This document shows, one piece after another, positions 1-64,000 of a DNA stretch of 64,000 nt. Both the position numbers and the translations under genes were made by a program. Numbering within the stretch: position 1 is the stretch's first letter; the number at the start of each line of letters is the position of its first letter. The DNA lies in assembly GCF_000420325.1 (NCBI RefSeq), contig NZ_ATUS01000004.1:186001-250000 (forward strand). The letters are read 5' to 3'. Source of the stretch: Spongiibacter tropicus DSM 19543. GTDB taxonomy: Bacteria; Pseudomonadota; Gammaproteobacteria; Pseudomonadales; Spongiibacteraceae. The notes below the pieces were generated by a model. It saw nothing but the letters and a program-made list of their open reading frames with translations. It was not told the origin of the DNA and searched no databases.

Positions 1-1
1 C

Positions 2-2062
2 ATCTTCTTGTTTCATGTCAGGTCATCACTGGTGGCAGTCGTTAGTCTGCCGCTGGGCATCCTGACGGCTTTTATTGTGATGTACTGGCAAGGCGTTAAT
101 GCAAACATTATGTCCCTTGGAGGAATCGCGATTGCCATCGGTGCCATGATAGATGGTGCGATTGTGATGATTGAAAATATGCATAAGCATATGGAACGTA
201 CGCCGTTGACGCCAGAGAACCGTTGGAAAGTGGTGGCAGAGTCCGCCAGCGAAGTCGGCCCGGCATTGTTTTTCAGTCTGCTGATTATCACCGTCAGCTT
301 TGTGCCGGTATTTACCCTGGAGGCTCAGGAAGGCCGAATGTTTAGTCCCCTGGCCTTCACTAAAACCTATGCCATGGCCGCCAGCGCCGCGTTGGCAGTG
401 ACAGTGGTGCCGGTGTTGATGGGGTATTTTATCAGGGGCAAGGTGGTCGCCGAGAGAAAAAACCCCATCAACAGGTTGCTGATTGCAGGCTATATGCCGC
501 TGCTCAAGGGTGTTTTGCGCTTTCCAAAAATCACACTCGCCATGGCTGGCGTTGTGTTTCTTGTTGGGATCTGGCCGCTTAACAAGATTGGCAGCGAATT
601 CATACCCGATCTGGATGAAGGCGACCTGATGTACATGCCCACTACCTATCCGGGCCTGTCCATCGGCAAGGCGCGGGAAATCCTGCAACAGACTGACAAG
701 CTGATTGCCACAGTTCCGGAAGTAGAAACCGTATTTGGCAAAATTGGACGGGCTGAAACTGCTACAGATCCGGCGCCGCTAACCATGATTGAAACCTTTA
801 TTCAGTTGAAACCCAGAGAGGCGTGGCGCGATGGCATGACCACCGACAAACTCAAGAAGGAGCTTGATGCGCTGGTGAAGTTTCCCGGCTTGACCAATGC
901 CTGGGTGATGCCCATCAAAACCCGCATCGACATGCTGGCTACCGGTATAAAAACCCCGGTGGGTATTAAGGTGGCTGGCCCCGACCTCAAGGAGATCGAA
1001 AAAATCGGCAAGCGTTTGGAGCAGGTGCTCAAAGATGTACCTGGCACAGCCTCAGTATATTCCGAGCGAGTAGCGGGTGGCCGTTATATCAAGGTGGATA
1101 TTCAGCGAGAAAAAGCCGCACGCTATGGCCTCAATATCGCCGATGTGCAGCAAGTGGTTGCCACCGCTATAGGCGGTATGAACGTAGCGCAGACTATCGA
1201 AGGGCTGGAACGTTACCCCGTCAACCTGCGTTACCCACAAAATTATCGCAACTCTCCCGAGCAGTTAGCTCTGCTGCCTATTGTCACGACCAGTGGTCAG
1301 CGCATTGCATTGGGGGATGTTGCTCGTGTTTATGTTGAAGACGGGCCGCCTGCCATCAAGAGTGAAAACGCCCGTCTTAATGGTTGGACCTTTGTCGATA
1401 TCGACGGAGTGGATGTCGGCAGTTATGTGGAAGACGCTATGAAAGTGGTGGCCGATCAGGTCGAACTACCAACAAGCTACTCCCTGAATTGGTCGGGACA
1501 GTATGAATACATGTTGCGGGCCAAAGAGAAGCTCTCCTACGTGGTGCCTCTGACTCTGGCAATTATCATCGTGCTGCTCTATTTAAATTTCCGCAGTGTT
1601 GCCGAGGTCGCCATCATTATGGGCACCTTACCACTGGCAATGATTGGGTCCATCTGGTTGATGTATTTGCTTGGTTACAACTTTTCCGTTGCTGTGGGTG
1701 TGGGTTTTATCGCGTTGGCGGGCGTGGCGGTAGAAATTGGCGTCATTATGCTGGTCTATCTCAACCAGGCACATACGCTTTTCTTGCTTCAGTGTGAGGA
1801 GCGGGGCATCACACCGAGTATGAAAGGATTACGGGAAGCTGTTCTTCACGGTGCAGGCTTACGTGTTAGACCGGTGATGATGACGACAGTCTCTACTATT
1901 GTCGGCTTACTGCCGATCATGTTCAGTACCGGTACAGGGGCGGAAGTGGTCAGCAGAATTGCTGCACCTATGGTGGGGGGCATGCTCAGTGCTTTGGTAT
2001 TGACATTGTTGGTATTGCCGGCGGTTTATTTGCTTTGGAAGCAGGGCAAGGTAGATGAATAG
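2..2062 (+). CDS. cusA: CusA/SilA-type HME-RND copper/silver efflux pump, 5'-truncated by window
   Basis: This is the C-terminal two thirds (about 687 residues) of an inner-membrane RND pump that exports monovalent copper or silver through a CusCBA tripartite complex. The reading frame is open from base 2, upstream of the first possible start, so the gene is cut by the window edge. Visible are the TM4 region with DGAIVMIEN (the HME-RND signature, with G where CusA has A), a large periplasmic loop containing SEFIPDLDEGDLMYMPT, and the second TM bundle with GVAVEIGVIMLVYLNQ and GLRVRPVMMT. Family length is about 1040-1050 residues. The rest of the operon (cusC, cusB) would lie to the left. A degraded copy of part of this gene occurs at 20291-20430. 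Confidence 0.95.
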   Translation: MFLFHVRSSLVAVVSLPLGILTAFIVMYWQGVNANIMSLGGIAIAIGAMIDGAIVMIENMHKHMERTPLTPENRWKVVAESASEVGPALFFSLLIITVSFVPVFTLEAQEGRMFSPLAFTKTYAMAASAALAVTVVPVLMGYFIRGKVVAERKNPINRLLIAGYMPLLKGVLRFPKITLAMAGVVFLVGIWPLNKIGSEFIPDLDEGDLMYMPTTYPGLSIGKAREILQQTDKLIATVPEVETVFGKIGRAETATDPAPLTMIETFIQLKPREAWRDGMTTDKLKKELDALVKFPGLTNAWVMPIKTRIDMLATGIKTPVGIKVAGPDLKEIEKIGKRLEQVLKDVPGTASVYSERVAGGRYIKVDIQREKAARYGLNIADVQQVVATAIGGMNVAQTIEGLERYPVNLRYPQNYRNSPEQLALLPIVTTSGQRIALGDVARVYVEDGPPAIKSENARLNGWTFVDIDGVDVGSYVEDAMKVVADQVELPTSYSLNWSGQYEYMLRAKEKLSYVVPLTLAIIIVLLYLNFRSVAEVAIIMGTLPLAMIGSIWLMYLLGYNFSVAVGVGFIALAGVAVEIGVIMLVYLNQAHTLFLLQCEERGITPSMKGLREAVLHGAGLRVRPVMMTTVSTIVGLLPIMFSTGTGAEVVSRIAAPMVGGMLSALVLTLLVLPAVYLLWKQGKVDE

Positions 2063-2127
2063 CTGGACGAAGAACTTACAAGGCCATTACAGCAATGTAA
2101 TGAACGAGTCACCTTACCGTCAGGTAC

Positions 2128-2154
2128 CCAGCCCTAGGATAGGCTGGATGTTTT
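2128..2154 (+). terminator. Possible rho-independent terminator after cusA
   Basis: CCAGCC and GGCTGG form a 6-bp stem around an 8-base loop and are followed by ATGTTTT, 66 bases after the cusA stop. The stem is short and the T-run is only four bases, so the call is tentative. Nothing else is recognised in 2063-2292. Confidence 0.4.
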
Positions 2155-2292
2155 CCTATGATCGGCACTTTGCTTTTTTTCATACGTAAGCTGGCGGACA
2201 GACAATTGATCGGTACCGACCGAGACAAATACAGCCAGATTCAGGGTGATTGAAATATTGAAAATCAAAAGTGGAAGACTGTTAAAAATTGC

Positions 2293-2323
2293 TTGACCTG
2301 TGTCTTGGACACAGGTGTAAGGT
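2293..2323 (+). promoter_or_regulatory. MerR-type promoter/operator of the copper operon
   Basis: A TTGACC -35 box (2293-2298) and a TAAGGT -10 box (2318-2323) are separated by 19 bp, the over-long spacer that MerR-family activators compensate for by distorting DNA. A perfect dyad, CCTGTGTC-TTG-GACACAGG (2297-2315), fills the spacer. It should be the operator for the regulator encoded at 2460, making the operon self-activating in the presence of metal. Confidence 0.85.
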
Positions 2324-2459
2324 GACAAAAAGCCGGATAAATACTTCGGATTTACTCTCGGGTTTAGAACTGATGATTGACTCATATCAAGGCAAGGAAC
2401 AGATCCTCGGGGTTAATCTGAATCCTGTGATAGTCAGACTGAGCTGCGAGGAGGGCTGT

Positions 2460-2876
2460 GTGAAAGTTATCGAAATGGCCAGGCGTTTAGGGGTTACGGC
2501 CGATACGGTGCGGTTTTATACCCGGATCAAGATTTTGAATCCCACAAAAAGCAAGGCCAATGGTTACCGGGAATACAGTGATAAAGATGTTAATCGCTTA
2601 CGGTTCGTGCTGAGTGCCCGACAGTTGGGATTTTCGGTAGAGGATATTCAGGAGATTCTCGCCCATGCGGACAAGAAAAAGTCTCCTTGCCCAACGGTGC
2701 GCCGCTTGATTGATCAGCGCCTGCATGAAACCGAGCGACAGCTTAGGGAAACGTTGAAATTGCGGGATCGCATGCAACAGGCTGTGTTGGAGTGGAGTCA
2801 AAAGCCGGATAAGGCGCCAACGGGCCATATGCTTTGTCATCTGATCGAAGAATTCACTGCGGAGGATAGGTTATGA
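2460..2876 (+). CDS. MerR-family metal-responsive regulator (copper operon)
   Basis: 138 residues. The GTG start at 2460 is preferred because GAGGAG stands 6 bases upstream and the protein then begins like other MerR proteins (VKVIEMARRLGVTADTVRFY); an open frame further upstream runs through the promoter. It has an N-terminal winged HTH, a central dimerisation helix, Cys77 at the helix start (SPCPTV) and Cys126 near the C-terminus (GHMLCHLIEEF). The family senses soft metals through such cysteines. The middle cysteine pair of MerR/ZntR is missing, so metal specificity is uncertain; copper or silver is inferred from the operon. The stop overlaps the next start (ATGA), so the two genes are translationally coupled. 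Confidence 0.9.
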   Translation: MKVIEMARRLGVTADTVRFYTRIKILNPTKSKANGYREYSDKDVNRLRFVLSARQLGFSVEDIQEILAHADKKKSPCPTVRRLIDQRLHETERQLRETLKLRDRMQQAVLEWSQKPDKAPTGHMLCHLIEEFTAEDRL

Positions 2877-3193
2877 ATACACACAAAACGCCAAGTGCGG
2901 GTCAACACCGAGGTGGTTGTTGCTGCGCCGGCAAATCATCCGTTTCTGCTGAAGCCCGAGATATCCGCAGCGTTAGCGATACGTCTCTTCCTCTTCATCG
3001 TTTACAGGTTCAGGGTGCCACCTGCGGTGGTTGCGTGAAAAGTATCGAGCAGACGTTGAAATCCGTTGCAGGGGTTAGCGAAGTGTCGATGGACCTGGCA
3101 ACGGGCGTCGCTTCAGTCATTGGTGTGGTTGAACCAAAAAACCTTACCGATGCGTTGGATCGTGTGGGTTTTCCCGCAACGCTCATTCGCTAG
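2873..3193 (+). CDS. HMA-domain metallochaperone-like protein
   Basis: 106 residues with one heavy-metal-associated domain (about residues 42-106) carrying the metal-binding motif ATCGGC (Cys51, Cys54) in a beta-alpha-beta fold like CopZ. An N-terminal extension of about 40 residues contains a cysteine cluster (GGCCCAG, Cys16-18) that may bind additional metal. No signal peptide is seen, so it is probably cytoplasmic. It sits between the MerR regulator and the P1B-ATPase in one operon, consistent with delivering Cu(I) to CopA or buffering it. The 4-base overlap with the regulator suggests coupled translation. Confidence 0.85.
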   Translation: MNTHKTPSAGQHRGGCCCAGKSSVSAEARDIRSVSDTSLPLHRLQVQGATCGGCVKSIEQTLKSVAGVSEVSMDLATGVASVIGVVEPKNLTDALDRVGFPATLIR

Positions 3194-3222
3194 TTGCTGT
3201 CAAGTAAACCAGGAGTATGGAT

Positions 3223-5547
3223 ATGAGTTCAACAAACACGGAATCTGGCAATCCATCCTGTCATGAACGTACGGAAACTGGCCAGCATCACCACCATCAT
3301 GTTCATGGCGGCAGCGCAGTAAGCCAGGAACTGATGATCGAAGGCGCTGGTTGTGCCAGCTGTGTGGGAAAAATCGAATCCGCCCTAAAAGCGATACCGG
3401 GTGTGGAAAACGCGGAAATGAATTTCGCTCAGCGAACCGTTAGCGTGTTCGGTTCGGCGCCTGCCGAGCAATTGATAAAAGCCGTTGAGGGCGCCGGTTA
3501 TAACGCCAAAATCAGCCTTGCTGACAATGAAGACGATGCATTGGAGGAAAAAGAAAAAGCTGATTGGGCTTACTACAAACGACTGATGCGGGAAATGACC
3601 ATCGCCCTCAGTCTGGGCGTGCCGCTGATGATTTACAGCATCGTAGTCGGCGAAATGACGGTAACAAGCACTGGTGGGCGCATTGCCTGGTTGGCTGTTG
3701 GATTACTGACACTTGCGGTGATGGTGTTCTCTGGCAAACACTTTTATGTCGGTGCCTGGCAATCCTTTAAAAATCACTCGGCCAATATGGATACCTTGAT
3801 TGCTTTAGGCACAGGTACGGCGTGGGTGTATTCGATGGTGGTGGTGTTTGTTCCTCACTTGGTGCCGGAAATGGCGCGCCATGTTTATTTCGAGGCGACC
3901 GCGATGATTATTGGTTTAATCGATCTCGGTCTTGCCCTGGAATTGAAAGCCCGCGGTCGTACCTCTGAGGCTATTAAGCGCCTGATTGGATTGCAGGCGA
4001 AAACGGCGCGGGTTATTCGCGATGACAAAGAACTGGATATCGCTATCGAACAGGTTCTACTGAACGATGTGGTCCGCGTGCGCCCAGGTGAAAAAATTCC
4101 CGTCGATGGTGAAGTGGTTGAAGGGCATACGGCGATTGACGAATCCATGCTCACCGGCGAGCCGATGCCGGTTGAAAAAGCCACTGGGAATACCGTAGCG
4201 GCGGGCACCATCAATAAATCCGGCTCAATTTTGTTTAAAGCTACCCGCGTTGGTAAAGACACGGCGCTGGCGCAAATCATCAATATGGTCAAGCGCGCAC
4301 AAAACTCCAAGCCGCCGATTGGTCGTTTGGCTGATGTCATCTCGGCATATTTTGTACCGGTGGTGATGATTATTGCTGTGGTGAGTGCCTTGACCTGGCT
4401 TAATTTTGGACCGGAACCGGCGGTGGCATTTGCCATAGTATCGGCCACGACTGTATTGATTATCGCCTGTCCCTGTGCGCTGGGGCTGGCCACGCCGATG
4501 TCGGTGATGGTGGGTGTGGGTAAGGCCGCAGAGGCGGGCGTGCTGATTCGCAACGGAGAAGCCCTGCAAACCGCGTCGAAGATAACGGCGATGATTCTGG
4601 ATAAAACCGGCACCATTACCCTGGGTGCACCGAAGGTCACCGATGTACTGGTGGCGGGTGAGTATGATGAGCAGGCGGTGTTGCGATTGGCAGCAACGCT
4701 TGAATCCGGCTCTGAGCATCCGTTGGCCATGGCTATTGTTGAAAGTGCTCAGGAAAGAGGGATCGAAATGGGCAAGGTGTCCAATTTTAACGCCATTGCC
4801 GGCCACGGTGTGCAGGCGGAGGTGGACGGAAAAACACTGTTATTCGGCAATGAAAAGCTCATGCGCGAGCGCACCATTGAGCTCGGTGATTTTGTCGAAA
4901 AGGCCCAGGCGTTGGCCGCCGAGGCTAAAACACCGATGTATTTCGCTATTGATAATCAACTTGCAGCGATTATCGCTGTGGCCGATCCGATTAAGGAAGA
5001 CTCCATAGCGGCCATCAAGCGTTTGCAACATAACGGTATTCGGGTGGTGATGCTCACCGGCGACAACCGCGCCACAGCCAAAGCGGTAGCGGAAAAAGCC
5101 GGTATCAAGGAATTCTTTGCTGAAGTACTGCCGGAAGAAAAATCCAAAAAAGTGCAGAAGCTGCAAATGGAAGGCGAAGTGGTGGGCATGACGGGTGACG
5201 GTATTAACGATGCGCCGGCCCTGGCTATCGCCAATGTCGGTTTTGCTATCGGCACCGGTACGGATGTGGCCATTGAGAGTGCCGACATAACACTGATGCG
5301 GGGTTCGTTACATGGCCTGGCGGATGCCATTGCCGTCAGCAAGGCTACGTTGCGAAATATCAAACAAAATCTATTTGGCGCCTTTATTTACAATGTCGCC
5401 GGCGTGCCTTTTGCAGCCGGGGTGTTGTATCCATTTTTCGGTTTGCTGTTAAGTCCGGTGATTGCCGGTGCGGCGATGGCGTTTTCATCGCTGACAGTTG
5501 TAACCAATGCTAATAGGCTGCGCTTCTTTAAAGCGCAGGAGCACTAA
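3223..5547 (+). CDS. copA: Copper-translocating P1B-type ATPase
   Basis: About 774 residues; exports Cu(I) from the cytoplasm using ATP. The ATG at 3223 is chosen because AGGAG at 3211-3215 is 7 bases away, while the ATG at 3217 is only one base from it. Order of features: a His-rich N-terminus (HHHHHVHGG), one HMA domain with GCASC, eight expected TM helices, the TGEPMPVEK actuator motif, the CPC ion motif (Cys416-Pro-Cys418), the phosphorylated Asp460 in DKTGT, HP in SEHPLAMA, and [11 protein letters not shown] in the hinge. CPC marks the Cu+/Ag+ group (P1B-1). It lies 29 bases after the HMA gene and is followed by a cupredoxin gene. Confidence 0.97.
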
Positions 5548-5574
5548 TGAGAATGACGGGAAGAGGGCGTTGCG

Positions 5575-5928
5575 ATGATGATTATTAATATTGCGGGTTT
5601 AGCGCTAATTGCACTGATTGTGTGGTGGTTCTGGCTCTACAAGCCGAAAGAAGCCGAGCTGGGTGAAAACGATCTGGTGATTACTGTGGAAAACGGTACC
5701 TATTCGCCTTCGCGCATTAAAGTGCCGTCTGGAGAACCGGTAGAAATCAAATTTATGCGCAGAGATCAATCGCCCTGTTCTGAAACTTTATTGATCCCCG
5801 AACTGCAAATCAGCGACACCTTACCGTTGAATAAACTGAAGACCATTCAGCTGCCAGCAATGTCATCCGGCGAGTATGCGTTTCATTGTCAGATGCAGAT
5901 GTACCGTGGACAAATCACGGTGCAATAA
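5575..5928 (+). CDS. Membrane-anchored cupredoxin-domain protein
   Basis: 117 residues: one N-terminal TM helix (IINIAGLALIALIVWWFWLY) followed by a cupredoxin-like beta-sandwich facing the periplasm. The sequence shows an NGTYSPSRIKVPSG strand and a C-terminal copper loop, FHCQMQMYRG, with a further Cys at SPCSET; His, Cys and Met would be the ligands. Related small cupredoxins often follow CopA genes and probably accept exported copper, but the specific role is inferred from position. It begins 27 bases after the copA stop in the same operon. Confidence 0.8.
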   Translation: MMIINIAGLALIALIVWWFWLYKPKEAELGENDLVITVENGTYSPSRIKVPSGEPVEIKFMRRDQSPCSETLLIPELQISDTLPLNKLKTIQLPAMSSGEYAFHCQMQMYRGQITVQ

Positions 5929-5939
5929 GCAGGAGGCCA

Positions 5940-6110
5940 ATGAACATCAACAAAGTCACGGCCATTTTTGACGAGTTTCGCCTGAAAAACGTGGAAGAAA
6001 CTTTGATTCGACATGGGGTGAAGGATTTTACCTTGCATCTAGTTCGTGGGCGTCTGTGGATACACAATAAACGCGGCGCAACAGACAACGATTTTCAATT
6101 ACACAGGTGA
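5940..6110 (+). pseudogene. PII-like protein, apparently internally deleted
   Basis: A 56-residue frame starts at ATG 5940, with AGGAGG at 5931-5936. Residues 1-37 (MNINKVTAIFDEFRLKNVEE, then LIRHGVKDFTLHLVRGR) look like the N-terminus of the PII-like proteins found in metal islands. The remainder, LWIHNKRGATDNDFQLHR, looks like the C-terminal tail of the same proteins. The middle half, with the T-loop and second beta-alpha-beta unit, is absent, as if an in-frame deletion joined both ends. An intact PII-like gene of 106 residues is found at 30721. The frame is open, so a short product could still be made; function is doubtful. The family assignment rests on memory of the family and needs a profile search. 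Confidence 0.55.
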
Positions 6111-6118
6111 GGTGTGAC

Positions 6119-6403
6119 ATGGCGACTCAAAAAACATCATTCTGGTTAACACCCAAAGGACTGGCGGCACTGGGACTTATCGGCGCGGTCACATATTTTC
6201 TGCTCGTCGAGCACCGGCAACACGTCTGGCAGTTTTTGCCCTTCCTGATTCTCCTGGCCTGCCCCTTTATGCATCTGTTTATGCACGGCGGTCATGGCGG
6301 ACACGGTGGGCATGAGCAGCATGAGGGTGGGTCCGAGCAGGATGCCTATCAGCGGGGGCTGGAGGAAGGCCGTCGGGAAAACGAACACCGTCATCACCAT
6401 TAA
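6119..6403 (+). CDS. DUF2933-type small membrane protein, His-rich tail
   Basis: 94 residues from ATG 6119, preceded by GAGGTG; a GTG at 6107 overlapping the previous stop is the alternative. Two hydrophobic segments (LAALGLIGAVTYFLLVEH and FLPFLILLACPFMHLFMHGG) are followed by a Gly/His-rich tail (HGGHGGHGGHEQHEGG) ending in HRHHH. The pattern fits DUF2933 proteins, which commonly occur in copper and silver operons and have no established biochemical role. Metal binding by the histidines is a reasonable inference. It is in the same operon as copA. Confidence 0.75.
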   Translation: MATQKTSFWLTPKGLAALGLIGAVTYFLLVEHRQHVWQFLPFLILLACPFMHLFMHGGHGGHGGHEQHEGGSEQDAYQRGLEEGRRENEHRHHH

Positions 6404-6429
6404 TCCAACAATATAACAGGAGAAAAAGC

Positions 6430-7080
6430 ATGCACGGTGAATCGGCTTACGGCCTCTGGACGCTGGTGATACTCAATTCAGCGATATTTATTTTCTTTGC
6501 CTTCAGTTTTACCAAGCCGCAAACCAAAACCGACTGGCGAAGCTTTGGCGCTTTCTCCGCGTTTATTATTGCCCTATTTACCGAGATGTATGGCTTTCCA
6601 TTAACCATTTATTTTCTCTCCGGTTGGTTGGCGGAAAAATATCCTGGCATTGATTTTCTGTCCCACGAAAACGGCCATCTTCTGCATACCCTTTTCGGTT
6701 TTGAAGGCAACCCTCATTTTGATCCGCTGCATATCGCCAGTAATGTCCTGATCATTTTGGGTTTCTTTTTGCTGGCCTCGGCGTGGAGTGTTCTGCACAA
6801 GGCGCAGCAGACCCGTTCGCTAGCGACTACCGGCTGGTATGCCCGTTGCCGCCACCCGCAGTACATCGCATTTATCCTGATCATGTTTGGATTTCTGTTG
6901 CAGTGGCCGACGATCCTTACCGTGATTATGTTTCCGGTTCTGGTAGTGGTTTACGTGCGACTCGCTAAGCGTGAGGAGCGCATGGCATTGAAGGAATTCG
7001 GTGATGACTATCGCCGCTATATGGAAGTCACGCCGGCATGGATTCCGAAATTTAACGTCGATAAAACTGTTTCCAACTGA
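6430..7080 (+). CDS. Isoprenylcysteine carboxyl methyltransferase-family membrane protein
   Basis: 216 residues with four or five TM helices and the conserved C-terminal signature of the ICMT/phospholipid-methyltransferase fold: GWYARCRHPQYIAFILIMFG, then REERMALKEFGDDYRRYMEV, which form the SAM-binding part. AGGAG precedes the ATG by 8 bases. Bacterial members are frequent in heavy-metal operons, but their substrate is unknown. It sits 26 bases after the DUF2933 gene and 13 before a Met-rich secreted protein, so it belongs to the copper operon. Confidence 0.8.
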   Translation: MHGESAYGLWTLVILNSAIFIFFAFSFTKPQTKTDWRSFGAFSAFIIALFTEMYGFPLTIYFLSGWLAEKYPGIDFLSHENGHLLHTLFGFEGNPHFDPLHIASNVLIILGFFLLASAWSVLHKAQQTRSLATTGWYARCRHPQYIAFILIMFGFLLQWPTILTVIMFPVLVVVYVRLAKREERMALKEFGDDYRRYMEVTPAWIPKFNVDKTVSN

Positions 7081-7093
7081 TGAGGGTACTCCG

Positions 7094-7537
7094 ATGAAAA
7101 AACTAATCTCCACTTTGGTAATAGCCGCCGCGATTTCTTCGCCCGTCTTTGCGGAAAAAGGGCACGAACATGGCGACAGTAAAGATCAGCCGATGGGCGG
7201 AATGATGATGGGCCATGAGCAAATGATGGCTATGCATGAGCACATGCAAAAGATGCACGACATGATGGGAAAGATCAAAGCCGAAACCGATCCGGAAAAA
7301 CGCCAGCAACTGATGCAGGAACATATGCGAGTCATGCAGAAGGGTATGCGATTAATGGGTGATGGCATGGGAATGGAAATGACAGTAGGTGAGTCATCAA
7401 AAATGGACGACATGGATATGATAAAGCGCATGGACATGATGGAAGAACGAATGGGCATGATGCAGATGATGATGGGGCAAATGATGGATCATGAGTCTGA
7501 ATCCCAAAAAACACCTGTCCACAAACACAAAAAATAG
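7094..7537 (+). CDS. Secreted Met/His-rich protein, putative periplasmic copper binder
   Basis: 147 residues. The ATG at 7094 is chosen because it opens directly into a Sec signal peptide (MKKLISTLVIAAAISSPVFA, cleavage expected after FA). The mature part is extremely methionine-rich (GGMMMGHEQMMAMHEHMQKM and a second block of MDMM/GMMQMMMGQMM repeats) with scattered histidines and a KHKK end; predicted helical. Methionine thioethers are typical Cu(I) and Ag(I) ligands, as in CopK, PcoE and CusF-like proteins. No named family is certain. It is in the copA operon. Confidence 0.75.
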   Translation: MKKLISTLVIAAAISSPVFAEKGHEHGDSKDQPMGGMMMGHEQMMAMHEHMQKMHDMMGKIKAETDPEKRQQLMQEHMRVMQKGMRLMGDGMGMEMTVGESSKMDDMDMIKRMDMMEERMGMMQMMMGQMMDHESESQKTPVHKHKK

Positions 7538-7578
7538 ATGGGTTGCTTACTCAACCTGTCGATTGGAGGAAAAACACT

Positions 7579-7926
7579 ATGAATGAGCATCGATCGGGTA
7601 TCAATCCAGGTTTTTTAACCAAGCATACCTTGAGCGTGTGCGGGATCAATGAAAACAATACCAAAGCGATTGTTGAGGAAATTGATGAACTTCCCTGTGT
7701 TGACAGCGTTCAGTTCGATGCACGTAGAAAAACCTTAAAAATCGCCTACGACGCTTCTCATCACAATATCGATGAAATGATCGCCATTGTCGAAAAGCAT
7801 GGTGCGGCAATAAAAGACAGCTGGTGGTCCCGAACCAGGCTGAGTTGGCAATGGCAGACCGATGAGAATATCAGGGATAACGCTAAACATGAGGCGCACT
7901 GCTGCAACAAGATGCCGCCTCATTAG
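7579..7926 (+). CDS. HMA-like cation-binding protein
   Basis: 115 residues from ATG 7579, with GGAGGA 8 bases upstream. Residues 18-75 have the beta-alpha-beta-beta-alpha pattern of HMA domains (LSVCGINENNTKAIVEEIDE, then VDSVQFDARRKTLKIAYD). Only one Cys is kept in the metal loop (VCGIN in place of CxxC), and a Cys pair occurs near the end (HCCNKM). A related HMA-like region is seen at the N-terminus of some CDF transporters. The function is unknown; metal sensing or trafficking is inferred from context. Confidence 0.65.
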   Translation: MNEHRSGINPGFLTKHTLSVCGINENNTKAIVEEIDELPCVDSVQFDARRKTLKIAYDASHHNIDEMIAIVEKHGAAIKDSWWSRTRLSWQWQTDENIRDNAKHEAHCCNKMPPH

Positions 7927-8115
7927 ATGAAAGAGAAAATGAGCAACAAAGAACATCGATTAGGTGTCTCGGAAATTAATCTGGTGAGGGGCCAATTGAC
8001 GTTGGAACCTGTCGATATGACTAGCAGTCTGTTGAGAAATGCAGTTTTAAGCATCCTGTATACCTTGCAACGAATGCCCAGGAAGAGGGCTGACCATTAT
8101 ATTAAGGGGGCATGA
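7927..8115 (+). CDS. Small hypothetical protein
   Basis: A 62-residue frame placed exactly between two genes: it starts right after the previous stop and ends right before the next ATG. An internal ATG at 7945 with AGAG upstream is an alternative start. The sequence (SEINLVRGQLTLEPVDMTSS and a basic C-terminus, RMPRKRADHYIKGA) matches no family I recognise and shows no signal peptide or membrane segment. The back-to-back arrangement favours a real, co-translated gene, but it may also be a decayed remnant. Confidence 0.35.
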   Translation: MKEKMSNKEHRLGVSEINLVRGQLTLEPVDMTSSLLRNAVLSILYTLQRMPRKRADHYIKGA

Positions 8116-9468
8116 ATGGAGGAAAAAGACGATCGTTCGACACATTATGACGAGGGTAGTCTCTCTCTGTCAGGTACGGTGATGCTCGGGACTGGGGTGA
8201 TGATCGGCGCAGGAATATTTGCGCTAACCGGGCAGATGGCAGAGATGACTGGTGCATTATTCCCATTGGCATTCCTCGCGGCCGCGATCATCGTTGGTTT
8301 CAGTGCTTACTCATACATCAAAATATCCAATGCCTACCCATCAGCAGGGGGGATCGGCATGTATCTGCATAAGGCCTATGGCGACCGGTTGCCCACTGCG
8401 TTTAATGCACTACTTATGTATTTTTCGATGGTCATCGCGCAGAGTTTTCTAGCGCGTACGTTCGGTTCTTACACCATGCAATTATTTGGCGGTGACCCTT
8501 CAGGGCAAATGACTCCTATACTCGGCGTCTCCCTAATTCTGGCGGCGTTCATTGTGAACCTGTTGGGTAATCGGTTGATTCAAGGGGTTGCAGGGTTTAT
8601 CGGCCTACTGAAAATTGGTGGAATTCTAATCTTTGGTCTCGTCGGCATCTGGTTAGCTGATAGCCTGGCAGTGGACTTTGACCATGTAAGCGAGACCGGT
8701 TCAGCCAGTAATTTCCTCGGCGCCACAGCGCTGGGGATTCTGGCATTCAAAGGCTTTACCACTATTACCAATAGTGGTTCCGAGGTGATCGATCCACACC
8801 GCAATGTTGGTCGCGCCATTGTTATTTCGATTGCTGCCTGTGTCGTTATCTATACATTGGTTGGTTTTGCGGTGGCCAGTAACCTCTCACTCAGGGAGAT
8901 TATTCAAACTCGAGATTATTCCCTGGCTGCGGCCGCTCGACCTGCACTCGGTGAGTACGGCGTGTGGTTCACCGTTGCGATTGCCATGCTGGCGACGGCG
9001 GGAGGGATTCTTGCCAGTATTTTTGCGGTCTCCAGAATGCTGGCGATGCTAACGGAAATGAAGTTGGTGCCCCATAGCCATTTCGGTATGCCGGGTAGCA
9101 TTCAGAAACATACATTGGTGTACACCGTGGTTCTTGGACTTGTGCTCACCGCGTTCTTTGATCTTTCCCGTATAGCAGCACTTGGCATCATATTCTATCT
9201 GGTGATGGATATCGCCATTCACTGGGGTGTTCTGCGCTACTTGTTGGACGATGTTAAAGCCAAAAGCTGGGTCCCCGTTACCGCGATTATATTAGATTCG
9301 CTTGCACTAAGCGGGTTCGTTTGGGTGAAGTTGAATTCAGATCCATTTGTGTTGGGTGTGGCCGTTGTCACAATGATGCTAATCGCGATCGGAGAGCAAC
9401 TATTCCTTGGATCTGAAAAACGAAAGCAAGCTGTGTCCCAAAGTCAGGCGCATGAACATCATCATTAA
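8116..9468 (+). CDS. APC-superfamily amino acid/polyamine permease
   Basis: 450 residues with about twelve hydrophobic segments. The first helix carries the APC signature GTGVMIGAGIFALTGQMAEM, followed by YPSAGGIGMYLHKAYGD and a conserved acidic GSEVIDPHRNVGRAI loop. The C-terminus ends in a histidine-rich tail (AHEHHH), unusual for an amino acid permease and in keeping with the island. GGAGG-like purines lie in the short leader. The transported substrate is unknown. It appears to be the last large gene of the copper operon; transport of a metal-chelating amino acid is speculation. Confidence 0.85.
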   Translation: MEEKDDRSTHYDEGSLSLSGTVMLGTGVMIGAGIFALTGQMAEMTGALFPLAFLAAAIIVGFSAYSYIKISNAYPSAGGIGMYLHKAYGDRLPTAFNALLMYFSMVIAQSFLARTFGSYTMQLFGGDPSGQMTPILGVSLILAAFIVNLLGNRLIQGVAGFIGLLKIGGILIFGLVGIWLADSLAVDFDHVSETGSASNFLGATALGILAFKGFTTITNSGSEVIDPHRNVGRAIVISIAACVVIYTLVGFAVASNLSLREIIQTRDYSLAAAARPALGEYGVWFTVAIAMLATAGGILASIFAVSRMLAMLTEMKLVPHSHFGMPGSIQKHTLVYTVVLGLVLTAFFDLSRIAALGIIFYLVMDIAIHWGVLRYLLDDVKAKSWVPVTAIILDSLALSGFVWVKLNSDPFVLGVAVVTMMLIAIGEQLFLGSEKRKQAVSQSQAHEHHH

Positions 9469-9542
9469 AAATCATGTGGAGGAAGCCTGCCAGGCACAGA
9501 ACGGGACTCTAGTGGTTAACTTTTGTTGTTTGGAGAATGGTA

Positions 9543-9644
9543 ATGGATCAAGTTAGCACACTTAAAGCGATCTATATGGGCATCGACACCCACCAGGAAC
9601 TGGTGGTGTGTATGCGCAGCTATCGTGACTTTTTGAGACTCTAA
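9543..9644 (+). pseudogene. Probable N-terminal remnant of a thymidine phosphorylase-family gene
   Basis: A 33-residue frame (MDQVSTLKAIYMGIDTHQEL, then VVCMRSYRDFLRL) ends at TAA. KAIYMGIDTHQELVVCMRS resembles the start of the long thymidine/AMP phosphorylase-like proteins, which continue with a CRSEGFEAQ block that is lost here. Such genes do occur in metal islands. About 500 residues are missing, so it can only be a remnant. The match is recalled, not computed; a BLASTP search would settle it. Confidence 0.4.
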
Positions 9645-9676
9645 TCGATGAGTCAATCCACAACTGAGAAAAAATT

Positions 9677-10135
9677 ATGCAAATTGAAACCTTAAAAGAT
9701 GTGCTGCACTGGACCCGGGAATTTCACCAACATCTCAGTCAGTGCTTATCCCATTGCGCAGACAAGAATACGGATGAACGGGCCCGGATGATTCTTGCTT
9801 ACCTGTCCGATCACGAAAAAAGTCTCACAAAAGTTGTCAATGGCTTCGAAACCTCGGGCGATGAACATGCGCTGAACACCTGGTGTATGGAATATGTGGC
9901 AAAGCATCCTATCGTCCGACATGCACATTGCGACGCGCCTTTTGCCGAGCTTGATGCCGCGCAAATCATGGAGGTGATTGTCGATCAGCATCAGCAGGTG
10001 ATTGAGCTGTATCGCTATCTCGCCTCAAGGGCGGATATCCCCTCTGCCAAGGAGTTGATGGAATCACTCCGGTCGCTGGAGGAACACGAAATGATGCGTA
10101 TGGTGCAGTCTGCCAACCGGTTCGGGGATATGTAG
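9677..10135 (+). CDS. Hypothetical helical protein, hemerythrin/rubrerythrin-like pattern
   Basis: 152 residues, predicted almost wholly helical, with regularly spaced His and Glu: EFHQHLSQCLSHC, YLSDHEKSL, KHPIVRHAHCD, VDQHQQVIELYRYL and LEEHEMMRMV. A four-helix bundle binding a metal pair is plausible, but no exact hemerythrin motif is present and I do not assign the family firmly. No signal peptide. It lies between the copper permease and a DUF5676 membrane gene and may share a transcript with the latter. Oxygen, iron or copper handling is only a guess from composition. Confidence 0.6.
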   Translation: MQIETLKDVLHWTREFHQHLSQCLSHCADKNTDERARMILAYLSDHEKSLTKVVNGFETSGDEHALNTWCMEYVAKHPIVRHAHCDAPFAELDAAQIMEVIVDQHQQVIELYRYLASRADIPSAKELMESLRSLEEHEMMRMVQSANRFGDM

Positions 10136-10182
10136 AGACACTAATTTATTACAGATACACCACCATAAACGGAGGAATAGTC

Positions 10183-10437
10183 ATGACACTTAATGCGTTC
10201 AAATTCGGGATAGCCAGCGCGATTACCGCGGCGATACTGTGGCTGGCTTGCAGCCTGTTGGTGATGTTAATGCCCGCCATGATGTTATCCATGTCTGGGG
10301 AAATGGTGCATATGCAACTGAATGAGATGGGTTGGCATTTGACATTCACTGGCGTTGTTGTGGGACTGGTGGCTTGGTCAGTGTCAGCGGGTATCGCCGG
10401 GTGGTTGCTGGCGGCTATTTACAACCGCTTGCAGTAA
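10183..10437 (+). CDS. DUF5676-type small membrane protein
   Basis: 84 residues with two or three TM helices (SAITAAILWLACSLLVMLMP, then FTGVVVGLVAWSVSAGIAGW) and a Met/His-bearing linker (MVHMQLNEMGWHL). The pattern, including the GWxxxxIYN C-terminus, fits DUF5676 family membrane proteins common next to metal-resistance genes; the function is unknown. GGAGGA stands 9 bases before ATG 10183. It converges with the cytochrome c gene on the other strand, 24 bases away. Confidence 0.7.
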   Translation: MTLNAFKFGIASAITAAILWLACSLLVMLMPAMMLSMSGEMVHMQLNEMGWHLTFTGVVVGLVAWSVSAGIAGWLLAAIYNRLQ

Positions 10438-10461
10438 GCCGATGGATTATGAGGTGCCATA

Positions 10462-11049
10462 TCAGTGACCATGCCCTTCCGAGTCTTGCCCACGTGCGGT
10501 GAGTATCTGGTATTGATCGGAAGATAATTCCGGCAATCGCTGCAGGAACGCTACCATGTTCCAGATACGTTTGTCGTCATGCCCCGGTCCCCAGGCTGGC
10601 ATGCCCGAGGCCTTGATGCCGTGTTTAATAATCCAGAATTGTCTCTTAATGGCTTCGTCGTCATTATCGGTGTTACCCGCATGGTCGTGTCCATGTTCAT
10701 CACCCGTTAGTGTTAAATTGGGTGGTGCGGGGTATAGCCCCAGGGTGAAATCAGTTTCGGTTCTGCCCGGCTTCAGATGGCACCCTGCACACATATCATT
10801 GTAGTCGGCGCCACCTGCCAGTAACCGCTCCGGTGCGTTTAGGTCGCTAGGAACCTTAATGTCACTGGCGGCGCGTGCGACGGAACGTTCACGCAAGGTT
10901 TCCAGCAGCCAGTAGGTCAGCCGATTGTGGGGAACGTCGGCGCCTATTGGATAGAGTCCGGAATACAAAAACGCCAGACCGCCAATGATCGATATCGCTG
11001 CTGCGATAAGCAGACATTTACCACAGGTTAGAAATTTGAAAGCGGCCAT
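10462..11049 (-). CDS. Membrane-anchored c-type cytochrome
   Basis: 195 residues from the ATG at 11049, with GGAGAT 4 bases upstream; a longer frame to 11079 has no better signal. It has one N-terminal TM or signal helix (CLLIAAAISIIGGLAFLYSG), then a periplasmic domain with one heme site, CAGCH, and a distal Met in SGMPAWGP. The tail is His-rich (GHGH). It is the last gene of the minus-strand copper operon (multicopper oxidase, CopB, Met-rich protein, cytochrome), so it may pass electrons connected with copper oxidation; this is inferred. Confidence 0.85.
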   Translation of the reverse strand: MAAFKFLTCGKCLLIAAAISIIGGLAFLYSGLYPIGADVPHNRLTYWLLETLRERSVARAASDIKVPSDLNAPERLLAGGADYNDMCAGCHLKPGRTETDFTLGLYPAPPNLTLTGDEHGHDHAGNTDNDDEAIKRQFWIIKHGIKASGMPAWGPGHDDKRIWNMVAFLQRLPELSSDQYQILTARGQDSEGHGH

Positions 11050-11108
11050 GACATCTCCATCCGGTTTGAATCTTAGCAATATCGCTCGAAATGATAGACC
11101 GTGGGTCG

Positions 11109-11405
11109 TCAGTGTTTGTGTTCAATCGATTCATCATTCGCGGTGTGTTCTTTCTGTACGCCGTCTTCTTGGTTTGCGTTTTCTGAAGCTTGATTATCTT
11201 GGTGCATGTCTTTCATACACTGCTGCATCATGGCCTGCATCACCGGATCATTCATGTCCATCTTGCTGTGATCCATATTTTTCATGGCGGTGCAATCCGG
11301 TTTTTCAGCGTCTTTCATATGTTCTTTAGGTTCATGGGCCTGTGCTGAGAAAGCGATGCCCAGTGTGGAGAACACGATGATAGTGGCTAGTGTTTTCATA
11401 TTCAT
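11109..11405 (-). CDS. Secreted Met/His-rich putative copper-binding protein
   Basis: 98 residues from the ATG at 11405 (MNMKTLATIIVFSTLGIAFS, then AQAHE). AGGA lies about 9 bases upstream; an ATG at 11420 is possible but includes the probable ribosome site. A Sec signal peptide ends at SAQA. The mature part has MDHSKMDMNDPVMQAMMQQC and many His and acidic residues. It resembles other periplasmic copper-scavenging peptides without belonging to a named family I can confirm. It lies 52 bases after copB in the same operon. Confidence 0.7.
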   Translation of the reverse strand: MNMKTLATIIVFSTLGIAFSAQAHEPKEHMKDAEKPDCTAMKNMDHSKMDMNDPVMQAMMQQCMKDMHQDNQASENANQEDGVQKEHTANDESIEHKH

Positions 11406-11457
11406 AAAGGTGTTCCTCATAGGTGTTTAAAAAGTTTCTATATCAACTTGGTGATTG

Positions 11458-12303
11458 TTAAAACCAGAATCGCAGTCCCGCGACGAATTGGGTGCCTGAC
11501 GTATCTTGGCCTGCCGCGCGGCGGTAATCGGCTGTGTCGCCATAGGTGTCTGTCCATTCCACACCGATGTAGGGAGAAAATTGACGGCTGAATTCGTAAC
11601 GCAGGCGCAAGCCCAAGGCGAGATCCGAGAGGCCCGACCCCAATCTATTATCAAGATCATCCTTGCCATACAGATTCAGTTCCGCGCGGGGCTGTAAAAT
11701 GAGCCGCTGTGTCAGCAGCAACTCGTACTCGGCCTCGGCAGAGAGTGCGGTCCGACCGTCGTCGCCAACATAGGCAGTCACATCCAGCTCAAACCAGTAG
11801 GGCGCCAGGCCTTGCATACCAATTGCCAGCCACTGGCGATCCTTACCTTCGTCATATTGGTCAAGTCGAACGCCGAATTGGGTGTCGAAATAGGCGTTGA
11901 GCGCATGGCCCCACAACAGCTCGGTAGAACTTTCTTCCAGCGTGCCGTCTGCGATATCACCCTCCGCTTTGATGACAAAGCGGTTGTAGGTGGTGCCATA
12001 CCAGGCCTGTATATCGTAAACCGTGCTATCGCTGTCTTCCTGATACTCCAGGCGATCGCCCAGAACGGACCAGAAGGCGTGCTCGTCCGCCAGTTTCAGT
12101 TGCCGTGGCCCCGGCTGTGCATAGGGGCCTTCGGTCAAGGTGTAACCGTCGGAATAAGCGTGGGGATCGCGGGCATCGGCTGGCGCACTACCACCCTGCA
12201 TTTGCATATCGCCGTGATCCATTTGCGCCAGGGCCGTATTTACTTGAAGGGCACCGACAATAACAACCAGTGTTGTGAGATATTTCACCGTATTAAGTCT
12301 CAT
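11458..12303 (-). CDS. copB: Copper resistance protein B (outer membrane)
   Basis: 281 residues from the ATG at 12303, which overlaps the TGA of the upstream oxidase gene (ATGA); this supports the start and coupled translation. A signal peptide (MRLNTVKYLTTLVVIVGALQ, then VNTALA) precedes a short Met/His segment (MDHGDMQMQGG). A CopB/PcoB beta-barrel follows: DRLEYQEDSDSTVYDIQAWY, GLAPYWFELDVTAYVGDDGR, and the terminal GTQFVAGLRFWF ending in aromatic Phe, as outer-membrane barrels do. In Pseudomonas and E. coli the CopB/PcoB proteins sequester copper with CopA. The Met-rich N-terminal region is shorter than in plasmid PcoB. Confidence 0.93.
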   Translation of the reverse strand: MRLNTVKYLTTLVVIVGALQVNTALAQMDHGDMQMQGGSAPADARDPHAYSDGYTLTEGPYAQPGPRQLKLADEHAFWSVLGDRLEYQEDSDSTVYDIQAWYGTTYNRFVIKAEGDIADGTLEESSTELLWGHALNAYFDTQFGVRLDQYDEGKDRQWLAIGMQGLAPYWFELDVTAYVGDDGRTALSAEAEYELLLTQRLILQPRAELNLYGKDDLDNRLGSGLSDLALGLRLRYEFSRQFSPYIGVEWTDTYGDTADYRRAAGQDTSGTQFVAGLRFWF

Positions 12304-14147
12304 GACACCACCACCTCGCGGAACATGCCCGCATCCATATGGAACAGCAAATGACAATGCCAGGCCCAGCGGCCCAGATCATGGGGTGTGGTCAGGTAGC
12401 TGATGCGCTGCGCTGGTTGCACGGGAATGGTATGGCGGCGCACTCGCAATTCACCCTGGTCAGTTTCCAGTTCGCTCCACATACCATGTAAGTGCATGGG
12501 GTGGGTCATCATGGTGTCATTTTGCAAAATGATTCTAACGCGTTCGTTATGACGCAAGGAGACTGGTGTGCTTTTGCCGAATTCAAGCCCGTCGAAGGAC
12601 CAGCTATAGCGTTCCATATTGCCGGTAAGGTGTAGTTCCAGCTCTCTTGCGGGCGGGCGGCGGTCATCCAGCACACCATCGATGGATTTCAGGTCGGCCA
12701 GCGTCAGCACGCGGTGGCCCTGTGGGCGCAGCCCACGCTGGCTTAAGTTACGCAGGCCAATACCGGGGTCGTCGAGATTGGTACTTGGCGTATCCACCCG
12801 TTGGTCAACCGAAGCCCCGTATTCGGTTCGGGCGTGGCGTATGGTAGATGAAGGTTTGGCAAGCGGGTTCTCAGAACCCTGCTGCATGCCGTGCATACTG
12901 TGGTCCATGGCCATACCGCCGGACATTTGGGAATGATCCATCTTGGTTTGGCCCATGGAGTCCATTTTCATCATGTCGTGGCCCATGGCGCCACCACCCA
13001 TTGCTCCCATCATATCCTTCATGGTTAACCACTCGGGGGGATCGGGCTCTGGCACCGGTGCGATCAAGCCCTGTTGCACGGCCAGAGTGCCGCGGGCATA
13101 GCCGCTGCGTTCCATGCTCTGGGCGAAGATCGTATAAGCGTCGTCCTGGGGCTCGACCATGACATCGTAGGTTTCGCCGGGGCCAAAGCGGAATTCATCC
13201 ACAGTGACCGGCTCGACATCCTGGCCATCGGCCTGGATCACCGTTAACTTCAAACCGGGAATGCGAACATCATAAAAGCTGTTGCTGGCGGCATTGATAA
13301 ACCGCAGCCGTACGCGATCACCGCGCTGGAACAAGCCGCTCCAATTGCCCGCCGGGGTGGTGCCATTCATCAGGAAGGTGAGGGTGGCCGCCGACAGGTC
13401 CGCCAGATCGGTCGGGTTCATCCGCATCTGGTTCCACATCTGGCGTTTTTCCAGTGCCGCCTGCAAGCCCAGCTTGGAGACATCGGCTGTGAAATCGAAA
13501 AAGGTGGGCTGATTGAAGTTATAGACATCGCTTTGCACTTTCAGCTTGCTGAAGGCGCGCATCGGGTCTTCGTCGGTCCAGTCGGAAAGCTGTACCACGT
13601 AATCCTGATCGGCGCGGTGTCTTTCGCCTGCCCGTGGTTCAATGATCAGGGCGCCGTACATGCCCGTGATTTCTTGAAAGCCGGAGTGGCTGTGGTACCA
13701 GTAGGTGCCGCTCTGCCGTAGCGTAAAGCGGTAAACAAAGGTTTCCCCCGGTGAAATACCTGGGTAGCTGATTCCCGGTACACCATCCATTTGATAGGGC
13801 AGCAGTATGCCGTGCCAGTGAATGGAGGTGGCGACCGGCAAGCGGTTAGTGACGCGGATGGTGACGTCATCGCCTTCACGCAACCGTAGCGTCGGTGCCG
13901 GGATGGAGCCGTTGATAGTGGTCGCCATGCGAGTGACGCCAGTGAAGTTGACGGGTGTTTCGGCAATCACCAAATCGATTTCACGGCCGCTGAGCACTGG
14001 CGCTGAGTCCAGCGCGGTCGCGCCTTTTGCGGCGGCCTGCAACCAGGACGGTGTGGAGGCCAGCACGCCACCGGCTGCCAGGCCCTGCACGAAGCGGCGG
14101 CGACTAAGCTGCCAGGGCTGTTTGGGTCGGGGGAAACCATGGGTCAT
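12300..14147 (-). CDS. copA: CopA/PcoA-type multicopper oxidase
   Basis: 615 residues, a periplasmic oxidase that converts Cu(I) to the less toxic Cu(II). The Tat signal (SRRRFVQGLAAGGVLASTPS) indicates export folded with cofactors. Copper ligand motifs are complete: HWHG and YHSHSG in domain 1, and HPMHLHG and HCHLLFHMDAG in domain 3. A Met-rich insert of about 60 residues (MMGAMGGGAMGHDMMKMDSM and following) precedes domain 3, typical of PcoA/CopA. Length agrees with the family (about 600). It begins the operon with copB; a candidate CopR box lies 88 bases upstream (14236-14255). This is a different protein from the ATPase also called CopA at 3223. Confidence 0.97.
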   Translation of the reverse strand: MTHGFPRPKQPWQLSRRRFVQGLAAGGVLASTPSWLQAAAKGATALDSAPVLSGREIDLVIAETPVNFTGVTRMATTINGSIPAPTLRLREGDDVTIRVTNRLPVATSIHWHGILLPYQMDGVPGISYPGISPGETFVYRFTLRQSGTYWYHSHSGFQEITGMYGALIIEPRAGERHRADQDYVVQLSDWTDEDPMRAFSKLKVQSDVYNFNQPTFFDFTADVSKLGLQAALEKRQMWNQMRMNPTDLADLSAATLTFLMNGTTPAGNWSGLFQRGDRVRLRFINAASNSFYDVRIPGLKLTVIQADGQDVEPVTVDEFRFGPGETYDVMVEPQDDAYTIFAQSMERSGYARGTLAVQQGLIAPVPEPDPPEWLTMKDMMGAMGGGAMGHDMMKMDSMGQTKMDHSQMSGGMAMDHSMHGMQQGSENPLAKPSSTIRHARTEYGASVDQRVDTPSTNLDDPGIGLRNLSQRGLRPQGHRVLTLADLKSIDGVLDDRRPPARELELHLTGNMERYSWSFDGLEFGKSTPVSLRHNERVRIILQNDTMMTHPMHLHGMWSELETDQGELRVRRHTIPVQPAQRISYLTTPHDLGRWAWHCHLLFHMDAGMFREVVVS

Positions 14148-14235
14148 GAGTCAATCTCTTTTGGGATAAGTGATGGTTGTTCCACGTTCTGACTCCGCAT
14201 ACTAGCGAGCCGAGCCTGTCACCCGCATGACTCCT

Positions 14236-14255
14236 GGATGACAACCTTGTAATCC
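14236..14255 (-). promoter_or_regulatory. Candidate CopR box upstream of the multicopper oxidase
   Basis: On the minus strand the sequence reads GGATTACAAGGTTGTCATCC. It shares GGATTACA-N4-TGTNATCC with the centre of the palindrome before copR (17823-17842) and resembles the E. coli CusR box core ATGACAA-N2-TTGTCAT. The position, 88 bases before the start codon, suits an OmpR-type activator. 14256-14345 contains no further gene. Confidence 0.7.
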
Positions 14256-14345
14256 TGCAAAATTGTCGCTAGGTGTGATGATTCGAGTTGCCGATTTAGG
14301 GTTGATGAATGGCTCTGGGGAGCAGGGTATGAAAAAAGCTTGCGG

Positions 14346-15054
14346 CTACCCCATAACACTTGCCTTGAGTAGCATCCATATTGCCATGCCAAGCATCATG
14401 AGGTTTTCAGTGAGCGATATAAATCCCAAGGGGACGTTACTCTCGCCACCTACACAGGCGCACTTGAGCTCTCTTTTGTCAATGTACACGGCTTTAAATA
14501 CCGAGACGGCACCGACAATCCCTATGAAAAAGGCAATTGGTATCGATACAAAAGGCAATACTCCGGCTATCATTAGCAAGCCTGCCAGGCCTTCACCATA
14601 GGGATACACGTACCCGTAAGGCACCCATTTTTGGGCAAGAAGATCATAGTTAAGAAACATGGTCGAAAAGCTTTCGACATCACGTATTTTCAAATAGGCA
14701 AGACCACACATTGAAAAAGCGATGAACCACTCGAAAGTGCGTAAAGACAGCCATTGCCCTTCAACAACCGAAGCCGAACCCGTGGCCATCAGAAAGGTCA
14801 TAGAAAACAGAGCAATAACGGGCCAGTAAGTTTGTTCATTTTTGTCTTTTGGTTCTTTCCTAAAATACACAAGTAGGTCGTCGTACCCACCGATTCGGTT
14901 ACCTCCCAGAAAGGTCTGAGGAGTGGTTTCAACATTATGCTTGTGCTTAAAAGCTTCGGTTTCCTCGTGATTTTTAAGGTGATGATCTTCTACCTGGAAC
15001 CCTTGGGTCTCTAATAAATGTTTCGATTTTAAGCCATAGGGACAGAGATGATCC
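14346..15054 (-). pseudogene. Glutaredoxin-MauE fusion, 3' part (interrupted by IS66)
   Basis: Read on the minus strand, this piece continues from DHLCPYGLKSKHLLETQGFQ through TTPQTFLGGNRIGGYDDLL, a glutaredoxin-like domain with a single active-site Cys (CPYG) and a cis-Pro TPQ loop. It then enters a MauE/DoxX-like membrane domain of four or five helices ending with CACVGGESNVPLGFISLTEN. The 5' end lies beyond the IS66 element at 17669-17720; removing the element and one 8-bp duplication restores an uninterrupted 250-residue frame. An in-frame ATG at 14870 could still start the membrane domain alone. Such fusions occur in copper islands; the role is unknown, perhaps thiol protection or copper-thiol chemistry at the membrane. 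Confidence 0.9.
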
Positions 15055-15241
15055 GTAACCGTCCGGTGAACCCCATACTTAATTCAAGTTTGCAAATTTG
15101 ATTCGTGTATCTATAGTTCACGGTAGGCACAGGATGTGCTTATTGCAGGGAGGCGTTCTCAGGATGAGAGGACACTACGGAAGGTGGGTATGGCCATGAT
15201 GGCCGGCCTTCCTGCTATTTTTATTCTGCTTTTGTCGGTGA

Positions 15242-16792
15242 TCAGGGCTTCCAATTGTGGGGTAGCAGCTCACCGATTCTCGATGCCTTCTGGGTCGGCA
15301 GCCTCTCCATAATGTCTTTCAAATAGGCCTGCGGATTGAGGTCGTTGATCTTCGCGGACTGGACCAGGGTCATGATATTTGCCGCCCGCTGTCCACTGCG
15401 CAGTGATCCCGCAAACAACCAGTTTGAACGCCCGAGCGCCCAAGGCCGGATTTGATTCTCCACCCAGTTGTTGTCGATGGGGATGGCGCCGTCATCGAGA
15501 TAACGGGTTAAGGCCTCCCAGCGTTTTACGCTGTAGTTGATGGCCTTGGCGGTGCCGCTGCCATCGGGCACCTGCTGTCGTTTGGCAATGAGCCAGTGAT
15601 GCAATTGGTCGGTGATCGGTTTTGATCGTTCTTGCCGCTGGACTTGTCGCGCTTGCGGCGTCAGTTCAGCCAGCTCCCGCTCAATCCGATACAGGTCTTG
15701 GATGTAATTCAGCGCCTGCCCAGCAATCTGGCTCTTATTGGCCACATGCAAATCATGGAACTTGCGCCTTGCATGGGCCCAGCAACCGACTTCGCTGATG
15801 CCATTGGCAAAGCCAGCCTTGTAGCCAGCATAGTCATCGCAGACCAACTTGCCTTGCCACTCGGCCAGGAAGTCTCTCGCTGCCTGCCCGGCACGGCCGG
15901 GCTGGAAGTCATAGACCACGCCCTGGATGGCCGAGTACCGGGTTGAGGCATAGGCCCAAACATAGGCCTTATGTGTCTGCTTCTTCCCCGGCGCCAGCAT
16001 CGCCACCGGGGTTTCATCGGCGTGCAAGACGGCTTCTTTGAGCAGGGTCTCTCGTAAAGCGTCGATCAAGGGCTGCAGCTCTACACCACAACGGCCTACC
16101 CAATCTGCCAGGGTGGAGCGCGGGATACTGACGCCCGCCCGGGCAAACTGCTGCGCCTGCCGGTGCAGTGGCAGGTGGTCAGCGTATTTGCTGATCAGTA
16201 CCTGGGCCAGCAAATTGGTGGTGGGGATGCCTTTATCAATAATATGAGGGGCTACCGGCGCCTGCACCAGGCTGTCGCAGTCCCGGCAGCACCACTTGCC
16301 CCGGATATGACGCTCGACGCTAAAGATGCCGGGCTGGTAATCCAGCTTCTCGCTGACGTCTTCACCAATGCGGGTCAGGGCGCAGCCGCAGGAACAGTTG
16401 GTGTTTTCCGGCTCATGATGGATCTCGGTGCGAGGAAGGTCTTTGGGCAGCGGCTGGCGCTTGGCCCGTTTGCGCACGCGTTGCTCAGCGGCCTTTGGCG
16501 AGAGGGCTTCCAGCTCAGCCTCAATGGCGGCGATGTCTTCATCCACCAGCGCATCCAGCAAGGCCAGCTGATGCTTGTCCATCCCTTCGCTGCGCTTGCC
16601 AAAGCGATGTCGGCGCAGCAGGGCCAACTCGTGGGTGAGTTTGTCGTTGTGGGTAGAGAGCGTGGTGTTGGCCGATGCTAGCTCATTGTTAGCAGACACA
16701 AGCTGATCATTGTTTGCCTGCAGTTGCAGCACCATTGCCCGAAGCTGTTCAGGAGTGAGGTGTTGGAGGTCGGCAGGCTTAAGCTGAGTCAT
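15242..16792 (-). CDS. tnpC: IS66-family transposase TnpC
   Basis: 516 residues, the DDE transposase of IS66. It has an N-terminal coiled coil (LRAMVLQLQANNDQLVSANN and following), a zinc-binding region (CSCGCALTRIG, later WCCRDCD), and a catalytic core with HADETPVAML and LVCDDYAGYK supplying the Asp residues. The C-terminal WVENQIRPWALGRSNWLFAG motif supplies Glu. Length is usual for the family (about 510-530). No frameshift is seen, so the copy should be active. It follows tnpB by about 100 bases. Confidence 0.97.
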   Translation of the reverse strand: MTQLKPADLQHLTPEQLRAMVLQLQANNDQLVSANNELASANTTLSTHNDKLTHELALLRRHRFGKRSEGMDKHQLALLDALVDEDIAAIEAELEALSPKAAEQRVRKRAKRQPLPKDLPRTEIHHEPENTNCSCGCALTRIGEDVSEKLDYQPGIFSVERHIRGKWCCRDCDSLVQAPVAPHIIDKGIPTTNLLAQVLISKYADHLPLHRQAQQFARAGVSIPRSTLADWVGRCGVELQPLIDALRETLLKEAVLHADETPVAMLAPGKKQTHKAYVWAYASTRYSAIQGVVYDFQPGRAGQAARDFLAEWQGKLVCDDYAGYKAGFANGISEVGCWAHARRKFHDLHVANKSQIAGQALNYIQDLYRIERELAELTPQARQVQRQERSKPITDQLHHWLIAKRQQVPDGSGTAKAINYSVKRWEALTRYLDDGAIPIDNNWVENQIRPWALGRSNWLFAGSLRSGQRAANIMTLVQSAKINDLNPQAYLKDIMERLPTQKASRIGELLPHNWKP

Positions 16793-16893
16793 ACAGCGAT
16801 GTTGCCAGAACGTGGCGCCGCCTGCGATGACGATTCTGTAAATGGACTAAGGTGGGTAACTATGCTGCGCGAGCGCAGCATACCTAACGGGAT

Positions 16894-17229
16894 TTACAGT
16901 ACCGAGATGGTTGCCGCGCCACCGGCGCGCTGCCAGGGCAAGCCGGTGATCAGCGCCCGGAACTGCTCCTCATCCAAGGCAACCGCGCCCCCTTCGCGCA
17001 GATTGCTCCAGATAAACTTGCCGCGGTGTAATCGACGCGCCGCTAGCCAAAGGCCAAAGCCATCGTGCACCAACACCTTCATCCGGTTGGCGCGCTTGTT
17101 GGCAAAGAGGTAGGCGCAGTGGGGCCGGGCTTCGCCAAAGCTCTGCACCACACGTGCCAGCGTGGTATCCGGCCCGGCGCGCATATCCAGGGGCTCACGG
17201 GCTAACCAGATCTCATCAATGCGGATCAT
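16894..17229 (-). CDS. tnpB: IS66-family accessory protein TnpB
   Basis: 111 residues with the characteristic IS66 Orf2 pattern: IWLAREPLDMRAGPDTTLAR, then AYLFANKRANRMKVLVHDGF and GLWLAARRLHRGKFIW. It is required for IS66 transposition by an unknown mechanism. This is unrelated to the RNA-guided TnpB nuclease of IS200/IS605. The start overlaps the tnpA stop by 4 bases (ATGA), as is standard in the family. Confidence 0.96.
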   Translation of the reverse strand: MIRIDEIWLAREPLDMRAGPDTTLARVVQSFGEARPHCAYLFANKRANRMKVLVHDGFGLWLAARRLHRGKFIWSNLREGGAVALDEEQFRALITGLPWQRAGGAATISVL

Positions 17230-17585
17230 GAGGATTTGAGCCAGGCCGCAAGATGATCCAAACGCGCCATGGGCCAGTGGAGTGTCACTGTGCCCATGGC
17301 GCTGGCTATCTCCACCCGCAGTGTTTCCGCTACTGCGGTGACCCCTTTATCAGATCCCATTGATAGCGGTGCCACTCTAATGAAGTCGGTGTTCTCCGGA
17401 GCAGCCTGCCCCAACTGCTTGCGCCAGTTATGAACCAGGTTGGCATTGATCTCGAACTCGCGAGCGACACCGGCTATCGAGGCGCCGGGCACGAAGCTGG
17501 CTGTTACGACCTGTTGCTTAAACTGCCGGGAGTGACGGCGGCGATGCCGCTTAACCGGGGGAGGAAGTAACCCTTGTGTATCCAT
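17226..17585 (-). CDS. tnpA: IS66-family accessory protein TnpA
   Basis: 119 residues with an N-terminal helix-turn-helix of the IS3/IS66 Orf1 type (RRRHSRQFKQQVVTASFVPG, ASIAGVAREFEINANLVHNW). It probably binds the element's ends. It is the first gene of the minus-strand tnpABC operon, 67 bases inside the right inverted repeat, and overlaps tnpB. Confidence 0.95.
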   Translation of the reverse strand: MDTQGLLPPPVKRHRRRHSRQFKQQVVTASFVPGASIAGVAREFEINANLVHNWRKQLGQAAPENTDFIRVAPLSMGSDKGVTAVAETLRVEIASAMGTVTLHWPMARLDHLAAWLKSS

Positions 17586-17668
17586 AGCTAAGTGTCCACT
17601 TAAAATAAGTGGACACTATGATTGCGGATGAGCGCACGAAATAGCAGGTGAGTTCACCGGACGGTTAC

Positions 17669-17720
17669 GATGATCCTCCATCACCATCCGGTACAGTTCA
17701 GCTGTCTTGGTGCCTGACAT
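17669..17720 (-). pseudogene. Glutaredoxin-MauE fusion, 5' part
   Basis: The first codons of the interrupted gene are MSGTKTAELYRMVMED, with AGGAGG 6 bases before the ATG at 17720. They end in the 8-bp duplication GATGATCC and join in frame to DHLCPYG at 15046 when the IS is removed. The start faces away from copR, so the two were divergently transcribed from the region holding the 46-bp palindrome. Confidence 0.9.
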
Positions 17721-17809
17721 CGGTGTTCCCTCCTTTATATGACTGATATGACTGAATGAACAGCGCTTGAGGTGTCCTTCTGATGATGATAGTAGTAGGC
17801 TCCTGTCTT

Positions 17810-17855
17810 AAACATGACCATAGGATTACATATATGTAATCCTATGGTCATGTTT
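17810..17855. promoter_or_regulatory. Perfect 46-bp palindrome, candidate CopR operator between divergent genes
   Basis: Every base from 17810 to 17855 pairs with its mirror. The centre, GGATTACATATATGTAATCC (17823-17842), shares GGATTACA-N4-TGTNATCC with the site upstream of the multicopper oxidase. It lies 67 bases before copR and 89 bases before the start of the interrupted glutaredoxin-MauE gene. The symmetry suits a site that controls both directions. There is no T-run, so it is not a terminator. The outer arms (AAACATGACCATA) extend beyond what one OmpR-type dimer needs. Confidence 0.75.
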
Positions 17856-17922
17856 CTGTTGGGAAGAGGCAGATAGTCTTGAAGGAAACCCGGCATATAT
17901 TGATAGTAGGAGCGGTGAAGCG

Positions 17923-18615
17923 ATGCGGCTATTGGTGGTCGAAGACGAAATCAAAACTGGCGATTATTTACAGCAGGGACTGACCGAGGCGGGCTTTCTG
18001 GTCACGTTGGCACGTAACGGCCTTGATGGCCATCATTTGGCAATGACAGAGACCTTTGATTTGCTGGTGCTGGACGTCATGCTGCCGGACGTCGACGGCT
18101 GGCGGATCGTGCAGTCGTTGCGCGAGGCTGGCCGTCAGACGCCAGTGCTGTTCCTGACCGCCCGCGACAGCGTGGATGACCGCGTAAAGGGTCTGGAGCT
18201 GGGTGCTGACGATTACCTGGTCAAGCCCTTCGCCTTTGCCGAGCTGCTGGCCCGGGTGCGCACTCTGTTACGCCGCAGTACGGTGCCGGTGATGACCGAT
18301 CAGATCAAAGTTGCCGACCTCACCCTGGATTTACCGCGTCACCGGGCCACGCGCGCCGGCCGCAAGATCAATCTCAGCCACAAGGAGTTTTGTTTGCTGG
18401 AGCTGTTGGTCCGGCGACAGGGCGAAGTACTGCCGCGCTCCTTGATCGCCTCCCAGGTGTGGGACATGAACTTCGATTCCGACACCAATGTCATTGACGT
18501 GGCCATACGGCGCCTAAGGGCAAAAATCGATGACGATTATGAACCCAAGCTGATTCACACTGTGCGCGGCTTGGGTTACAAGCTGGAGGTCGAGGACGAC
18601 CATGACGAAAGTTAG
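17923..18615 (+). CDS. copR: OmpR-family copper response regulator
   Basis: 230 residues: a receiver domain with acidic pocket VVEDE, phospho-acceptor Asp51 in LVLDVMLPD and Lys in [10 protein letters not shown], then an OmpR/PhoB winged helix ([51 protein letters not shown]). It belongs with CopR/CusR/PcoR activators of copper genes. The start at ATG 17923 follows GGAGCGGTGAAGCG. It overlaps copS by 14 bases. Likely targets are the candidate boxes at 17823-17842 and 14236-14255. Confidence 0.95.
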
Positions 18616-20059
18616 TCTCGCCCGGAGACGACCACTGTCACTCAACAGCCGGGTGATGCTGTTTGTCGCGATGGCTATCGGTTTCAGTTTACTGATGATC
18701 GGTTATCTTGTGCTGAATGAAGTAGAGCGCCATTTTGCTGAACAGGATGCCGACGAGTTGGTGGTGATTACTCGTGCTGTTGAAGACGCTCTACAATCGG
18801 CGAAAGATCAGGACTCGGCACCGGAGGGCGCCCTTGCGCGAGCTGTTTCTGGTCACCATGGTGTCTACTTTCAAGTGTGGGATGATGCGGGACGTTTGGT
18901 CTATGGTCCTGAGGAGGGTGGACCTTCGCCACAAGAAAACACCTATTCTCCTGTGAGCCGTATTCAGGTAGACAATCTTTATACCTGGCAAACTGATGGC
19001 AAAACCTACCGTGGCACTATCACGCATACCCGCATTGAAGACCAGAATTATCGCATCGTTGCTGCTATCGATATGGATTTCCATATCCACTTTCTGGAAA
19101 ATTTTCGGCGCAGTTTGTGGATGATTATGGTGCTGGCAGGCGCGGTGACTCTCTTGGCGGCCTGGTATGGCGTGCACCAGGGGCACGCGCCCTTGCGCGA
19201 GCTGAGTGCGACAATGAGTGATATTCAGGCGGATCGCCTTCATGTGCGTCTAGACCCTAACACCGTTCCCCGGGAACTGCAAAACCTTGTCTGTTCCTTT
19301 AATCATATGATTGGCCGCTTGGAAGACAGCTTCGTTCGACTATCCTATTTCTCCGCCGATATTGCCCATGAATTGCGCACGCCTTTGACCAACCTGATCA
19401 CCCAGACCCAGGTGGGTTTGGGTAAGTCCAGAAGCCTGGAAGAATATCGCGAACTGCTCTACTCGAATCTTGAAGAACAGGAGCGCCTGACCAAAATGGT
19501 CAACGACATGCTCTGGCTGGCCCAGAGCGAACACGGCCTGCTCAAGCCTGTCTGGGAACCGCTGGATCTGGCTCGGGAAGTGCGCGAGCTGTTCGATTTT
19601 TTCGAGGCCCTGGCGGAGGAAAAGCACATCCAATTGGTGTTGGAAGGAAAGGCACCGATTATACAAGGTGACCGCGCTATGCTGCGTCGCGCATTGTCCA
19701 ATCTGCTGTCCAATGCAATACGCCACACACCAGTGGGAAGAAGTGTGCTGATCCGTCTGGATTCATCGGGCGAGGGTAGGGCGTTACTCAGCGTACAGAA
19801 TCCGGGGCCAGAAATTCCAGCCGAGCATTTGCTCAGGATTTTCGACCGGTTTTACCGGGTCGATCCTTCCCGGCAACGCCAAAGCGAAGGTGCTGGCTTG
19901 GGGCTGGCTATCGTCAAGTCCATAGTCGAGGCCCATGAAGGAAACATCGCGGTGATCTCCGAACGCGGCGTCACGCGCTTCACGATCAGTTTACCCAGCA
20001 TGGCTGATGTAGAGGTGAGTGCTACGGGAGAAAGTGATGAGTCAATTGACCATCGGTAA
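18602..20059 (+). CDS. copS: Heavy-metal sensor histidine kinase
   Basis: 485 residues: TM1 ([20 protein letters not shown]), a periplasmic sensing domain of about 140 residues, TM2 ([20 protein letters not shown]), a HAMP linker and the kinase core. The H-box is [15 protein letters not shown], the N-box [14 protein letters not shown] and the G-box [14 protein letters not shown]. The pattern matches CusS/CopS family sensors of periplasmic copper or silver. It is translationally coupled to copR (14-base overlap). Its 3' end overlaps the first codons of a merR remnant in another frame. Confidence 0.95.
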
Positions 20060-20275
20060 ACTGGCACAAGCAGCTCGGGTCAGTGTCGAAACTATTCGTT
20101 ATTACGAACGCCTCGGGCTTATCGAACAGCCGCTAAAGCCAGCTTAAGGATACCGCACCAACCCAAAAGCCACTCTGAAGCGGGTCTTCTTCATGAAATG
20201 AGCCCAAGAGCTAGGATCCACTTTGTAAGAAATCGATAATCTGTTGGCGCCTAGAGAATCGCATTGTCCGGGGTC
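20037..20275 (+). pseudogene. Decayed MerR-family regulator gene
   Basis: The frame from ATG 20037 gives [36 protein letters not shown], then stop. Reading through, the homology continues in the same frame as GYRTNPKATLKRVFFMK, stop, AQELGSTL, stop, EIDNLLAPRESHCPG. This is recognisably a MerR-family protein with three in-frame stops and no C-terminal half. A 36-residue HTH peptide could still be translated. It overlaps the last 23 bases of copS. Confidence 0.8.
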
Positions 20276-20290
20276 GCCGTGAAGATCAGG

Positions 20291-20430
20291 ATGATCATGC
20301 TGGTGTATCTCAACCAGTCCAATGTACAAACGCAAGAGGAGTGCGATGCGTGAGGTTGCTCCGACAGAAGATACGCACCGTAATGCCATTCTGCACGGCC
20401 CCGGACTGCGGGTACGACTGGTTATGAGAG
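20291..20430 (+). pseudogene. Fragment of a CusA-type pump gene
   Basis: MIMLVYLNQ (20291 onward) matches VIMLVYLNQ of the CusA at the left of the window. AILHGPGLRVRLVM (from 20395, another frame) matches AVLHGAGLRVRPVM, which comes shortly after it. Intervening codons are frameshifted and contain a stop. Only about 45 of some 1040 codons remain. Nothing else is recognised between 20430 and the promoter at 20511. Confidence 0.65.
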
Positions 20431-20510
20431 CAGCTCAATGGAGGCAGAAGGATATCCCGTGTGCCGACAGGAGCCGTGTTGTCAGGAATGCCAACAAACC
20501 AGTCACACAC

Positions 20511-20541
20511 TTGACTCTATAGCTACCATAGGCATTAGAAT
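20511..20541 (+). promoter_or_regulatory. PbrR/CadR-type promoter of the FTR1-family permease gene
   Basis: TTGACT (20511-20516) and TAGAAT (20536-20541) are 19 bp apart. The spacer carries CTATAG...CATAG, resembling the pbrA/cadA operators bound by PbrR and CadR. A near-identical arrangement occurs at 22999-23029. A MerR-family regulator of that type is encoded at 22574-22981. Confidence 0.75.
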
Positions 20542-20586
20542 TGAGATTAATTATCATTAGCAACAAGCCAAGTAGAGATCTCGTTA

Positions 20587-22596
20587 ATGCAGGCGCACTG
20601 GATATACCGTTTTATAAGCCCGAAGCAATTTGTTTTGAATGTCTCAGTACTGCTGCTGGGCTTATCGTGTTTGCTTCCAGCGACCAGTCAGGCCGAGATG
20701 AGTGATGACGGCTCGGCTCAGATGCGTCAATTGGCACAGCTGGCCGAATACATTGCTGTGGATTACGTGGAAGCCGTCAAAGATGGCCATGTGGTCAATG
20801 ACGGTGAATATCAGGAAATGCTGGAGTTCTCCCAGCTCATTGTGACGAATATTTCTGAGATTCAGGATAAATCAGCCGACGCTGGCGACCTGACAGATCA
20901 GGCCAAGGCTTTACAGGAAGCCATCCAGAACAAACAGGCTATTGAAACAATTCGGCAAATGAGCGGCAGCCTGCGGGGTACGTTGTTGGCACTGATGCCT
21001 CAGTCGTCCTTACCGGATCGCCTGTTGTCCAAAGCTACTGTCAAAGGGTTGTATGAGAGCCAATGCGCTTCTTGCCATGGCGCAGCCGGTGGGGGCGATG
21101 GTGTGATGGCCGCACAGCTGGAGCCCGCTCCAACCGATTTCACCAGCAAAGAGCGAGCCTTGAATCGGTCTCTTCTGGGCCTGTACGACGCTATATCCAA
21201 TGGCATAGACGATACCGCAATGCCGGCATTTACCCAACTGACGGAAGAGCAACGCTGGTCGCTGGCGTTCCACGTCGGCGGATTGGCATTTCAATCCGGC
21301 TCTGAGGTTACAGGCGAGCCACCTGGCGTCACCTTGTCACAGATGGTTAACCACACGCCGGCGCAACTCGCTGCAGAACACCCGGATATGACGCAGAAGG
21401 GGATCGAACGGCTGCGCGCAAAGCCAGAACTGTTATTCCAGGAATCGACCAATCCTCTGAAAATCACCCGCGACCAACTGCTGCTAGCACAAGAGGCACA
21501 CCAGCGCGGCGATTATCAGACAGCACAAGCACTGGCGGTCAGCGCTTATCTGGATGGCTTTGAATTGGTCGAAAACAGCCTGGATGCGCAGGATAAAGCA
21601 CTCCGCCAGACGCTCGAAGCCGATATGATGGCGATAAGGCAATTATTGAAGCAGGCTCAGTCCCCGGGTGAGGTGGAAAGCGCTGTGAGCCGGACGCTGG
21701 CAAGGTTGGATGATGCGGATCGATTGCTTTCGGAATCTACCTTGTCCAATGCGACCCTGTTCAGTGCCAGCTTGGTTATTCTGTTGCGGGAGGGGCTCGA
21801 AGCCCTGCTCGTGGTGATTGCCCTGGTGACTGTGCTGGTGCGAACCGGTCGGCGTGACGGACTTCGGTATGTGCATTTGGGTTGGGTAACGGCATTGGTG
21901 GCCGGTGTTGCGACCTGGGCTGCCGCACAGTCACTGGTCAGTATCAGCGGCGCCAGCCGCGAAGTCATGGAAGGGGTTGCGGCCCTTTTGGCGGCGGTCG
22001 TGTTGCTCTATGTCGGCATCTGGATGCACAGTAAAACCCATGCTGCCCAGTGGCAGGCCTATATCCAGCAGCACATCAACTCCCACCTGACTGCGGGTAC
22101 CCTGTGGGGTCTTGCGCTGCTGGCATTTATTGCGGTTTATCGTGAAGTCTTTGAAACGGTCTTGTTTTATCAGGCGCTGCTGACCCAGGCTGCAGCCGCT
22201 CAATATTCATCCGTATTCAGCGGCTTTGTAGCCGGTACTGCTTTCTTGGCCGTATTGGCCTGGTTGCTGGTGCGTTACTCAGTGAAATTACCCATTGCCA
22301 GATTCTTTTCCGTCACCACCTACCTGTTGCTGGCCCTGGCGTTTGTCCTCATGGGTAAGGCGATGTCGGCACTTCAGGAAGCGGATCTTATCGGTATTAC
22401 CCCATTGCCTGTCAGTTTTGAATTCGATTGGGTCGGCGTCAAATCCACCTGGCAGGGGATCATGGCGCAATTGTCGGTACTGGTGGTTTTCCTGGTCTTT
22501 CTGGGGCTGGCGAGAAGGCAGCGGAAAAATGCCCCTGTTGCAGAACGTTCAGGAGAGTTTTTGGAACCGGGTGTCAGCCGCTCGAAACCGGAGTAG
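20587..22596 (+). CDS. Cytochrome c/FTR1-family permease, PbrT-like
   Basis: 669 residues: a signal peptide (cleavage near TSQAE); a periplasmic helical domain with one heme-c site, CASCH, and distal Met in DTAMPAF; then an FTR1 permease domain of about seven helices with both REXXE motifs, REGLE and REVFE. FTR1 proteins import ferric iron; the relative PbrT imports lead. Control by a PbrR-type promoter instead of a clear Fur box, and the PbrR-like gene next door, favour a PbrT-like role. Its 3' end overlaps the convergent regulator gene by 23 bases. Confidence 0.85.
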   Translation: MQAHWIYRFISPKQFVLNVSVLLLGLSCLLPATSQAEMSDDGSAQMRQLAQLAEYIAVDYVEAVKDGHVVNDGEYQEMLEFSQLIVTNISEIQDKSADAGDLTDQAKALQEAIQNKQAIETIRQMSGSLRGTLLALMPQSSLPDRLLSKATVKGLYESQCASCHGAAGGGDGVMAAQLEPAPTDFTSKERALNRSLLGLYDAISNGIDDTAMPAFTQLTEEQRWSLAFHVGGLAFQSGSEVTGEPPGVTLSQMVNHTPAQLAAEHPDMTQKGIERLRAKPELLFQESTNPLKITRDQLLLAQEAHQRGDYQTAQALAVSAYLDGFELVENSLDAQDKALRQTLEADMMAIRQLLKQAQSPGEVESAVSRTLARLDDADRLLSESTLSNATLFSASLVILLREGLEALLVVIALVTVLVRTGRRDGLRYVHLGWVTALVAGVATWAAAQSLVSISGASREVMEGVAALLAAVVLLYVGIWMHSKTHAAQWQAYIQQHINSHLTAGTLWGLALLAFIAVYREVFETVLFYQALLTQAAAAQYSSVFSGFVAGTAFLAVLAWLLVRYSVKLPIARFFSVTTYLLLALAFVLMGKAMSALQEADLIGITPLPVSFEFDWVGVKSTWQGIMAQLSVLVVFLVFLGLARRQRKNAPVAERSGEFLEPGVSRSKPE

Positions 22597-22981
22597 CCGA
22601 CAAATTCCGCAATATGCCGCACTGCTCCACTGTCCGACGGTTTGAACAGCTGCGGCGCAGCATTCTCAGTTGCTCGTTCAGCCTGGTGAGTTCCTGGATA
22701 CGCGCCTCTACCTGCTCGATATGCCTATCCATCATCCGATTCACGTCACCACATTGTGCGCCGGGGGAACGGCTTAATCCCAATAATTGCCGGATCTCCG
22801 GCAAACTGAGATCCAGGCTGCGGCAGTGTTTGATGAACAGCAATTGCTCAACGGCAGCTTCATCGTACAGGCGAAAATTGCCTTCACTCCGTTCAGCAGA
22901 GGCAATCAAATGTTCCTTTTCATAATGCCGGATGGTTTGCACGGAGCAGCCAGTCACTTTCGACAGTTCGCCGATTTTCAT
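22574..22981 (-). CDS. pbrR: PbrR/CadR-like MerR-family regulator (Pb/Cd)
   Basis: 135 residues: a MerR HTH (MKIGELSKVTGCSVQTIRHY), dimerisation helix and three cysteines in the PbrR arrangement. These are PGAQCGDVN (equivalent of Cys79), then RRSCSNRRTVEQCGIL (equivalents of Cys114 and Cys123) near the C-terminus. These coordinate Pb(II) or Cd(II) in the family. It is transcribed away from the CDF gene; the operator at 22999-23029 lies in the divergent gap and a second at 20511-20541. Confidence 0.9.
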   Translation of the reverse strand: MKIGELSKVTGCSVQTIRHYEKEHLIASAERSEGNFRLYDEAAVEQLLFIKHCRSLDLSLPEIRQLLGLSRSPGAQCGDVNRMMDRHIEQVEARIQELTRLNEQLRMLRRSCSNRRTVEQCGILRNLSATPVSSG

Positions 22982-22998
22982 TTATTCAATCTCCGTGC

Positions 22999-23029
22999 TT
23001 GACTCTATGCTTACTATAGAGTCTAAAGT
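22999..23029 (+). promoter_or_regulatory. PbrR/CadR-type promoter of the CDF exporter gene
   Basis: TTGACT (22999-23004) and TAAAGT (23024-23029) are separated by 19 bp. The dyad ACTCTAT/ATAGAGT spans the spacer around GCTTACT. This is the standard geometry for activation by PbrR, CadR or ZntR. It lies 18 bases upstream of the divergent regulator start and 30 bases before the CDF gene. Confidence 0.85.
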
Positions 23030-23058
23030 GCACACCATGGATAGAGCAAGGGCTTTTT

Positions 23059-23958
23059 ATGACAAACACATGCCGCGACAATTGTCATAGTGACGCGATG
23101 AAGAACACTCCCCAGACTGCTGAAGTACACGATGCTACTCATGGCGGCTTTGTCAGTGAGTATCTTGTCCCCAAGATGGACTGCCCTTCTGAAGAAGGCA
23201 TGATCCGTATGGCGTTGGACAGTGTGGAACCTAAAGTCGTACTGGAATTCGATACCCCCAAGCGCAAAGTGCGTGTCTTTCATGGAGACAACGCTGACGC
23301 CATTGAGGAGCGAATGCGCGCACTCGGCTTGGGTGCGACGTTGGAAAGCACAATGCCTGTCGCCAGAGATGACCTCGCCCGAGCACAGGCGTCCGCAAAA
23401 CAGGAGGCACAAACAGAAGCTGGCATTCTCAAGTGGCTACTTGCCATCAACGGCATCATGTTCGTCATTGAAATCACTGTCGGCTGGTGGGCGCAATCCA
23501 CTGGCTTGATCGCGGATTCGTTGGACATGTTTGCGGATGCCGCCGTTTACGGCGTGGCGCTGTATGCCGTAGGGCACAGTGTGCGGGTGAAGCTGCGCGC
23601 AGCCCATTTTTCCGGCTGGCTTCAGATCATTCTTGCCCTAGGCGCTTTGGGCGAGGTGGTAAGGCGATTAGTATTTGGTAGTGAACCGGTTTCCACTTTG
23701 ATGATGAGCTTCGGGCTTGTTGCCTTGGCGGCCAATGTGACCTGTCTGCTGTTGATTGCCAGGAGCCGGGATAGCGGCGCACATATGAAAGCCAGTTGGA
23801 TATTCTCTGCCAATGACGTAATTGCGAATCTAGGTGTCATCCTAGCCGGTGGATTGGTAGCCTGGACTGGCTCACGTTATCCCGACTTGGTGATTGGCCT
23901 GATCATCGGTTTGATTGTGCTGAATGGTGCACGCCGTATTTTGCAGCTCAAGTCCTGA
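23059..23958 (+). CDS. CDF-family metal exporter with N-terminal HMA-like domain
   Basis: 299 residues. The first 90 form an HMA-like region with EYLVPKMDCPSEEGMIRMAL; only one Cys of the usual pair remains. A CDF transmembrane domain of six helices follows, with the metal-site motif LIADSLDMFADA in TM2 and FSANDVIANLGV in TM5 (D/N ligands). The C-terminal cytoplasmic domain of CzcD is missing. Such short exporters accompany PbrR/CadR regulators and export Zn, Cd or Pb. ATG 23098 is an alternative start. The promoter is the PbrR-type site upstream. Confidence 0.88.
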   Translation: MTNTCRDNCHSDAMKNTPQTAEVHDATHGGFVSEYLVPKMDCPSEEGMIRMALDSVEPKVVLEFDTPKRKVRVFHGDNADAIEERMRALGLGATLESTMPVARDDLARAQASAKQEAQTEAGILKWLLAINGIMFVIEITVGWWAQSTGLIADSLDMFADAAVYGVALYAVGHSVRVKLRAAHFSGWLQIILALGALGEVVRRLVFGSEPVSTLMMSFGLVALAANVTCLLLIARSRDSGAHMKASWIFSANDVIANLGVILAGGLVAWTGSRYPDLVIGLIIGLIVLNGARRILQLKS

Positions 23959-23971
23959 ATAAGAAAAGGTG

Positions 23972-24625
23972 ATGAAGAGTCCACGATCCACCTATATTCC
24001 TGCTTTGAAGTATCATGCTCTAACCCGTTATTACGACTGGGTGGCTTCCTTGACTACGCGAGAGAAAATTTTCAAAACGGCGTTGGTCAATCAAGCTGCT
24101 CCGTTAGCGGGGAAACACTTACTGGATGTGGGCTGCGGCACGGGAACCCTAACTCAAATGTTTGCCGAAAGAGAACCGTCGCTGACTATTACTGGTCTGG
24201 ATGCAGACTCTGGAGCACTCGAACTAGCCAAAACCAAGTTTGCTTCAATGGATCAGCGTGTGAGTTTGTGGCAGGGTTTCGCACAAGATATGCCCTTCGA
24301 AACAGCGACTTTTGACGTTGCAGTGTCGAGCTTGTTTTTTCACCACTTGACACGACTGCAGAAGCTCGATGTCTTAAAGCAAATCCATCGGGTCCTTAAA
24401 CCTGGTGGCAGTTTACTCGTTGCTGATTGGGGAAAGCCTTCGTCATCGATTCAGCGAATGCTATTTCTGCTGGTTCAGTGTCTTGATGGTTTTGAAACGA
24501 CACGAGATAGTGTTCACGGTATGCTGCCCTATTTGATCGACGAAGCCGGATTTGTAAAAGCTGAGAGTAATGGCTGCGTGTCAACTCTCTTGGGAACCAT
24601 CCATTTGATGAGTGCAAAGGCATAA
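23972..24625 (+). CDS. Class I SAM-dependent methyltransferase
   Basis: 217 residues from ATG 23972, with AAAAGG just upstream (a GTG sits one codon before). The Rossmann motif I LLDVGCGTGTL and motif II LDADSGAL are clear, followed by FDVAVSSLFFHHL and LKPGGSLLVADWG. The family resembles UbiE/Methyltransf_11 proteins often found in metal islands; the substrate is unknown. Methylation of a metalloid or of a quinone is speculative. It lies 13 bases after the CDF gene and is probably co-transcribed with it and the czc genes downstream. Confidence 0.85.
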   Translation: MKSPRSTYIPALKYHALTRYYDWVASLTTREKIFKTALVNQAAPLAGKHLLDVGCGTGTLTQMFAEREPSLTITGLDADSGALELAKTKFASMDQRVSLWQGFAQDMPFETATFDVAVSSLFFHHLTRLQKLDVLKQIHRVLKPGGSLLVADWGKPSSSIQRMLFLLVQCLDGFETTRDSVHGMLPYLIDEAGFVKAESNGCVSTLLGTIHLMSAKA

Positions 24626-24626
24626 A

Positions 24627-24713
24627 ATGAAGTGGGACATTAAGAAATTCGTCGGTTTTCTGATTCTGGACAATTACTTTAAACCTAATGGTATTGAGAA
24701 GCGAGCTTCGTGA
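24627..24713 (+). CDS. Possible 28-residue leader peptide
   Basis: MKWDIKKFVGFLILDNYFKP, then NGIEKRAS. Its ATG comes one base after the previous stop and its TGA overlaps the GTG start of the next gene. The tight packing suggests a coupled leader or the remnant of a larger gene. There is no known family. Confidence 0.3.
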   Translation: MKWDIKKFVGFLILDNYFKPNGIEKRAS

Positions 24714-25063
24714 TCCGACGAATCACGATTTACCTGTTGTTAGCTTTGATTGCTCTGCAGTCAGTGGCTGCTATGCCGGATACGTATAAACTTTATCAAT
24801 CCGGTACAGAGCTCCTGCCAGCTGCGCATAAATATTTGGATGCGGACACGAATTTTGATGGAAGGCTCGGAAAGCAAATGCCGGACAAGCAGCTCCCCTA
24901 TGACTGCTATCAGTGTAGTTGTTGTCACGCGCACTGCTGCTTTTTGGCACCCAGTAGTATTTCTCCGATGGAGGCTTCGCTACTTGGAAGTGTCATAACG
25001 CTTTATCAAAACTTTAAACCTCCTGTTATTCCGGCTTCCCTTTATCGCCCTCCTATTGGCTGA
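24710..25063 (+). CDS. CzcI-like small secreted protein at head of czcCBA
   Basis: 117 residues starting at GTG 24710, directly entering a signal peptide (MIRRITIYLLLALIALQSVA). The mature part has a Cys/His cluster (DCYQCSCCHAHCC), a hydrophobic stretch and the terminal LYRPPIG. A second protein with the same plan (LLIALQSVAS ... HCHHSHSCFH ... LFRPPIF) heads the other czc operon at 38746-39093. Position, length and the Arg-Pro-Pro end recall CzcI of Cupriavidus, whose regulatory role is poorly defined. The family call is by analogy. Confidence 0.6.
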   Translation: MIRRITIYLLLALIALQSVAAMPDTYKLYQSGTELLPAAHKYLDADTNFDGRLGKQMPDKQLPYDCYQCSCCHAHCCFLAPSSISPMEASLLGSVITLYQNFKPPVIPASLYRPPIG

Positions 25064-25147
25064 TCCTGGCCTTTAAGAAACTCAAAGACATCACGGCCAT
25101 GGTCATTGTGTTGAGCCGCTATATTTCTAGAACTAAGGATTCATTTC

Positions 25148-26488
25148 ATGTTACCCAATTACAGCGCGTCTGTTTATGGCGCTAGCAAACCGTGGTCACG
25201 CAGGTACCCTGGTTTTTTATTCAGTTTATTTATTTTCTTTTTTGTCCAGGGTGCCTGGGCCGCTTCCACGGATACATCCATTACGTTAAATAGCGCCATC
25301 GAGCGTTTAATAGCTCAAAACCCTTCCTTGAAAATTTTTCCCTATCGCTATGCCGCCCTTCAGGGGCAGGCAGAGACGGCCGGGTTAAGGCCGGCGTATG
25401 AGTTGGGTTTTGAGGCTGAAAATGTCGGCGGTACCGGAGATTTTAGCGGCGCAGGTGGTGCTGAGCTGACCATTGCCCTGTCTTCGGTCATCGAAATGGG
25501 GAATAAGCGCGTGGCTCGACAAGGCGTTGTCTCCCACAGTCGGTCAGTGCTCGATGCCAGCCGACAGGTGGAATCCCTGGCCTTATTAGGCGAAGTCACC
25601 CGTCGCTATGTCGATGTGCTGGCCGCACAGGAGCAGGTTACCCTGGCTGCCGAGGCTGCTCAATTGGCAAACGAGAGCTTACGCATTGTGAAAAAGCGGG
25701 CTACGGCGGGGGCGACTCCCGAGGCGGAAGTCAAACGGGCACAGGCCGCTGCCGAGCAAGCGAAGCTCGCTTTCCTTTCGGAGCAGCAACGGCTGGCTTA
25801 TTTGAAAGTGTCGTTGTCTGCTCTATGGGGAGTGACTACACCTGACTTTGCCAAGGTGCAAGGTGATCTATTCCAGTTTGGCGAGGACGTCGCCTTTGAG
25901 ATGCTATACGCCAAAGTGGAAAAAAATCCGGCGATCGAAATATTCGCGGCAGAGTCCCGCCTCAAAGAAGCTGAATTACGCCTTGCCCAAACCCAATCCA
26001 GCGCCGATATCAGTTGGTCAGTGGGGGTTCGTCGAATACAGGAAACCGATGATACCGCACTGGTGGCTGGCTTCAGCATGCCGTTGTTTTCCGGCCAACG
26101 AAATACCGGCGCTGTGTCGACTGCGCTGGCCGAAAAAAATCAGGTGTTGGCACAACGTGACGTAATGCTGCTGGATTTACACACTCAGCTGTTCCGCGCC
26201 TATCACAACCGCAAACAAGCCATTGTCGCGGTAAAAGCACTGCGTACCGCCATCATTCCCGCCCTTGAGCAGGCCCTGGTAGACACTCAGGTGGCCTATC
26301 AACGCGGCCGCTACGGGTATCTCGACTATGTCAGCGCGCGGCAGGAATTATTGAGCGCCAGGCGTACCCAGATCGAAGCGGCGGCAGCCGCTTTAACCTA
26401 TGGCGCAGAAATTGAGCAACTAACAGCAGAGCCCCTGGCCTTGACTCAGTATGGCGAAGACAACACATTTTCAGGATCATCACGATGA
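25148..26488 (+). CDS. czcC: CzcC-type outer-membrane efflux factor
   Basis: 446 residues: signal peptide (FLFSLFIFFFVQGAWA), then two OEP/TolC-like repeats with long helices. LNSAIERLIAQNPSLKI opens the first and YAKVEKNPAIEIFAAESRLK the second. Conserved are GGTGDFSGAGGAELTIALSS and the terminal YQRGRYGYLDYVSARQELLS. CzcC forms the outer-membrane duct of the Czc pump. It overlaps czcB by 4 bases. Confidence 0.93.
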   Translation: MLPNYSASVYGASKPWSRRYPGFLFSLFIFFFVQGAWAASTDTSITLNSAIERLIAQNPSLKIFPYRYAALQGQAETAGLRPAYELGFEAENVGGTGDFSGAGGAELTIALSSVIEMGNKRVARQGVVSHSRSVLDASRQVESLALLGEVTRRYVDVLAAQEQVTLAAEAAQLANESLRIVKKRATAGATPEAEVKRAQAAAEQAKLAFLSEQQRLAYLKVSLSALWGVTTPDFAKVQGDLFQFGEDVAFEMLYAKVEKNPAIEIFAAESRLKEAELRLAQTQSSADISWSVGVRRIQETDDTALVAGFSMPLFSGQRNTGAVSTALAEKNQVLAQRDVMLLDLHTQLFRAYHNRKQAIVAVKALRTAIIPALEQALVDTQVAYQRGRYGYLDYVSARQELLSARRTQIEAAAAALTYGAEIEQLTAEPLALTQYGEDNTFSGSSR

Positions 26489-27426
26489 AATCAAGAACAC
26501 ATATTAACAAACCCATCCCCCATCTTCTTGGCTGTTGCTTCCTAATCGCACTGCTATCCGGACATGCTCTTGCCGAAACAGGTCGCGGAGAGGAAGCAGA
26601 GCACGGCGAAGAAGGCCACATTGAACTGACTCAGCAGCAGATACAACATTCGGGCATTACGCTGGCAACCGTGACTTCTGGCACCATCCGCGATGTATTG
26701 CCGGTATACGGCGTCGTCGCCACCAACGCAGAACGCGTACAATCAGTGACCGCACGCTTTGACGGTGTTATTCGGGAAGTTAAAAAAAGTGTTGGTGATC
26801 CGGTTCGTAAGGGCGAAACCCTGTTGACCGTAGAAGCCAACGAAAGCCTGAAAACCTATTCGATAGTTTCGTCACTCAATGGCGTTATTACACAGCGCAA
26901 CGCTAACCCTGGCGAACAAACCAGCGATGCCCCCCTATTGGAGGTGAAGGATTTTTCCACGGTCTGGGTAGAGCTGTCGATTTTTCCAAAGGATGTTGCT
27001 CAGGTTCAATCAGGGCAGAAAGTTCGCATTCTCAGCCTCGATTCGAGCCAAACCGCAGAGGGAAATATCATCTATATTGCGCCACTTGGCCAAGGTAGCA
27101 ATCAGGCCATTACGGCGCGCGTTTTGATCGACAACCCAAACGGCACCTGGAAACCGGGTCTGTTTGTCAACGCACAAATCACCCGCGCCGAAATTAATAC
27201 TCCCGTGGTGATTCGCAACGAAGCCCTGCAAATCGTCGACGACAATCCCGTTGTTTTTGTTCGGGGAAAGGAGGGTTTTGAGGCACGCACGGTAACCTTG
27301 GGACGCACCGACGGCGAGCTAAGCGAAGTAGTGTCCGGCCTGTCCGCAGATGAAGTGTATGTCAGCAACAACAGTTTTATTTTGAAAGCGGAATTGGGTA
27401 AAGGGGAGGTTGGCGATGATGATTAA
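26485..27426 (+). CDS. czcB: CzcB-type periplasmic adaptor (short form)
   Basis: 313 residues with a signal peptide (FLIALLSGHALA), a His/Glu-rich mature start (EEAEHGEEGHIELTQQQIQH), a split lipoyl/barrel-sandwich domain (VTARFDGVIREVKKSVGDPV, later LNGVITQRNANPGEQ), and a beta-barrel and membrane-proximal domain. It is shorter than most CzcB (about 380-520) because the helical hairpin is nearly absent, as in several Czc/Cus-type adaptors. It overlaps czcC (ATGA). A gap of 75 bases separates it from czcA. Confidence 0.9.
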   Translation: MKSRTHINKPIPHLLGCCFLIALLSGHALAETGRGEEAEHGEEGHIELTQQQIQHSGITLATVTSGTIRDVLPVYGVVATNAERVQSVTARFDGVIREVKKSVGDPVRKGETLLTVEANESLKTYSIVSSLNGVITQRNANPGEQTSDAPLLEVKDFSTVWVELSIFPKDVAQVQSGQKVRILSLDSSQTAEGNIIYIAPLGQGSNQAITARVLIDNPNGTWKPGLFVNAQITRAEINTPVVIRNEALQIVDDNPVVFVRGKEGFEARTVTLGRTDGELSEVVSGLSADEVYVSNNSFILKAELGKGEVGDDD

Positions 27427-27501
27427 TCACTTCCTGAAAGACATTCTGCATACCATCGGCCGGAACAGCATTTTCATTGCCGCTCATCGAAGGAGTGTCT
27501 G

Positions 27502-30500
27502 ATGATCGATAAACTGATTCAATTTTCCATCGCACGCCGTTGGCTGGTGATGTTTCTGGTGCTGGTAACTGGTGCCCTGGGTGTCTGGAACTATCAGCAC
27601 CTACCCATCGACGCGGTACCCGATATCACCAATGTCCAGGTGCAAATCAATACCGAAGCTCCCGGCTACTCACCGCTGGAAGTGGAGCAACGCATTACGT
27701 ACTTGGTGGAACTGGCGATCACAGGGCTGCCCCACGTGGAGAGTACACGTTCGGTATCACGCTATGCTCTGTCCCAAGTGACCGTGGTGTTTGAAAAAGG
27801 CACGGACATTTACTTTGCCCGCAATCTTATCAACGAGCGCTTGCAGCAGGCAAAAAGCGAGATGCCTTCAGGAATCGGTCCGGTGATGGGGCCCGTTGCC
27901 ACAGGACTCGGTGAAATCTTTCACTATGCAGTGCATGCGAAACCGGGCGCCTTGCAAGAAAATGGTGAGCCCTATGATGCGACGGCCTTACGTACCTTGC
28001 AGGATTGGGTGATCCGTCCGCAGTTACGCCTGGTTCCCGGCGTCACCGAAGTCAATACCATTGGCGGCTTCGAGAAGCAGTTCCACATCACGCCGGAACC
28101 TTCAAGACTGCTGGCCTACCAGCTCAGCTTTGATGATTTAGTAGCGGCACTGGAGAAAAACAACGCTAATATCGGTGCTGGCTATATTGAAAAAAATGGT
28201 GAGCAATATTTAATCCGCGCCCCCGGACAGGTGGCTGACATCCCTGCGATCGAAAAAATCATCGTCGCTCGTCGAGCCGGGTTACCCATTACCGTGGCTG
28301 ATGTGGCCGAGGTCGGATTCGGCAAAGAGTTGCGCACAGGTGCCGCTACTCGCGATGGTGAGGAGACTGTATTGGGTACCGCCGTCATGCTGCTGGGAGG
28401 TAATAGTCGGACGGTTTCCCAGGATGTGTCGGCCAAGTTGTTGGAGATCAATAAGACGCTGCCCGAGGGCGTGATTGCCGAACCGGTTTATAACCGTACG
28501 GTACTGGTCGATAAAACCATTGCCACGGTGCAGGCCAACCTGGCCGAAGGTGCGGTATTGGTTGTCGTCGTGCTCCTGATCATGCTCGGCAACGTCCGGG
28601 CGGCCTTACTCACCGCAATGGTGATTCCATTGTCGATGTTGATGTTGATGACGGGCATGGTGCAAACCAAGGTCAGCGCCAATCTGATGAGTTTGGGCGC
28701 ACTCGATTTTGGCTTGATTGTGGATGGTGCGGTGATCATTGTCGAAAACTGTATCATGCGCTTGGCTGGGCGACAGCATCATCTTGGGCGCACCTTAAAA
28801 CTGGATGAGCGTTTTCAAACGGTGTTTGCGGCCACCCGCGAGGTTTTTGCGCCGAGTTTGATCAGCGTGTTAGTGGTGATTCTGGTGAACTTACCCATCC
28901 TGGCTTTGACGGGCGTGGAAGGCAAAATGTTTACGCCCATGGCTATGGCGGTGATCATGGCCTTGCTGTCTGCGTTGGTGCTGTCACTCACCTTCGTCCC
29001 TGCCGCCGTGGCGCTGTTTATGACGGGGCATATCGAGGAGAAGGACAATTTTATTGTTCGCCACTCCAAACGGTTTTACGCCCCGGTTTTGGCGTGGGCG
29101 CTAAAGTTTCGCGTTCTCGTATTGTCTGCGGCCCTGATCTTTGTGGTTTTGGTCGGCGCACTGGCCACGCGGATGGGGACGGAATTTATCCCTAATCTGG
29201 ATGAGGGCGATATTGCCGTCCAGGCACTGCGAATACCCGGCACCAGTCTCACTCAATCCCTGGATATGCAGTTTCAACTGGAAAAAGCGGTTCTGGAAAT
29301 CCCTGAAGTCAAAACCTACTTCGCGCGCGTCGGCACGGCCGAAGTTGCCAGTGACCCCATGGGGCCCAACATTTCCGATGGCTATGTCATGCTCAGGGAT
29401 CGCAGTGAATGGCCCGATCCTGATAAAACCAAAGCGCAGCTGTTGGAAGAAATTGGTGAGAAACTGACGTTGTTGCCGGGAAATGCCTATGAGATCAGCC
29501 AGCCGATCCAACTGCGCTTCAATGAATTGATTTCTGGTGTGCGATCAGACCTCGGGATCAAGGTGTTCGGCGATGATTTGGACCAGCTGCTTAAATCGGG
29601 CAGCGAAATCGCGGCGGTATTGACTGGCATCGAGGGCGCCGAAGGTGTCAAGGTCGAACAGGTATCCGGTTTGCCTATTCTGTCCATTAATGCTGATCGT
29701 TCAGCTATGTATCGTTATGGCTTGAATGTAGCCGATGTGCAGGACGTAGTCGCCGCCGCCACGGGCGGTGAGGAGGCTGGCCTGATCTTTGAAGGCGATC
29801 AACGTTTCTCGATAGTGGTGCGAGTGGCCGAGCGCATAAGGGGCGACTTACAAGCGTTGGAGCGTTTGCCGATACCACTACCAGACGGCGGCTACGTGCC
29901 ACTGCGGGAAGTGGCTAGTCTCACGCTGGCCCCTGGACCTAATCAGATCTCTCGTGAAAACGGCAAGCGGCGGTTGGTAGTCAGCGCCAATGTTCGCGGT
30001 CGTGATTTGGGTGGCTTTGTGGCCGAAGTTCAGGACAAAGTTGCGCAACAGGTGAAATTGCCTCCCGGCTATTGGCTGGAGTACGGCGGTACTTTTGAGC
30101 AACTGCAATCGGCCTCGCAGCGGTTGAGCCTGCTTGTCCCCGTCACTTTGGTGATGATTTTTGCATTGCTGATGATGACCTTTGGTTCGGCAAAAGATGC
30201 GGCATTAGTCTTCAGTGGCGTACCGCTGGCGCTGACTGGTGGCGTTATCGCCTTGTGGTTGCGAGATATCCCTTTATCCATCACCGCTGGCGTTGGGTTT
30301 ATTACTTTGTGCGGTGTATCGGTGCTGACGGGGGTCATGATGGTGTCGGCATTTCGGGATGAGCTCAGTCGCGGAGAATCAGTCGAGCAGGCGATTCTGG
30401 GCGGCGCCATGTTGAGATTGCGGCCGATATTGATGGTCGCTCTGGTGGCCGCATTAGGTTTCCTGCCGATGGCACTCAATACCAGTACTGGAGCCGAAGT

Positions 30501-30642
30501 CCAGAGGCCACTGGCCACGGTCGTTATCGGCGGCATTATCTCTTCCACGTTACTTACGCTATTGGTGCTTCCCGGACTGTATCGACTGGCCTGGCGAAGG
30601 CCAAAAGCGATTGATGACAATGGCGACACGATAGCTCAGTAA
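27502..30642 (+). CDS. czcA: CzcA-type HME-RND divalent metal efflux pump
   Basis: 1046 residues, full length. It is a proton-driven inner-membrane pump for Zn, Cd or Co with CzcB and CzcC. TM4 carries the HME1 signature [20 protein letters not shown] with the proton-relay Asp residues; the N-terminal [20 protein letters not shown] and the periplasmic [15 protein letters not shown] are conserved. GGAGTG precedes ATG 27502. A second CzcA (32974-36123) faces it; the two are clearly related but differ at many positions, so they are not a recent duplicate. Confidence 0.96.
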   Translation: MIDKLIQFSIARRWLVMFLVLVTGALGVWNYQHLPIDAVPDITNVQVQINTEAPGYSPLEVEQRITYLVELAITGLPHVESTRSVSRYALSQVTVVFEKGTDIYFARNLINERLQQAKSEMPSGIGPVMGPVATGLGEIFHYAVHAKPGALQENGEPYDATALRTLQDWVIRPQLRLVPGVTEVNTIGGFEKQFHITPEPSRLLAYQLSFDDLVAALEKNNANIGAGYIEKNGEQYLIRAPGQVADIPAIEKIIVARRAGLPITVADVAEVGFGKELRTGAATRDGEETVLGTAVMLLGGNSRTVSQDVSAKLLEINKTLPEGVIAEPVYNRTVLVDKTIATVQANLAEGAVLVVVVLLIMLGNVRAALLTAMVIPLSMLMLMTGMVQTKVSANLMSLGALDFGLIVDGAVIIVENCIMRLAGRQHHLGRTLKLDERFQTVFAATREVFAPSLISVLVVILVNLPILALTGVEGKMFTPMAMAVIMALLSALVLSLTFVPAAVALFMTGHIEEKDNFIVRHSKRFYAPVLAWALKFRVLVLSAALIFVVLVGALATRMGTEFIPNLDEGDIAVQALRIPGTSLTQSLDMQFQLEKAVLEIPEVKTYFARVGTAEVASDPMGPNISDGYVMLRDRSEWPDPDKTKAQLLEEIGEKLTLLPGNAYEISQPIQLRFNELISGVRSDLGIKVFGDDLDQLLKSGSEIAAVLTGIEGAEGVKVEQVSGLPILSINADRSAMYRYGLNVADVQDVVAAATGGEEAGLIFEGDQRFSIVVRVAERIRGDLQALERLPIPLPDGGYVPLREVASLTLAPGPNQISRENGKRRLVVSANVRGRDLGGFVAEVQDKVAQQVKLPPGYWLEYGGTFEQLQSASQRLSLLVPVTLVMIFALLMMTFGSAKDAALVFSGVPLALTGGVIALWLRDIPLSITAGVGFITLCGVSVLTGVMMVSAFRDELSRGESVEQAILGGAMLRLRPILMVALVAALGFLPMALNTSTGAEVQRPLATVVIGGIISSTLLTLLVLPGLYRLAWRRPKAIDDNGDTIAQ

Positions 30643-30720
30643 CGCCTTCTGGATTGCGGCATAGAACCCTTTGTCGCGATCCCTCTGATAGCAAAAACGA
30701 CACTTTTTGGGAGTATTTAC

Positions 30721-31041
30721 ATGAAACAAATTACCGCGTTTATTCACCATGTTCGATCAGCCGATGTCATTGAAGCACTGCGTGACGCAGGCTACAAAAA
30801 CATATCGCTGCTCGACATCAAGGGGACCTTAAAGCCTTTAGGCGAGCAGGAGCTGGCGTATTCGTCCGAAGCTGGTGTGGTTATCTCGGAAGTGCAGTTA
30901 TCACTGGTTTGTGAGGACAACCAGGTGGAAGAGGTGACATCCATCATTCGCAAAACCGGGAAAATCGGACCCAACATATCCGGTTGGGTATACGTCACCC
31001 CTGTCGAGCAAGCGTTGCCTATTGGAGGAAAAGAAAATTAA
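30721..31041 (+). CDS. PII-like (GlnB-fold) protein of the czc operon
   Basis: 106 residues with the ferredoxin-like PII fold: MKQITAFIHHVRSADVIEAL, a shortened T-loop region, ELAYSSEAGVVISEVQLSLV, and VEEVTSIIRKTGKIGPNISG, then WVYVTPVEQALPIGG. The C-terminal block matches the B-loop/C-loop of PII proteins, but the uridylylated Tyr region is absent. PII-like proteins next to metal pumps (such as CutA-like and PII-NG types) may sense nucleotides or metals; the role here is unknown. It follows czcA by 78 bases. Confidence 0.75.
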   Translation: MKQITAFIHHVRSADVIEALRDAGYKNISLLDIKGTLKPLGEQELAYSSEAGVVISEVQLSLVCEDNQVEEVTSIIRKTGKIGPNISGWVYVTPVEQALPIGGKEN

Positions 31042-31045
31042 CTTC

Positions 31046-31543
31046 ATGGCGAACTCCAACCGGACAACCACCTTTTGTGGTTGGCTAGGTCTTTCCGGTT
31101 TGATATTACTGATGGATCAGGCAAGTAAGTGTGCCGTTGAGCGTACGATAGAGTACGCTGAGCGAGTGGAGATTAACTCAGTTCTTAATATCGTGCACAG
31201 GATGAACCCTGGCGCTGCATTCAGCTTGCTAGCTGATGCTGGTGGCTGGCAACGCTATTTCTTTATTGCATTAGCATCTGGCGTATCAGTTTGGTTGGTT
31301 TGGACAATGCGGCAGTGTCCAAACCGGCTTGAAGCGGCGAGCTATTCGTTGGTGCTTGGTGGTGCATTGGGCAACATGGTTGATCGTGTATGGCGAGGAT
31401 CGGTAGTGGACTTTCTTGATTTTCACTGGAGCAATTCTCATTGGCCAGCATTCAATCTGGCTGATACAGCGATATTCATAGGGGTATGTATTTTGATTGT
31501 TGGTACCATAGGCCGTAGAAATGATCCAGCCCATGATGGGTGA
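31046..31543 (+). CDS. lspA: Lipoprotein signal peptidase (LspA/PbrC type)
   Basis: 165 residues from ATG 31046; GGAGGA at 31024-31029 is rather far, and a TTG at 31022 is the alternative. Four TM helices carry the catalytic-site motifs LMDQASK, MNPGAAFSLLADAGGWQR, GALGNMVDRVWRGSVVDF and FNLADTAI, with both catalytic Asp residues. Besides the housekeeping enzyme, an lspA-like gene (pbrC) belongs to lead-resistance operons, where it helps phosphate-based Pb sequestration with PbrB. Location after czcA-PII and near a PbrR module supports an accessory copy. Confidence 0.88.
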   Translation: MANSNRTTTFCGWLGLSGLILLMDQASKCAVERTIEYAERVEINSVLNIVHRMNPGAAFSLLADAGGWQRYFFIALASGVSVWLVWTMRQCPNRLEAASYSLVLGGALGNMVDRVWRGSVVDFLDFHWSNSHWPAFNLADTAIFIGVCILIVGTIGRRNDPAHDG

Positions 31544-31682
31544 GATAGCAGCAACCGTAATAACAACGAAGAAATGAGGTAAGTAGGAACACGTTCCATC
31601 ATGAAATAGTGGAGCGTGTGGTTTCATCTATTAACTTCGAAATAGTCTCCGCTCTCGCCGGTGCTTGCGGAGAACATCTCTC

Positions 31683-32591
31683 TTAACCGTGCCCATAGGT
31701 GTGGGCATCCTTGTGCATGTGGTCCGGGTGCTCGAATTCCAGTGTTGAATGACTAATGTTGAATTCCTGCGCCAGAGCCTGTTTTATCCTGTATTTGATA
31801 TTCTCAAGCTGATCCCATGCACTTTCCTCGATAATCACATGGGCCTCCAGCGAGGCATCGTGTTCGCCCATCTGCCAAAAATGCACGTGATGAAGATCGA
31901 TAACGCCTTCGATGTTGGACAGGGCAACAATGACGGCATCGGTATCGATATCCACCGGGCTGCCCAGCATGAGGGTTCTGATAGTACCGCCGATTTCTGT
32001 CAGACCCAGGTAGAGAATGTAGCCCGCGATGCCGATGGTGATGGCAGGATCAACCCAGCGCATGTCGTAGAGTAAAATAAGGGTCCCGCCAATGACCACG
32101 GCGACCGACGCGAGCGCATCCGACAGATTGTGAAGAAACAGTGCGCGGATGTTGACGCTGTCTTTTTGCATCGAATAGGTGAGCAACGCTGTCAATGCGT
32201 CCACGGCCAAGGCGATACCACCCAGCCAGACGACCCACCAGCCCTTTACCTCTGGAGGATCGATTATCCGCATGCCACCTTCGTAAACCAGGTAGAACCC
32301 GATAATGATCAAGGTAGTGTAGTTGATGAGGGCTGCAACGATTTCAATGCGCCCGTAGCCAAAGGTCATCCTTGCGTCAGCCGGGCGGCGCGCAATTTTT
32401 TGCGCCAAGAACGCGATGACGAGTGAGGCCATGTCAGAGAAGTTATGCAAGGCGTCCGCGATAAGGGCGAGACTGCCGGCAAAGATACCTCCCCCAATCT
32501 GAGCCAGGGTCAGGATCCCGTTCGCCCAGATGGCGATGGCAACGCGTTTATCCTTGGTCTCGGGGGGCATATGCACATGGTCGTGACTCAT
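31683..32591 (-). CDS. czcD: CzcD-type CDF metal exporter
   Basis: 302 residues, complete CDF architecture: six TM helices with zinc-site motifs LIADALHNFSDMAS (TM2) and LFLHNLSDALASV (TM5), a short cytoplasmic loop, and a C-terminal domain with VIDLHHVHFWQMGEHDASLE. Histidines at both ends (MSHDHVH; HPDHMHKDAHTYGHG) are typical of Zn/Cd/Co exporters. It is the last gene of the minus-strand czc operon. The 139 bases to lspA hold no gene and no obvious terminator. Confidence 0.93.
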   Translation of the reverse strand: MSHDHVHMPPETKDKRVAIAIWANGILTLAQIGGGIFAGSLALIADALHNFSDMASLVIAFLAQKIARRPADARMTFGYGRIEIVAALINYTTLIIIGFYLVYEGGMRIIDPPEVKGWWVVWLGGIALAVDALTALLTYSMQKDSVNIRALFLHNLSDALASVAVVIGGTLILLYDMRWVDPAITIGIAGYILYLGLTEIGGTIRTLMLGSPVDIDTDAVIVALSNIEGVIDLHHVHFWQMGEHDASLEAHVIIEESAWDQLENIKYRIKQALAQEFNISHSTLEFEHPDHMHKDAHTYGHG

Positions 32592-32699
32592 TGGGTTAAC
32601 CTAGTTGGTGGCTATTTATAAAGAGGCATCTGCTGTATTCAGCTTACTCTGTGCCTGGTCGCCTGTACCTTGGCGATTTTGTGGATTTTGGGCCATTGT

Positions 32700-32894
32700 T
32701 TACTCATCCTTTTTGACAGCTTTCAGGAATTCCGCAAGGCTGTCTTCGGCCGCTTTTTTGTTCGGGAATGGCCCGATATTTTGACCTTCACGGGTTAAAA
32801 AATACCAGTCACTGTTGATGGCGTGGATGCGATGTGTTCGAAAGTGTGGAGCTTCCTTCGGGTCATCTTTTCGTTGCTTGGGTGGATTGTTCAT
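32700..32894 (-). CDS. Small DUF6316-like protein
   Basis: 64 residues from the ATG at 32894 with GGAAAG upstream; longer frames run into czcA. The core DWYFLTREGQNIGPFPNKKA and AEDSLAEFLKAV is a short GYF/GW-like domain that I associate with DUF6316 of marine gammaproteobacteria; the function is unknown. It lies between czcA and the CDF gene on the same strand. Confidence 0.6.
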   Translation of the reverse strand: MNNPPKQRKDDPKEAPHFRTHRIHAINSDWYFLTREGQNIGPFPNKKAAEDSLAEFLKAVKKDE

Positions 32895-32973
32895 AGTCTT
32901 TCCAGGATATAAACCGCAATAAAAGAACGTTGAAAAAATCATGGGGAGATTCCTCCCCATGGTAGGGCTTTGC

Positions 32974-37348
<4,375 letters not shown>

Positions 37349-37371
37349 GGTGTGAATCCTGAATTTGTGGG

Positions 37372-38682
37372 TTAGCGCGTCGGGGCGCCCGGAACAGTCG
37401 CGAGTGGCTGCGCCGTGAGTTGTTCGATCAACGCCTGGTTGAGCAGCGCCGTGGTGGCGGCGTCGACCAGTGCCTCCCGTGCTGAGAGCAGCTCCCGCTG
37501 TGCGGCGGTCCACTCCACATAGCTGTAGCGGCCGTTTTCATAGGCTTCGCGGGTCTGAGTGAGTGCCTCGGTCAGGTCGGGAAGCATTTGGCTGCGAATC
37601 TGCTCAACAGTCTCGATGCTTTGTTGCCGCAAGTGATAGGCGTCGAACAGGCGCGAATGGAGGCGCAGCAGGGTATCCTCCCGGCGGAATCGGACCTCAT
37701 CCCGCGCCGCCAGGGCGGCCTGCACCTCGCCGCGATTGCGCCGTCCGGAAAAGAGCGGTACCGAGAGCCCAGCGGTCAAGGCCGTATCATCCGTCTCTTC
37801 GAAGCGCCGGATGCCGACCTGCCAACGGATGTTGCTCTCGGACTGGCTGCGCACCAGCTGAATCTCCGCTTCACGGATACGCTGTTCGCTGGCGTAGATT
37901 TGAATGGCCGGGCTGTCGCTGACCCGCTGGTACAGGGCATCGAAGTTGTCGGAGGAACCGAACTGGAACAGATCGCCTTCCAGCATTTGGAAGTCCGGGC
38001 TGGTATCGCCCCACAGGGAAGCCAGAGCCATTTTCCGGCTCTCGTAGGCGGCTCGCAGACGGGACTGCTCAATACGACTCTGGGTCAGCGCAGCCCTGGC
38101 GCGCAGGACTTCGGCCTGGGGCGCCGCGCCGCGGTCGGCGCGACGGGTGACGATCTCGTGGGTGGCCTCGGCCAGCGCCACGGCTTCAGCGGCGAGTTGG
38201 AGTTTTTCCTGCAGGGCCAGGGTGGCGACAAAGCGCTGGGTCACCTGTCCGAGCACATCCAGGGTCTCGGCCCGGCGCTCGGCCTCGACGCGCCCGTATC
38301 GTGAGTCAACCACGCTGACGCGGGCCTGACGCTTGCCGCCAAGTTCGAGAACCGATGACAGGGATAGGGTGTACTCTGCCCCGTCAACTCCTCGCAGATT
38401 GTCGCTGCCGAGGAAGTTTTCCACTTCCAGGCCGGCCTCCAGGGCAGGATTTTGATCTGCCGTGATGCGTCGGCCATCAAGACCCTGAAGGCGTAAATCG
38501 AAGACCTGGAGGCCGGGGTTTTGTGCCATGGCCCGCGAGAGAGCTTTGGACAGAGTGAGCGGTTTCTCCCCGGCGAGTGCCAGGGTAGAACCAAATGCCA
38601 GCGTTAGAAGGCAAAAGGCATGGATAATAAAGTGGCACGGCATTGCGCGGCGCCCAGTTTGCATGGGCATTCTGAAAAGCAT
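37372..38682 (-). CDS. czcC: CzcC-type outer-membrane efflux factor (second operon)
   Basis: 436 residues with a signal peptide (HAFCLLTLAFGSTLALAGE) and two OEP repeats. LSKALSRAMAQNPGLQVFDL opens the first; GVDGAEYTLSLSSVLELGGK and YENGRYSYVEWTAAQRELLS are diagnostic. GGAGC lies 6 bases before the ATG at 38682. It resembles the copy at 25148 in plan but is clearly divergent. It is co-transcribed with czcB, 23 bases downstream. Confidence 0.93.
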   Translation of the reverse strand: MLFRMPMQTGRRAMPCHFIIHAFCLLTLAFGSTLALAGEKPLTLSKALSRAMAQNPGLQVFDLRLQGLDGRRITADQNPALEAGLEVENFLGSDNLRGVDGAEYTLSLSSVLELGGKRQARVSVVDSRYGRVEAERRAETLDVLGQVTQRFVATLALQEKLQLAAEAVALAEATHEIVTRRADRGAAPQAEVLRARAALTQSRIEQSRLRAAYESRKMALASLWGDTSPDFQMLEGDLFQFGSSDNFDALYQRVSDSPAIQIYASEQRIREAEIQLVRSQSESNIRWQVGIRRFEETDDTALTAGLSVPLFSGRRNRGEVQAALAARDEVRFRREDTLLRLHSRLFDAYHLRQQSIETVEQIRSQMLPDLTEALTQTREAYENGRYSYVEWTAAQRELLSAREALVDAATTALLNQALIEQLTAQPLATVPGAPTR

Positions 38683-38745
38683 GAGACTGCTCCTACGAAA
38701 GTCTAAATGACAGTTGTCCCCCGGGTGGGGAAGGTATTCGCAGGA

Positions 38746-39093
38746 TCAGAAAATGGGAGGGCGGAAAAGGGAGGATTGAACCCCGGTGGTGAAGTTGGCT
38801 TGGTAGTCGGACCGTACTATTCCCGCCGTCAAGCCGGAAATGTTGGTGAGGGTTCCCATCAATACCATGTGAAAGCAGCTGTGGCTGTGATGGCAATGGT
38901 CCGCTGAATGACTGGGGCTGTCGGGAGACGACTTGGTTGCCTGATTTTCGCTGGAAAAATCCGCTGATTCGTGTGAATGCTCATCATAATGTGGCATTGC
39001 GGGGTTGTGCGGTTGTGCTTCATAGGCAATAGACGCCACTGACTGCAAAGCAATCAACAGCGTCATTGCGACTATGAAACAGCGTTTAATCAT
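38746..39093 (-). CDS. CzcI-like small secreted protein
   Basis: 115 residues from the ATG at 39093 (MIKRCFIVAMTLLIALQSVA, a signal peptide). The mature part is rich in His, Ser and Asp with a metal-like cluster (HSADHCHHSHSCFH), then a hydrophobic stretch and LFRPPIF at the end. It has the same plan as 24710-25063, and like it precedes czcC. A longer frame to 39180 adds a non-signal stretch and is not preferred. CzcI of Cupriavidus is the nearest analogue by position. Confidence 0.6.
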   Translation of the reverse strand: MIKRCFIVAMTLLIALQSVASIAYEAQPHNPAMPHYDEHSHESADFSSENQATKSSPDSPSHSADHCHHSHSCFHMVLMGTLTNISGLTAGIVRSDYQANFTTGVQSSLFRPPIF

Positions 39094-39231
39094 GCAAGTG
39101 GTCCCGGAATTTGATCGTGAGCCTAGCAGAAAGGCAACCACATTGAAACGACTGGACCCCCATGGGGTTACGTGAGGCACTGGTGCGCTGGCCTGAGCAA
39201 ATCAAGTGGAGGCGATAGTTAAATTGCGTCA

Positions 39232-39609
39232 TCAATATCCCCATAGATAGATTGATACCGCTATTGCAGATAGCCACAGACTGATAATGACGCCTGCCGC
39301 GACCCGGCTGATCGGCGTTGGGTGGTGGAGTCTAGCGCGTTCGCGATTCTCATGAATGACAATCTTTGGAGTCATTTTTATTACCAGCCAGATGCCCGCC
39401 GGAACGATCAATAAGTCATCCAGGTAACCAATAACCGGGATGAAGTCTGGTATGAGGTCGATAGGGGAAAAAGCATAGGCACCGACGACGAAGGCCAGTA
39501 TTTTGGTGTGCAGAGGGGTGCGAGAGTCCCGCGCAACCAGCCACACCGTATACATGTCCTGCCTGATAAGTCTGGCCCATCTTTTTAGCTGCGTTCGCAA
39601 TGTCTTCAC
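39232..39609 (-). CDS. YkvA/DUF1232-family membrane protein
   Basis: 125 residues. The core ILAFVVGAYAFSPIDLIPDF, then IPVIGYLDDLLIVPAGIWLV, is the DUF1232 signature, followed by a C-terminal TM helix (AAGVIISLWLSAIAVSIYLW). The family is widespread, of unknown function, and not specific to metal resistance. It is transcribed toward the czc operon but separated from it by 138 bases without a recognisable gene. Confidence 0.85.
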   Translation of the reverse strand: MKTLRTQLKRWARLIRQDMYTVWLVARDSRTPLHTKILAFVVGAYAFSPIDLIPDFIPVIGYLDDLLIVPAGIWLVIKMTPKIVIHENRERARLHHPTPISRVAAGVIISLWLSAIAVSIYLWGY

Positions 39610-39638
39610 CGGTATTTCGGAACTAATCGTTGAATGAC

Positions 39639-39914
39639 CTATTTTAAATACGATCGGAGTATGTCGATGACATCATCGAGTTCCTGCTGACGCTGTGCCT
39701 GAGAAATGTCTTCGGCGCCCAGATGTTCACGCAGATGACCTTCGAGCACTTCGGACATCAGGCCATTGATAGCACCGCGTATGGCCGCTATCTGTTGCAG
39801 TATGGCTGTGCAATCCTTGCCCTGATCCAGGGCTTTTTCAATGGCTTCTGCCTGCCCCTTAATGCGTCGAACCCGGGTTAAGAGCTTTTTTTGATCCCTG
39901 TTGGTGTGTGCCAT
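39639..39914 (-). CDS. RcnR/FrmR-family metal-responsive repressor
   Basis: 91 residues from the ATG at 39914 (a GTG two codons earlier is possible). All-helical CsoR/RcnR fold: RDQKKLLTRVRRIKGQAEAI and LQQIAAIRGAINGLMSEVLE. With this start the metal ligands fall exactly at His3, Cys35, His60 and His64, the Ni/Co set of RcnR; FrmR has Glu at 64. It should repress the divergent DmeF gene until Ni or Co binds. The operator candidate is at 39939-39960. Confidence 0.88.
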   Translation of the reverse strand: MAHTNRDQKKLLTRVRRIKGQAEAIEKALDQGKDCTAILQQIAAIRGAINGLMSEVLEGHLREHLGAEDISQAQRQQELDDVIDILRSYLK

Positions 39915-39938
39915 ATGCACTGTTCTCTAGTGTGTAAA

Positions 39939-39960
39939 TATATACTGGGGTATAGTATAT
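39939..39960. promoter_or_regulatory. RcnR/FrmR-type operator
   Basis: TATATACTGGGGTATAGTAT contains the dyad ATACT/AGTAT around a G4 tract. The complement, ATACTATACCCCAGTAT, resembles the FrmR/RcnR sites with AT-rich arms flanking a C-tract. It lies between the divergent repressor and dmeF genes. Confidence 0.7.
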
Positions 39961-39987
39961 GTCGCGATGCATTAAGGTACCAGTCCT

Positions 39988-40920
39988 GTGGAAAAATTTG
40001 ACAACACCATTCCTTGGCAGCACTCCCATATTTTTGATGACGGCAATCCGTTAGCGGAACGAAACACCCGGTGGGCCGTTTGGCTCACCGCAATTACCAT
40101 GGTGGTGGAAATCGCCGGGGGATGGATTTACAACTCCATGGCGCTATTGGCCGATGGTTGGCACATGAGTTCCCATGCCATGGCGTTGGGTTTGTCGGTC
40201 CTGGCTTACGGCGCAGCACGGCGTTTGGCCCATAGCAAACGCTTCGCCTTCGGCACCTGGAAAATTGAAATCCTGGGCGGCTATACCAGTGCGATTTTGT
40301 TGGTCGGAGTCGCCGGGTTGATGTTGTTTCAATCCGTTGAACGCTTGCTGGCACCGAGCCCCATTCACTATGACCAGGCGATCCTGATTGCCATGGTAGG
40401 TTTGTTGGTCAATCTCACCTGTGCCTGGTTATTGAAAGATGGTCATGCTCATCATCATGGCACGGATAGCCACGATAGCCATCACCATCATCACGACCTC
40501 AACCTGCGTTCTGCCTATCTACATGTCATGACCGATGCGGCAACCTCTCTATTGGCCATTGTCGCCTTGTTTGGGGGCAAGTGGTGGGGGGCCAGTTGGC
40601 TGGACCCGGTAATGGGTATTGTGGGTGCAGGCCTGGTGTCCGCCTGGGCCTACGGGCTTTTGCGGGATACCGGTCGCGTGCTTCTGGATGCAGAAATGGA
40701 TGCGCCTGTGGTGGCGGAGATACACGATGCCATCAAGTCGGCGCCGGTAGAGGCGGCAATATCGGATTTGCATGTCTGGCGAGTAGGGAAGGGGAGCTAC
40801 GCGTGCATCTTGTCGCTCGTGGTGGATGAAACCGTAGCGCCTGACGATATCAAACGGTATTTAGGCGTACACAAAGAGCTTGCTCATGTGACCGTGGAGT
40901 TGAATCAAGTCAGAGGGTAG
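39988..40920 (+). CDS. dmeF: DmeF-like CDF cobalt/nickel exporter
   Basis: 310 residues starting at GTG 39988. N-terminal WQHSHIFDDGNPLAERNTRW is characteristic of DmeF. TM2 has LLADGWHMSSHAMALGLS (HxxxH/D site), the TM4-TM5 loop is His-rich (GHAHHHGTDSHDSHHHHHD), and TM5 has LHVMTDAATSLLAI. A short C-terminal domain includes DLHVWRVGKGSYACILS. Pairing with an RcnR-type repressor as in dmeRF supports Co(II)/Ni(II) export. Confidence 0.9.
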   Translation: MEKFDNTIPWQHSHIFDDGNPLAERNTRWAVWLTAITMVVEIAGGWIYNSMALLADGWHMSSHAMALGLSVLAYGAARRLAHSKRFAFGTWKIEILGGYTSAILLVGVAGLMLFQSVERLLAPSPIHYDQAILIAMVGLLVNLTCAWLLKDGHAHHHGTDSHDSHHHHHDLNLRSAYLHVMTDAATSLLAIVALFGGKWWGASWLDPVMGIVGAGLVSAWAYGLLRDTGRVLLDAEMDAPVVAEIHDAIKSAPVEAAISDLHVWRVGKGSYACILSLVVDETVAPDDIKRYLGVHKELAHVTVELNQVRG

Positions 40921-41028
40921 CCAGCCGGAATCATCCTGATCTTTGATGCGCTGCCAAATCTTCGATGATTGCATCGTGAGTAGATAGGGATGCATGGGCC
41001 TTTTCGAGATGCGGATCTGCTGCTGCCA

Positions 41029-41433
41029 TCATGGAGTAACTGCCTCAAACCCCTCGTGGAGGGATGCGATCAGTGGGCAGGTGACATTGTCCTTCTGGGT
41101 GCAGCACTCCTCGACGAGTTGGTCGAGCACGCCTTCAATTTGCTGAAGACTGCGGATCTTGTCTCGCACGTTGCCCAGCTTGCGCTCGCCCAGTGCTTTG
41201 GCCTCGTCGCAATGGGTGCCGTCTTCGAGTTTCAGCAGTTCTCCGATTTCCTCCAGACTGAATCCCAGCCATCGCGCCCTGCGGATCAATCGAAGCCGTG
41301 CCAGCGCGTCCTCGTCGTAGCGGCGAATCCCGCCTAAGGGCTTCTCAGGCTCTGTCATCAGCCCCAGCCGCTGGTAGTAGCGAATAGTTTCGACGTTTAT
41401 CTCTGCGGCCTTGGCCAGACTGCCGATGGTCAT
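41029..41433 (-). CDS. merR: Mercuric resistance regulator MerR
   Basis: 134 residues from the ATG at 41433; an in-frame GTG at 41457 would add eight residues. Neither has a strong ribosome site. HTH MTIGSLAKAAEINVETIRYY, then Cys75 (GTHCDEAKALGERKL), Cys110/111 (EECCTQ) and Cys119 (NVTCPLIASL), the Hg(II) ligands of MerR (Cys82, 117, 126 in Tn501). It is divergent from merTPA with the operator between them. Confidence 0.95.
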   Translation of the reverse strand: MTIGSLAKAAEINVETIRYYQRLGLMTEPEKPLGGIRRYDEDALARLRLIRRARWLGFSLEEIGELLKLEDGTHCDEAKALGERKLGNVRDKIRSLQQIEGVLDQLVEECCTQKDNVTCPLIASLHEGFEAVTP

Positions 41434-41462
41434 GGATGTGTTTTGAGAACCGGACACGTTGC

Positions 41463-41493
41463 TTGACTCCGTAGTCGACTACGGAGATAAGCT
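41463..41493 (+). promoter_or_regulatory. merT promoter with MerR operator
   Basis: TTGACT (41463-41468) and TAAGCT (41488-41493) are 19 bp apart. The perfect dyad CTCCGTAGTCGACTACGGAG occupies the spacer, as in Tn501/Tn21 mer operons. Confidence 0.95.
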
Positions 41494-41530
41494 TGCCACA
41501 GTGGTGAATAAAACAACAGGAGGTTTGCCC

Positions 41531-41881
41531 ATGCCTGAATCCAAACCGGGACGCGGTTCGTTGCTTGCCGGGGGTGTCGCAGCCTTGCTGGCCTCTGCCT
41601 GTTGCCTGGTACCGTTGGTGTTGGTGGTGCTGGGGTTTTCCGGCGCCTGGATCGGTAATTTAACCGCATTGGAACCCTATCGTCCCTGGTTTCTGGGCGC
41701 TGCCCTGGTGGCCATGGTGTTGGCCTGGCGCCAGATATACCGGCCCACCAGGGCTTGTGAACCCGGCGATGTGTGCGCTGCACCCAGGGTGCATGGCGTT
41801 TACAAAGCCGCCTTCTGGTTCGTAGCGTTACTGATCGCCATCGCTGCGGTGTTCCCCTATGTCCTACCCCTGTTTTACTGA
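41531..41881 (+). CDS. merT: Mercuric ion transporter MerT
   Basis: 116 residues from ATG 41531 with CAGGAGG 8 bases upstream. Three TM helices; TM1 carries the vicinal pair SACCLVPL that receives Hg(II) from MerP; the cytoplasmic loop has a second pair, ACEPGDVC. It moves Hg(II) across the inner membrane to MerA. First gene of merTPA. Confidence 0.95.
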   Translation: MPESKPGRGSLLAGGVAALLASACCLVPLVLVVLGFSGAWIGNLTALEPYRPWFLGAALVAMVLAWRQIYRPTRACEPGDVCAAPRVHGVYKAAFWFVALLIAIAAVFPYVLPLFY

Positions 41882-41893
41882 GAGGTCCGCAAC

Positions 41894-42190
41894 ATGAAAA
41901 AGTCCTTACTTGTAAGTTCACTGTTTGCCCTGTTCAGTCTACCCCTCTGGGGCGCGGAGCAGACCGTCACGCTGGATGTGCCCGGTATGACCTGCGCCGC
42001 CTGCCCGATCACCGTAATGACTGCGCTCAAGCGGGTTGACGGTGTCAGGCAGGTCGATGTCAGCTTCGAGCAGCGCGAAGCCAGGGTCACCTTCGAGGAC
42101 ACGCAAACCTCCGTTACAGAGTTGACGGAGGCCACGGCCAATGCCGGTTATCCATCTACCCTCAAACAAAGCTCGGCAGATCAGAAGTAA
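41894..42190 (+). CDS. merP: Periplasmic mercuric-binding protein MerP
   Basis: 98 residues: signal peptide (LLVSSLFALFSLPLWGAE) and an HMA domain with GMTCAACPITV, the classic MerP site with both cysteines. It hands Hg(II) to MerT. It starts 12 bases after merT. Confidence 0.95.
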   Translation: MKKSLLVSSLFALFSLPLWGAEQTVTLDVPGMTCAACPITVMTALKRVDGVRQVDVSFEQREARVTFEDTQTSVTELTEATANAGYPSTLKQSSADQK

Positions 42191-42217
42191 TGAGATTGTA
42201 GGGTAATTTTCGGATAG

Positions 42218-43633
<1,416 letters not shown>

Positions 43634-43648
43634 GGCTGCGTTCCCGGC

Positions 43649-44605
43649 TCAGTCGGCATTCCTGATCAGGCGCGGCAGCCAGCGCAGATATGCGACCATG
43701 CCGAACAACTCGACCAGGGATTGGAAGACGATGACAACGATGGCGGCACGCCAGGGCTCCGGCAGTGACAGCGCCAGCGGCAGCATGACGAAGGAGTTGC
43801 GGGTACCAAAGCTGAAGGTGAGGGTGCGGCCGATAGTGGGCGTGAACCCGAATAGCTCACTGAGCCCCTTGCCGATGGTAGCGGCGGCAACCAGATAAAG
43901 TACAAAAACCACAAGCGCCGACCACAGCAGGGCGCCATTGTCGATCACCAGGCTGACCTGGGAGCCGGCAATCAGAAACACCACCAGTGCCAGCAACGGC
44001 ACGGGCAGCCACCCAAGCCAGTCCACCAGTGTTTGCGCGCGCGGGTGCTTTTCCGTCAACCGTTCGGTAATCCAGGCCAGGATCAGCGGGGTGACAATCA
44101 ATCCGAAGAATGCCGGCAGCAAGTGGCTGCCAACCGCCAGTTCAATGGCGATATTGCCCATGAAGAGCCAGATATAAATGGGTAGCAAAATGAGCTGGAC
44201 CAGCAGAAGGATCGGCGCGGCCGCTATGGCCCTGGCACCGTCCCCACCACCGAGATGGGTAAAACTGATAAACCAGTCCGTACAGGGCACCAGCAGTACC
44301 AGCAGTACGCCGAGACGAATAGCGGGATCATCCGGTAACAGCCACAACAGAAGACCAACGACCACCGGTATCAGGATAAAATTGCCCGTCAGCAAAGCGG
44401 CCAGAAAGCGGCGATCACGAAATGCCGACCTGAGATGTATCAGTGGTACCTGAGTGAAAGTAGTGTACAGGAGAACACCCAGGGCCGGCCAAAGCAGCGC
44501 TTCCCAATGACGAGTCTGCTCTGGTGACATCCAGCCGATGGCCATGCCGGCCAGGATGGCAACCAGATAAAACCAGACCTGATATTGTTCTAGGCTGTTA
44601 CGCAT
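43649..44605 (-). CDS. ACR3/BASS-family transporter, putative arsenite exporter
   Basis: 318 residues with about ten TM helices. VPCTDWFISFTHLGGGDGAR in TM4-5 contains the conserved Cys of the ACR3 family (VPCTDW), and FGTRNSFVMLPLALSLPEPW lies near the C-terminus. ACR3 proteins export arsenite or antimonite; related BASS proteins carry bile acids. No arsR or arsC is adjacent, so arsenic specificity rests on the motif alone. It converges on merA, 15 bases apart. Confidence 0.75.
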   Translation of the reverse strand: MRNSLEQYQVWFYLVAILAGMAIGWMSPEQTRHWEALLWPALGVLLYTTFTQVPLIHLRSAFRDRRFLAALLTGNFILIPVVVGLLLWLLPDDPAIRLGVLLVLLVPCTDWFISFTHLGGGDGARAIAAAPILLLVQLILLPIYIWLFMGNIAIELAVGSHLLPAFFGLIVTPLILAWITERLTEKHPRAQTLVDWLGWLPVPLLALVVFLIAGSQVSLVIDNGALLWSALVVFVLYLVAAATIGKGLSELFGFTPTIGRTLTFSFGTRNSFVMLPLALSLPEPWRAAIVVIVFQSLVELFGMVAYLRWLPRLIRNAD

Positions 44606-44937
44606 TTGGCTTCTTCCACGATGATACCCGGACTCGGCACCTGTTTGTGTGGGCCGGATAGTACCATGGGAGTCCTGTGAGTCACGGTGTTGTCAGCCAA
44701 CGTGTCTGTGGGAGTTCCTTCCAACCCCAGCAAAGTACTACTGCATACGCTGAGATATGCCCCAAGTTACCGGCCGATTTCTTAGGGAAAATCTGGGGCA
44801 ATTTGATCGCCAAACTATGCCATTTCAGGCCATATTGCGTAGTACGGTGTAGGCTTCCTACGATGGTGATAATAAAAGAAAATACGTATTTTTAGCCGTT
44901 TGGCGTTCAGTCTGTCCCCACTCTTGGAGAATGGTCA
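44606..44937. other. Intergenic region without recognised gene
   Basis: 332 bases between the divergent-upstream side of the ACR3 gene and the end of the integrase gene. I see no convincing frame, tRNA or inverted repeat. It must contain the promoter of the ACR3-family gene near 44606-44680; no regulator binding dyad is evident. Confidence 0.5.
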
Positions 44938-46134
44938 TTAGGGTTCCGCCTTATTTGATTTCAGCCTGGTGATAATCTGGCGTCGATTTGCCACCAGTTC
45001 GGCTGCTTCCCGCACCGGATCGTCCTCGACATGAACGTATCGCATGAACATGGTCACGGTTTTGTGGGCAGTCAACGCCATACCCACTTTGATCGGGACA
45101 CCTGAATTGGCAATGTCGGTGGCAGCGCGATGCCGTATGCCATGTGTGCCAACAAGGGGGATGCCGGCCCTTTTCAGTATGCGGCGCCAGGCGCCATAGT
45201 AGGCATTTTGGGTCAACGGCTTGTTGGGATCTTCCAGAGCAGGGCAGACGTACGGCGATTTGCTGTGGATTGCGGCATCAGAGAGCAGTTCGTAGGCTTC
45301 CGAGCTGATAGGTTTGGACATGTCACCGGTTTTGCTGTCGGGCCAGACGACTCGGCGACCGACCAGGTCTACCCACTCCCATTGTAGCGCCAGGATTTCT
45401 GACATCCTGGCGGCAAAGGCAAACTGGAGTCGGATGCCGAGAATTGGGGAAGGATGCTCAAGCTCCTCTTTTTCCGCTTTATCCAGCTGCCTGAATAGCT
45501 GGATCATCTCCTTGTCGGTAAGCAGTCGGGTTTTGCCTTTCTCGGGGAACTTGGTCACGTGTCGGCAAGGATTGGTGCCATCCGGGCGGTACCCCCAAAG
45601 TTCAGCCAGGTTGAACATTTTGCGAACACAAGCCAGTATCCGGTTAGCCTGGGTGGGTGTTTTTTCCAGGCGCTTCATGAGCGCCAAAATATCTGCCCGT
45701 TCCACCTCGTGGACTTTCAGGGTGCCCATAGAGGGGAGAAGATATTTATCGATATGGTACTGGTTTTTCTTTTGGGTAAGTGGTTTGTTGTGCGGTATAC
45801 AGTGATCTTCCATAAAACGTTTGCATAGATCCTTAACTGTCGGGGCTTGCCGATCCCTGGCTTTTTGGCCTGAAGGGTCATTGCCCCGGCGTACATCCGC
45901 CAGCAAATCCTGAGCGAGGGTGCGGGCCTGTTCGACAGTCAGCTCGCCAAACAGGCCAAGTGACGGCTTGCGTCGCTTGCCACTGTTTGTGCGATACTGG
46001 AGCATGAAAACCTTGCGTCCAGTTGGGGTGACTTTGCAGAAAAATCCGGGGACGAGGGTATCCCTCAATTCAATGTCGGTCTCTCCCGGTTGGGCACTGG
46101 CAACGATGGTTTTTGTGAGCTTTACTCGCGGCAT
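44938..46134 (-). CDS. int: P4-type tyrosine integrase of the metal island
   Basis: 398 residues. An N-terminal arm-binding domain of the DUF4102 type (VKLTKTIVASAQPGETDIEL, LQYRTNSGKRRKPSLGLFGE), a core-binding domain, and a catalytic domain with Arg in FAARMSEILAL, HGIRHRAATDIA (HxxR), and the terminal AHKTVTMFMRYVH with nucleophile Tyr. It excises and inserts the island at the 3' end of a tRNA gene. It ends next to the att copy at 46321-46376 and is only distantly similar to the integrase at 52583. Confidence 0.95.
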   Translation of the reverse strand: MPRVKLTKTIVASAQPGETDIELRDTLVPGFFCKVTPTGRKVFMLQYRTNSGKRRKPSLGLFGELTVEQARTLAQDLLADVRRGNDPSGQKARDRQAPTVKDLCKRFMEDHCIPHNKPLTQKKNQYHIDKYLLPSMGTLKVHEVERADILALMKRLEKTPTQANRILACVRKMFNLAELWGYRPDGTNPCRHVTKFPEKGKTRLLTDKEMIQLFRQLDKAEKEELEHPSPILGIRLQFAFAARMSEILALQWEWVDLVGRRVVWPDSKTGDMSKPISSEAYELLSDAAIHSKSPYVCPALEDPNKPLTQNAYYGAWRRILKRAGIPLVGTHGIRHRAATDIANSGVPIKVGMALTAHKTVTMFMRYVHVEDDPVREAAELVANRRQIITRLKSNKAEP

Positions 46135-46320
46135 TTCTGGACTCCTGAAACCTCCGGTTCCAGGTCTTATCCAAGGAGCAAATAGGAGCCTCGGGAGAGC
46201 GAACCAGAGCGATTAGCATCAAACTCCGGCATATGATCCCTTTTTTTAAGTCTTTGAAAAACCAGCTGAATCGCGCCGTATACAAGCAGGGAGTACCCCG
46301 GAGTGGAAGCCAGACTACCG

Positions 46321-46376
46321 CTTAAAATCTCCCGACTATTGCAGTCGTGCCGGTTCGATTCCGGCCTCGGGCACCA
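46321..46376 (+). repeat. Attachment site: tRNA-Leu(UAA) 3' half, copy 1
   Basis: 56 bases identical to 54044-54099. It begins exactly at the anticodon loop CTTAAAA (anticodon TAA) and continues with the 3' anticodon stem, a variable arm CGACT/AGTCG, the T arm CCGGTTCGATTCCGG, acceptor CTCGGGC and ACCA. The preceding bases (TACCG) cannot pair with the anticodon stem, so it is not a tRNA gene. Start at the anticodon loop is typical of P4-family integrases. It separates the two islands. Confidence 0.93.
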
Positions 46377-46433
46377 ATAAAATCAATGAGTTATCGTATT
46401 TTTCCTCTTTGTGCGAACTGTCGGCATTTTTCG

Positions 46434-46453
46434 ATAGTAGACGCATAGTAGAC
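46434..46453 (+). repeat. Candidate integrase arm site, left end
   Basis: ATAGTAGACGCATAGTAGAC: two copies of ATAGTAGAC with an 11-bp period, 57 bases inside the left att copy. The same 20 bases with one change occur at 53893-53912 next to the other end. Confidence 0.65.
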
Positions 46454-46496
46454 GGCTCTGGTTTTTCCTTTGCACCTATCAAGCTGGAGGCTCTGT

Positions 46497-47237
46497 ATGT
46501 CTCCTGAATTTGGTATGCCTCCTGAACTGGAACTCCCGCTGGCGGAGAACGTGTTCTTCGTAAAATCTCGCGTCTTGGCTAAATTGCTAAACGTGCCAAC
46601 CGCCAAGCTCCGTTCATGGGAAAAGAGCACGGATATCCTCAAACGATCTCGCAACCCTCGTCGGGCATGCTACACCAGAGGATCGGCACTTGAGCTTATT
46701 CGTTATTACAGGATGTCCGTCGAAAGCGGAGAGCCCTTGCCGAAGGTTTGGCGCCGAGAGAATGGGGTTCCTTTGCGTAGAACGTCTGCCAAGCCTAAGC
46801 CCAAGCCGGAAACTGGAACGGCACCGTTAGGGTCCACAGGGGCCCTGAGTGCTCGGAAAATCTCCGAGATTGCAGGTGTGAGTAGATGTACAGCTAGGCG
46901 GTATAGGAGGCGTAATAGCGCTCCACAGGCAGTTGTTAAGCTACTGAGCTTGTATATGCGTGGGCGTGTCCTACCCGAAAGTTGGAGTCACACCTTCATA
47001 AATGCCAGCGGAAATCTTGAGTTCTATGGAGTGGGTGAGGTCAACGAGAACGATGCCATTAATTTTGCCTGGCATGAAGATCTGTTGCGACAGCAAGTTT
47101 GTGCCCTTGAGCACGATCTGGCTGCGGCCAAAAAGCGTATCGCCGTGCTTGAGCAGGAGCTGATCGATACCCGTGAAGGCGTTGGAGGCCCGAATTCGGC
47201 CAATGAAAGGGAATTTTTTGGGAGGACAGGACTATGA
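46497..47237 (+). CDS. Putative DNA-binding protein with DUF3653-like region and coiled coil
   Basis: 246 residues from ATG 46497, with GGAGG 6 bases upstream. An N-terminal segment (RVLAKLLNVPTAKLRSWEKS) looks like a small HTH. A central basic linker precedes ALSARKISEIAGVSRCTARR, a second HTH, then LLSLYMRGRVLPESWSHTFI and LEFYGVGEVNENDAINFAWH, which recall the phage family DUF3653. The end is a coiled coil (LRQQVCALEHDLAAAKKRIA). It is probably a regulator of the element. It overlaps the next gene by 4 bases. Confidence 0.6.
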   Translation: MSPEFGMPPELELPLAENVFFVKSRVLAKLLNVPTAKLRSWEKSTDILKRSRNPRRACYTRGSALELIRYYRMSVESGEPLPKVWRRENGVPLRRTSAKPKPKPETGTAPLGSTGALSARKISEIAGVSRCTARRYRRRNSAPQAVVKLLSLYMRGRVLPESWSHTFINASGNLEFYGVGEVNENDAINFAWHEDLLRQQVCALEHDLAAAKKRIAVLEQELIDTREGVGGPNSANEREFFGRTGL

Positions 47238-47695
47238 GCGCCATGACATTGCGGCAGATCAGAGAAGAACTGGAGGTAGTGACTGACGCCTGTCGACGCC
47301 TGGAGAACTTGGCTGCGCAGAGCGAAGGGCATTCAACGGATGTGGCAATCATACTCCGCCCGCTGAATGAACAATTCCGTAAGCTGCTGGACGCCATCCA
47401 GCCGTACATTGATGCTCAGATGGAAAAAGTCCGGCAAGGTAAGATTTTTGGGCCTTCGACTAAGGGTAAGTCGGTGTACTCGATTCATCGCTATCTTGAG
47501 ATTGGCATTGAAGCACTGGAAGGCATACAGGCTACGGCGGCAGAGGCCGATGTGAAGGCGAAGCCGGTCAGTTTTCCAATGGTAACGGCAATACTTCACA
47601 TTGAAGGGGCGCTGTTTGACCTGGATGAACTGATTGAAATTGAGTCAAAGCGCAAAGGAGGCGGGCTGGTCGGCCCGCTGGGTGTGGTCAGTTGA
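47234..47695 (+). CDS. Hypothetical helical protein, phage-satellite context
   Basis: 153 residues, translationally coupled to the upstream gene (ATGA). Mostly helical, soluble, with LRQIREELEVVTDACRRLEN at the start and ILHIEGALFDLDELIEIESK near the end. No membrane segment, signal or known motif is visible, and I do not recognise a family. Coupling suggests it works with the HTH protein before it. Confidence 0.6.
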   Translation: MSAMTLRQIREELEVVTDACRRLENLAAQSEGHSTDVAIILRPLNEQFRKLLDAIQPYIDAQMEKVRQGKIFGPSTKGKSVYSIHRYLEIGIEALEGIQATAAEADVKAKPVSFPMVTAILHIEGALFDLDELIEIESKRKGGGLVGPLGVVS

Positions 47696-47702
47696 TGATG
47701 TA

Positions 47703-48032
47703 TTAAGCGGGGGTTGCGGCGTCGTTAAGGTCGTGGAACTGCTTTATCGACACCGAGCCCTCGGGGAACTTGGCTTGAATCTCCAGCTCTCCGCCCATGG
47801 CCTGAATGGCTTCGCGTAGCGTTGACACATACATGTCAGTACGGCGCTCCATTTTGGAAATGGCCGCTTGGTTGACATGCATTCGCTCTGCAAGTTGAGC
47901 CTGAGACAGTTTGCGTGCCTGCCGAAGCTCCGACAGCGGCATTTCAGCCAGTAGCATGTCGGCTTTGGCTTTAGCTGCCGCCTGAGACTCTGGCGACATC
48001 TTGTCCCGCAGGTTTTTAAATGATTTCGCCAT
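47703..48032 (-). CDS. XRE-family antitoxin (HigA-like)
   Basis: 109 residues with an HTH_3 domain (LSELRQARKLSQAQLAERMH, VNQAAISKMERRTDMYVSTL) followed by GELEIQAKFPEGSVSI, the beta region typical of HigA-type antitoxins that follow a RelE/HigB toxin. It lies 16 bases after the toxin gene on the same strand. It should neutralise the toxin and repress the operon. Confidence 0.88.
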   Translation of the reverse strand: MAKSFKNLRDKMSPESQAAAKAKADMLLAEMPLSELRQARKLSQAQLAERMHVNQAAISKMERRTDMYVSTLREAIQAMGGELEIQAKFPEGSVSIKQFHDLNDAATPA

Positions 48033-48048
48033 GGTTCATTCCCTCCAC

Positions 48049-48408
48049 TCAACGACTGGATTCATTGGCAATTTCCAGCAGGTGCTGGTCATACAGGCTA
48101 TCTGCAACTGGTATGTACTCGTCGTAGAATCGCTTGTTACCTGTTTTATCACCGCCGATCAGCAAAATTGCCACCCGGCGCGGGTCGAATGCGTAAAAGA
48201 CCCGATACGGTCGCCCCTGGTGTTGCACCCTCAGTTCCCGCATATGACTATGCTTGGAACCGTTGATGCCTGAGCTGTAGGGGTGGGGTAATTGTGGTCC
48301 CCGCTTTTCCAACAACTCGACATAGGCGGCGATGTCCTCCTGCTCAGCAGTGGTGAGTGATTCCCACCACAGGCCAAATTCATCCGTATATTCGACTTCG
48401 CATTCCAT
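48049..48408 (-). CDS. RelE/HigB-family toxin
   Basis: 119 residues: YTDEFGLWWESLTTAEQEDI and ELLEKRGPQLPHPYSSGING, then HMRELRVQHQGRPYRVFYAF and LLIGGDKTGNKRFYDEYIPV. This is the phage-derived Gp49-like/HigB fold; the conserved basic and aromatic residues (RPYRVFYAF, GGDKTG) fit a ribosome-dependent mRNA interferase. Toxin-first order is usual for HigBA. It probably stabilises the element. Confidence 0.88.
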   Translation of the reverse strand: MECEVEYTDEFGLWWESLTTAEQEDIAAYVELLEKRGPQLPHPYSSGINGSKHSHMRELRVQHQGRPYRVFYAFDPRRVAILLIGGDKTGNKRFYDEYIPVADSLYDQHLLEIANESSR

Positions 48409-48442
48409 TGATGGAATATAACCTCCGTGGAATAAATGTCAA
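48403..48442 (-). promoter_or_regulatory. Promoter/operator region of the toxin-antitoxin operon
   Basis: A dyad TTCCAT-TG-ATGGAA (48403-48416) overlaps the toxin start codon, and a second ATTCCA half occurs just upstream. On the minus strand TTGACA (48442-48437) and TATATT (48420-48415) are 16 bp apart. A GGAGG lies within that spacer, so either the promoter is further upstream or translation starts on a nearly leaderless transcript. Confidence 0.5.
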
Positions 48443-48446
48443 GCGG

Positions 48447-48479
48447 CGATAATACCGACAGCAAGGGCCGGTATTATCG
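48447..48479. terminator. Perfect hairpin after the XRE gene
   Basis: CGATAATACCG and CGGTATTATCG form an 11-bp stem around an 11-base loop, between the stop of the XRE gene (48494) and the toxin promoter. There is no T-run on either strand, so it may act as a factor-dependent terminator or as a regulator site. Confidence 0.4.
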
Positions 48480-48493
48480 ATCAGTAGCTAGAG

Positions 48494-49108
48494 TCAGGCG
48501 ATTTCCGCATCAAGTAATGCGGTCTCATCTTCTTCTTGATCAAGCTCCTTCAGGCCCAACGCCCCAGCAATCAGGGAGCCGGTGTACTGGCCAGTGGTTT
48601 CCATGTCGTGATACGGCATCGTATTGCAGATGGCAACCACATCCTGGCCCCGAAGTTGGCGAACAATACCGTCCTGCTGAGCTGTCAGGCAGAGCAGTTT
48701 GAAGGCGAGTTTTAGTGCCTTCTCTTTGGCGACACTTTGGAAAATGGAGCCGCGAGGCACCTCTGATGCGGCCAGCTCCTCAATTTGCAGTTGATTGTCA
48801 TAGTAGGCATCCAGCAGTTGCTCCACCTGGCTGTCGTCCAGTGCCGCAGAAATCTGGAAGCCATCGCGCATTCGGATGCCGATCGATTGCTGTTCGGCGG
48901 GCACCGAGTCGCCGGCCTCCGGGCTCCAGCCGTGTTCGCGGTAGTAGCTGTTGAGCGCTGTCAGCCAGCGATCTTCAAGAATTCGCTTGCCACTCTCAAA
49001 TTGCGAGAGATAAGCGCGGCTGATGCCGGTGTCTTTGGCGACACGGGATTGTGAAAGGTTGACAGCCGCGCGTGCTGCAACCGCCTGAGTATTGCTCAGA
49101 ATAGTCAT
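48494..49108 (-). CDS. XRE-family regulator with long C-terminal domain
   Basis: 204 residues. HTH_3 at residues 12-60 (NLSQSRVAKDTGISRAYLSQ, FESGKRILEDRWLTALN); the remaining 140 residues are helical and acidic, with QISAALDDSQVEQLLDAYYD and KLAFKLLCLTAQQDGIVRQL, ending in EEDETALLDAEIA. I know no family for the C-terminal part. It is 91 bases after the replication gene and on the same strand, so it may control copy number or induction. Confidence 0.75.
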   Translation of the reverse strand: MTILSNTQAVAARAAVNLSQSRVAKDTGISRAYLSQFESGKRILEDRWLTALNSYYREHGWSPEAGDSVPAEQQSIGIRMRDGFQISAALDDSQVEQLLDAYYDNQLQIEELAASEVPRGSIFQSVAKEKALKLAFKLLCLTAQQDGIVRQLRGQDVVAICNTMPYHDMETTGQYTGSLIAGALGLKELDQEEDETALLDAEIA

Positions 49109-49199
49109 CGTTCTTTCCTCGTTTAGGTTTTAAGTCCACCAGCCGCCGTGATTGGTGCTGGCTTCGATCTGATCCGGGAGACTCCCGGCCTCAAATGCT

Positions 49200-50930
49200 T
49201 CATTGCCTCGTACTCGTCTCGCTCGGCGTACAGTTATTGACACAAGTCCAAGGGGGCGGGCTTCGCTCCGCCAAATTCAAAGCGCAGGGCTGCGCCCCGC
49301 GCGGAACAATCATCCACTCGGTAAAACGAGTGCGAATAGCAATTTCACGGGCGGCCTGGCGAAGCGCCACGCCAACGATATGGGTAATGTCTTCACCGTA
49401 TTGCCCCGGTTTTTCTTTGATAAACAACAAGGCCCGCATGGCTTGCTGATTGCGACTGGCGAAGGGGCCATGCTCGCCACCCATAAGCTCAACGAACTCA
49501 GCCCAATGCCCATGGTCGGCGGCACTGCGGAGCTGTTCTGCCAGTGCTTGATCGACGCCATCCAGCGGCTCAGAAAGTTTCCTCAGCTCGCGCCAGACCG
49601 TTACGGAGCAGGAGCCAATCTGCTGGAACTGCCGAATACCCCAGAGCGAGGCCCAGGCTCGGATGCGGCCTGCATTTTGGTCCGGTGGGATGCCGCTTTC
49701 ATCGCCCAGTTCGTCGGTACTGAAACCGTAGCCATCAATATTTTTGGAGATGTACTTGGCGATATAGCCCGTGGCGCTCCCCTTGGTGGGATCAGCATCT
49801 ACGCGAACAGCCCGGTGTTTGTGTGCTCCATGCTCGTTACCGTCTTCGGTCAGGGCATGTTTTTGGAAAATTTCCCATGCTGGCTCTATGTGTTCCGGGG
49901 AGAAAAACAGCACGAAGTGAAAGTGCGGTGTACCGTCATGATGCGGTTCGCAAACGCGAAGCCCGAAGCTTTTTATACCCGCTCGCTTCCACGCCGCCCG
50001 GATTCTCGCCCATACGCCGCACAGGTATTGCTGAGCCTCGGCAGGTGTTGAACCGTTGTAATTCGGGTTAACCTGGCCGCTTTGACTTAGAATCGCGTGG
50101 TAAGCACTGGGGCAGGTGAGGGTGAGAAACAGGCCTTTAAGATCCATTGCGTTGGCCAGCGCCTCCCAACCGCCGATACGTGTCATCAGCTCATGTCTGC
50201 GGTTTACTGGGTTTGAAACACTGGCCTCCACACATTGCTCTAGTGGAACAATGTCGCCATCCTGATTAACCGCATCGAGATTGGCGAGCAGTCCGGCATT
50301 ACGGGTTTGGGAACAAAGCCAGCGCCGGTGCGCCCAGTCTGAAAGGTAGGGCGCGCGACGGCTGCAAACCGCCCCGGAATCTCGTAGTACTGCCTCGACT
50401 TTTCGCCCGCAAACGACCCGCAGCTTCCGTCGCCACCATGTTGGCGTTTGGGCGCGAGCGGCGGCCGCTGCCTGTTTTCCTCTAGCGGTTTCGGGTGAAT
50501 CACCCTGTTTAACGTCAGCGGGCCACTCAATACCCTGTGCTTCAACCTCAATTTTTGCGGCTTCAATGGCGCCGTCGAAGTCGCCACGTATTGCTCGCTT
50601 CGAGTAGGCGCGCTCACATTTCCGGGCAAACTGGTCTGATAGCTGGCGTATATCCTCGTCATCCATTGTTGCCGAGAAGCGGTACTCCGTGACGGCCAGC
50701 GCCCTGGAGTATTCCCGAAGCTGGCTGTTGGCGCGCTGATAGCCGGAGTTGCGGCAGGTGCTCAGGTAGGCTGACAGCAGCTCCCGCTCAATGGGGAAAT
50801 GGCGTCGGATATGCTCCCCCCGAAACAGTCTGCATTCGCGGGTTCCATATTTGTTTACCGCGTCCCAAAGCTTGGAGAACGGGGCGGGAGGGGTTGGGGC
50901 TTCGGTAAGCCGGCGCTGGTAGCAGGTCAT
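49200..50930 (-). CDS. HUH replication endonuclease, phage P2 gpA type
   Basis: 576 residues. Motif 1 FLTLTCP (268-274), the HUH metal site HFHFVLF with His336 and His338, and the catalytic tyrosine motif GYIAKYISKN with Tyr389 and Tyr393 (two Tyr four residues apart, as in superfamily I Rep such as P2 A and phiX174 A). It nicks one strand to begin rolling-circle replication. Cys-rich N-terminal half, perhaps structural. The C-terminal tail is encoded by GC-rich inverted repeats and may be poorly conserved. Likely initiator for the element. Confidence 0.92.
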   Translation of the reverse strand: MTCYQRRLTEAPTPPAPFSKLWDAVNKYGTRECRLFRGEHIRRHFPIERELLSAYLSTCRNSGYQRANSQLREYSRALAVTEYRFSATMDDEDIRQLSDQFARKCERAYSKRAIRGDFDGAIEAAKIEVEAQGIEWPADVKQGDSPETARGKQAAAAARAQTPTWWRRKLRVVCGRKVEAVLRDSGAVCSRRAPYLSDWAHRRWLCSQTRNAGLLANLDAVNQDGDIVPLEQCVEASVSNPVNRRHELMTRIGGWEALANAMDLKGLFLTLTCPSAYHAILSQSGQVNPNYNGSTPAEAQQYLCGVWARIRAAWKRAGIKSFGLRVCEPHHDGTPHFHFVLFFSPEHIEPAWEIFQKHALTEDGNEHGAHKHRAVRVDADPTKGSATGYIAKYISKNIDGYGFSTDELGDESGIPPDQNAGRIRAWASLWGIRQFQQIGSCSVTVWRELRKLSEPLDGVDQALAEQLRSAADHGHWAEFVELMGGEHGPFASRNQQAMRALLFIKEKPGQYGEDITHIVGVALRQAAREIAIRTRFTEWMIVPRGAQPCALNLAERSPPPWTCVNNCTPSETSTRQ

Positions 50931-51160
50931 GGTCGAGTACTCCCCAAAATTTGGAAACTGCTATTTCCAAAAAATGAAGGGGAAGTCGGTGTAACCCATT
51001 GTTTTACATGGGGTGTTTTGGGGGGTTCCTCTGGTTTAACATGGTGAGAAACCTTGAGACATTTCCCAAAATTGGGATGGGGAAAACCGCAGCATTGCGG
51101 TTTAACACCTTGCTGAATGTCGGCCATTTCGCTAATCTTCCTGTGCTGATTGAAAGCAAT
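50931..51160. repeat. Hairpin-rich region upstream of the HUH gene, candidate origin
   Basis: Three perfect inverted repeats lie in about 150 bases: TTTGGAAA-N6-TTTCCAAA (50950-50971), TCCCAA-AA-TTGGGA (51064-51077) and AAACCGCA-GCAT-TGCGGTTT (51084-51103). Small frames on both strands cross the region but match nothing. Dense stems next to an HUH gene suggest a nick site or single-strand origin; operator function is the alternative. Confidence 0.5.
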
Positions 51161-51164
51161 ACCC

Positions 51165-51205
51165 AAAAGCCCGCAGAGCTACGCCAATAGCTGCGGGCTT
51201 TTTTT
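51165..51205. terminator. Bidirectional rho-independent terminator
   Basis: GCCCGCAG and CTGCGGGC form an 8-bp GC-rich stem, extended by AAAA/TTTT and followed by seven T on the plus strand. On the minus strand, where it directly follows the AlpA-like gene, the run is TTTTGGG. It separates that gene from the replication region. Confidence 0.85.
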
Positions 51206-51443
51206 ATGCTGTAGCGGTTTGCTGACGCTGTGTGTAGTCAGAGGTGGATGAGCAGACGCTTGCCGTTAAATACCGTTCCAGGTCACTTCGACGGTAGCGG
51301 ACGGTGCGGTGGCCCAACTTGAGGAATGGGATTCTTCCTGTGGTGTGCCGGTCGTTTCTGAGGAAGCCTTCAGAGACGCCCAATACCTGAGCGGCTTCTA
51401 CTGCGGTGAGGATTTCTGTGTTGGCTGATTCGCTGGTCTTCAT
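51204..51443 (-). CDS. AlpA/excisionase-like HTH protein
   Basis: 79 residues from the ATG at 51443 with GGAAGGGA upstream; a longer frame to 51476 has weaker signals. ILTAVEAAQVLGVSEGFLRN, then IPFLKLGHRTVRYRRSDLER, is the HTH_17 (MerR-like excisionase) domain. In P4-like elements such proteins act as excisionase or activate int. Two matched palindromes lie 63-126 bases upstream of its start. Confidence 0.85.
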   Translation of the reverse strand: MKTSESANTEILTAVEAAQVLGVSEGFLRNDRHTTGRIPFLKLGHRTVRYRRSDLERYLTASVCSSTSDYTQRQQTATA

Positions 51444-51505
51444 CTCAATGTCCCTTCCATGTTCTGGTACGGGCATTCAATCAGCGAGGAGGTTTCAGAG
51501 AAATC

Positions 51506-51569
51506 GGGTTAGCGGCGCTAACCCTAGATGATGTATTTATATCAGGGTTTAGCGACGCTAACCCCTGAT
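51506..51569. promoter_or_regulatory. Pair of matching palindromes before the AlpA-like gene
   Basis: GGGTTAGCG-G-CGCTAACCC (51506-51524) is a perfect 19-bp dyad. ATCAGGGTTTAGCG-A and CGCTAACCCCTGAT (51541-51569) repeat the same core with longer arms and one mismatch. Centres are 40 bp apart, about four helix turns. Probably a double operator or excisionase-binding site. Confidence 0.7.
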
Positions 51570-51575
51570 AAATTA

Positions 51576-52586
51576 CTAGTTGAATTTCTTTGATCTCGTT
51601 TTGAATGGGAATGGTCGATGCTCGCTGAGGCACTTTTCCTCAAGGTGTTCCCGCAGCGTGGCGTAAGTATTCTCTACGATAGAGCGGTGTTTTCTTCTGC
51701 CATTCCGCACTTTCGGCCTTAGGGATGATAGTTCTCCGTTACTTTCTTTGAGAATGGACTCGATTTCTTCTTGTCTTAAGAGCCATGGTTTAAACCCGCG
51801 ATCAATAGCGTCATTAGTACTTCTAAACCCTTTCTCTGGATTTATGTGAGGCTTGCACTCTCCAGAGTCAAAAATCCATATCCAAAACGCTTCGTCGAGC
51901 TCCTTGATTCTCTCCGGAGATACCCCTCCGGCATTGGTGCTTTGAAACTTCTTTTTGTAAGCCTCGTTGATTAACTGACTGGCTACTGGCATTGCTCTTA
52001 GTTGGCAATAGAGATCTACGATTTGTGCGAGTTGGTCTCCAAGTAATTCGGAAACCTCCTTATAGGTGGATAGCCCACTCTGCGTAGACAAGACTTTAGT
52101 CTCTTGCATTTTTAAGCCAAGAATTGACACGAAAATAATGCATGCAAGGGGTATTGCCCCATTAACCCCGGCCGCTGCTGCAAGAAGATCTGTTACGTTA
52201 TTAGACTGCTTTGATAATTTATCTTTGATTTCGTTGAATAGACTATCTCCGGCTTTCGATTTTAAAAATTCCAGAGAAACTTGGTCAATGCTGGTTGGTG
52301 CACCGTAAGATTTCAGCATCTCAACAAATTTCAGCTCACTTTGTTGCCGCGTTCCTGGCTCAAAAATTTCCTTTCCTAGCATAAGTGGCCAGAACATGGT
52401 TTGTTCAAATGTCTTCGAAACTTCACCGGATTTGATGCTGGATAACAGCATTTTCGGGAATTCGGTTTCACTCAGTTTTCGGACGGCATACTCCACAATA
52501 TCCATGAGTACGGATCTGCCGGTAACTGGAAATATTTTGTCGATATCCTCGTCCGAAATTCCATATTTTTCATAAAACTTGTTCAT
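51576..52586 (-). CDS. Unrecognised protein coupled to the integrase
   Basis: 336 residues, its ATG overlapping the integrase stop (ATGA). It is mostly helical and charged, with one hydrophobic segment around residues 132-159 (VTDLLAAAAGVNGAIPLACI and following) that could be a single membrane helix. The C-terminus is strongly basic (RPKVRNGRRKHRSIVEN, KTRSKKFN). I recognise no family. The gene is more AT-rich than its neighbours, suggesting later acquisition. The spot behind int in satellite elements often holds defence or cargo genes; that is only context. Confidence 0.65.
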   Translation of the reverse strand: MNKFYEKYGISDEDIDKIFPVTGRSVLMDIVEYAVRKLSETEFPKMLLSSIKSGEVSKTFEQTMFWPLMLGKEIFEPGTRQQSELKFVEMLKSYGAPTSIDQVSLEFLKSKAGDSLFNEIKDKLSKQSNNVTDLLAAAAGVNGAIPLACIIFVSILGLKMQETKVLSTQSGLSTYKEVSELLGDQLAQIVDLYCQLRAMPVASQLINEAYKKKFQSTNAGGVSPERIKELDEAFWIWIFDSGECKPHINPEKGFRSTNDAIDRGFKPWLLRQEEIESILKESNGELSSLRPKVRNGRRKHRSIVENTYATLREHLEEKCLSEHRPFPFKTRSKKFN

Positions 52587-53797
52587 GCCTCTTCCTCTGA
52601 GCGATGAGTGTCCTTGCTGTTTTTTAGTATGAATTCCGCGACTTTTTCCATAGGCTGCCTCAGCCGGTTGGTGTCGGCGACTATATAACCAGCAGTGACA
52701 TCATTGGCGTTTCGGTGGTTAAGCATCTGTTTTAGCGCGTATGCCGGTATGTCTAGGCTCTCCGCGATGGTGATGAATGTTCGTCTCAAATCATGGAGTC
52801 TCAGCGGTTTTCCCATGCTCACGGAGACTTGCGTCACGGCATTTCTTGGCTCTTTTAGGGGGCCATCGTGTAATGGGCTGGGGAACACCCACTTACCGCA
52901 GTTGAACCTCTTTCTGTGCTTGAGCATGTTGAGCAGGTAGTCGGGCAAGGGAAGGGTATGCGGCTCCCCGTTTTTGGTGTCTGGTATCGAAAATGTACGA
53001 TCATCAAAGCAAACATGGCTCCACTGGAGATTGGCCGCTTCGGTCTTGCGTAGGCCGGTAAAGAGCAGGAATCTGAGGTAGTCCCGCGTCACATCATATG
53101 TCAGCGCCTCTGTGGCAGCGAAAAAGGCAGATAGCTCATGCGGTTTTAGCAGCGTGCGGCGACGCTCAGATGGATACCAAGCGCGACTTTTGCTTAGGCG
53201 GTCAACGGGGTTAACGGAAATAATGGGCTGTCCTTTTTCATCCTCGTATTTTGCCATTGAGTGATTAAATATTGCCCGGAGAACACGCATAGCGTTATTC
53301 GCACGAGCTGGCGCCCTGGAGCCGATCTCCGAATGGCGCTTCTCTACCATGTCTTTGCTGATGTCTATCAGTCGCTTGGGCTTCCAATCAGCAAAACAAC
53401 CATCAACACATTTTCTATAGTTCCCGATAGTGCCTGGTTTCAGATCCTTTCGTACGGCTAAGTAATCCTCAAACGCGTCGCTGAAGCTGATGGATTTAGC
53501 ATGAGCGGCTCGCTTTTCCGTCATAGGGTCTTTGCCTACAGCAATGGTGCCAAGCATCTCTTGGGCTCGGATTCGCGCCTGAGTAGGGGTTAGATGGCCA
53601 TACCGGCCTATCGACATCCGTTTAACCCGGCCATTGACCCTGCGTTCCACGAAGAATGACTTCGTGCCGCCACTGCCCACGAGCAGGCCAAACCCCAGTA
53701 GTGAATCATCGCGGTATATAACTTGAGCGGCTTTCCCGTCTGCCTTTCTGGGTGGAATCGGTAGGCGGTCGATATAGGATTTTGTTAGCTTGGCCAA
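52583..53797 (-). CDS. int: P4-type tyrosine integrase of the satellite-like element
   Basis: 404 residues: DUF4102 arm-binding domain (GFGLLVGSGGTKSFFVERRV, KRMSIGRYGHLTPTQARIRA), SAM-like core-binding domain, and catalytic residues Arg in LFTGLRKTEAANLQW, HDLRRTFITIA (HxxR), and LNHRNANDVTAGYIV with Tyr. Transcribed from the att side inward. It overlaps the following unknown gene by 4 bases. 53798-54043 upstream holds the promoter and repeat sites. Confidence 0.95.
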   Translation of the reverse strand: MAKLTKSYIDRLPIPPRKADGKAAQVIYRDDSLLGFGLLVGSGGTKSFFVERRVNGRVKRMSIGRYGHLTPTQARIRAQEMLGTIAVGKDPMTEKRAAHAKSISFSDAFEDYLAVRKDLKPGTIGNYRKCVDGCFADWKPKRLIDISKDMVEKRHSEIGSRAPARANNAMRVLRAIFNHSMAKYEDEKGQPIISVNPVDRLSKSRAWYPSERRRTLLKPHELSAFFAATEALTYDVTRDYLRFLLFTGLRKTEAANLQWSHVCFDDRTFSIPDTKNGEPHTLPLPDYLLNMLKHRKRFNCGKWVFPSPLHDGPLKEPRNAVTQVSVSMGKPLRLHDLRRTFITIAESLDIPAYALKQMLNHRNANDVTAGYIVADTNRLRQPMEKVAEFILKNSKDTHRSEEEA

Positions 53798-53892
53798 TAG
53801 TCTTTGGACTCCGTAATAGACCCGAAATAGACATGGCCTCCGAAAATGCCACTTTTTGAGATGAATATCTCCAAATTCGTCTATTTCAGAAA

Positions 53893-53912
53893 ATAGTAGA
53901 CGTATAGTAGAC
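53893..53912 (+). repeat. Candidate integrase arm site, right end
   Basis: ATAGTAGACGTATAGTAGAC, two ATAGTAGAC units with an 11-bp period, one base different from 46434-46453. Two shorter ATAGAC copies with the same period lie at 53816-53821 and 53827-53832, nearer the integrase start. Confidence 0.65.
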
Positions 53913-54043
53913 AGTTTTTGATGATTTATACATACTATCCTGACGAATGGCGCGTAACAAAAAACGCTAAAAATCTTTTAACATGCTGAAATAAGAGGAT
54001 TTAATATGGAATGGGTAAGTAATGAGATTTTACATTCGAAATC

Positions 54044-54099
54044 CTTAAAATCTCCCGACTATTGCAGTCGTGCCGGTTCGATTCCGGCCTCGGGCACCA
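54044..54099 (+). repeat. Attachment site: tRNA-Leu(UAA) 3' half, copy 2
   Basis: Identical over 56 bases to 46321-46376. It again lacks a matching 5' half (preceding AATCC does not pair with TCTCC of the anticodon stem). It marks the junction of the satellite-like element with the chromosomal flank to the right. Confidence 0.93.
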
Positions 54100-54416
54100 T
54101 TGATACCGCTGCTAAAAAGCCTTGTTGCGTCTGTTTGGTACGATGTGACTCATTACGTGTCTGTCGTAACGACGTGTGCGATCACGTCGTCTAATCCTGC
54201 GCGATGAGGCAGGTGAGTTTAGTTAGCCTATCCTTTTAGCCCGGCGGTGGTCGACACCCTACGATACTGACGCCACGATGCTGTCGTGCCCTGAAGACTG
54301 ACTCTACATATCGCTTTAGCATGATCATTACGTTTTACATCCAGTCGATATCAATTCAGTCCCGATTCAGTCTTTGCACTCAATACTGCAAGCCTGTTTC
54401 TTTCAGGAGCTTTGCC
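54100..54416. other. Intergenic region at the chromosomal junction
   Basis: 317 bases without a credible gene. A perfect stem ACGACGTG-N6-CACGTCGT (54169-54190) may be the former terminator of the tRNA transcript, though it has no T-run. The promoter of the outer-membrane protein gene should lie near its right end. Confidence 0.5.
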
Positions 54417-55073
54417 ATGAAATATTCTGTGTTGTCGGCGTCTGCCTTGGTTCTGGCCTTATCCGTTCCCACCGCACAGGCGTCGCCTTATCGCAGTTCG
54501 TCACCCAGCATGTATGTGTTTGGCGGCGTGGGAATGTCGGATTTCAGCTGGCAGGAACGAGACGTTCGCTATAGCTTTGGCGACGGCAGCTTGAGTGATG
54601 TTGAGGTCGATGAACAGTCGAGTGCCGCGCGGATTGGTTTTGGCTTGCCGGTGGGCGAAAGCCTCGCCTTTGAAATGGGCTATGTAAACCTGGGTGATCT
54701 GACTGCGTCTGGGTTTTCTGATGGTAGTCAGGTGCTAAATAACGGTTACAGTGCGGGCCGGGTTGATATAGACGGGAGCCTCGATGCGCTGTTTATCGGT
54801 CTGCGGCTGCAGACGCCAGCCAAAGAGCCGATTGGCCTGTACGCAAGAATGGGTATTGCTGCCTGGGAGTTTGATGGACGGGTTGAGGACAGCAGTCGAC
54901 GCGGTGAGTTTCTGGTCGAGGGCAGTGATCCTTATCTGGGGGCCGGGATGCGTCTGGCGGTCGCTCGCAACGCCGATATTCAGGTGGGATATGACTACTA
55001 CGTGTTCGACGATGATCGCAGTATCGATATGTCCGCAGATGTCGTCTCGGTGGATTTCGTTCTGCGATTCTAA
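54417..55073 (+). CDS. Outer-membrane beta-barrel protein (OmpA/OmpX-like fold)
   Basis: 218 residues from ATG 54417 with CAGGAG 7 bases upstream; the longer frame is rejected because the start opens directly into a signal peptide (MKYSVLSASALVLALSVPTA, then QA). Eight amphipathic strands are suggested (MYVFGGVGMSDFSWQERDVR, ARIGFGLPVGESLAFEMGYV, DIQVGYDYYVFDD), ending VVSVDFVLRF with terminal Phe. No peptidoglycan-binding domain. Function unknown. First gene to the right of the mobile elements. Confidence 0.8.
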   Translation: MKYSVLSASALVLALSVPTAQASPYRSSSPSMYVFGGVGMSDFSWQERDVRYSFGDGSLSDVEVDEQSSAARIGFGLPVGESLAFEMGYVNLGDLTASGFSDGSQVLNNGYSAGRVDIDGSLDALFIGLRLQTPAKEPIGLYARMGIAAWEFDGRVEDSSRRGEFLVEGSDPYLGAGMRLAVARNADIQVGYDYYVFDDDRSIDMSADVVSVDFVLRF

Positions 55074-55094
55074 GCGCGCTTCCGCCGGGAAAGT

Positions 55095-55430
55095 CTACAG
55101 CAGGCGCTTTTTATAGCTCTCAGCGTGCATGTCGATGATTTCCACGCTGAGGCTGTAAACCTCCGGGAGGTGCTCGACCAGCACGGCACGAAGGGTTTCG
55201 GCCAGCTGCCGTTTTTGCGGGTCGCTGCGTCCTTCCAGCAGGCGCACACTCAGGTGCACAAACTGCTGGCCGGGGACGGCAAGTTGATACTGTGTGTAGG
55301 GCAGAGCGCGTAATTTAAGGTCTTCGGCCCGCACGATGCCGGTGCTTGCCGCAGCGTCGGCGGCGCTCGACATCAATGCGGGCAAGCGGGCCTCCAGTGC
55401 CGCAGAGTGTTCAAAAATAAGATGGGGCAT
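55095..55430 (-). CDS. 5-carboxymethyl-2-hydroxymuconate isomerase-like protein (CHMI)
   Basis: 111 residues of the tautomerase superfamily, starting MPHLIFEHSAALEA with the catalytic Pro2 that becomes N-terminal. LRALPYTQYQLAVPGQQFVH and IIDMHAESYKK fit CHMI (HpaF). In homoprotocatechuate degradation CHMI isomerises a ring-cleavage product; here it is the third gene after a Rieske oxygenase and a ligase, so it may act on a related product. It is 17 bases after the ligase gene. Confidence 0.88.
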   Translation of the reverse strand: MPHLIFEHSAALEARLPALMSSAADAAASTGIVRAEDLKLRALPYTQYQLAVPGQQFVHLSVRLLEGRSDPQKRQLAETLRAVLVEHLPEVYSLSVEIIDMHAESYKKRLL

Positions 55431-55447
55431 GAGGCCTCCGTGACGGT

Positions 55448-56899
55448 TTAGAACATTTCAAAATATTCTTTCTGCTCCCAGTCCGTCACTTCGCTGAGGA
55501 AGCGATCCAGTTCAGCCTGTTTGATCGTGGCGTAATAATTCACGAAGTTGTCGCCAAACTGCTCTCGATAAAAAGCACTTTCCTGAAAGTACAGCAGCGC
55601 CTGAAACAGGCTGCGAGGCAGTCGCTGTGCCGTGGAGTTATAGGGTTCCTCAACCGGTGCGGGCAGGGGATAACGCTGGTGAATTCCTGCCAGCCCCGAC
55701 AATACCTGTGAGGCAATATAGAGATAGGGGTTTGCCGCGGGTTCGCCGACACGGTTTTCGATGCGCGTTGCCGGGTCGCCCATGCCGCCGAGTACCCGCA
55801 ACATGGCGCCCTTGTTGTCGCGGCCCCATTGAATGCGATCGGGTGCGAGAGTCTGGGGGCGATAACGCTTGTAGGCGTTGATAGTGGGTGCGGCCAGAAT
55901 GCAGGAGGCGGAGGCGTGCTCAAGGAGACCGGATAAATAGGCCTTGCCGATGTCAGACAGGCAGTCGTCCGGGGTGTCGGGAATAAAGGCATTTTTGCCC
56001 GTTTTGCTGTCGATCAGGCTTTGGTGCAAATGCCAGCCGCTGGCAAAGGTGTTGGGAATATGCGGTCGACACATAAAGGTGGCGTGGTAGCCCAGTCGGG
56101 CGCAGACCTGCTTGATGGCACTGCGCGCCAGCACCGCACTGTCGGCGGTGGCCAAGCCCCGCTGTGGGCTGAACGTCAGCTCAAGCTGACTGGGACCAAA
56201 TTCGATTTCCTCTGAGCGCAGCGGCAGTTTCAGTGCCAGCAATGCCCGGCGAATTTCCCGGAATAGAGGTTCCAGCTCGTCGTAGCGAATTTCCGTGAGG
56301 TATTGATAACCCCGTTGCAGGGGAACCACCGACGGTGGAGTGCCGGGTTGCGTGCAGTCGTGAGCGGTCAGCGCGGTGTCCACGTTGCGAAACAGGTGGA
56401 ATTCCATTTCCAGACCGCTCATCAGCTCAAGGCCCTCGCCAGCCAGCTTACTCAGCGCACTGCGCAGACAGCGGCGAGTATCGTATTCCACTGGCTGGCC
56501 GTCGGGATAATACAGGTCGCAAAGAATCCAACCGGTATCGGGGGCCCAGGGCAGGCGACGAAATGTGCTGGGGTCGGCCACCATGATCAGGTCGGCAGCG
56601 CCGGCCAGCTTCTGGGTACCCATACCCGCGCCCGATTGCCACACTGGCATGGCGGTGCGGTGCGAGGTGTCCTTCAGAATCAGCGTGGAGGTCATGGTGC
56701 AGCCATTGACCAGTGTGCTGCCGATGGCATCGCCAATAATGGTTTTGCCACGGGTCAGACCGTGTTGATCGGCAAAAACAAAGCGCAGGACTTCAATATT
56801 GTCGGCCTGAATTCGGGCAACGACATCTTCCGCCTGGGCGATCTGGTCGCTGTTCCAGAGTCCGTGCCGGTCTACAAAACTGCCTGAGAGGGGAAGCAT
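55448..56899 (-). CDS. Glutamine synthetase-like ligase (gamma-glutamyl-amine type)
   Basis: 483 residues from the ATG at 56899 with GAGGAG 8 bases upstream; an ATG at 56914 overlapping the previous stop is possible. GS beta-grasp (VLRFVFADQHGLTRGKTI) and catalytic domain: SGLEMEFHLF, EFGPSQLELTF, RPHIPNTFASGWHLHQSL, NAYKRYRPQTLAPDRIQWGR and TRIENRVGEPAANPYLYIAS. This GS-III-like/PuuA group attaches glutamate to amines such as polyamines, isopropylamine or aniline. Pairing with a Rieske oxygenase recalls aniline degradation, where a glutamylanilide is the oxygenase substrate. Confidence 0.88.
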   Translation of the reverse strand: MLPLSGSFVDRHGLWNSDQIAQAEDVVARIQADNIEVLRFVFADQHGLTRGKTIIGDAIGSTLVNGCTMTSTLILKDTSHRTAMPVWQSGAGMGTQKLAGAADLIMVADPSTFRRLPWAPDTGWILCDLYYPDGQPVEYDTRRCLRSALSKLAGEGLELMSGLEMEFHLFRNVDTALTAHDCTQPGTPPSVVPLQRGYQYLTEIRYDELEPLFREIRRALLALKLPLRSEEIEFGPSQLELTFSPQRGLATADSAVLARSAIKQVCARLGYHATFMCRPHIPNTFASGWHLHQSLIDSKTGKNAFIPDTPDDCLSDIGKAYLSGLLEHASASCILAAPTINAYKRYRPQTLAPDRIQWGRDNKGAMLRVLGGMGDPATRIENRVGEPAANPYLYIASQVLSGLAGIHQRYPLPAPVEEPYNSTAQRLPRSLFQALLYFQESAFYREQFGDNFVNYYATIKQAELDRFLSEVTDWEQKEYFEMF

Positions 56900-56910
56900 A
56901 GTGGTGCTCC

Positions 56911-58230
56911 TCATTCTTGCCAGGGATCGTCAGCCCAGCCGGATTGCTGGCGGCGTTTCAAATCGCGTTCTTTCCAACAGTTCTGCCAGTCGTCGGCGGG
57001 GCCAATTTCATCAATGGCAACGGGGCCGCGAATCCGGGTCACATCGCTGCTCATCGGCAGGGCATCCTGGCTGTCGGCCTCGGCGGCGTCCATCGCTTTG
57101 AAGAGCATTCGCCGGTAGCGCATGATGCCGATATCTGAGCGCATCAACTGGTGCTTGCTGCGATCGGCGATGGGGCCGGGGGATTCCACCGCCCACTGGT
57201 CGTGAACATTGATGTCGTCACCCATGCCGGTATAGGTTTTATCGCGCTGTTCATCAGGGTTGTAGCCCCACTGGTTTTGCGGGCCGTATTTTGGCTTGTA
57301 ATCGGGTGGGGGGTTCATATCGATACGCTGGGCGCGCATCAGCTCCTTGTTCACCGGTTTGCCAAAACTGATAAACATCGAATACCAATAGCAGGATTCG
57401 TCATCGACCGGCACATGCCATTGGGCAATGACCATCTCGTTGCTCATTGGAATGACGATTGCATTCGGAAACAGCAGATTAGTGACCCGTACATGGGTGC
57501 TTTCCTCGGAGATTTCCCTGAGGGTTAGCAGACGAATCCCGAAGTCGGTTTCTTCTGCCCGGATTTCGGGGCAGTCAAACTCGCGCAGTACCTTGGTCAG
57601 CGGCATGCTGCTGTCGGCAGCTTCGTCGCGGAACTGGCGGCCGTAGGCCTCGTCCAGTGAGTCGTCGGCCAAAAAACGGTGCAAGAACGAGGCGTGAACG
57701 GGGTCGATGCCCACTTCCAGCGCCTGCAACCAGTTGCAGTACCACAGACCTTTGTAGGCAAAGACATGGCTGTCGGGGGCGGTGAAACAGTCCAGTGCGG
57801 GAAACGCGGGGGGCTCACCGTCGCCCAGATACGCGAAAATCACGCCGTTGCGCTCTTCGCAGGGGTAGGAGGGGTGTTTGACCAGTGTGTGCGTGTTTGA
57901 ACCGGCGGGTTGTGCCGGTTGCTCAAGGCAGTGACCCTTGCCGTCGAACAGCCAGCCGTGGAAGGGACAGCGCAGGCCATCTGCTTCCAGTCGGCCGTAA
58001 GACAGGTCGACACCGCGATGGGGGCAGAAACGCCCGGAGAGCCGGTATTCGCCGTCGGCGGCCTTGAACAGTACCAGTTGCTCGTTCATCAGGGTGACCG
58101 CTTTTACGGGGCGTTCGCTGTCGAGTTCTTCGGTGAGCGCCACGGGCTGCCAGTAACTGCGCAGCACCTTACCGGCAGCGGTTTCGGGGCCGGTTTCGGT
58201 AAGGCGGATATTCTCTTCGGGAGTCAGCAT
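56911..58230 (-). CDS. Rieske-type ring-hydroxylating oxygenase, alpha subunit
   Basis: 439 residues from the ATG at 58230; a start at 58266 would place the operator inside the gene. Rieske 2Fe-2S ligands CPHRG and CPFHGW (Cys69, His71, Cys88, His91), then the mononuclear iron site EVGIDPVHASFLHRF with two His. The layout follows the phthalate 4,5-dioxygenase/vanillate demethylase group, which hydroxylates aromatic rings or removes alkyl groups. No reductase gene is in the window. First gene of the minus-strand catabolic operon. Confidence 0.9.
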   Translation of the reverse strand: MLTPEENIRLTETGPETAAGKVLRSYWQPVALTEELDSERPVKAVTLMNEQLVLFKAADGEYRLSGRFCPHRGVDLSYGRLEADGLRCPFHGWLFDGKGHCLEQPAQPAGSNTHTLVKHPSYPCEERNGVIFAYLGDGEPPAFPALDCFTAPDSHVFAYKGLWYCNWLQALEVGIDPVHASFLHRFLADDSLDEAYGRQFRDEAADSSMPLTKVLREFDCPEIRAEETDFGIRLLTLREISEESTHVRVTNLLFPNAIVIPMSNEMVIAQWHVPVDDESCYWYSMFISFGKPVNKELMRAQRIDMNPPPDYKPKYGPQNQWGYNPDEQRDKTYTGMGDDINVHDQWAVESPGPIADRSKHQLMRSDIGIMRYRRMLFKAMDAAEADSQDALPMSSDVTRIRGPVAIDEIGPADDWQNCWKERDLKRRQQSGWADDPWQE

Positions 58231-58240
58231 GTCATTAATC

Positions 58241-58264
58241 CGAACATAAGTTTGAAATACGAAC
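58241..58264. promoter_or_regulatory. Candidate IclR-type operator before the Rieske gene
   Basis: CGAACATAAGT, 4 variable bases, AATACGAAC. The same 24-bp arrangement with only the four variable bases changed is at 61877-61900. It sits 11 bases upstream of the Rieske start and 115 upstream of the iclR start. Confidence 0.75.
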
Positions 58265-58378
58265 ATTGCCGAGTATAGGGACTGCCGCGCCGCGGCGCAA
58301 CAAGCAAGTTAGCGCTATCTGCCATATAGGATGTTTCGGGGCTTTGATGTAGTATGCGGACAATTGTTTAAATAGCGC

Positions 58379-59179
58379 ATGAGGGAACAAGCCTTGCCAG
58401 CCAATAAAAACGGAGATAACGAAAAGTCCAAGGACTTGGTGGGATCCTTGATTCACGGCCTGGGCGTGATCATGGCCTTTGATGCTGAAGACCCCGAGAT
58501 GACCCTGTCGCAAGTGGCAGAGAAAACCGGCATGAACCGGGCGGGAGCGCGGCGTTATCTGCTCACCCTGGCGCATTTGGGGTTCATTCATCAGGACGAC
58601 CGGATTTTTCGCCTGACACCCAAGGTGATGGAGCTCGGTTATTCCTATCTGTCCACTGTGCCGATCAGTTCCATTGCTCAGCCGTACCTCGACACCATTC
58701 GCGATATCACCGGTGAAGCGGTTGCTGTCGGCATTATCGACGGTGAGGATGTGGTTCATATTGCCAAGGCCAACTCCAAACGACTGATGGCGCCAACGCT
58801 GACGATCGGCAAACGCTTTCCCGTGATTTATGCCTCGGCCGGACGTGCCATGTTGGCGTTGAAACCCGACGCGGAGCGCGACGCGATTCTCGACAAGGCG
58901 GACTTTACGCCGCTGACCGACAAAAGCATTACCTCCCGTGAGGAGCTGGACAAAGAACTGGCCAAAATCCGCCGTCAGGGCTATGCACTGGTCGAGCAGG
59001 AAATCGAGCTGGGGGCGCGTTCACTGGCGGTCCCGGTCTACAACCAGGCCGGTGAAGTAGTGGCCGGCATCAATACCCTGACCAACGCCGCCATCGTCAG
59101 CAAAAAGCAGCTGGTGGATGAGTGCCTGCCAGTGATGTGGGATGCTGCGCAGGAAATCAAACGCGCCCTTGTTTCCTGA
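58379..59179 (+). CDS. IclR-family transcriptional regulator (PcaR-like)
   Basis: 266 residues. N-terminal winged HTH (MTLSQVAEKTGMNRAGARRY, LLTLAHLGFIHQDDRIFRL) and a C-terminal GAF-like effector domain (GEAVAVGIIDGEDVVHIAKA, RFPVIYASAGRAMLA, YALVEQEIELGARSLAVPVY) resembling PcaR/PcaU/PobR proteins that sense aromatic acids. Divergent from the Rieske operon. The nearby CGAACAT motifs are its likely sites. Not followed by a terminator I can see. Confidence 0.92.
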   Translation: MREQALPANKNGDNEKSKDLVGSLIHGLGVIMAFDAEDPEMTLSQVAEKTGMNRAGARRYLLTLAHLGFIHQDDRIFRLTPKVMELGYSYLSTVPISSIAQPYLDTIRDITGEAVAVGIIDGEDVVHIAKANSKRLMAPTLTIGKRFPVIYASAGRAMLALKPDAERDAILDKADFTPLTDKSITSREELDKELAKIRRQGYALVEQEIELGARSLAVPVYNQAGEVVAGINTLTNAAIVSKKQLVDECLPVMWDAAQEIKRALVS

Positions 59180-59271
59180 TGCCATGCGGGCCACTTTCGT
59201 GGCCCGTTTCATTGCTGAGGGCTGGAAAGCCCGCCAAGCAACACCTCGATAAAAGCCTCTTGTTTAATTTG

Positions 59272-59285
59272 CGAACATGTGTTCG
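59272..59285. promoter_or_regulatory. Candidate IclR-type operator before ridA
   Basis: CGAACA-TG-TGTTCG is a perfect dyad, followed by TAT, so that both strands read the half-sites GCGAACAT and ATACGAAC seen at the other two sites. It lies 36 bases before the ridA start. Confidence 0.7.
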
Positions 59286-59320
59286 TATAAAAAACAATTG
59301 TTTTTTGTATTGAGGTTGTC

Positions 59321-59698
59321 ATGAACGTTATTCACACCGAGCTGGCCCCCCAGGCGATTGGTCCTTATTCCCAGGCGATTGCCGTGAACGGCCTGGTTTT
59401 CGTCTCTGGGCAGATTCCCCTTGATCCTGCCAGCGGTGAGCTGCGGGAAGCTGATATTCACGTCCAGACAACGCAGGTATTCGAAAACCTGAAGGCGGTA
59501 CTGGATGCGGCGGGCAGCGATTTTTCCAAGATCGTTAAGCTGTCGATTTTTATGGTGGATCTTGCCGACTTCGCCATCGTGAACAGCATTATGAGTGAGT
59601 ACTTTACCGAGCCTTATCCGGCGCGTGCCTGTGTACAGGTGGCGGCCCTGCCCAAAGGGGCAATGGTCGAAGTCGAAGCGGTGGCAATTTCCGCATAA
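59321..59698 (+). CDS. RidA-family enamine/imine deaminase
   Basis: 125 residues, full length. [20 protein letters not shown] and the C-terminal [20 protein letters not shown] carry the conserved Arg (PARACVQV) and Glu of active RidA members, which hydrolyse reactive enamines or imines to ketoacids and ammonia. In a catabolic cluster RidA-like enzymes often perform a pathway deamination (as RutC in uracil use). Begins the RidA-permease-MBL operon. Confidence 0.92.
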
Positions 59699-59710
59699 GA
59701 GGACGGTGGC

Positions 59711-60514
59711 ATGATAGAACTTGCGTTGCTGATGGCCGTGTCGGGGCTCTTTGCGGGTGTGCTGAGTGGTCTGTTTGGCGTAGGGGGTGGCATTATTCTG
59801 GTGCCGGTGCTGGACTACGCACTCGGGTTTACCGAACTGAACCCGGTTTACCGTATGCATGTCGCCGTTGCCACATCACTGGCTGTGGTGATGTTTACCA
59901 CTTTTTCCTCGGCCTATGCCCACTACAAAAAGGGCTCGGCGGACCTGGCGCTGGTCAAGCGATGGGGCCTGTTTATCATGCTTGGCTCCCTGCTGGGGAT
60001 CGCTGCGGCGACGGTGAGCTCGAGCCAGTTTCTTTCCATCCTGTTTGGTGTGCTAACGCTGTTGGTGGCCCTGAAAATGCTGCTGCCAATGTCGGAGTGG
60101 CGCCTTGCCAACGCGGTGCCGACATCGCGCTTGTCTTACCTGATTCCCGCGGCGATTGGCGGCTTTTCAAGCATGATGGGTATTGGTGGTGGAACACTGG
60201 GTGTACCGACCTTGAACTTGCTTAACTTCCCCATGCAGCGTGCCGTGGGAACGGCGGCAGGGTTTGGCGTATTGATCAGTATTCCCGGCAGCATCGGTTA
60301 CATTGTGTCGGGATGGTCTGTTCAGGCGCTGCCGAGCGGCTATCTGGGGTATATCAACTTGATTGGTCTGGCGCTGGTGGCGCCGCTCGCGGTGGTGATG
60401 GCGCCCTTTGGCGCGCGTCTGGCACACCGCCTGTCGGCCAGACAGCTGCAACAGTTGTTTGGCGGTTTTTTGTTCCTCGTCGCAGCGAGAATGTTCATCA
60501 AGGTGCTGATGTGA
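59711..60514 (+). CDS. TauE/SafE (TSUP) family membrane permease
   Basis: 267 residues, about eight TM helices, with the duplicated glycine-rich motif GVLSGLFGVGGGIILVPVLD and later GGFSSMMGIGGGTLGVPTLN. TSUP members transport sulfonates, sulfite or other organic anions. Substrate unknown; position suggests uptake or export of a pathway compound. The stop overlaps the next ATG by one base. Confidence 0.88.
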   Translation: MIELALLMAVSGLFAGVLSGLFGVGGGIILVPVLDYALGFTELNPVYRMHVAVATSLAVVMFTTFSSAYAHYKKGSADLALVKRWGLFIMLGSLLGIAAATVSSSQFLSILFGVLTLLVALKMLLPMSEWRLANAVPTSRLSYLIPAAIGGFSSMMGIGGGTLGVPTLNLLNFPMQRAVGTAAGFGVLISIPGSIGYIVSGWSVQALPSGYLGYINLIGLALVAPLAVVMAPFGARLAHRLSARQLQQLFGGFLFLVAARMFIKVLM

Positions 60515-61812
60515 TGCGTGGCAGCATGCAGGTTGTGGGGCAGGCGCTGGTTGCCTGTGTTTTTGCGGGGGCATTGCTGCTGCTCAGTGAGAGCCTGCAG
60601 GCGGGAGAAAAATCGCCATTGAATCGCTTGCGGCCGCTGGATTCCCGTCCTGAACTGGATTCCGGTCAGGCACTCGGGCGAGCCTGTGTACCGGGCGAAA
60701 CCGTGGTCATGCGCGAGAATGTCGGTAAAGACAGCAGCTACTGGCGAGGGCTTCATCGCGGCCAGTTTGTTGTCTGCACGGGCAATAGCCGAAACGGCGA
60801 GTTACTGGTGGCCGACGGCCCCGGCCGCGTCTGGCAGTTGTCGCGTACGCAGGTCAATGCGACGCGCTTTTTTCCGGCTGAGTGGACGGCCTACGATCGG
60901 GATTATCTGGTTTGGGCCTACGATAGAAATACGCTGATTTTCCGAGAGAGTCTGGCCAATAGTTTCGAAGGTAACTTCTTTTACCTGCTGCTGGACGACG
61001 ATGGGGAAGGGCGACTCAACGGGGCCTTGCTGATTGATTCAGGCACGGGCTACGCCAATCTTCGCCCCTACATTGCGCCCCTGATTGGCAGCTCGCCGTT
61101 GACGGTCGTCAATACTCACAGTCACTGGGATCACTTCGGTGGCAATCGCGACTTACAGTCGCTGCCCAATGTCCGCTTTTATGGCTATCAACCGGATGGC
61201 CGCTATGAGCCGTTTCCCCAATATCCCCGGTACAGCGTCGATGCCCTGTTCGACGGCGAAGAGGAGTCCGTCCACCGTGAGCTAGGCATTGGCAAGCGGC
61301 GGGTAACAGCGCTGAAAATTCCCGGCCATACGGGAGACTCGATAGCCCTGTATGACGCCCGCGAACAGTTGCTGTTTACCAGCGATACCGTTTGTCCCTG
61401 TCTGCTGTTCATCGAAGACTGGTCGGCCTATTTACAGAGTGCGGCACTGCTCAAGCGCTTTGTGGCGGAGAACCCGGTCAAATGGCTGCTGGGCGGCCAT
61501 CTTGAAATGTCGCGGCCCAAGGCGGACAACCGCCAGCACGAGTATTTTTATTTCGGCAGCAACAGCCATCGCGATGAGCACGCCTTGCAGCTTCCGCTGT
61601 CGTATCTGGCGCTGGCCGAGCGCGAGGTCAAACGGGTGCTTGCCGACGCCGATGATCAGGGGCCGCGTTACGATGCGCGGCGCATTGATAAACCGTTTCA
61701 CGACGTGCCGATGGTGCCCGTGCCATTCCCCGGCATTCCCTCCTATTACCGGGACGATGCCAATCGTCTTGTCGATATTCTCCGCCAGCGCCACGCCAGC
61801 GACGAGCGCTGA
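60514..61812 (+). CDS. Secreted metallo-beta-lactamase-fold hydrolase
   Basis: 432 residues from ATG 60514 (TGATG overlap with the permease gene). Signal-like N-terminus (ALVACVFAGALLLLSESLQA). A family-specific N-terminal domain of about 150 residues precedes an MBL domain with HSHWDH (His202, His204, Asp206, His207), later HTGDS, FTSDTV and GGHLEM, the usual di-zinc ligands. The substrate is unknown; lactone, ester or amide hydrolysis in the periplasm is possible. Last gene of the operon. Confidence 0.85.
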   Translation: MRGSMQVVGQALVACVFAGALLLLSESLQAGEKSPLNRLRPLDSRPELDSGQALGRACVPGETVVMRENVGKDSSYWRGLHRGQFVVCTGNSRNGELLVADGPGRVWQLSRTQVNATRFFPAEWTAYDRDYLVWAYDRNTLIFRESLANSFEGNFFYLLLDDDGEGRLNGALLIDSGTGYANLRPYIAPLIGSSPLTVVNTHSHWDHFGGNRDLQSLPNVRFYGYQPDGRYEPFPQYPRYSVDALFDGEEESVHRELGIGKRRVTALKIPGHTGDSIALYDAREQLLFTSDTVCPCLLFIEDWSAYLQSAALLKRFVAENPVKWLLGGHLEMSRPKADNRQHEYFYFGSNSHRDEHALQLPLSYLALAEREVKRVLADADDQGPRYDARRIDKPFHDVPMVPVPFPGIPSYYRDDANRLVDILRQRHASDER

Positions 61813-61876
61813 TACGAGCGTGTGCAATCTGCTGGCATTGTCATGTGGATACGCGTCGAAGTCGTGTTGCTTATTG

Positions 61877-61900
61877 CGAACATAAGTGCATAATACGAAC
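61877..61900. promoter_or_regulatory. Candidate IclR-type operator before carbamate kinase
   Basis: CGAACATAAGT, four bases, AATACGAAC: same motif as 58241-58264, in the same strand sense, 49 bases before the arcC-like start. Confidence 0.75.
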
Positions 61901-61948
61901 TTAATCCTTGTTGAAGTGTTCACGCAGTTCCGTGGACCGGGAGAGTAT

Positions 61949-62866
61949 ATGAAGTTGTTAGTTGCACTGGGCGGAAACGCGCTACTGAAGCGGGGAGAAT
62001 TTCCCAGCACATCGTCTCAGCGGGAAAATACGCGTATGGCCGCCCGTGCCTTGGAAAAGATCGCGCGCGAACACCAGTTGATTCTCAGTCATGGTAATGG
62101 CCCGCAAGTGGGTCTGCTGGCAATGCAAGCCGAGTGCTACGCGGGAGCAGAGGCCTATCCCTTTGATGTGATGTGTGCCGCGACTGCCGGCATGATTGGC
62201 TACATGATCGAGCAGGAGCTGGGCAATCTGCTGGGCTACGACGTGCCCATTGCTACGCTGCTGACCCGGGTGGCCGTGGACCCCGACGATCCCGAGTTCA
62301 GTGCGCCTACCAAGTTTGTCGGTACCGCTGTGGATGATGATGAAGCCGAGACGCTGAGCAACGCCCATGGCTGGCAGTTTCGTCGCGACGGCGACAAGCT
62401 GCGTCGCGTTGTGCCGTCACCAACACCACAGCGCATCATCTGGCACCGTCCCATTCGCTGGCTGTTGGATAATCACGCGGTTGTGATCTGTGCCGGCGGC
62501 GGTGGCATTCCTGTCGTGCATAATACCGAGGATGACAGTTACCGCGGCGTGGAGGCTGTGATTGATAAAGATCGTGCCTCCGGCCTGCTGGCCAGTGAGA
62601 TTCCTTCCGATATGTTTGTGATTGCCACCGATGTCGATGGCGTTTATCTCGATTACGGCACCGATCGCCAACGGGTGCTGCGGCGCACTACGCCTGCCGA
62701 ACTGGACGCGCTGAATTTTTCCAGTGGCTCTATGGGGCCGAAAGTGGATGCTGCCTGCCTGTTTGTAAGGCGCACCGGCAAACCGGCGGTGATCGGCTCG
62801 CTGGATCATATTGCCGACATCGTGGCCGGAACCAGTGGTACCTGGATCGAGCCCGATGCCGACTGA
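61949..62866 (+). CDS. arcC: Carbamate kinase-like enzyme
   Basis: 305 residues from ATG 61949 with GGGAGAG upstream. Amino-acid kinase fold: MKLLVALGGNALLKRGEFPS, LILSHGNGPQVGLLAMQAEC, CAGGGGIPVV, VIDKDRASGLLASEIPSDMF and FSSGSMGPKVDAACLFVRRT match ArcC/AllK. It makes ATP from carbamoyl phosphate. No ArcA or ArcB is present, so it probably ends a catabolic route that yields carbamoyl phosphate. It overlaps the DUF2877 gene by 11 bases. Confidence 0.92.
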   Translation: MKLLVALGGNALLKRGEFPSTSSQRENTRMAARALEKIAREHQLILSHGNGPQVGLLAMQAECYAGAEAYPFDVMCAATAGMIGYMIEQELGNLLGYDVPIATLLTRVAVDPDDPEFSAPTKFVGTAVDDDEAETLSNAHGWQFRRDGDKLRRVVPSPTPQRIIWHRPIRWLLDNHAVVICAGGGGIPVVHNTEDDSYRGVEAVIDKDRASGLLASEIPSDMFVIATDVDGVYLDYGTDRQRVLRRTTPAELDALNFSSGSMGPKVDAACLFVRRTGKPAVIGSLDHIADIVAGTSGTWIEPDAD

Positions 62867-63734
62867 AGGCTTGCCACTGCGCATTCGTAGCCTCGGTGAC
62901 CTGGCGCATCGCCAACTGGCCGAGCCAGGCATTCGCCTTCAGGTCGCCGCAGTTTTCGACCGCGTGGTGTATCTCAGTTGCGAGCCGCGCGATGCGGTCG
63001 TCGATTTCCCGCACCCGGGAATGGTAGTGCTTAGCCATCCGGATATTCCACCGGGCCCCTTGAATATCACCTTGAATCGCTGGCCGGACTGGTCTGCGCT
63101 TGCCGTGCATGATCGGGTGCAGAGCGATTCTCATGCACTGAATTTGTGCGGTCATCAATTGGTGCATGCCGGGCTGCCATTGTGGGGCTCTTGCCCGGAT
63201 TGGCAGAGCCTGCCGCCCATCGGTGGTCTCGCGGACGCACTGCACGTCGGCGTGTCAGAGTGCGAACACAGCTCGGCGTTTTTGGCGCTGCTTTATGGCA
63301 GCGAAACGCTGTCGACGTCCCGGTTGGGGAGAACACTGGACCGGCTGGGTGAGGGGCTGTTCGCCTCAGACGAGCGGCTGGTAAGGCAGGGCGCCGAAGA
63401 GCTGGCGGGCTTGGGCAGGGGGCTCACTCCCGCTGGGGATGACTTTCTCTGCGGGCTGATGGTGGCACTGTGGTATCGCGGTCTGGCCGCTCAAACGCCG
63501 GTTTGCAACTGGCTGTACTCCTCCGCAGCACCGCGTACTACGCGGTTGTCGGCCGCGTTTCTGAGCTGTGCGTCCGTTGGCGCCCTCAATCAGAGCTGGC
63601 TGGACTTTGTTCAGTGGCTGCCCGATTTTAGTGCAGAGCACTTGTCGGGCAAACTCGCACCGCTACTGGCAGTGGGACATAGCTCGGGGGCCGATATGCT
63701 GGCGGGCTTTGCCTGGGGGCTAAAGCCCGCGTAA
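62856..63734 (+). CDS. DUF2877 protein (AllH-like)
   Basis: 292 residues from ATG 62856, overlapping arcC. The family signatures LAGLGRGLTPAGDDFLCGLM and LLAVGHSSGADMLAGFAWGL are clear. DUF2877 includes AllH, reported as part of the oxamate carbamoyltransferase AllFGH that feeds carbamoyl phosphate to carbamate kinase in allantoin degradation. AllF/FdrA and AllG partners are not in the window, so the exact reaction here is open. Confidence 0.85.
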   Translation: MPTEGLPLRIRSLGDLAHRQLAEPGIRLQVAAVFDRVVYLSCEPRDAVVDFPHPGMVVLSHPDIPPGPLNITLNRWPDWSALAVHDRVQSDSHALNLCGHQLVHAGLPLWGSCPDWQSLPPIGGLADALHVGVSECEHSSAFLALLYGSETLSTSRLGRTLDRLGEGLFASDERLVRQGAEELAGLGRGLTPAGDDFLCGLMVALWYRGLAAQTPVCNWLYSSAAPRTTRLSAAFLSCASVGALNQSWLDFVQWLPDFSAEHLSGKLAPLLAVGHSSGADMLAGFAWGLKPA

Positions 63735-63738
63735 ACGT

Positions 63739-64000
63739 TTATTGGCCGCAGTAGTCGGCAATCGCCGCGTCGACGGCGGCTTGTGCGCAGGCCTCATCAA
63801 GGTCGGCGCTGGCGCCTCCCACGCCCACCGCCCCCAGCAGTTTCCCATTAAAGAGAATCGGCAAGGCCCCTCGGGCATAAATCATATTTCCGCCTTCCAG
63901 TTCGGCGATGCGCTGCATTACCACGGATTCCGGCGGAATCGCGCCGCTTGGGCAGCGTGTGGCAGCGGCGGTCAGGGCTTTCCCCTGGCTGCCGTAGATG
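63739..64000 (-). CDS. HbpS/GlcG-family protein, 5'-truncated by window
   Basis: About 87 C-terminal residues; the frame is open to the window edge. IPPESVVMQRIAELEGGNMI, GALPILFNGKLLGAVGVGGA and DEACAQAAVDAAI are typical of the HbpS/GlcG (DUF336) family, small proteins found beside many catabolic genes; some bind haem or cobalamin precursors. It converges on the DUF2877 gene. Function in this pathway unknown. Confidence 0.85.
   Translation of the reverse strand, partial: IYGSQGKALTAAATRCPSGAIPPESVVMQRIAELEGGNMIYARGALPILFNGKLLGAVGVGGASADLDEACAQAAVDAAIADYCGQ

Follow-up and report, generated by a model that had tools for sequence, protein, structure and literature searches.

Our analysis of the Spongiibacter tropicus DSM 19543 DNA points to a horizontally acquired catabolic island of approximately 29 genes that probably dismantles one nitrogen-rich compound, mostly under one PcaR/PcaU-like IclR-family regulator. 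The island spans contig positions C4:241095 to about 276370, equivalent to 55095 to about 90370 in the numbering of the window (the whole 64,000-nt stretch of DNA that was analyzed), and extends approximately 26 kb beyond the window end. The one-island reading is based on gene content, a shared operator-like motif, and the recurrence of 19 of the 29 genes in a distant genome. In our best reading, the target would be an anionic amino-(hetero)aromatic compound that would lose part of its nitrogen as a ureide, to be processed by AllFGH and carbamate kinase. The gene set resembles known kinds and perhaps makes up a new pathway; no described pathway with the same gene set was found in the open-licence literature searched, in keeping with an earlier remark to this effect, and searches for 4-aminobenzoate glutamylation and pterin catabolism returned listings without such a set. 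The genes of the island form a set that can be tested for a catabolic route unmatched in that literature.

The window contains the left end of the island (Table 1). All nine genes named by the first-pass annotation in 55095–63734 are present in the open-reading-frame list, and Pfam assigns them to the families proposed there. Overlaps and short gaps indicate three transcription units: Rieske–GS–CHMI (4-base overlap, then 17-base gap), RidA–TSUP–MBL (12-base gap, then 1-base overlap), and carbamate kinase–AllH (11-base overlap, with AllH probably starting at 62856). Beyond the window lie AllF, two AllG genes, a deaminase-like amidohydrolase, a peptide-type ABC transporter (six genes), cyclase- and GGT-family hydrolases, a PLP enzyme, an aminotransferase, an FAD oxidase, and an aldehyde dehydrogenase (ALDH); further island genes encode a TonB receptor, a SnoaL protein, an Amidohydro_3 protein, and the HbpS/GlcG-like protein. 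AllG is missing from 17 of 17 congeners, including one genome that is 84% complete, and the Rieske gene had no match at E 1e-60 in the eight congeners listed. No tRNA was found in window positions 45000–64000.

Table 1. Features of the island within the window (bits, profile or domain scores)
Feature	Coordinates	Strand	Evidence
CHMI/tautomerase-family protein, 111 aa, last gene of Rieske operon	55095..55430	-	PF02962 52 bits
GoaS-type glutamyl-amine ligase, GS-like, 488 aa	55448..56914	-	Gln-synt_C 267 bits; KDTSHRT at 81-87
Rieske oxygenase, single-component phthalate-dioxygenase-like, 439 aa	56911..58230	-	Rieske 72 + LigXa_C 78 bits
Operator-like site, divergent Rieske/IclR promoters	58240..58268	.	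two CGAACAT repeats; matrix 14.8
IclR-family regulator close to PcaR/PcaU/PobR	58379..59179	+	IclR_C 132 bits
Operator-like motif GCGAACATGTGTTCGTA before RidA	59271..59287	+	exact match
RidA enamine/imine deaminase	59321..59698	+	Ribonuc_L-PSP 150 bits; TIGR00004 178.8 over cut-off 106
TSUP/TauE-family transporter	59711..60514	+	PF01925 175 bits
Metallo-beta-lactamase-fold (MBL) hydrolase, hydrophobic N-terminus	60514..61812	+	PF00753 70 bits
Operator-like motif GCGAACATAAGTGCATA before carbamate kinase	61876..61892	+	exact match
Catabolic carbamate kinase	61949..62866	+	AA_kinase 74 bits; PRK12354 430.9 over cut-off 361
AllH, third subunit of oxamate carbamoyltransferase	62856..63734	+	PF11392 86.5 bits
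HbpS/GlcG-like gene, to window-equivalent 64188	63739..64000	-	PF03928 99.8 bits; divergent from ABC-AllFG operon

An operator-like motif is present at five promoter regions, two of which were predicted from the window sites alone. Specifically, GCGAACATNNGTNCRTA occurs without mismatch at three places in the 3.95-Mb genome (C4:245271, 247876, and 263317), all inside the island, and the promoter at C4:250192, by the HbpS/GlcG-like gene, matches it with two mismatches. With up to two mismatches allowed, a reversed control pattern gave 28 matches versus 19 for the real pattern, so only exact or promoter-placed matches were counted. Because the pattern was drawn up after the ALDH site was known, a matrix built from the two window sites only is the fairer test. 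Scanned over 148,646 bases on both strands, this matrix ranked the ALDH and HbpS/SBP1 promoters, both beyond the window, third and fourth; rank five was a site inside an open reading frame in the C1 stretch, a stretch included because of that site, and rank six was the Rieske/IclR region. The Rieske gene probably starts at ATG 58230, not 58266, which places that site upstream of the gene. The earlier proposal of a regulator motif common to the operons therefore holds on both the exact matches and the matrix, and the sharing of this predicted operator is in excess of chance. The motif scans did not show it before the TonB, SnoaL, and Amidohydro_3 genes. The IclR-family regulator scores 281.5 bits with TIGR02431, slightly under the 284.75 cut-off for PcaR/PcaU/PobR regulators.

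The ligase resembles enzymes that glutamylate aromatic amines. Its closest solved relative is NpaA1 (PDB 8wwu, 417 bits versus 174 for the next), and it keeps the catalytic Glu pair (equivalents of Glu232/Glu234). Among 81 relatives (those with >44% identity and 90% coverage in the loci then collected), position 81 is Lys in 80 (one X), position 86 is Arg or Lys in 75, and position 87 is Thr in all 81; the equivalent residues of three aniline-type ligases are F/V/F, T/G/S, and F/F/M, respectively. The Lys81/Arg86 loop may help to recognise, from sequence, ligases whose substrates are charged aromatic amines. The Rieske protein carries the CxH-CxxH motif at residue 69 and DPVHASFLH at 176, and its best PDB matches are 9ina (215 bits), 7fjl (176), and 7fhr (putative phthalate 4,5-dioxygenase, 169). 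The earlier suggestion that an amine is glutamylated and then oxidised, in the manner of aniline degradation, gains support from the NpaA1 relationship. The ring-cleavage and reductase genes looked for downstream were not found: no ring-cleavage dioxygenase, ferredoxin, reductase, or Rieske beta subunit was recognised among the island open reading frames.

A genome search for related loci matched at least 594 stretches, at least 589 of which encode a relative; the analysis covered the best 80. In 75 of these 80 loci, a GS gene lies no more than 6 kb from the Rieske gene. Of the five loci lacking one, four break off less than 270 bases from the Rieske gene; in the fifth (L044), 2.2 kb of downstream sequence is present and contains no GS gene. 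The order Rieske–GS–CHMI recurs in L024, L034, L063 and, at 28% identity, L079, and the order GS–CHMI is found in Pseudooceanicola p111. Within the same 6 kb, AllF, AllG1, AllH, carbamate kinase, cyclase, CuyA-like, MBL, and TSUP genes were found in none of the best 80 loci, DAO, AT3, and AmHyd only in L015, and GATase-like genes in one and three of the 80 (two queries). The absence of the other island genes indicates that the Rieske–ligase pair usually works without them. The pair is widespread and follows the same strategy as aniline degradation while using other components; finding its substrate would provide a function for many proteins annotated as "glutamine synthetase family protein" and "ring-hydroxylating dioxygenase".

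The island encodes all subunits of a predicted AllFGH carbamoyltransferase. AllF scores 493 bits with the FdrA subfamily (cut-off 433), and the two AllG genes (PF06545, 264 and 252 bits) are arranged in tandem and are 53% identical to each other. AllF and AllG had been predicted to lie downstream, and their presence there supports the putative recovery of a carbamoyl group as ATP. The carbamate kinase falls narrowly under the arcC equivalog cut-off (353.4 of 358.25). AllF occurs in 11 of 378 genomes, own genome included; each of the 10 loci read, out of 14 other AllF places, carries just one AllG and shows no match for GGT, cyclase, or the PLP enzyme. When plasmids were searched with DAO, AllF, and cyclase, the matches listed included no second island; on Aminobacter plasmid pSR8, AllF lies beside a ring-opening amidohydrolase. 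The GGT-family protein matches PDB 5hft chains A and B (144.9 + 109.6 bits), which we take to be Klebsiella HpxW oxamate amidohydrolase, and 2e0w (159.3), presumably E. coli GGT; 2nlz and 2i3o match with 230.5 and 226.1 bits in one stretch, so HpxW is one of several candidates for its nearest relative. The PLP enzyme scores 281.9 bits against the NCBIfam CuyA cut-off of 450, consistent with membership of the same PLP superfamily only, and a sulfonate reading (CuyA-like PLP enzyme, TSUP sulfite exporter) is weak on this score.

Three contigs of a Marinicaulis metagenome-assembled genome (MAG) carry counterparts of 19 of the 29 island genes. A 26.8-kb contig carries MBL (53% identity), ALDH (56%), GS (69%), IclR (57%), SnoaL (41%), Amidohydro_3 (48%), Rieske (59%), AT3 (71%), DAO (78%), and HbpS (50%), together with the only weakly alike AmHyd (38%) and AllH (32%); contigs of 3.9 and 4.5 kb carry AllF-AllG-AllG (55/67/62%) and cyclase-GGT-PLP-carbamate kinase (61/50/54/63%). 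The Marinicaulis IclR gene is divergent from the GS gene, the two GS proteins form one clade (support 1.0), and the carbamate kinase gene comes immediately after that for the PLP enzyme, tying together the proposed ureide and carbon-remnant steps. CHMI, RidA, TSUP, the six ABC-transporter genes, and the TonB receptor (10 of 29) have no E 1e-3 match in the Marinicaulis stretches examined, and scans of these stretches for the motif gave nothing resembling the window sites. The MAG is fragmented, and its island contigs have a GC content of 0.52–0.55 versus 0.56–0.57 in three other stretches, so misbinning is possible. Searches for DAO in overlapping samples of 369, 398, and 249 genomes gave, besides the window genome, a match above 70% identity only in Marinicaulis. 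More distant DAO relatives, with about 50% identity, were treated as a separate group and left out; judged by eye in the stretches read, those at L107, L110, and L111 adjoin dimethylglycine-dehydrogenase-like or trimethylamine-methyltransferase-like genes, and those at L108 and L109 do not.

The gene content suggests an order of steps more complete than that proposed from 55095–63734, a stretch about one quarter the length of the island. The TonB receptor and peptide-type ABC transporter would take up the substrate, and exported hydrolases (MBL, Amidohydro_3) would trim it; the MBL-fold hydrolase, with an HSHWDH metal motif, is probably exported. The GoaS ligase would glutamylate an anionic aromatic or heteroaromatic amine, the Rieske enzyme would dioxygenate the glutamyl amide so that the amine leaves, and the CHMI-like tautomerase would handle the unstable product. 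The TRZ/ATZ-type amidohydrolase would deaminate a ring carrying N-C-N, the cyclase-family hydrolases would open the deaminated ring to a ureide, AllF-AllG-AllG-AllH would phosphorolyse the ureide to carbamoyl phosphate, and carbamate kinase would convert the latter to ATP. The GGT/HpxW-family hydrolase would cut an oxamate-like product; the carbon remnant would pass to the FAD oxidase, aminotransferase, ALDH, and PLP enzyme, with RidA clearing an enamine and TSUP exporting an anionic product. RidA carries the RACVQV motif, and deamination by the downstream amidohydrolase and PLP enzyme is at least as likely as deamination by RidA; the roles given to TSUP, MBL, and CHMI are guesses. Of the earlier interpretation, the shared operator, glutamylation–oxygenation, and carbamoyl-to-ATP elements are supported, and the order of steps proves incomplete.

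A more speculative reading, less likely than not, is a new aerobic pathway for a substrate joining an anionic amino-aromatic part to a 2-amino-N-heterocycle. Glutamylation and single-component Rieske oxygenation would remove the amine, deamination and ring opening would turn the heterocycle into a ureide/oxamate, and a carbamoyltransferase with two different AllG subunits would phosphorolyse the carbamoyl group to yield ATP. Candidate substrates are 2-aminoimidazole alkaloids and compounds of the folate, pterin, or flavin-like kind. If the substrate were folate, the FAD oxidase together with ALDH would split the C9–N10 bond, and pterin deamination would fall to the amidohydrolase; the lack of a recognisable p-aminobenzoyl-glutamate hydrolase among the island genes speaks against this case. 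Identifying the substrate would also show the AllFGH carbamoyltransferase to act on ureides beyond allantoin-derived oxalurate.

The shared predicted operator, together with the joint presence of the genes in a second genome, makes it less likely that the operons are expressed under unrelated conditions. The same observations bear on a doubtful alternative in which one broad regulator governs two catabolic functions gathered by transfer and acting on different substrates: an aminobenzoate-type route (GoaS ligase, Rieske enzyme, tautomerase) and a ureide route (AllFGH, carbamate kinase, hydrolases). The wide occurrence of the Rieske–GS pair without ureide genes fits this alternative, as do aromatic-acid-like neighbours elsewhere, e.g. 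nitroreductase and DUF4863 (presumably linked to nitrobenzoate), benzoate-CoA-ligase-like genes in seven loci, and intradiol-dioxygenase-like genes in four (named by eye). However, one operator-like motif spans both gene groups, both recur together in Marinicaulis, whose GS clades with the window GS, and searches of the window genome for PF00775 and LigB-family genes gave no recognisable ring-cleavage partner for the aminobenzoate-type route.

The last point also weighs against conversion of 4-aminobenzoate or another aminobenzoate to protocatechuate with the remaining genes accessory, which we consider unlikely even though the phthalate-dioxygenase-like oxygenase, basic ligase-tunnel residues, and PcaU-like regulator would suit it, and the Marinicaulis MAG encodes, on another contig, protocatechuate 4,5-dioxygenase subunits and 4-hydroxybenzoate 3-monooxygenase over cut-offs. 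A search of the window genome covering PF00775 and the LigB family gave no PF00775 match and two LigB-family genes that score 118.5 and 158.8 bits against NCBIfam protocatechuate cut-offs of 290 and 233. With no protocatechuate dioxygenase found by this search, a simple aminobenzoate route lacks support; it would also leave AllFGH, carbamate kinase, the amidohydrolase, the PLP enzyme, and the FAD oxidase unaccounted for. A Puu-like polyamine or alkylamine route, with the ligase as PuuA, FAD oxidase as PuuB, ALDH as PuuC, GGT as a PuuD substitute, and aminotransferase as PuuE, is highly improbable. All five enzyme classes are in the island, but the ligase (nearest an aromatic-amine ligase) scores 224 against the NCBIfam gamma-glutamylputrescine synthetase cut-off of 650 and the ALDH 249 against the PuuC cut-off of 850, on which grounds we rejected this route, and the Rieske partner and ureide genes would have no role.

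The favored single-island pathway shares elements with several known systems. Like the E. coli oxalurate branch of allantoin catabolism (AllFGH and AllK), it has three carbamoyltransferase subunits and a catabolic carbamate kinase; unlike that branch, it has a tandem AllG pair, and no allantoin genes (allantoinase, allantoate hydrolase, ureidoglycolate genes) were recognised among its open reading frames or in domain scans. Its GGT-family protein, a putative hydrolase, resembles Klebsiella HpxW in sequence through the 5hft match. The reductive urate pathway of anaerobes (XdhD, YgfK, SsnA, HyuA, YgeW, YgeY, YgeX, and YqeA; PMC12507026) follows a similar logic: a TRZ/ATZ-type amidohydrolase, a carbamoyltransferase, carbamate kinase, and a PALP-family enzyme. 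Compared with that set, the island has an oxygenase for YgfK/XdhD and AllFGH for YgeW, and no HyuA or YgeY was recognised in it. With the aniline and 1-naphthylamine systems (AtdA1-5, TdnQTA1A2B, NpaA1-A5), the island shares a GoaS-kind GS-like ligase linked to a Rieske oxygenase, the ligase being 46% identical to that of pLME1 and 43% to those of YBL2 and NpaA1. In contrast to those systems, no AtdA2/TdnT-like glutamine amidotransferase was recognised among the island open reading frames, the oxygenase is single-component and phthalate-dioxygenase-like rather than alpha/beta with a dedicated reductase, and the ligase tunnel presents Lys81 and Arg86 where NpaA1 has Phe75 and Ser80.

Our reading of the genome (3.95 Mb, 7 contigs), extended beyond the window end, reveals an island of 29 genes by count. 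The nine genes named in the first-pass annotation are genuine ORFs with the domains it described (ORF and domain scans), arranged as three likely operons about the IclR gene, and the AllF and AllG genes that it sought are present downstream of the window, as AllF, AllG, and AllG. Gene content, a common motif, and co-occurrence of the genes elsewhere indicate that the island probably constitutes one single pathway. An apparent small integrated element (window 49200–53797) lies directly left of the island, with a GC content of 0.46–0.49 at window 51–54 kb, within its region.

Features of the island and other loci of the genome (C4, contig of the window, which spans C4:186001–250000; C1, another contig; L008, L128, and L134, stretches of the genome)
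Feature	Position	Strand	Remark
Phage replication gene A protein	window 49200–50930		PF05840, 261 bits
Small helix-turn-helix protein	window 51204–51476		
Phage integrase with arm-binding domain	window 52583–53797	minus	
Rieske, GoaS-type ligase (GS), tautomerase-family protein (CHMI)	beside IclR gene	minus	likely operon
RidA, TSUP, metallo-beta-lactamase-fold hydrolase (MBL)		plus	likely operon
Carbamate kinase, AllH		plus	likely operon
HbpS/GlcG-like gene	first past window end	minus	domain scan
Peptide-type binding protein (SBP1), two permeases	after HbpS		permeases by eye
TRZ/ATZ-type amidohydrolase, second binding protein	after permeases; second binding protein L008:15274–16815 (window-equivalent 69273–70814)		domain scan
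AllF, AllG, AllG, two ABC ATPases	after second binding protein		ATPases by eye
ALDH, PF04199 cyclase-family hydrolase, GGT-family hydrolase	after ABC ATPases		domain scan
PALP-family PLP enzyme, class III aminotransferase (AT3), DAO-family FAD oxidase	after GGT-family hydrolase		domain scan
TonB-dependent receptor, SnoaL-like lipoprotein, Amidohydro_3 lipoprotein	after gap beyond FAD oxidase		domain scan
Molybdenum-hydroxylase pair	L134:793–3536 (C4:280292–283035)		~9 kb past FAD oxidase gene
Carbazole-type-like cluster	L128 (C1:1182000–1196000)		

In contrast to SBP1, the ABC operon's second binding protein shows neither a signal peptide nor a lipobox; it could serve as a sensor or carrier in the cytoplasm. 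The molybdenum-hydroxylase pair comprises distant kin of xanthine dehydrogenase and aldehyde oxidoreductase subunits, below all cut-offs; it could hydroxylate an N-heterocycle, and no copy of the shared motif is present there.

The motif GCGAACATNNGTNCRTA has three exact matches genome-wide, upstream of the RidA, carbamate kinase, and ALDH genes, and a match with two mismatches between HbpS and SBP1. With up to two mismatches, a reversed control pattern yields 28 matches genome-wide vs 19 for GCGAACATNNGTNCRTA, so weak matches alone carry no meaning. Because the pattern had been composed with the ALDH site already seen, we used a matrix built from the two window sites alone and scanned over 148,646 bases. 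Third and fourth, next after the matrix's own sites, come the ALDH and HbpS/SBP1 promoters; the fifth rank falls inside an ORF, in a C1 stretch fetched on account of that site, and the sixth in the Rieske/IclR region. The exact matches, confined to the island, and the matrix ranks bear out the shared motif claimed in the first-pass annotation. The motif continues into a TATAAT-like stretch, making an operator across the −10 box plausible. It was not seen upstream of the TonB, SnoaL, and Amidohydro_3 genes, leaving them no more than putative members of the shared regulon. The IclR protein scores 281.5 bits, slightly below the PcaR/PcaU/PobR cut-off of 284.75.

The Rieske–ligase module recurs widely. 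Among the best 80 of at least 589 Rieske loci, 75 have a GS-like gene no more than 6 kb from the Rieske gene; four of the other five lie on contigs that stop at most 270 bases from it, and the fifth (L044) genuinely lacks GS in the next 2.2 kb. In the same 80 loci, the neighbours include IclR (24), ferredoxin (16), an FAD reductase (13), and CHMI (5). One annotated plasmid carries Rieske–GS–ferredoxin–reductase–ABC transporter, others have a nitroreductase and DUF4863 in the neighbourhood, and on another GS–CHMI is accompanied by a TRAP transporter and IclR, though the Rieske gene there is a different one. A few kb from its Rieske–GS operon, plasmid 1 of Polaromonas JS666 carries a gene annotated as a CBASS oligonucleotide cyclase, together with its neighbours.

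The window ligase is nearest to NpaA1 (8wwu; 417 bits, next 174), whose amine-tunnel residues are named in PMC11335346, which also places Tyr at the Val201 position in AtdA1. Alignment with NpaA1 at these residues indicates that the catalytic glutamates are retained and that Val201 is Tyr, as in AtdA1, while Phe75 is Lys, Met81 is Thr, Phe86 is Trp, and Trp235 is Phe. Among 81 ligase relatives, the Phe75-equivalent is Lys in 80 (one X), ligase position 86 is Arg or Lys in 75, and Thr87 is present in all 81; the pLME1, YBL2, and NpaA1 ligases differ from window-type ligases at all three positions. Asp82, invariant in window-type ligases, is common to those three ligases too and is not a distinguishing residue. 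From these residues we infer that the substrate would be a charged aromatic amine, probably carboxylated.

A second copy of much of the island is present in a distantly related genome, a Marinicaulis MAG. Specifically, one contig (the single such case among the best 80 of at least 589 Rieske loci) carries MBL, ALDH, GS, IclR, SnoaL, Amidohydro_3, Rieske, AT3, DAO, amidohydrolase, HbpS, and AllH, and two small contigs carry AllF–AllG–AllG and cyclase–GGT–PLP enzyme–carbamate kinase, for a total of 19 of 29 island genes at 32–78% identity. Some points count against it: for the other 10 genes, the Marinicaulis stretches examined yield no hit at E 1e-3, the window motif is absent from the island contigs, the MAG is fragmented, and these contigs have somewhat lower GC. 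Between ALDH and GS lie an aspartate-carbamoyltransferase-like gene (239.8 bits, over the cut-off of 236.95) and a class V aminotransferase-like gene (below any cut-off); an acyl-CoA-ligase-like gene adjoins MBL. In the ligase tree, the GS proteins of the window and of the MAG group together with support 1.0. The AllG genes match one to one between the two islands (67% and 62%), above the identity of the paralogues (53%), so the duplication probably predates the split of the islands. AllG is missing from all 17 other genomes of the genus, and at E 1e-60 none of the 8 congeners listed has the Rieske gene, suggesting that the island was probably acquired.

In the proposed pathway, whose chemical steps are all predicted, an amine on an anionic ring would be glutamylated and then removed by oxidation; a nitrogen ring would be deaminated and then opened to a ureide; the ureide's carbamoyl group would yield ATP; and RidA would act alongside the oxidase, aminotransferase, ALDH, and PLP enzyme on the leftover amino-carbon part. 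Aminobenzoate alone as the substrate is unlikely in the window genome, since no intradiol dioxygenase was found there and its two LigB-family genes fall under their cut-offs (118.5 of 290 bits and 158.8 of 233 bits). The aminobenzoate idea survives for the Marinicaulis MAG, where protocatechuate 4,5-dioxygenase subunits and 4-hydroxybenzoate 3-monooxygenase, on a separate contig, exceed their cut-offs.

The window genome also contains, on C1, a cluster resembling a carbazole-type meta-cleavage set. It includes a Rieske oxygenase of the homotrimeric type (PF11723, 244 bits) and a class III extradiol-like gene; its hydrolase, hydratase, GGT-like gene, and TonB receptor were named by eye.

The GGT-family protein of the island matches 5hft (HpxW) with 144.9 and 109.6 bits across two chains. 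It scores 159.3 bits with 2e0w (E. coli GGT) and higher with two other relatives (230.5 and 226.1 bits), so action on oxamate is a lead only.

The island has AllF, AllG, and AllH, together with a catabolic carbamate kinase; E. coli oxamic transcarbamylase comprises AllF, AllG, and AllH, according to PMC11326118. Each of 10 other AllF places read, out of 14, has AllF, a single AllG, and a carbamate kinase at 37–46% identity; GGT, cyclase, PLP enzyme, DAO, AT3, Rieske, and GS are unmatched at E 1e-8 in all 10, and an isochorismatase-like hydrolase was recognised by eye in four. On Aminobacter sp. SR38 plasmid pSR8, one block holds fdrA, DUF1116, a ring-opening amidohydrolase, arcC, an amidohydrolase, a BMP-type ABC transporter, and DUF2877; this AllFGH apparently serves a different ureide, perhaps triazine-derived. 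In nitrifiers, AllFGH stands alongside biuret and triuret genes (PMC12625717), and the reductive urate pathway, as PMC12507026 describes it, uses enzyme kinds like those of the island in a different combination. No matching pathway was found in the open-licence literature searched. Every module is a variation on something known, and within the literature searched novelty appears to lie in how the modules are combined, in the tandem AllG, and in the ligase subfamily.
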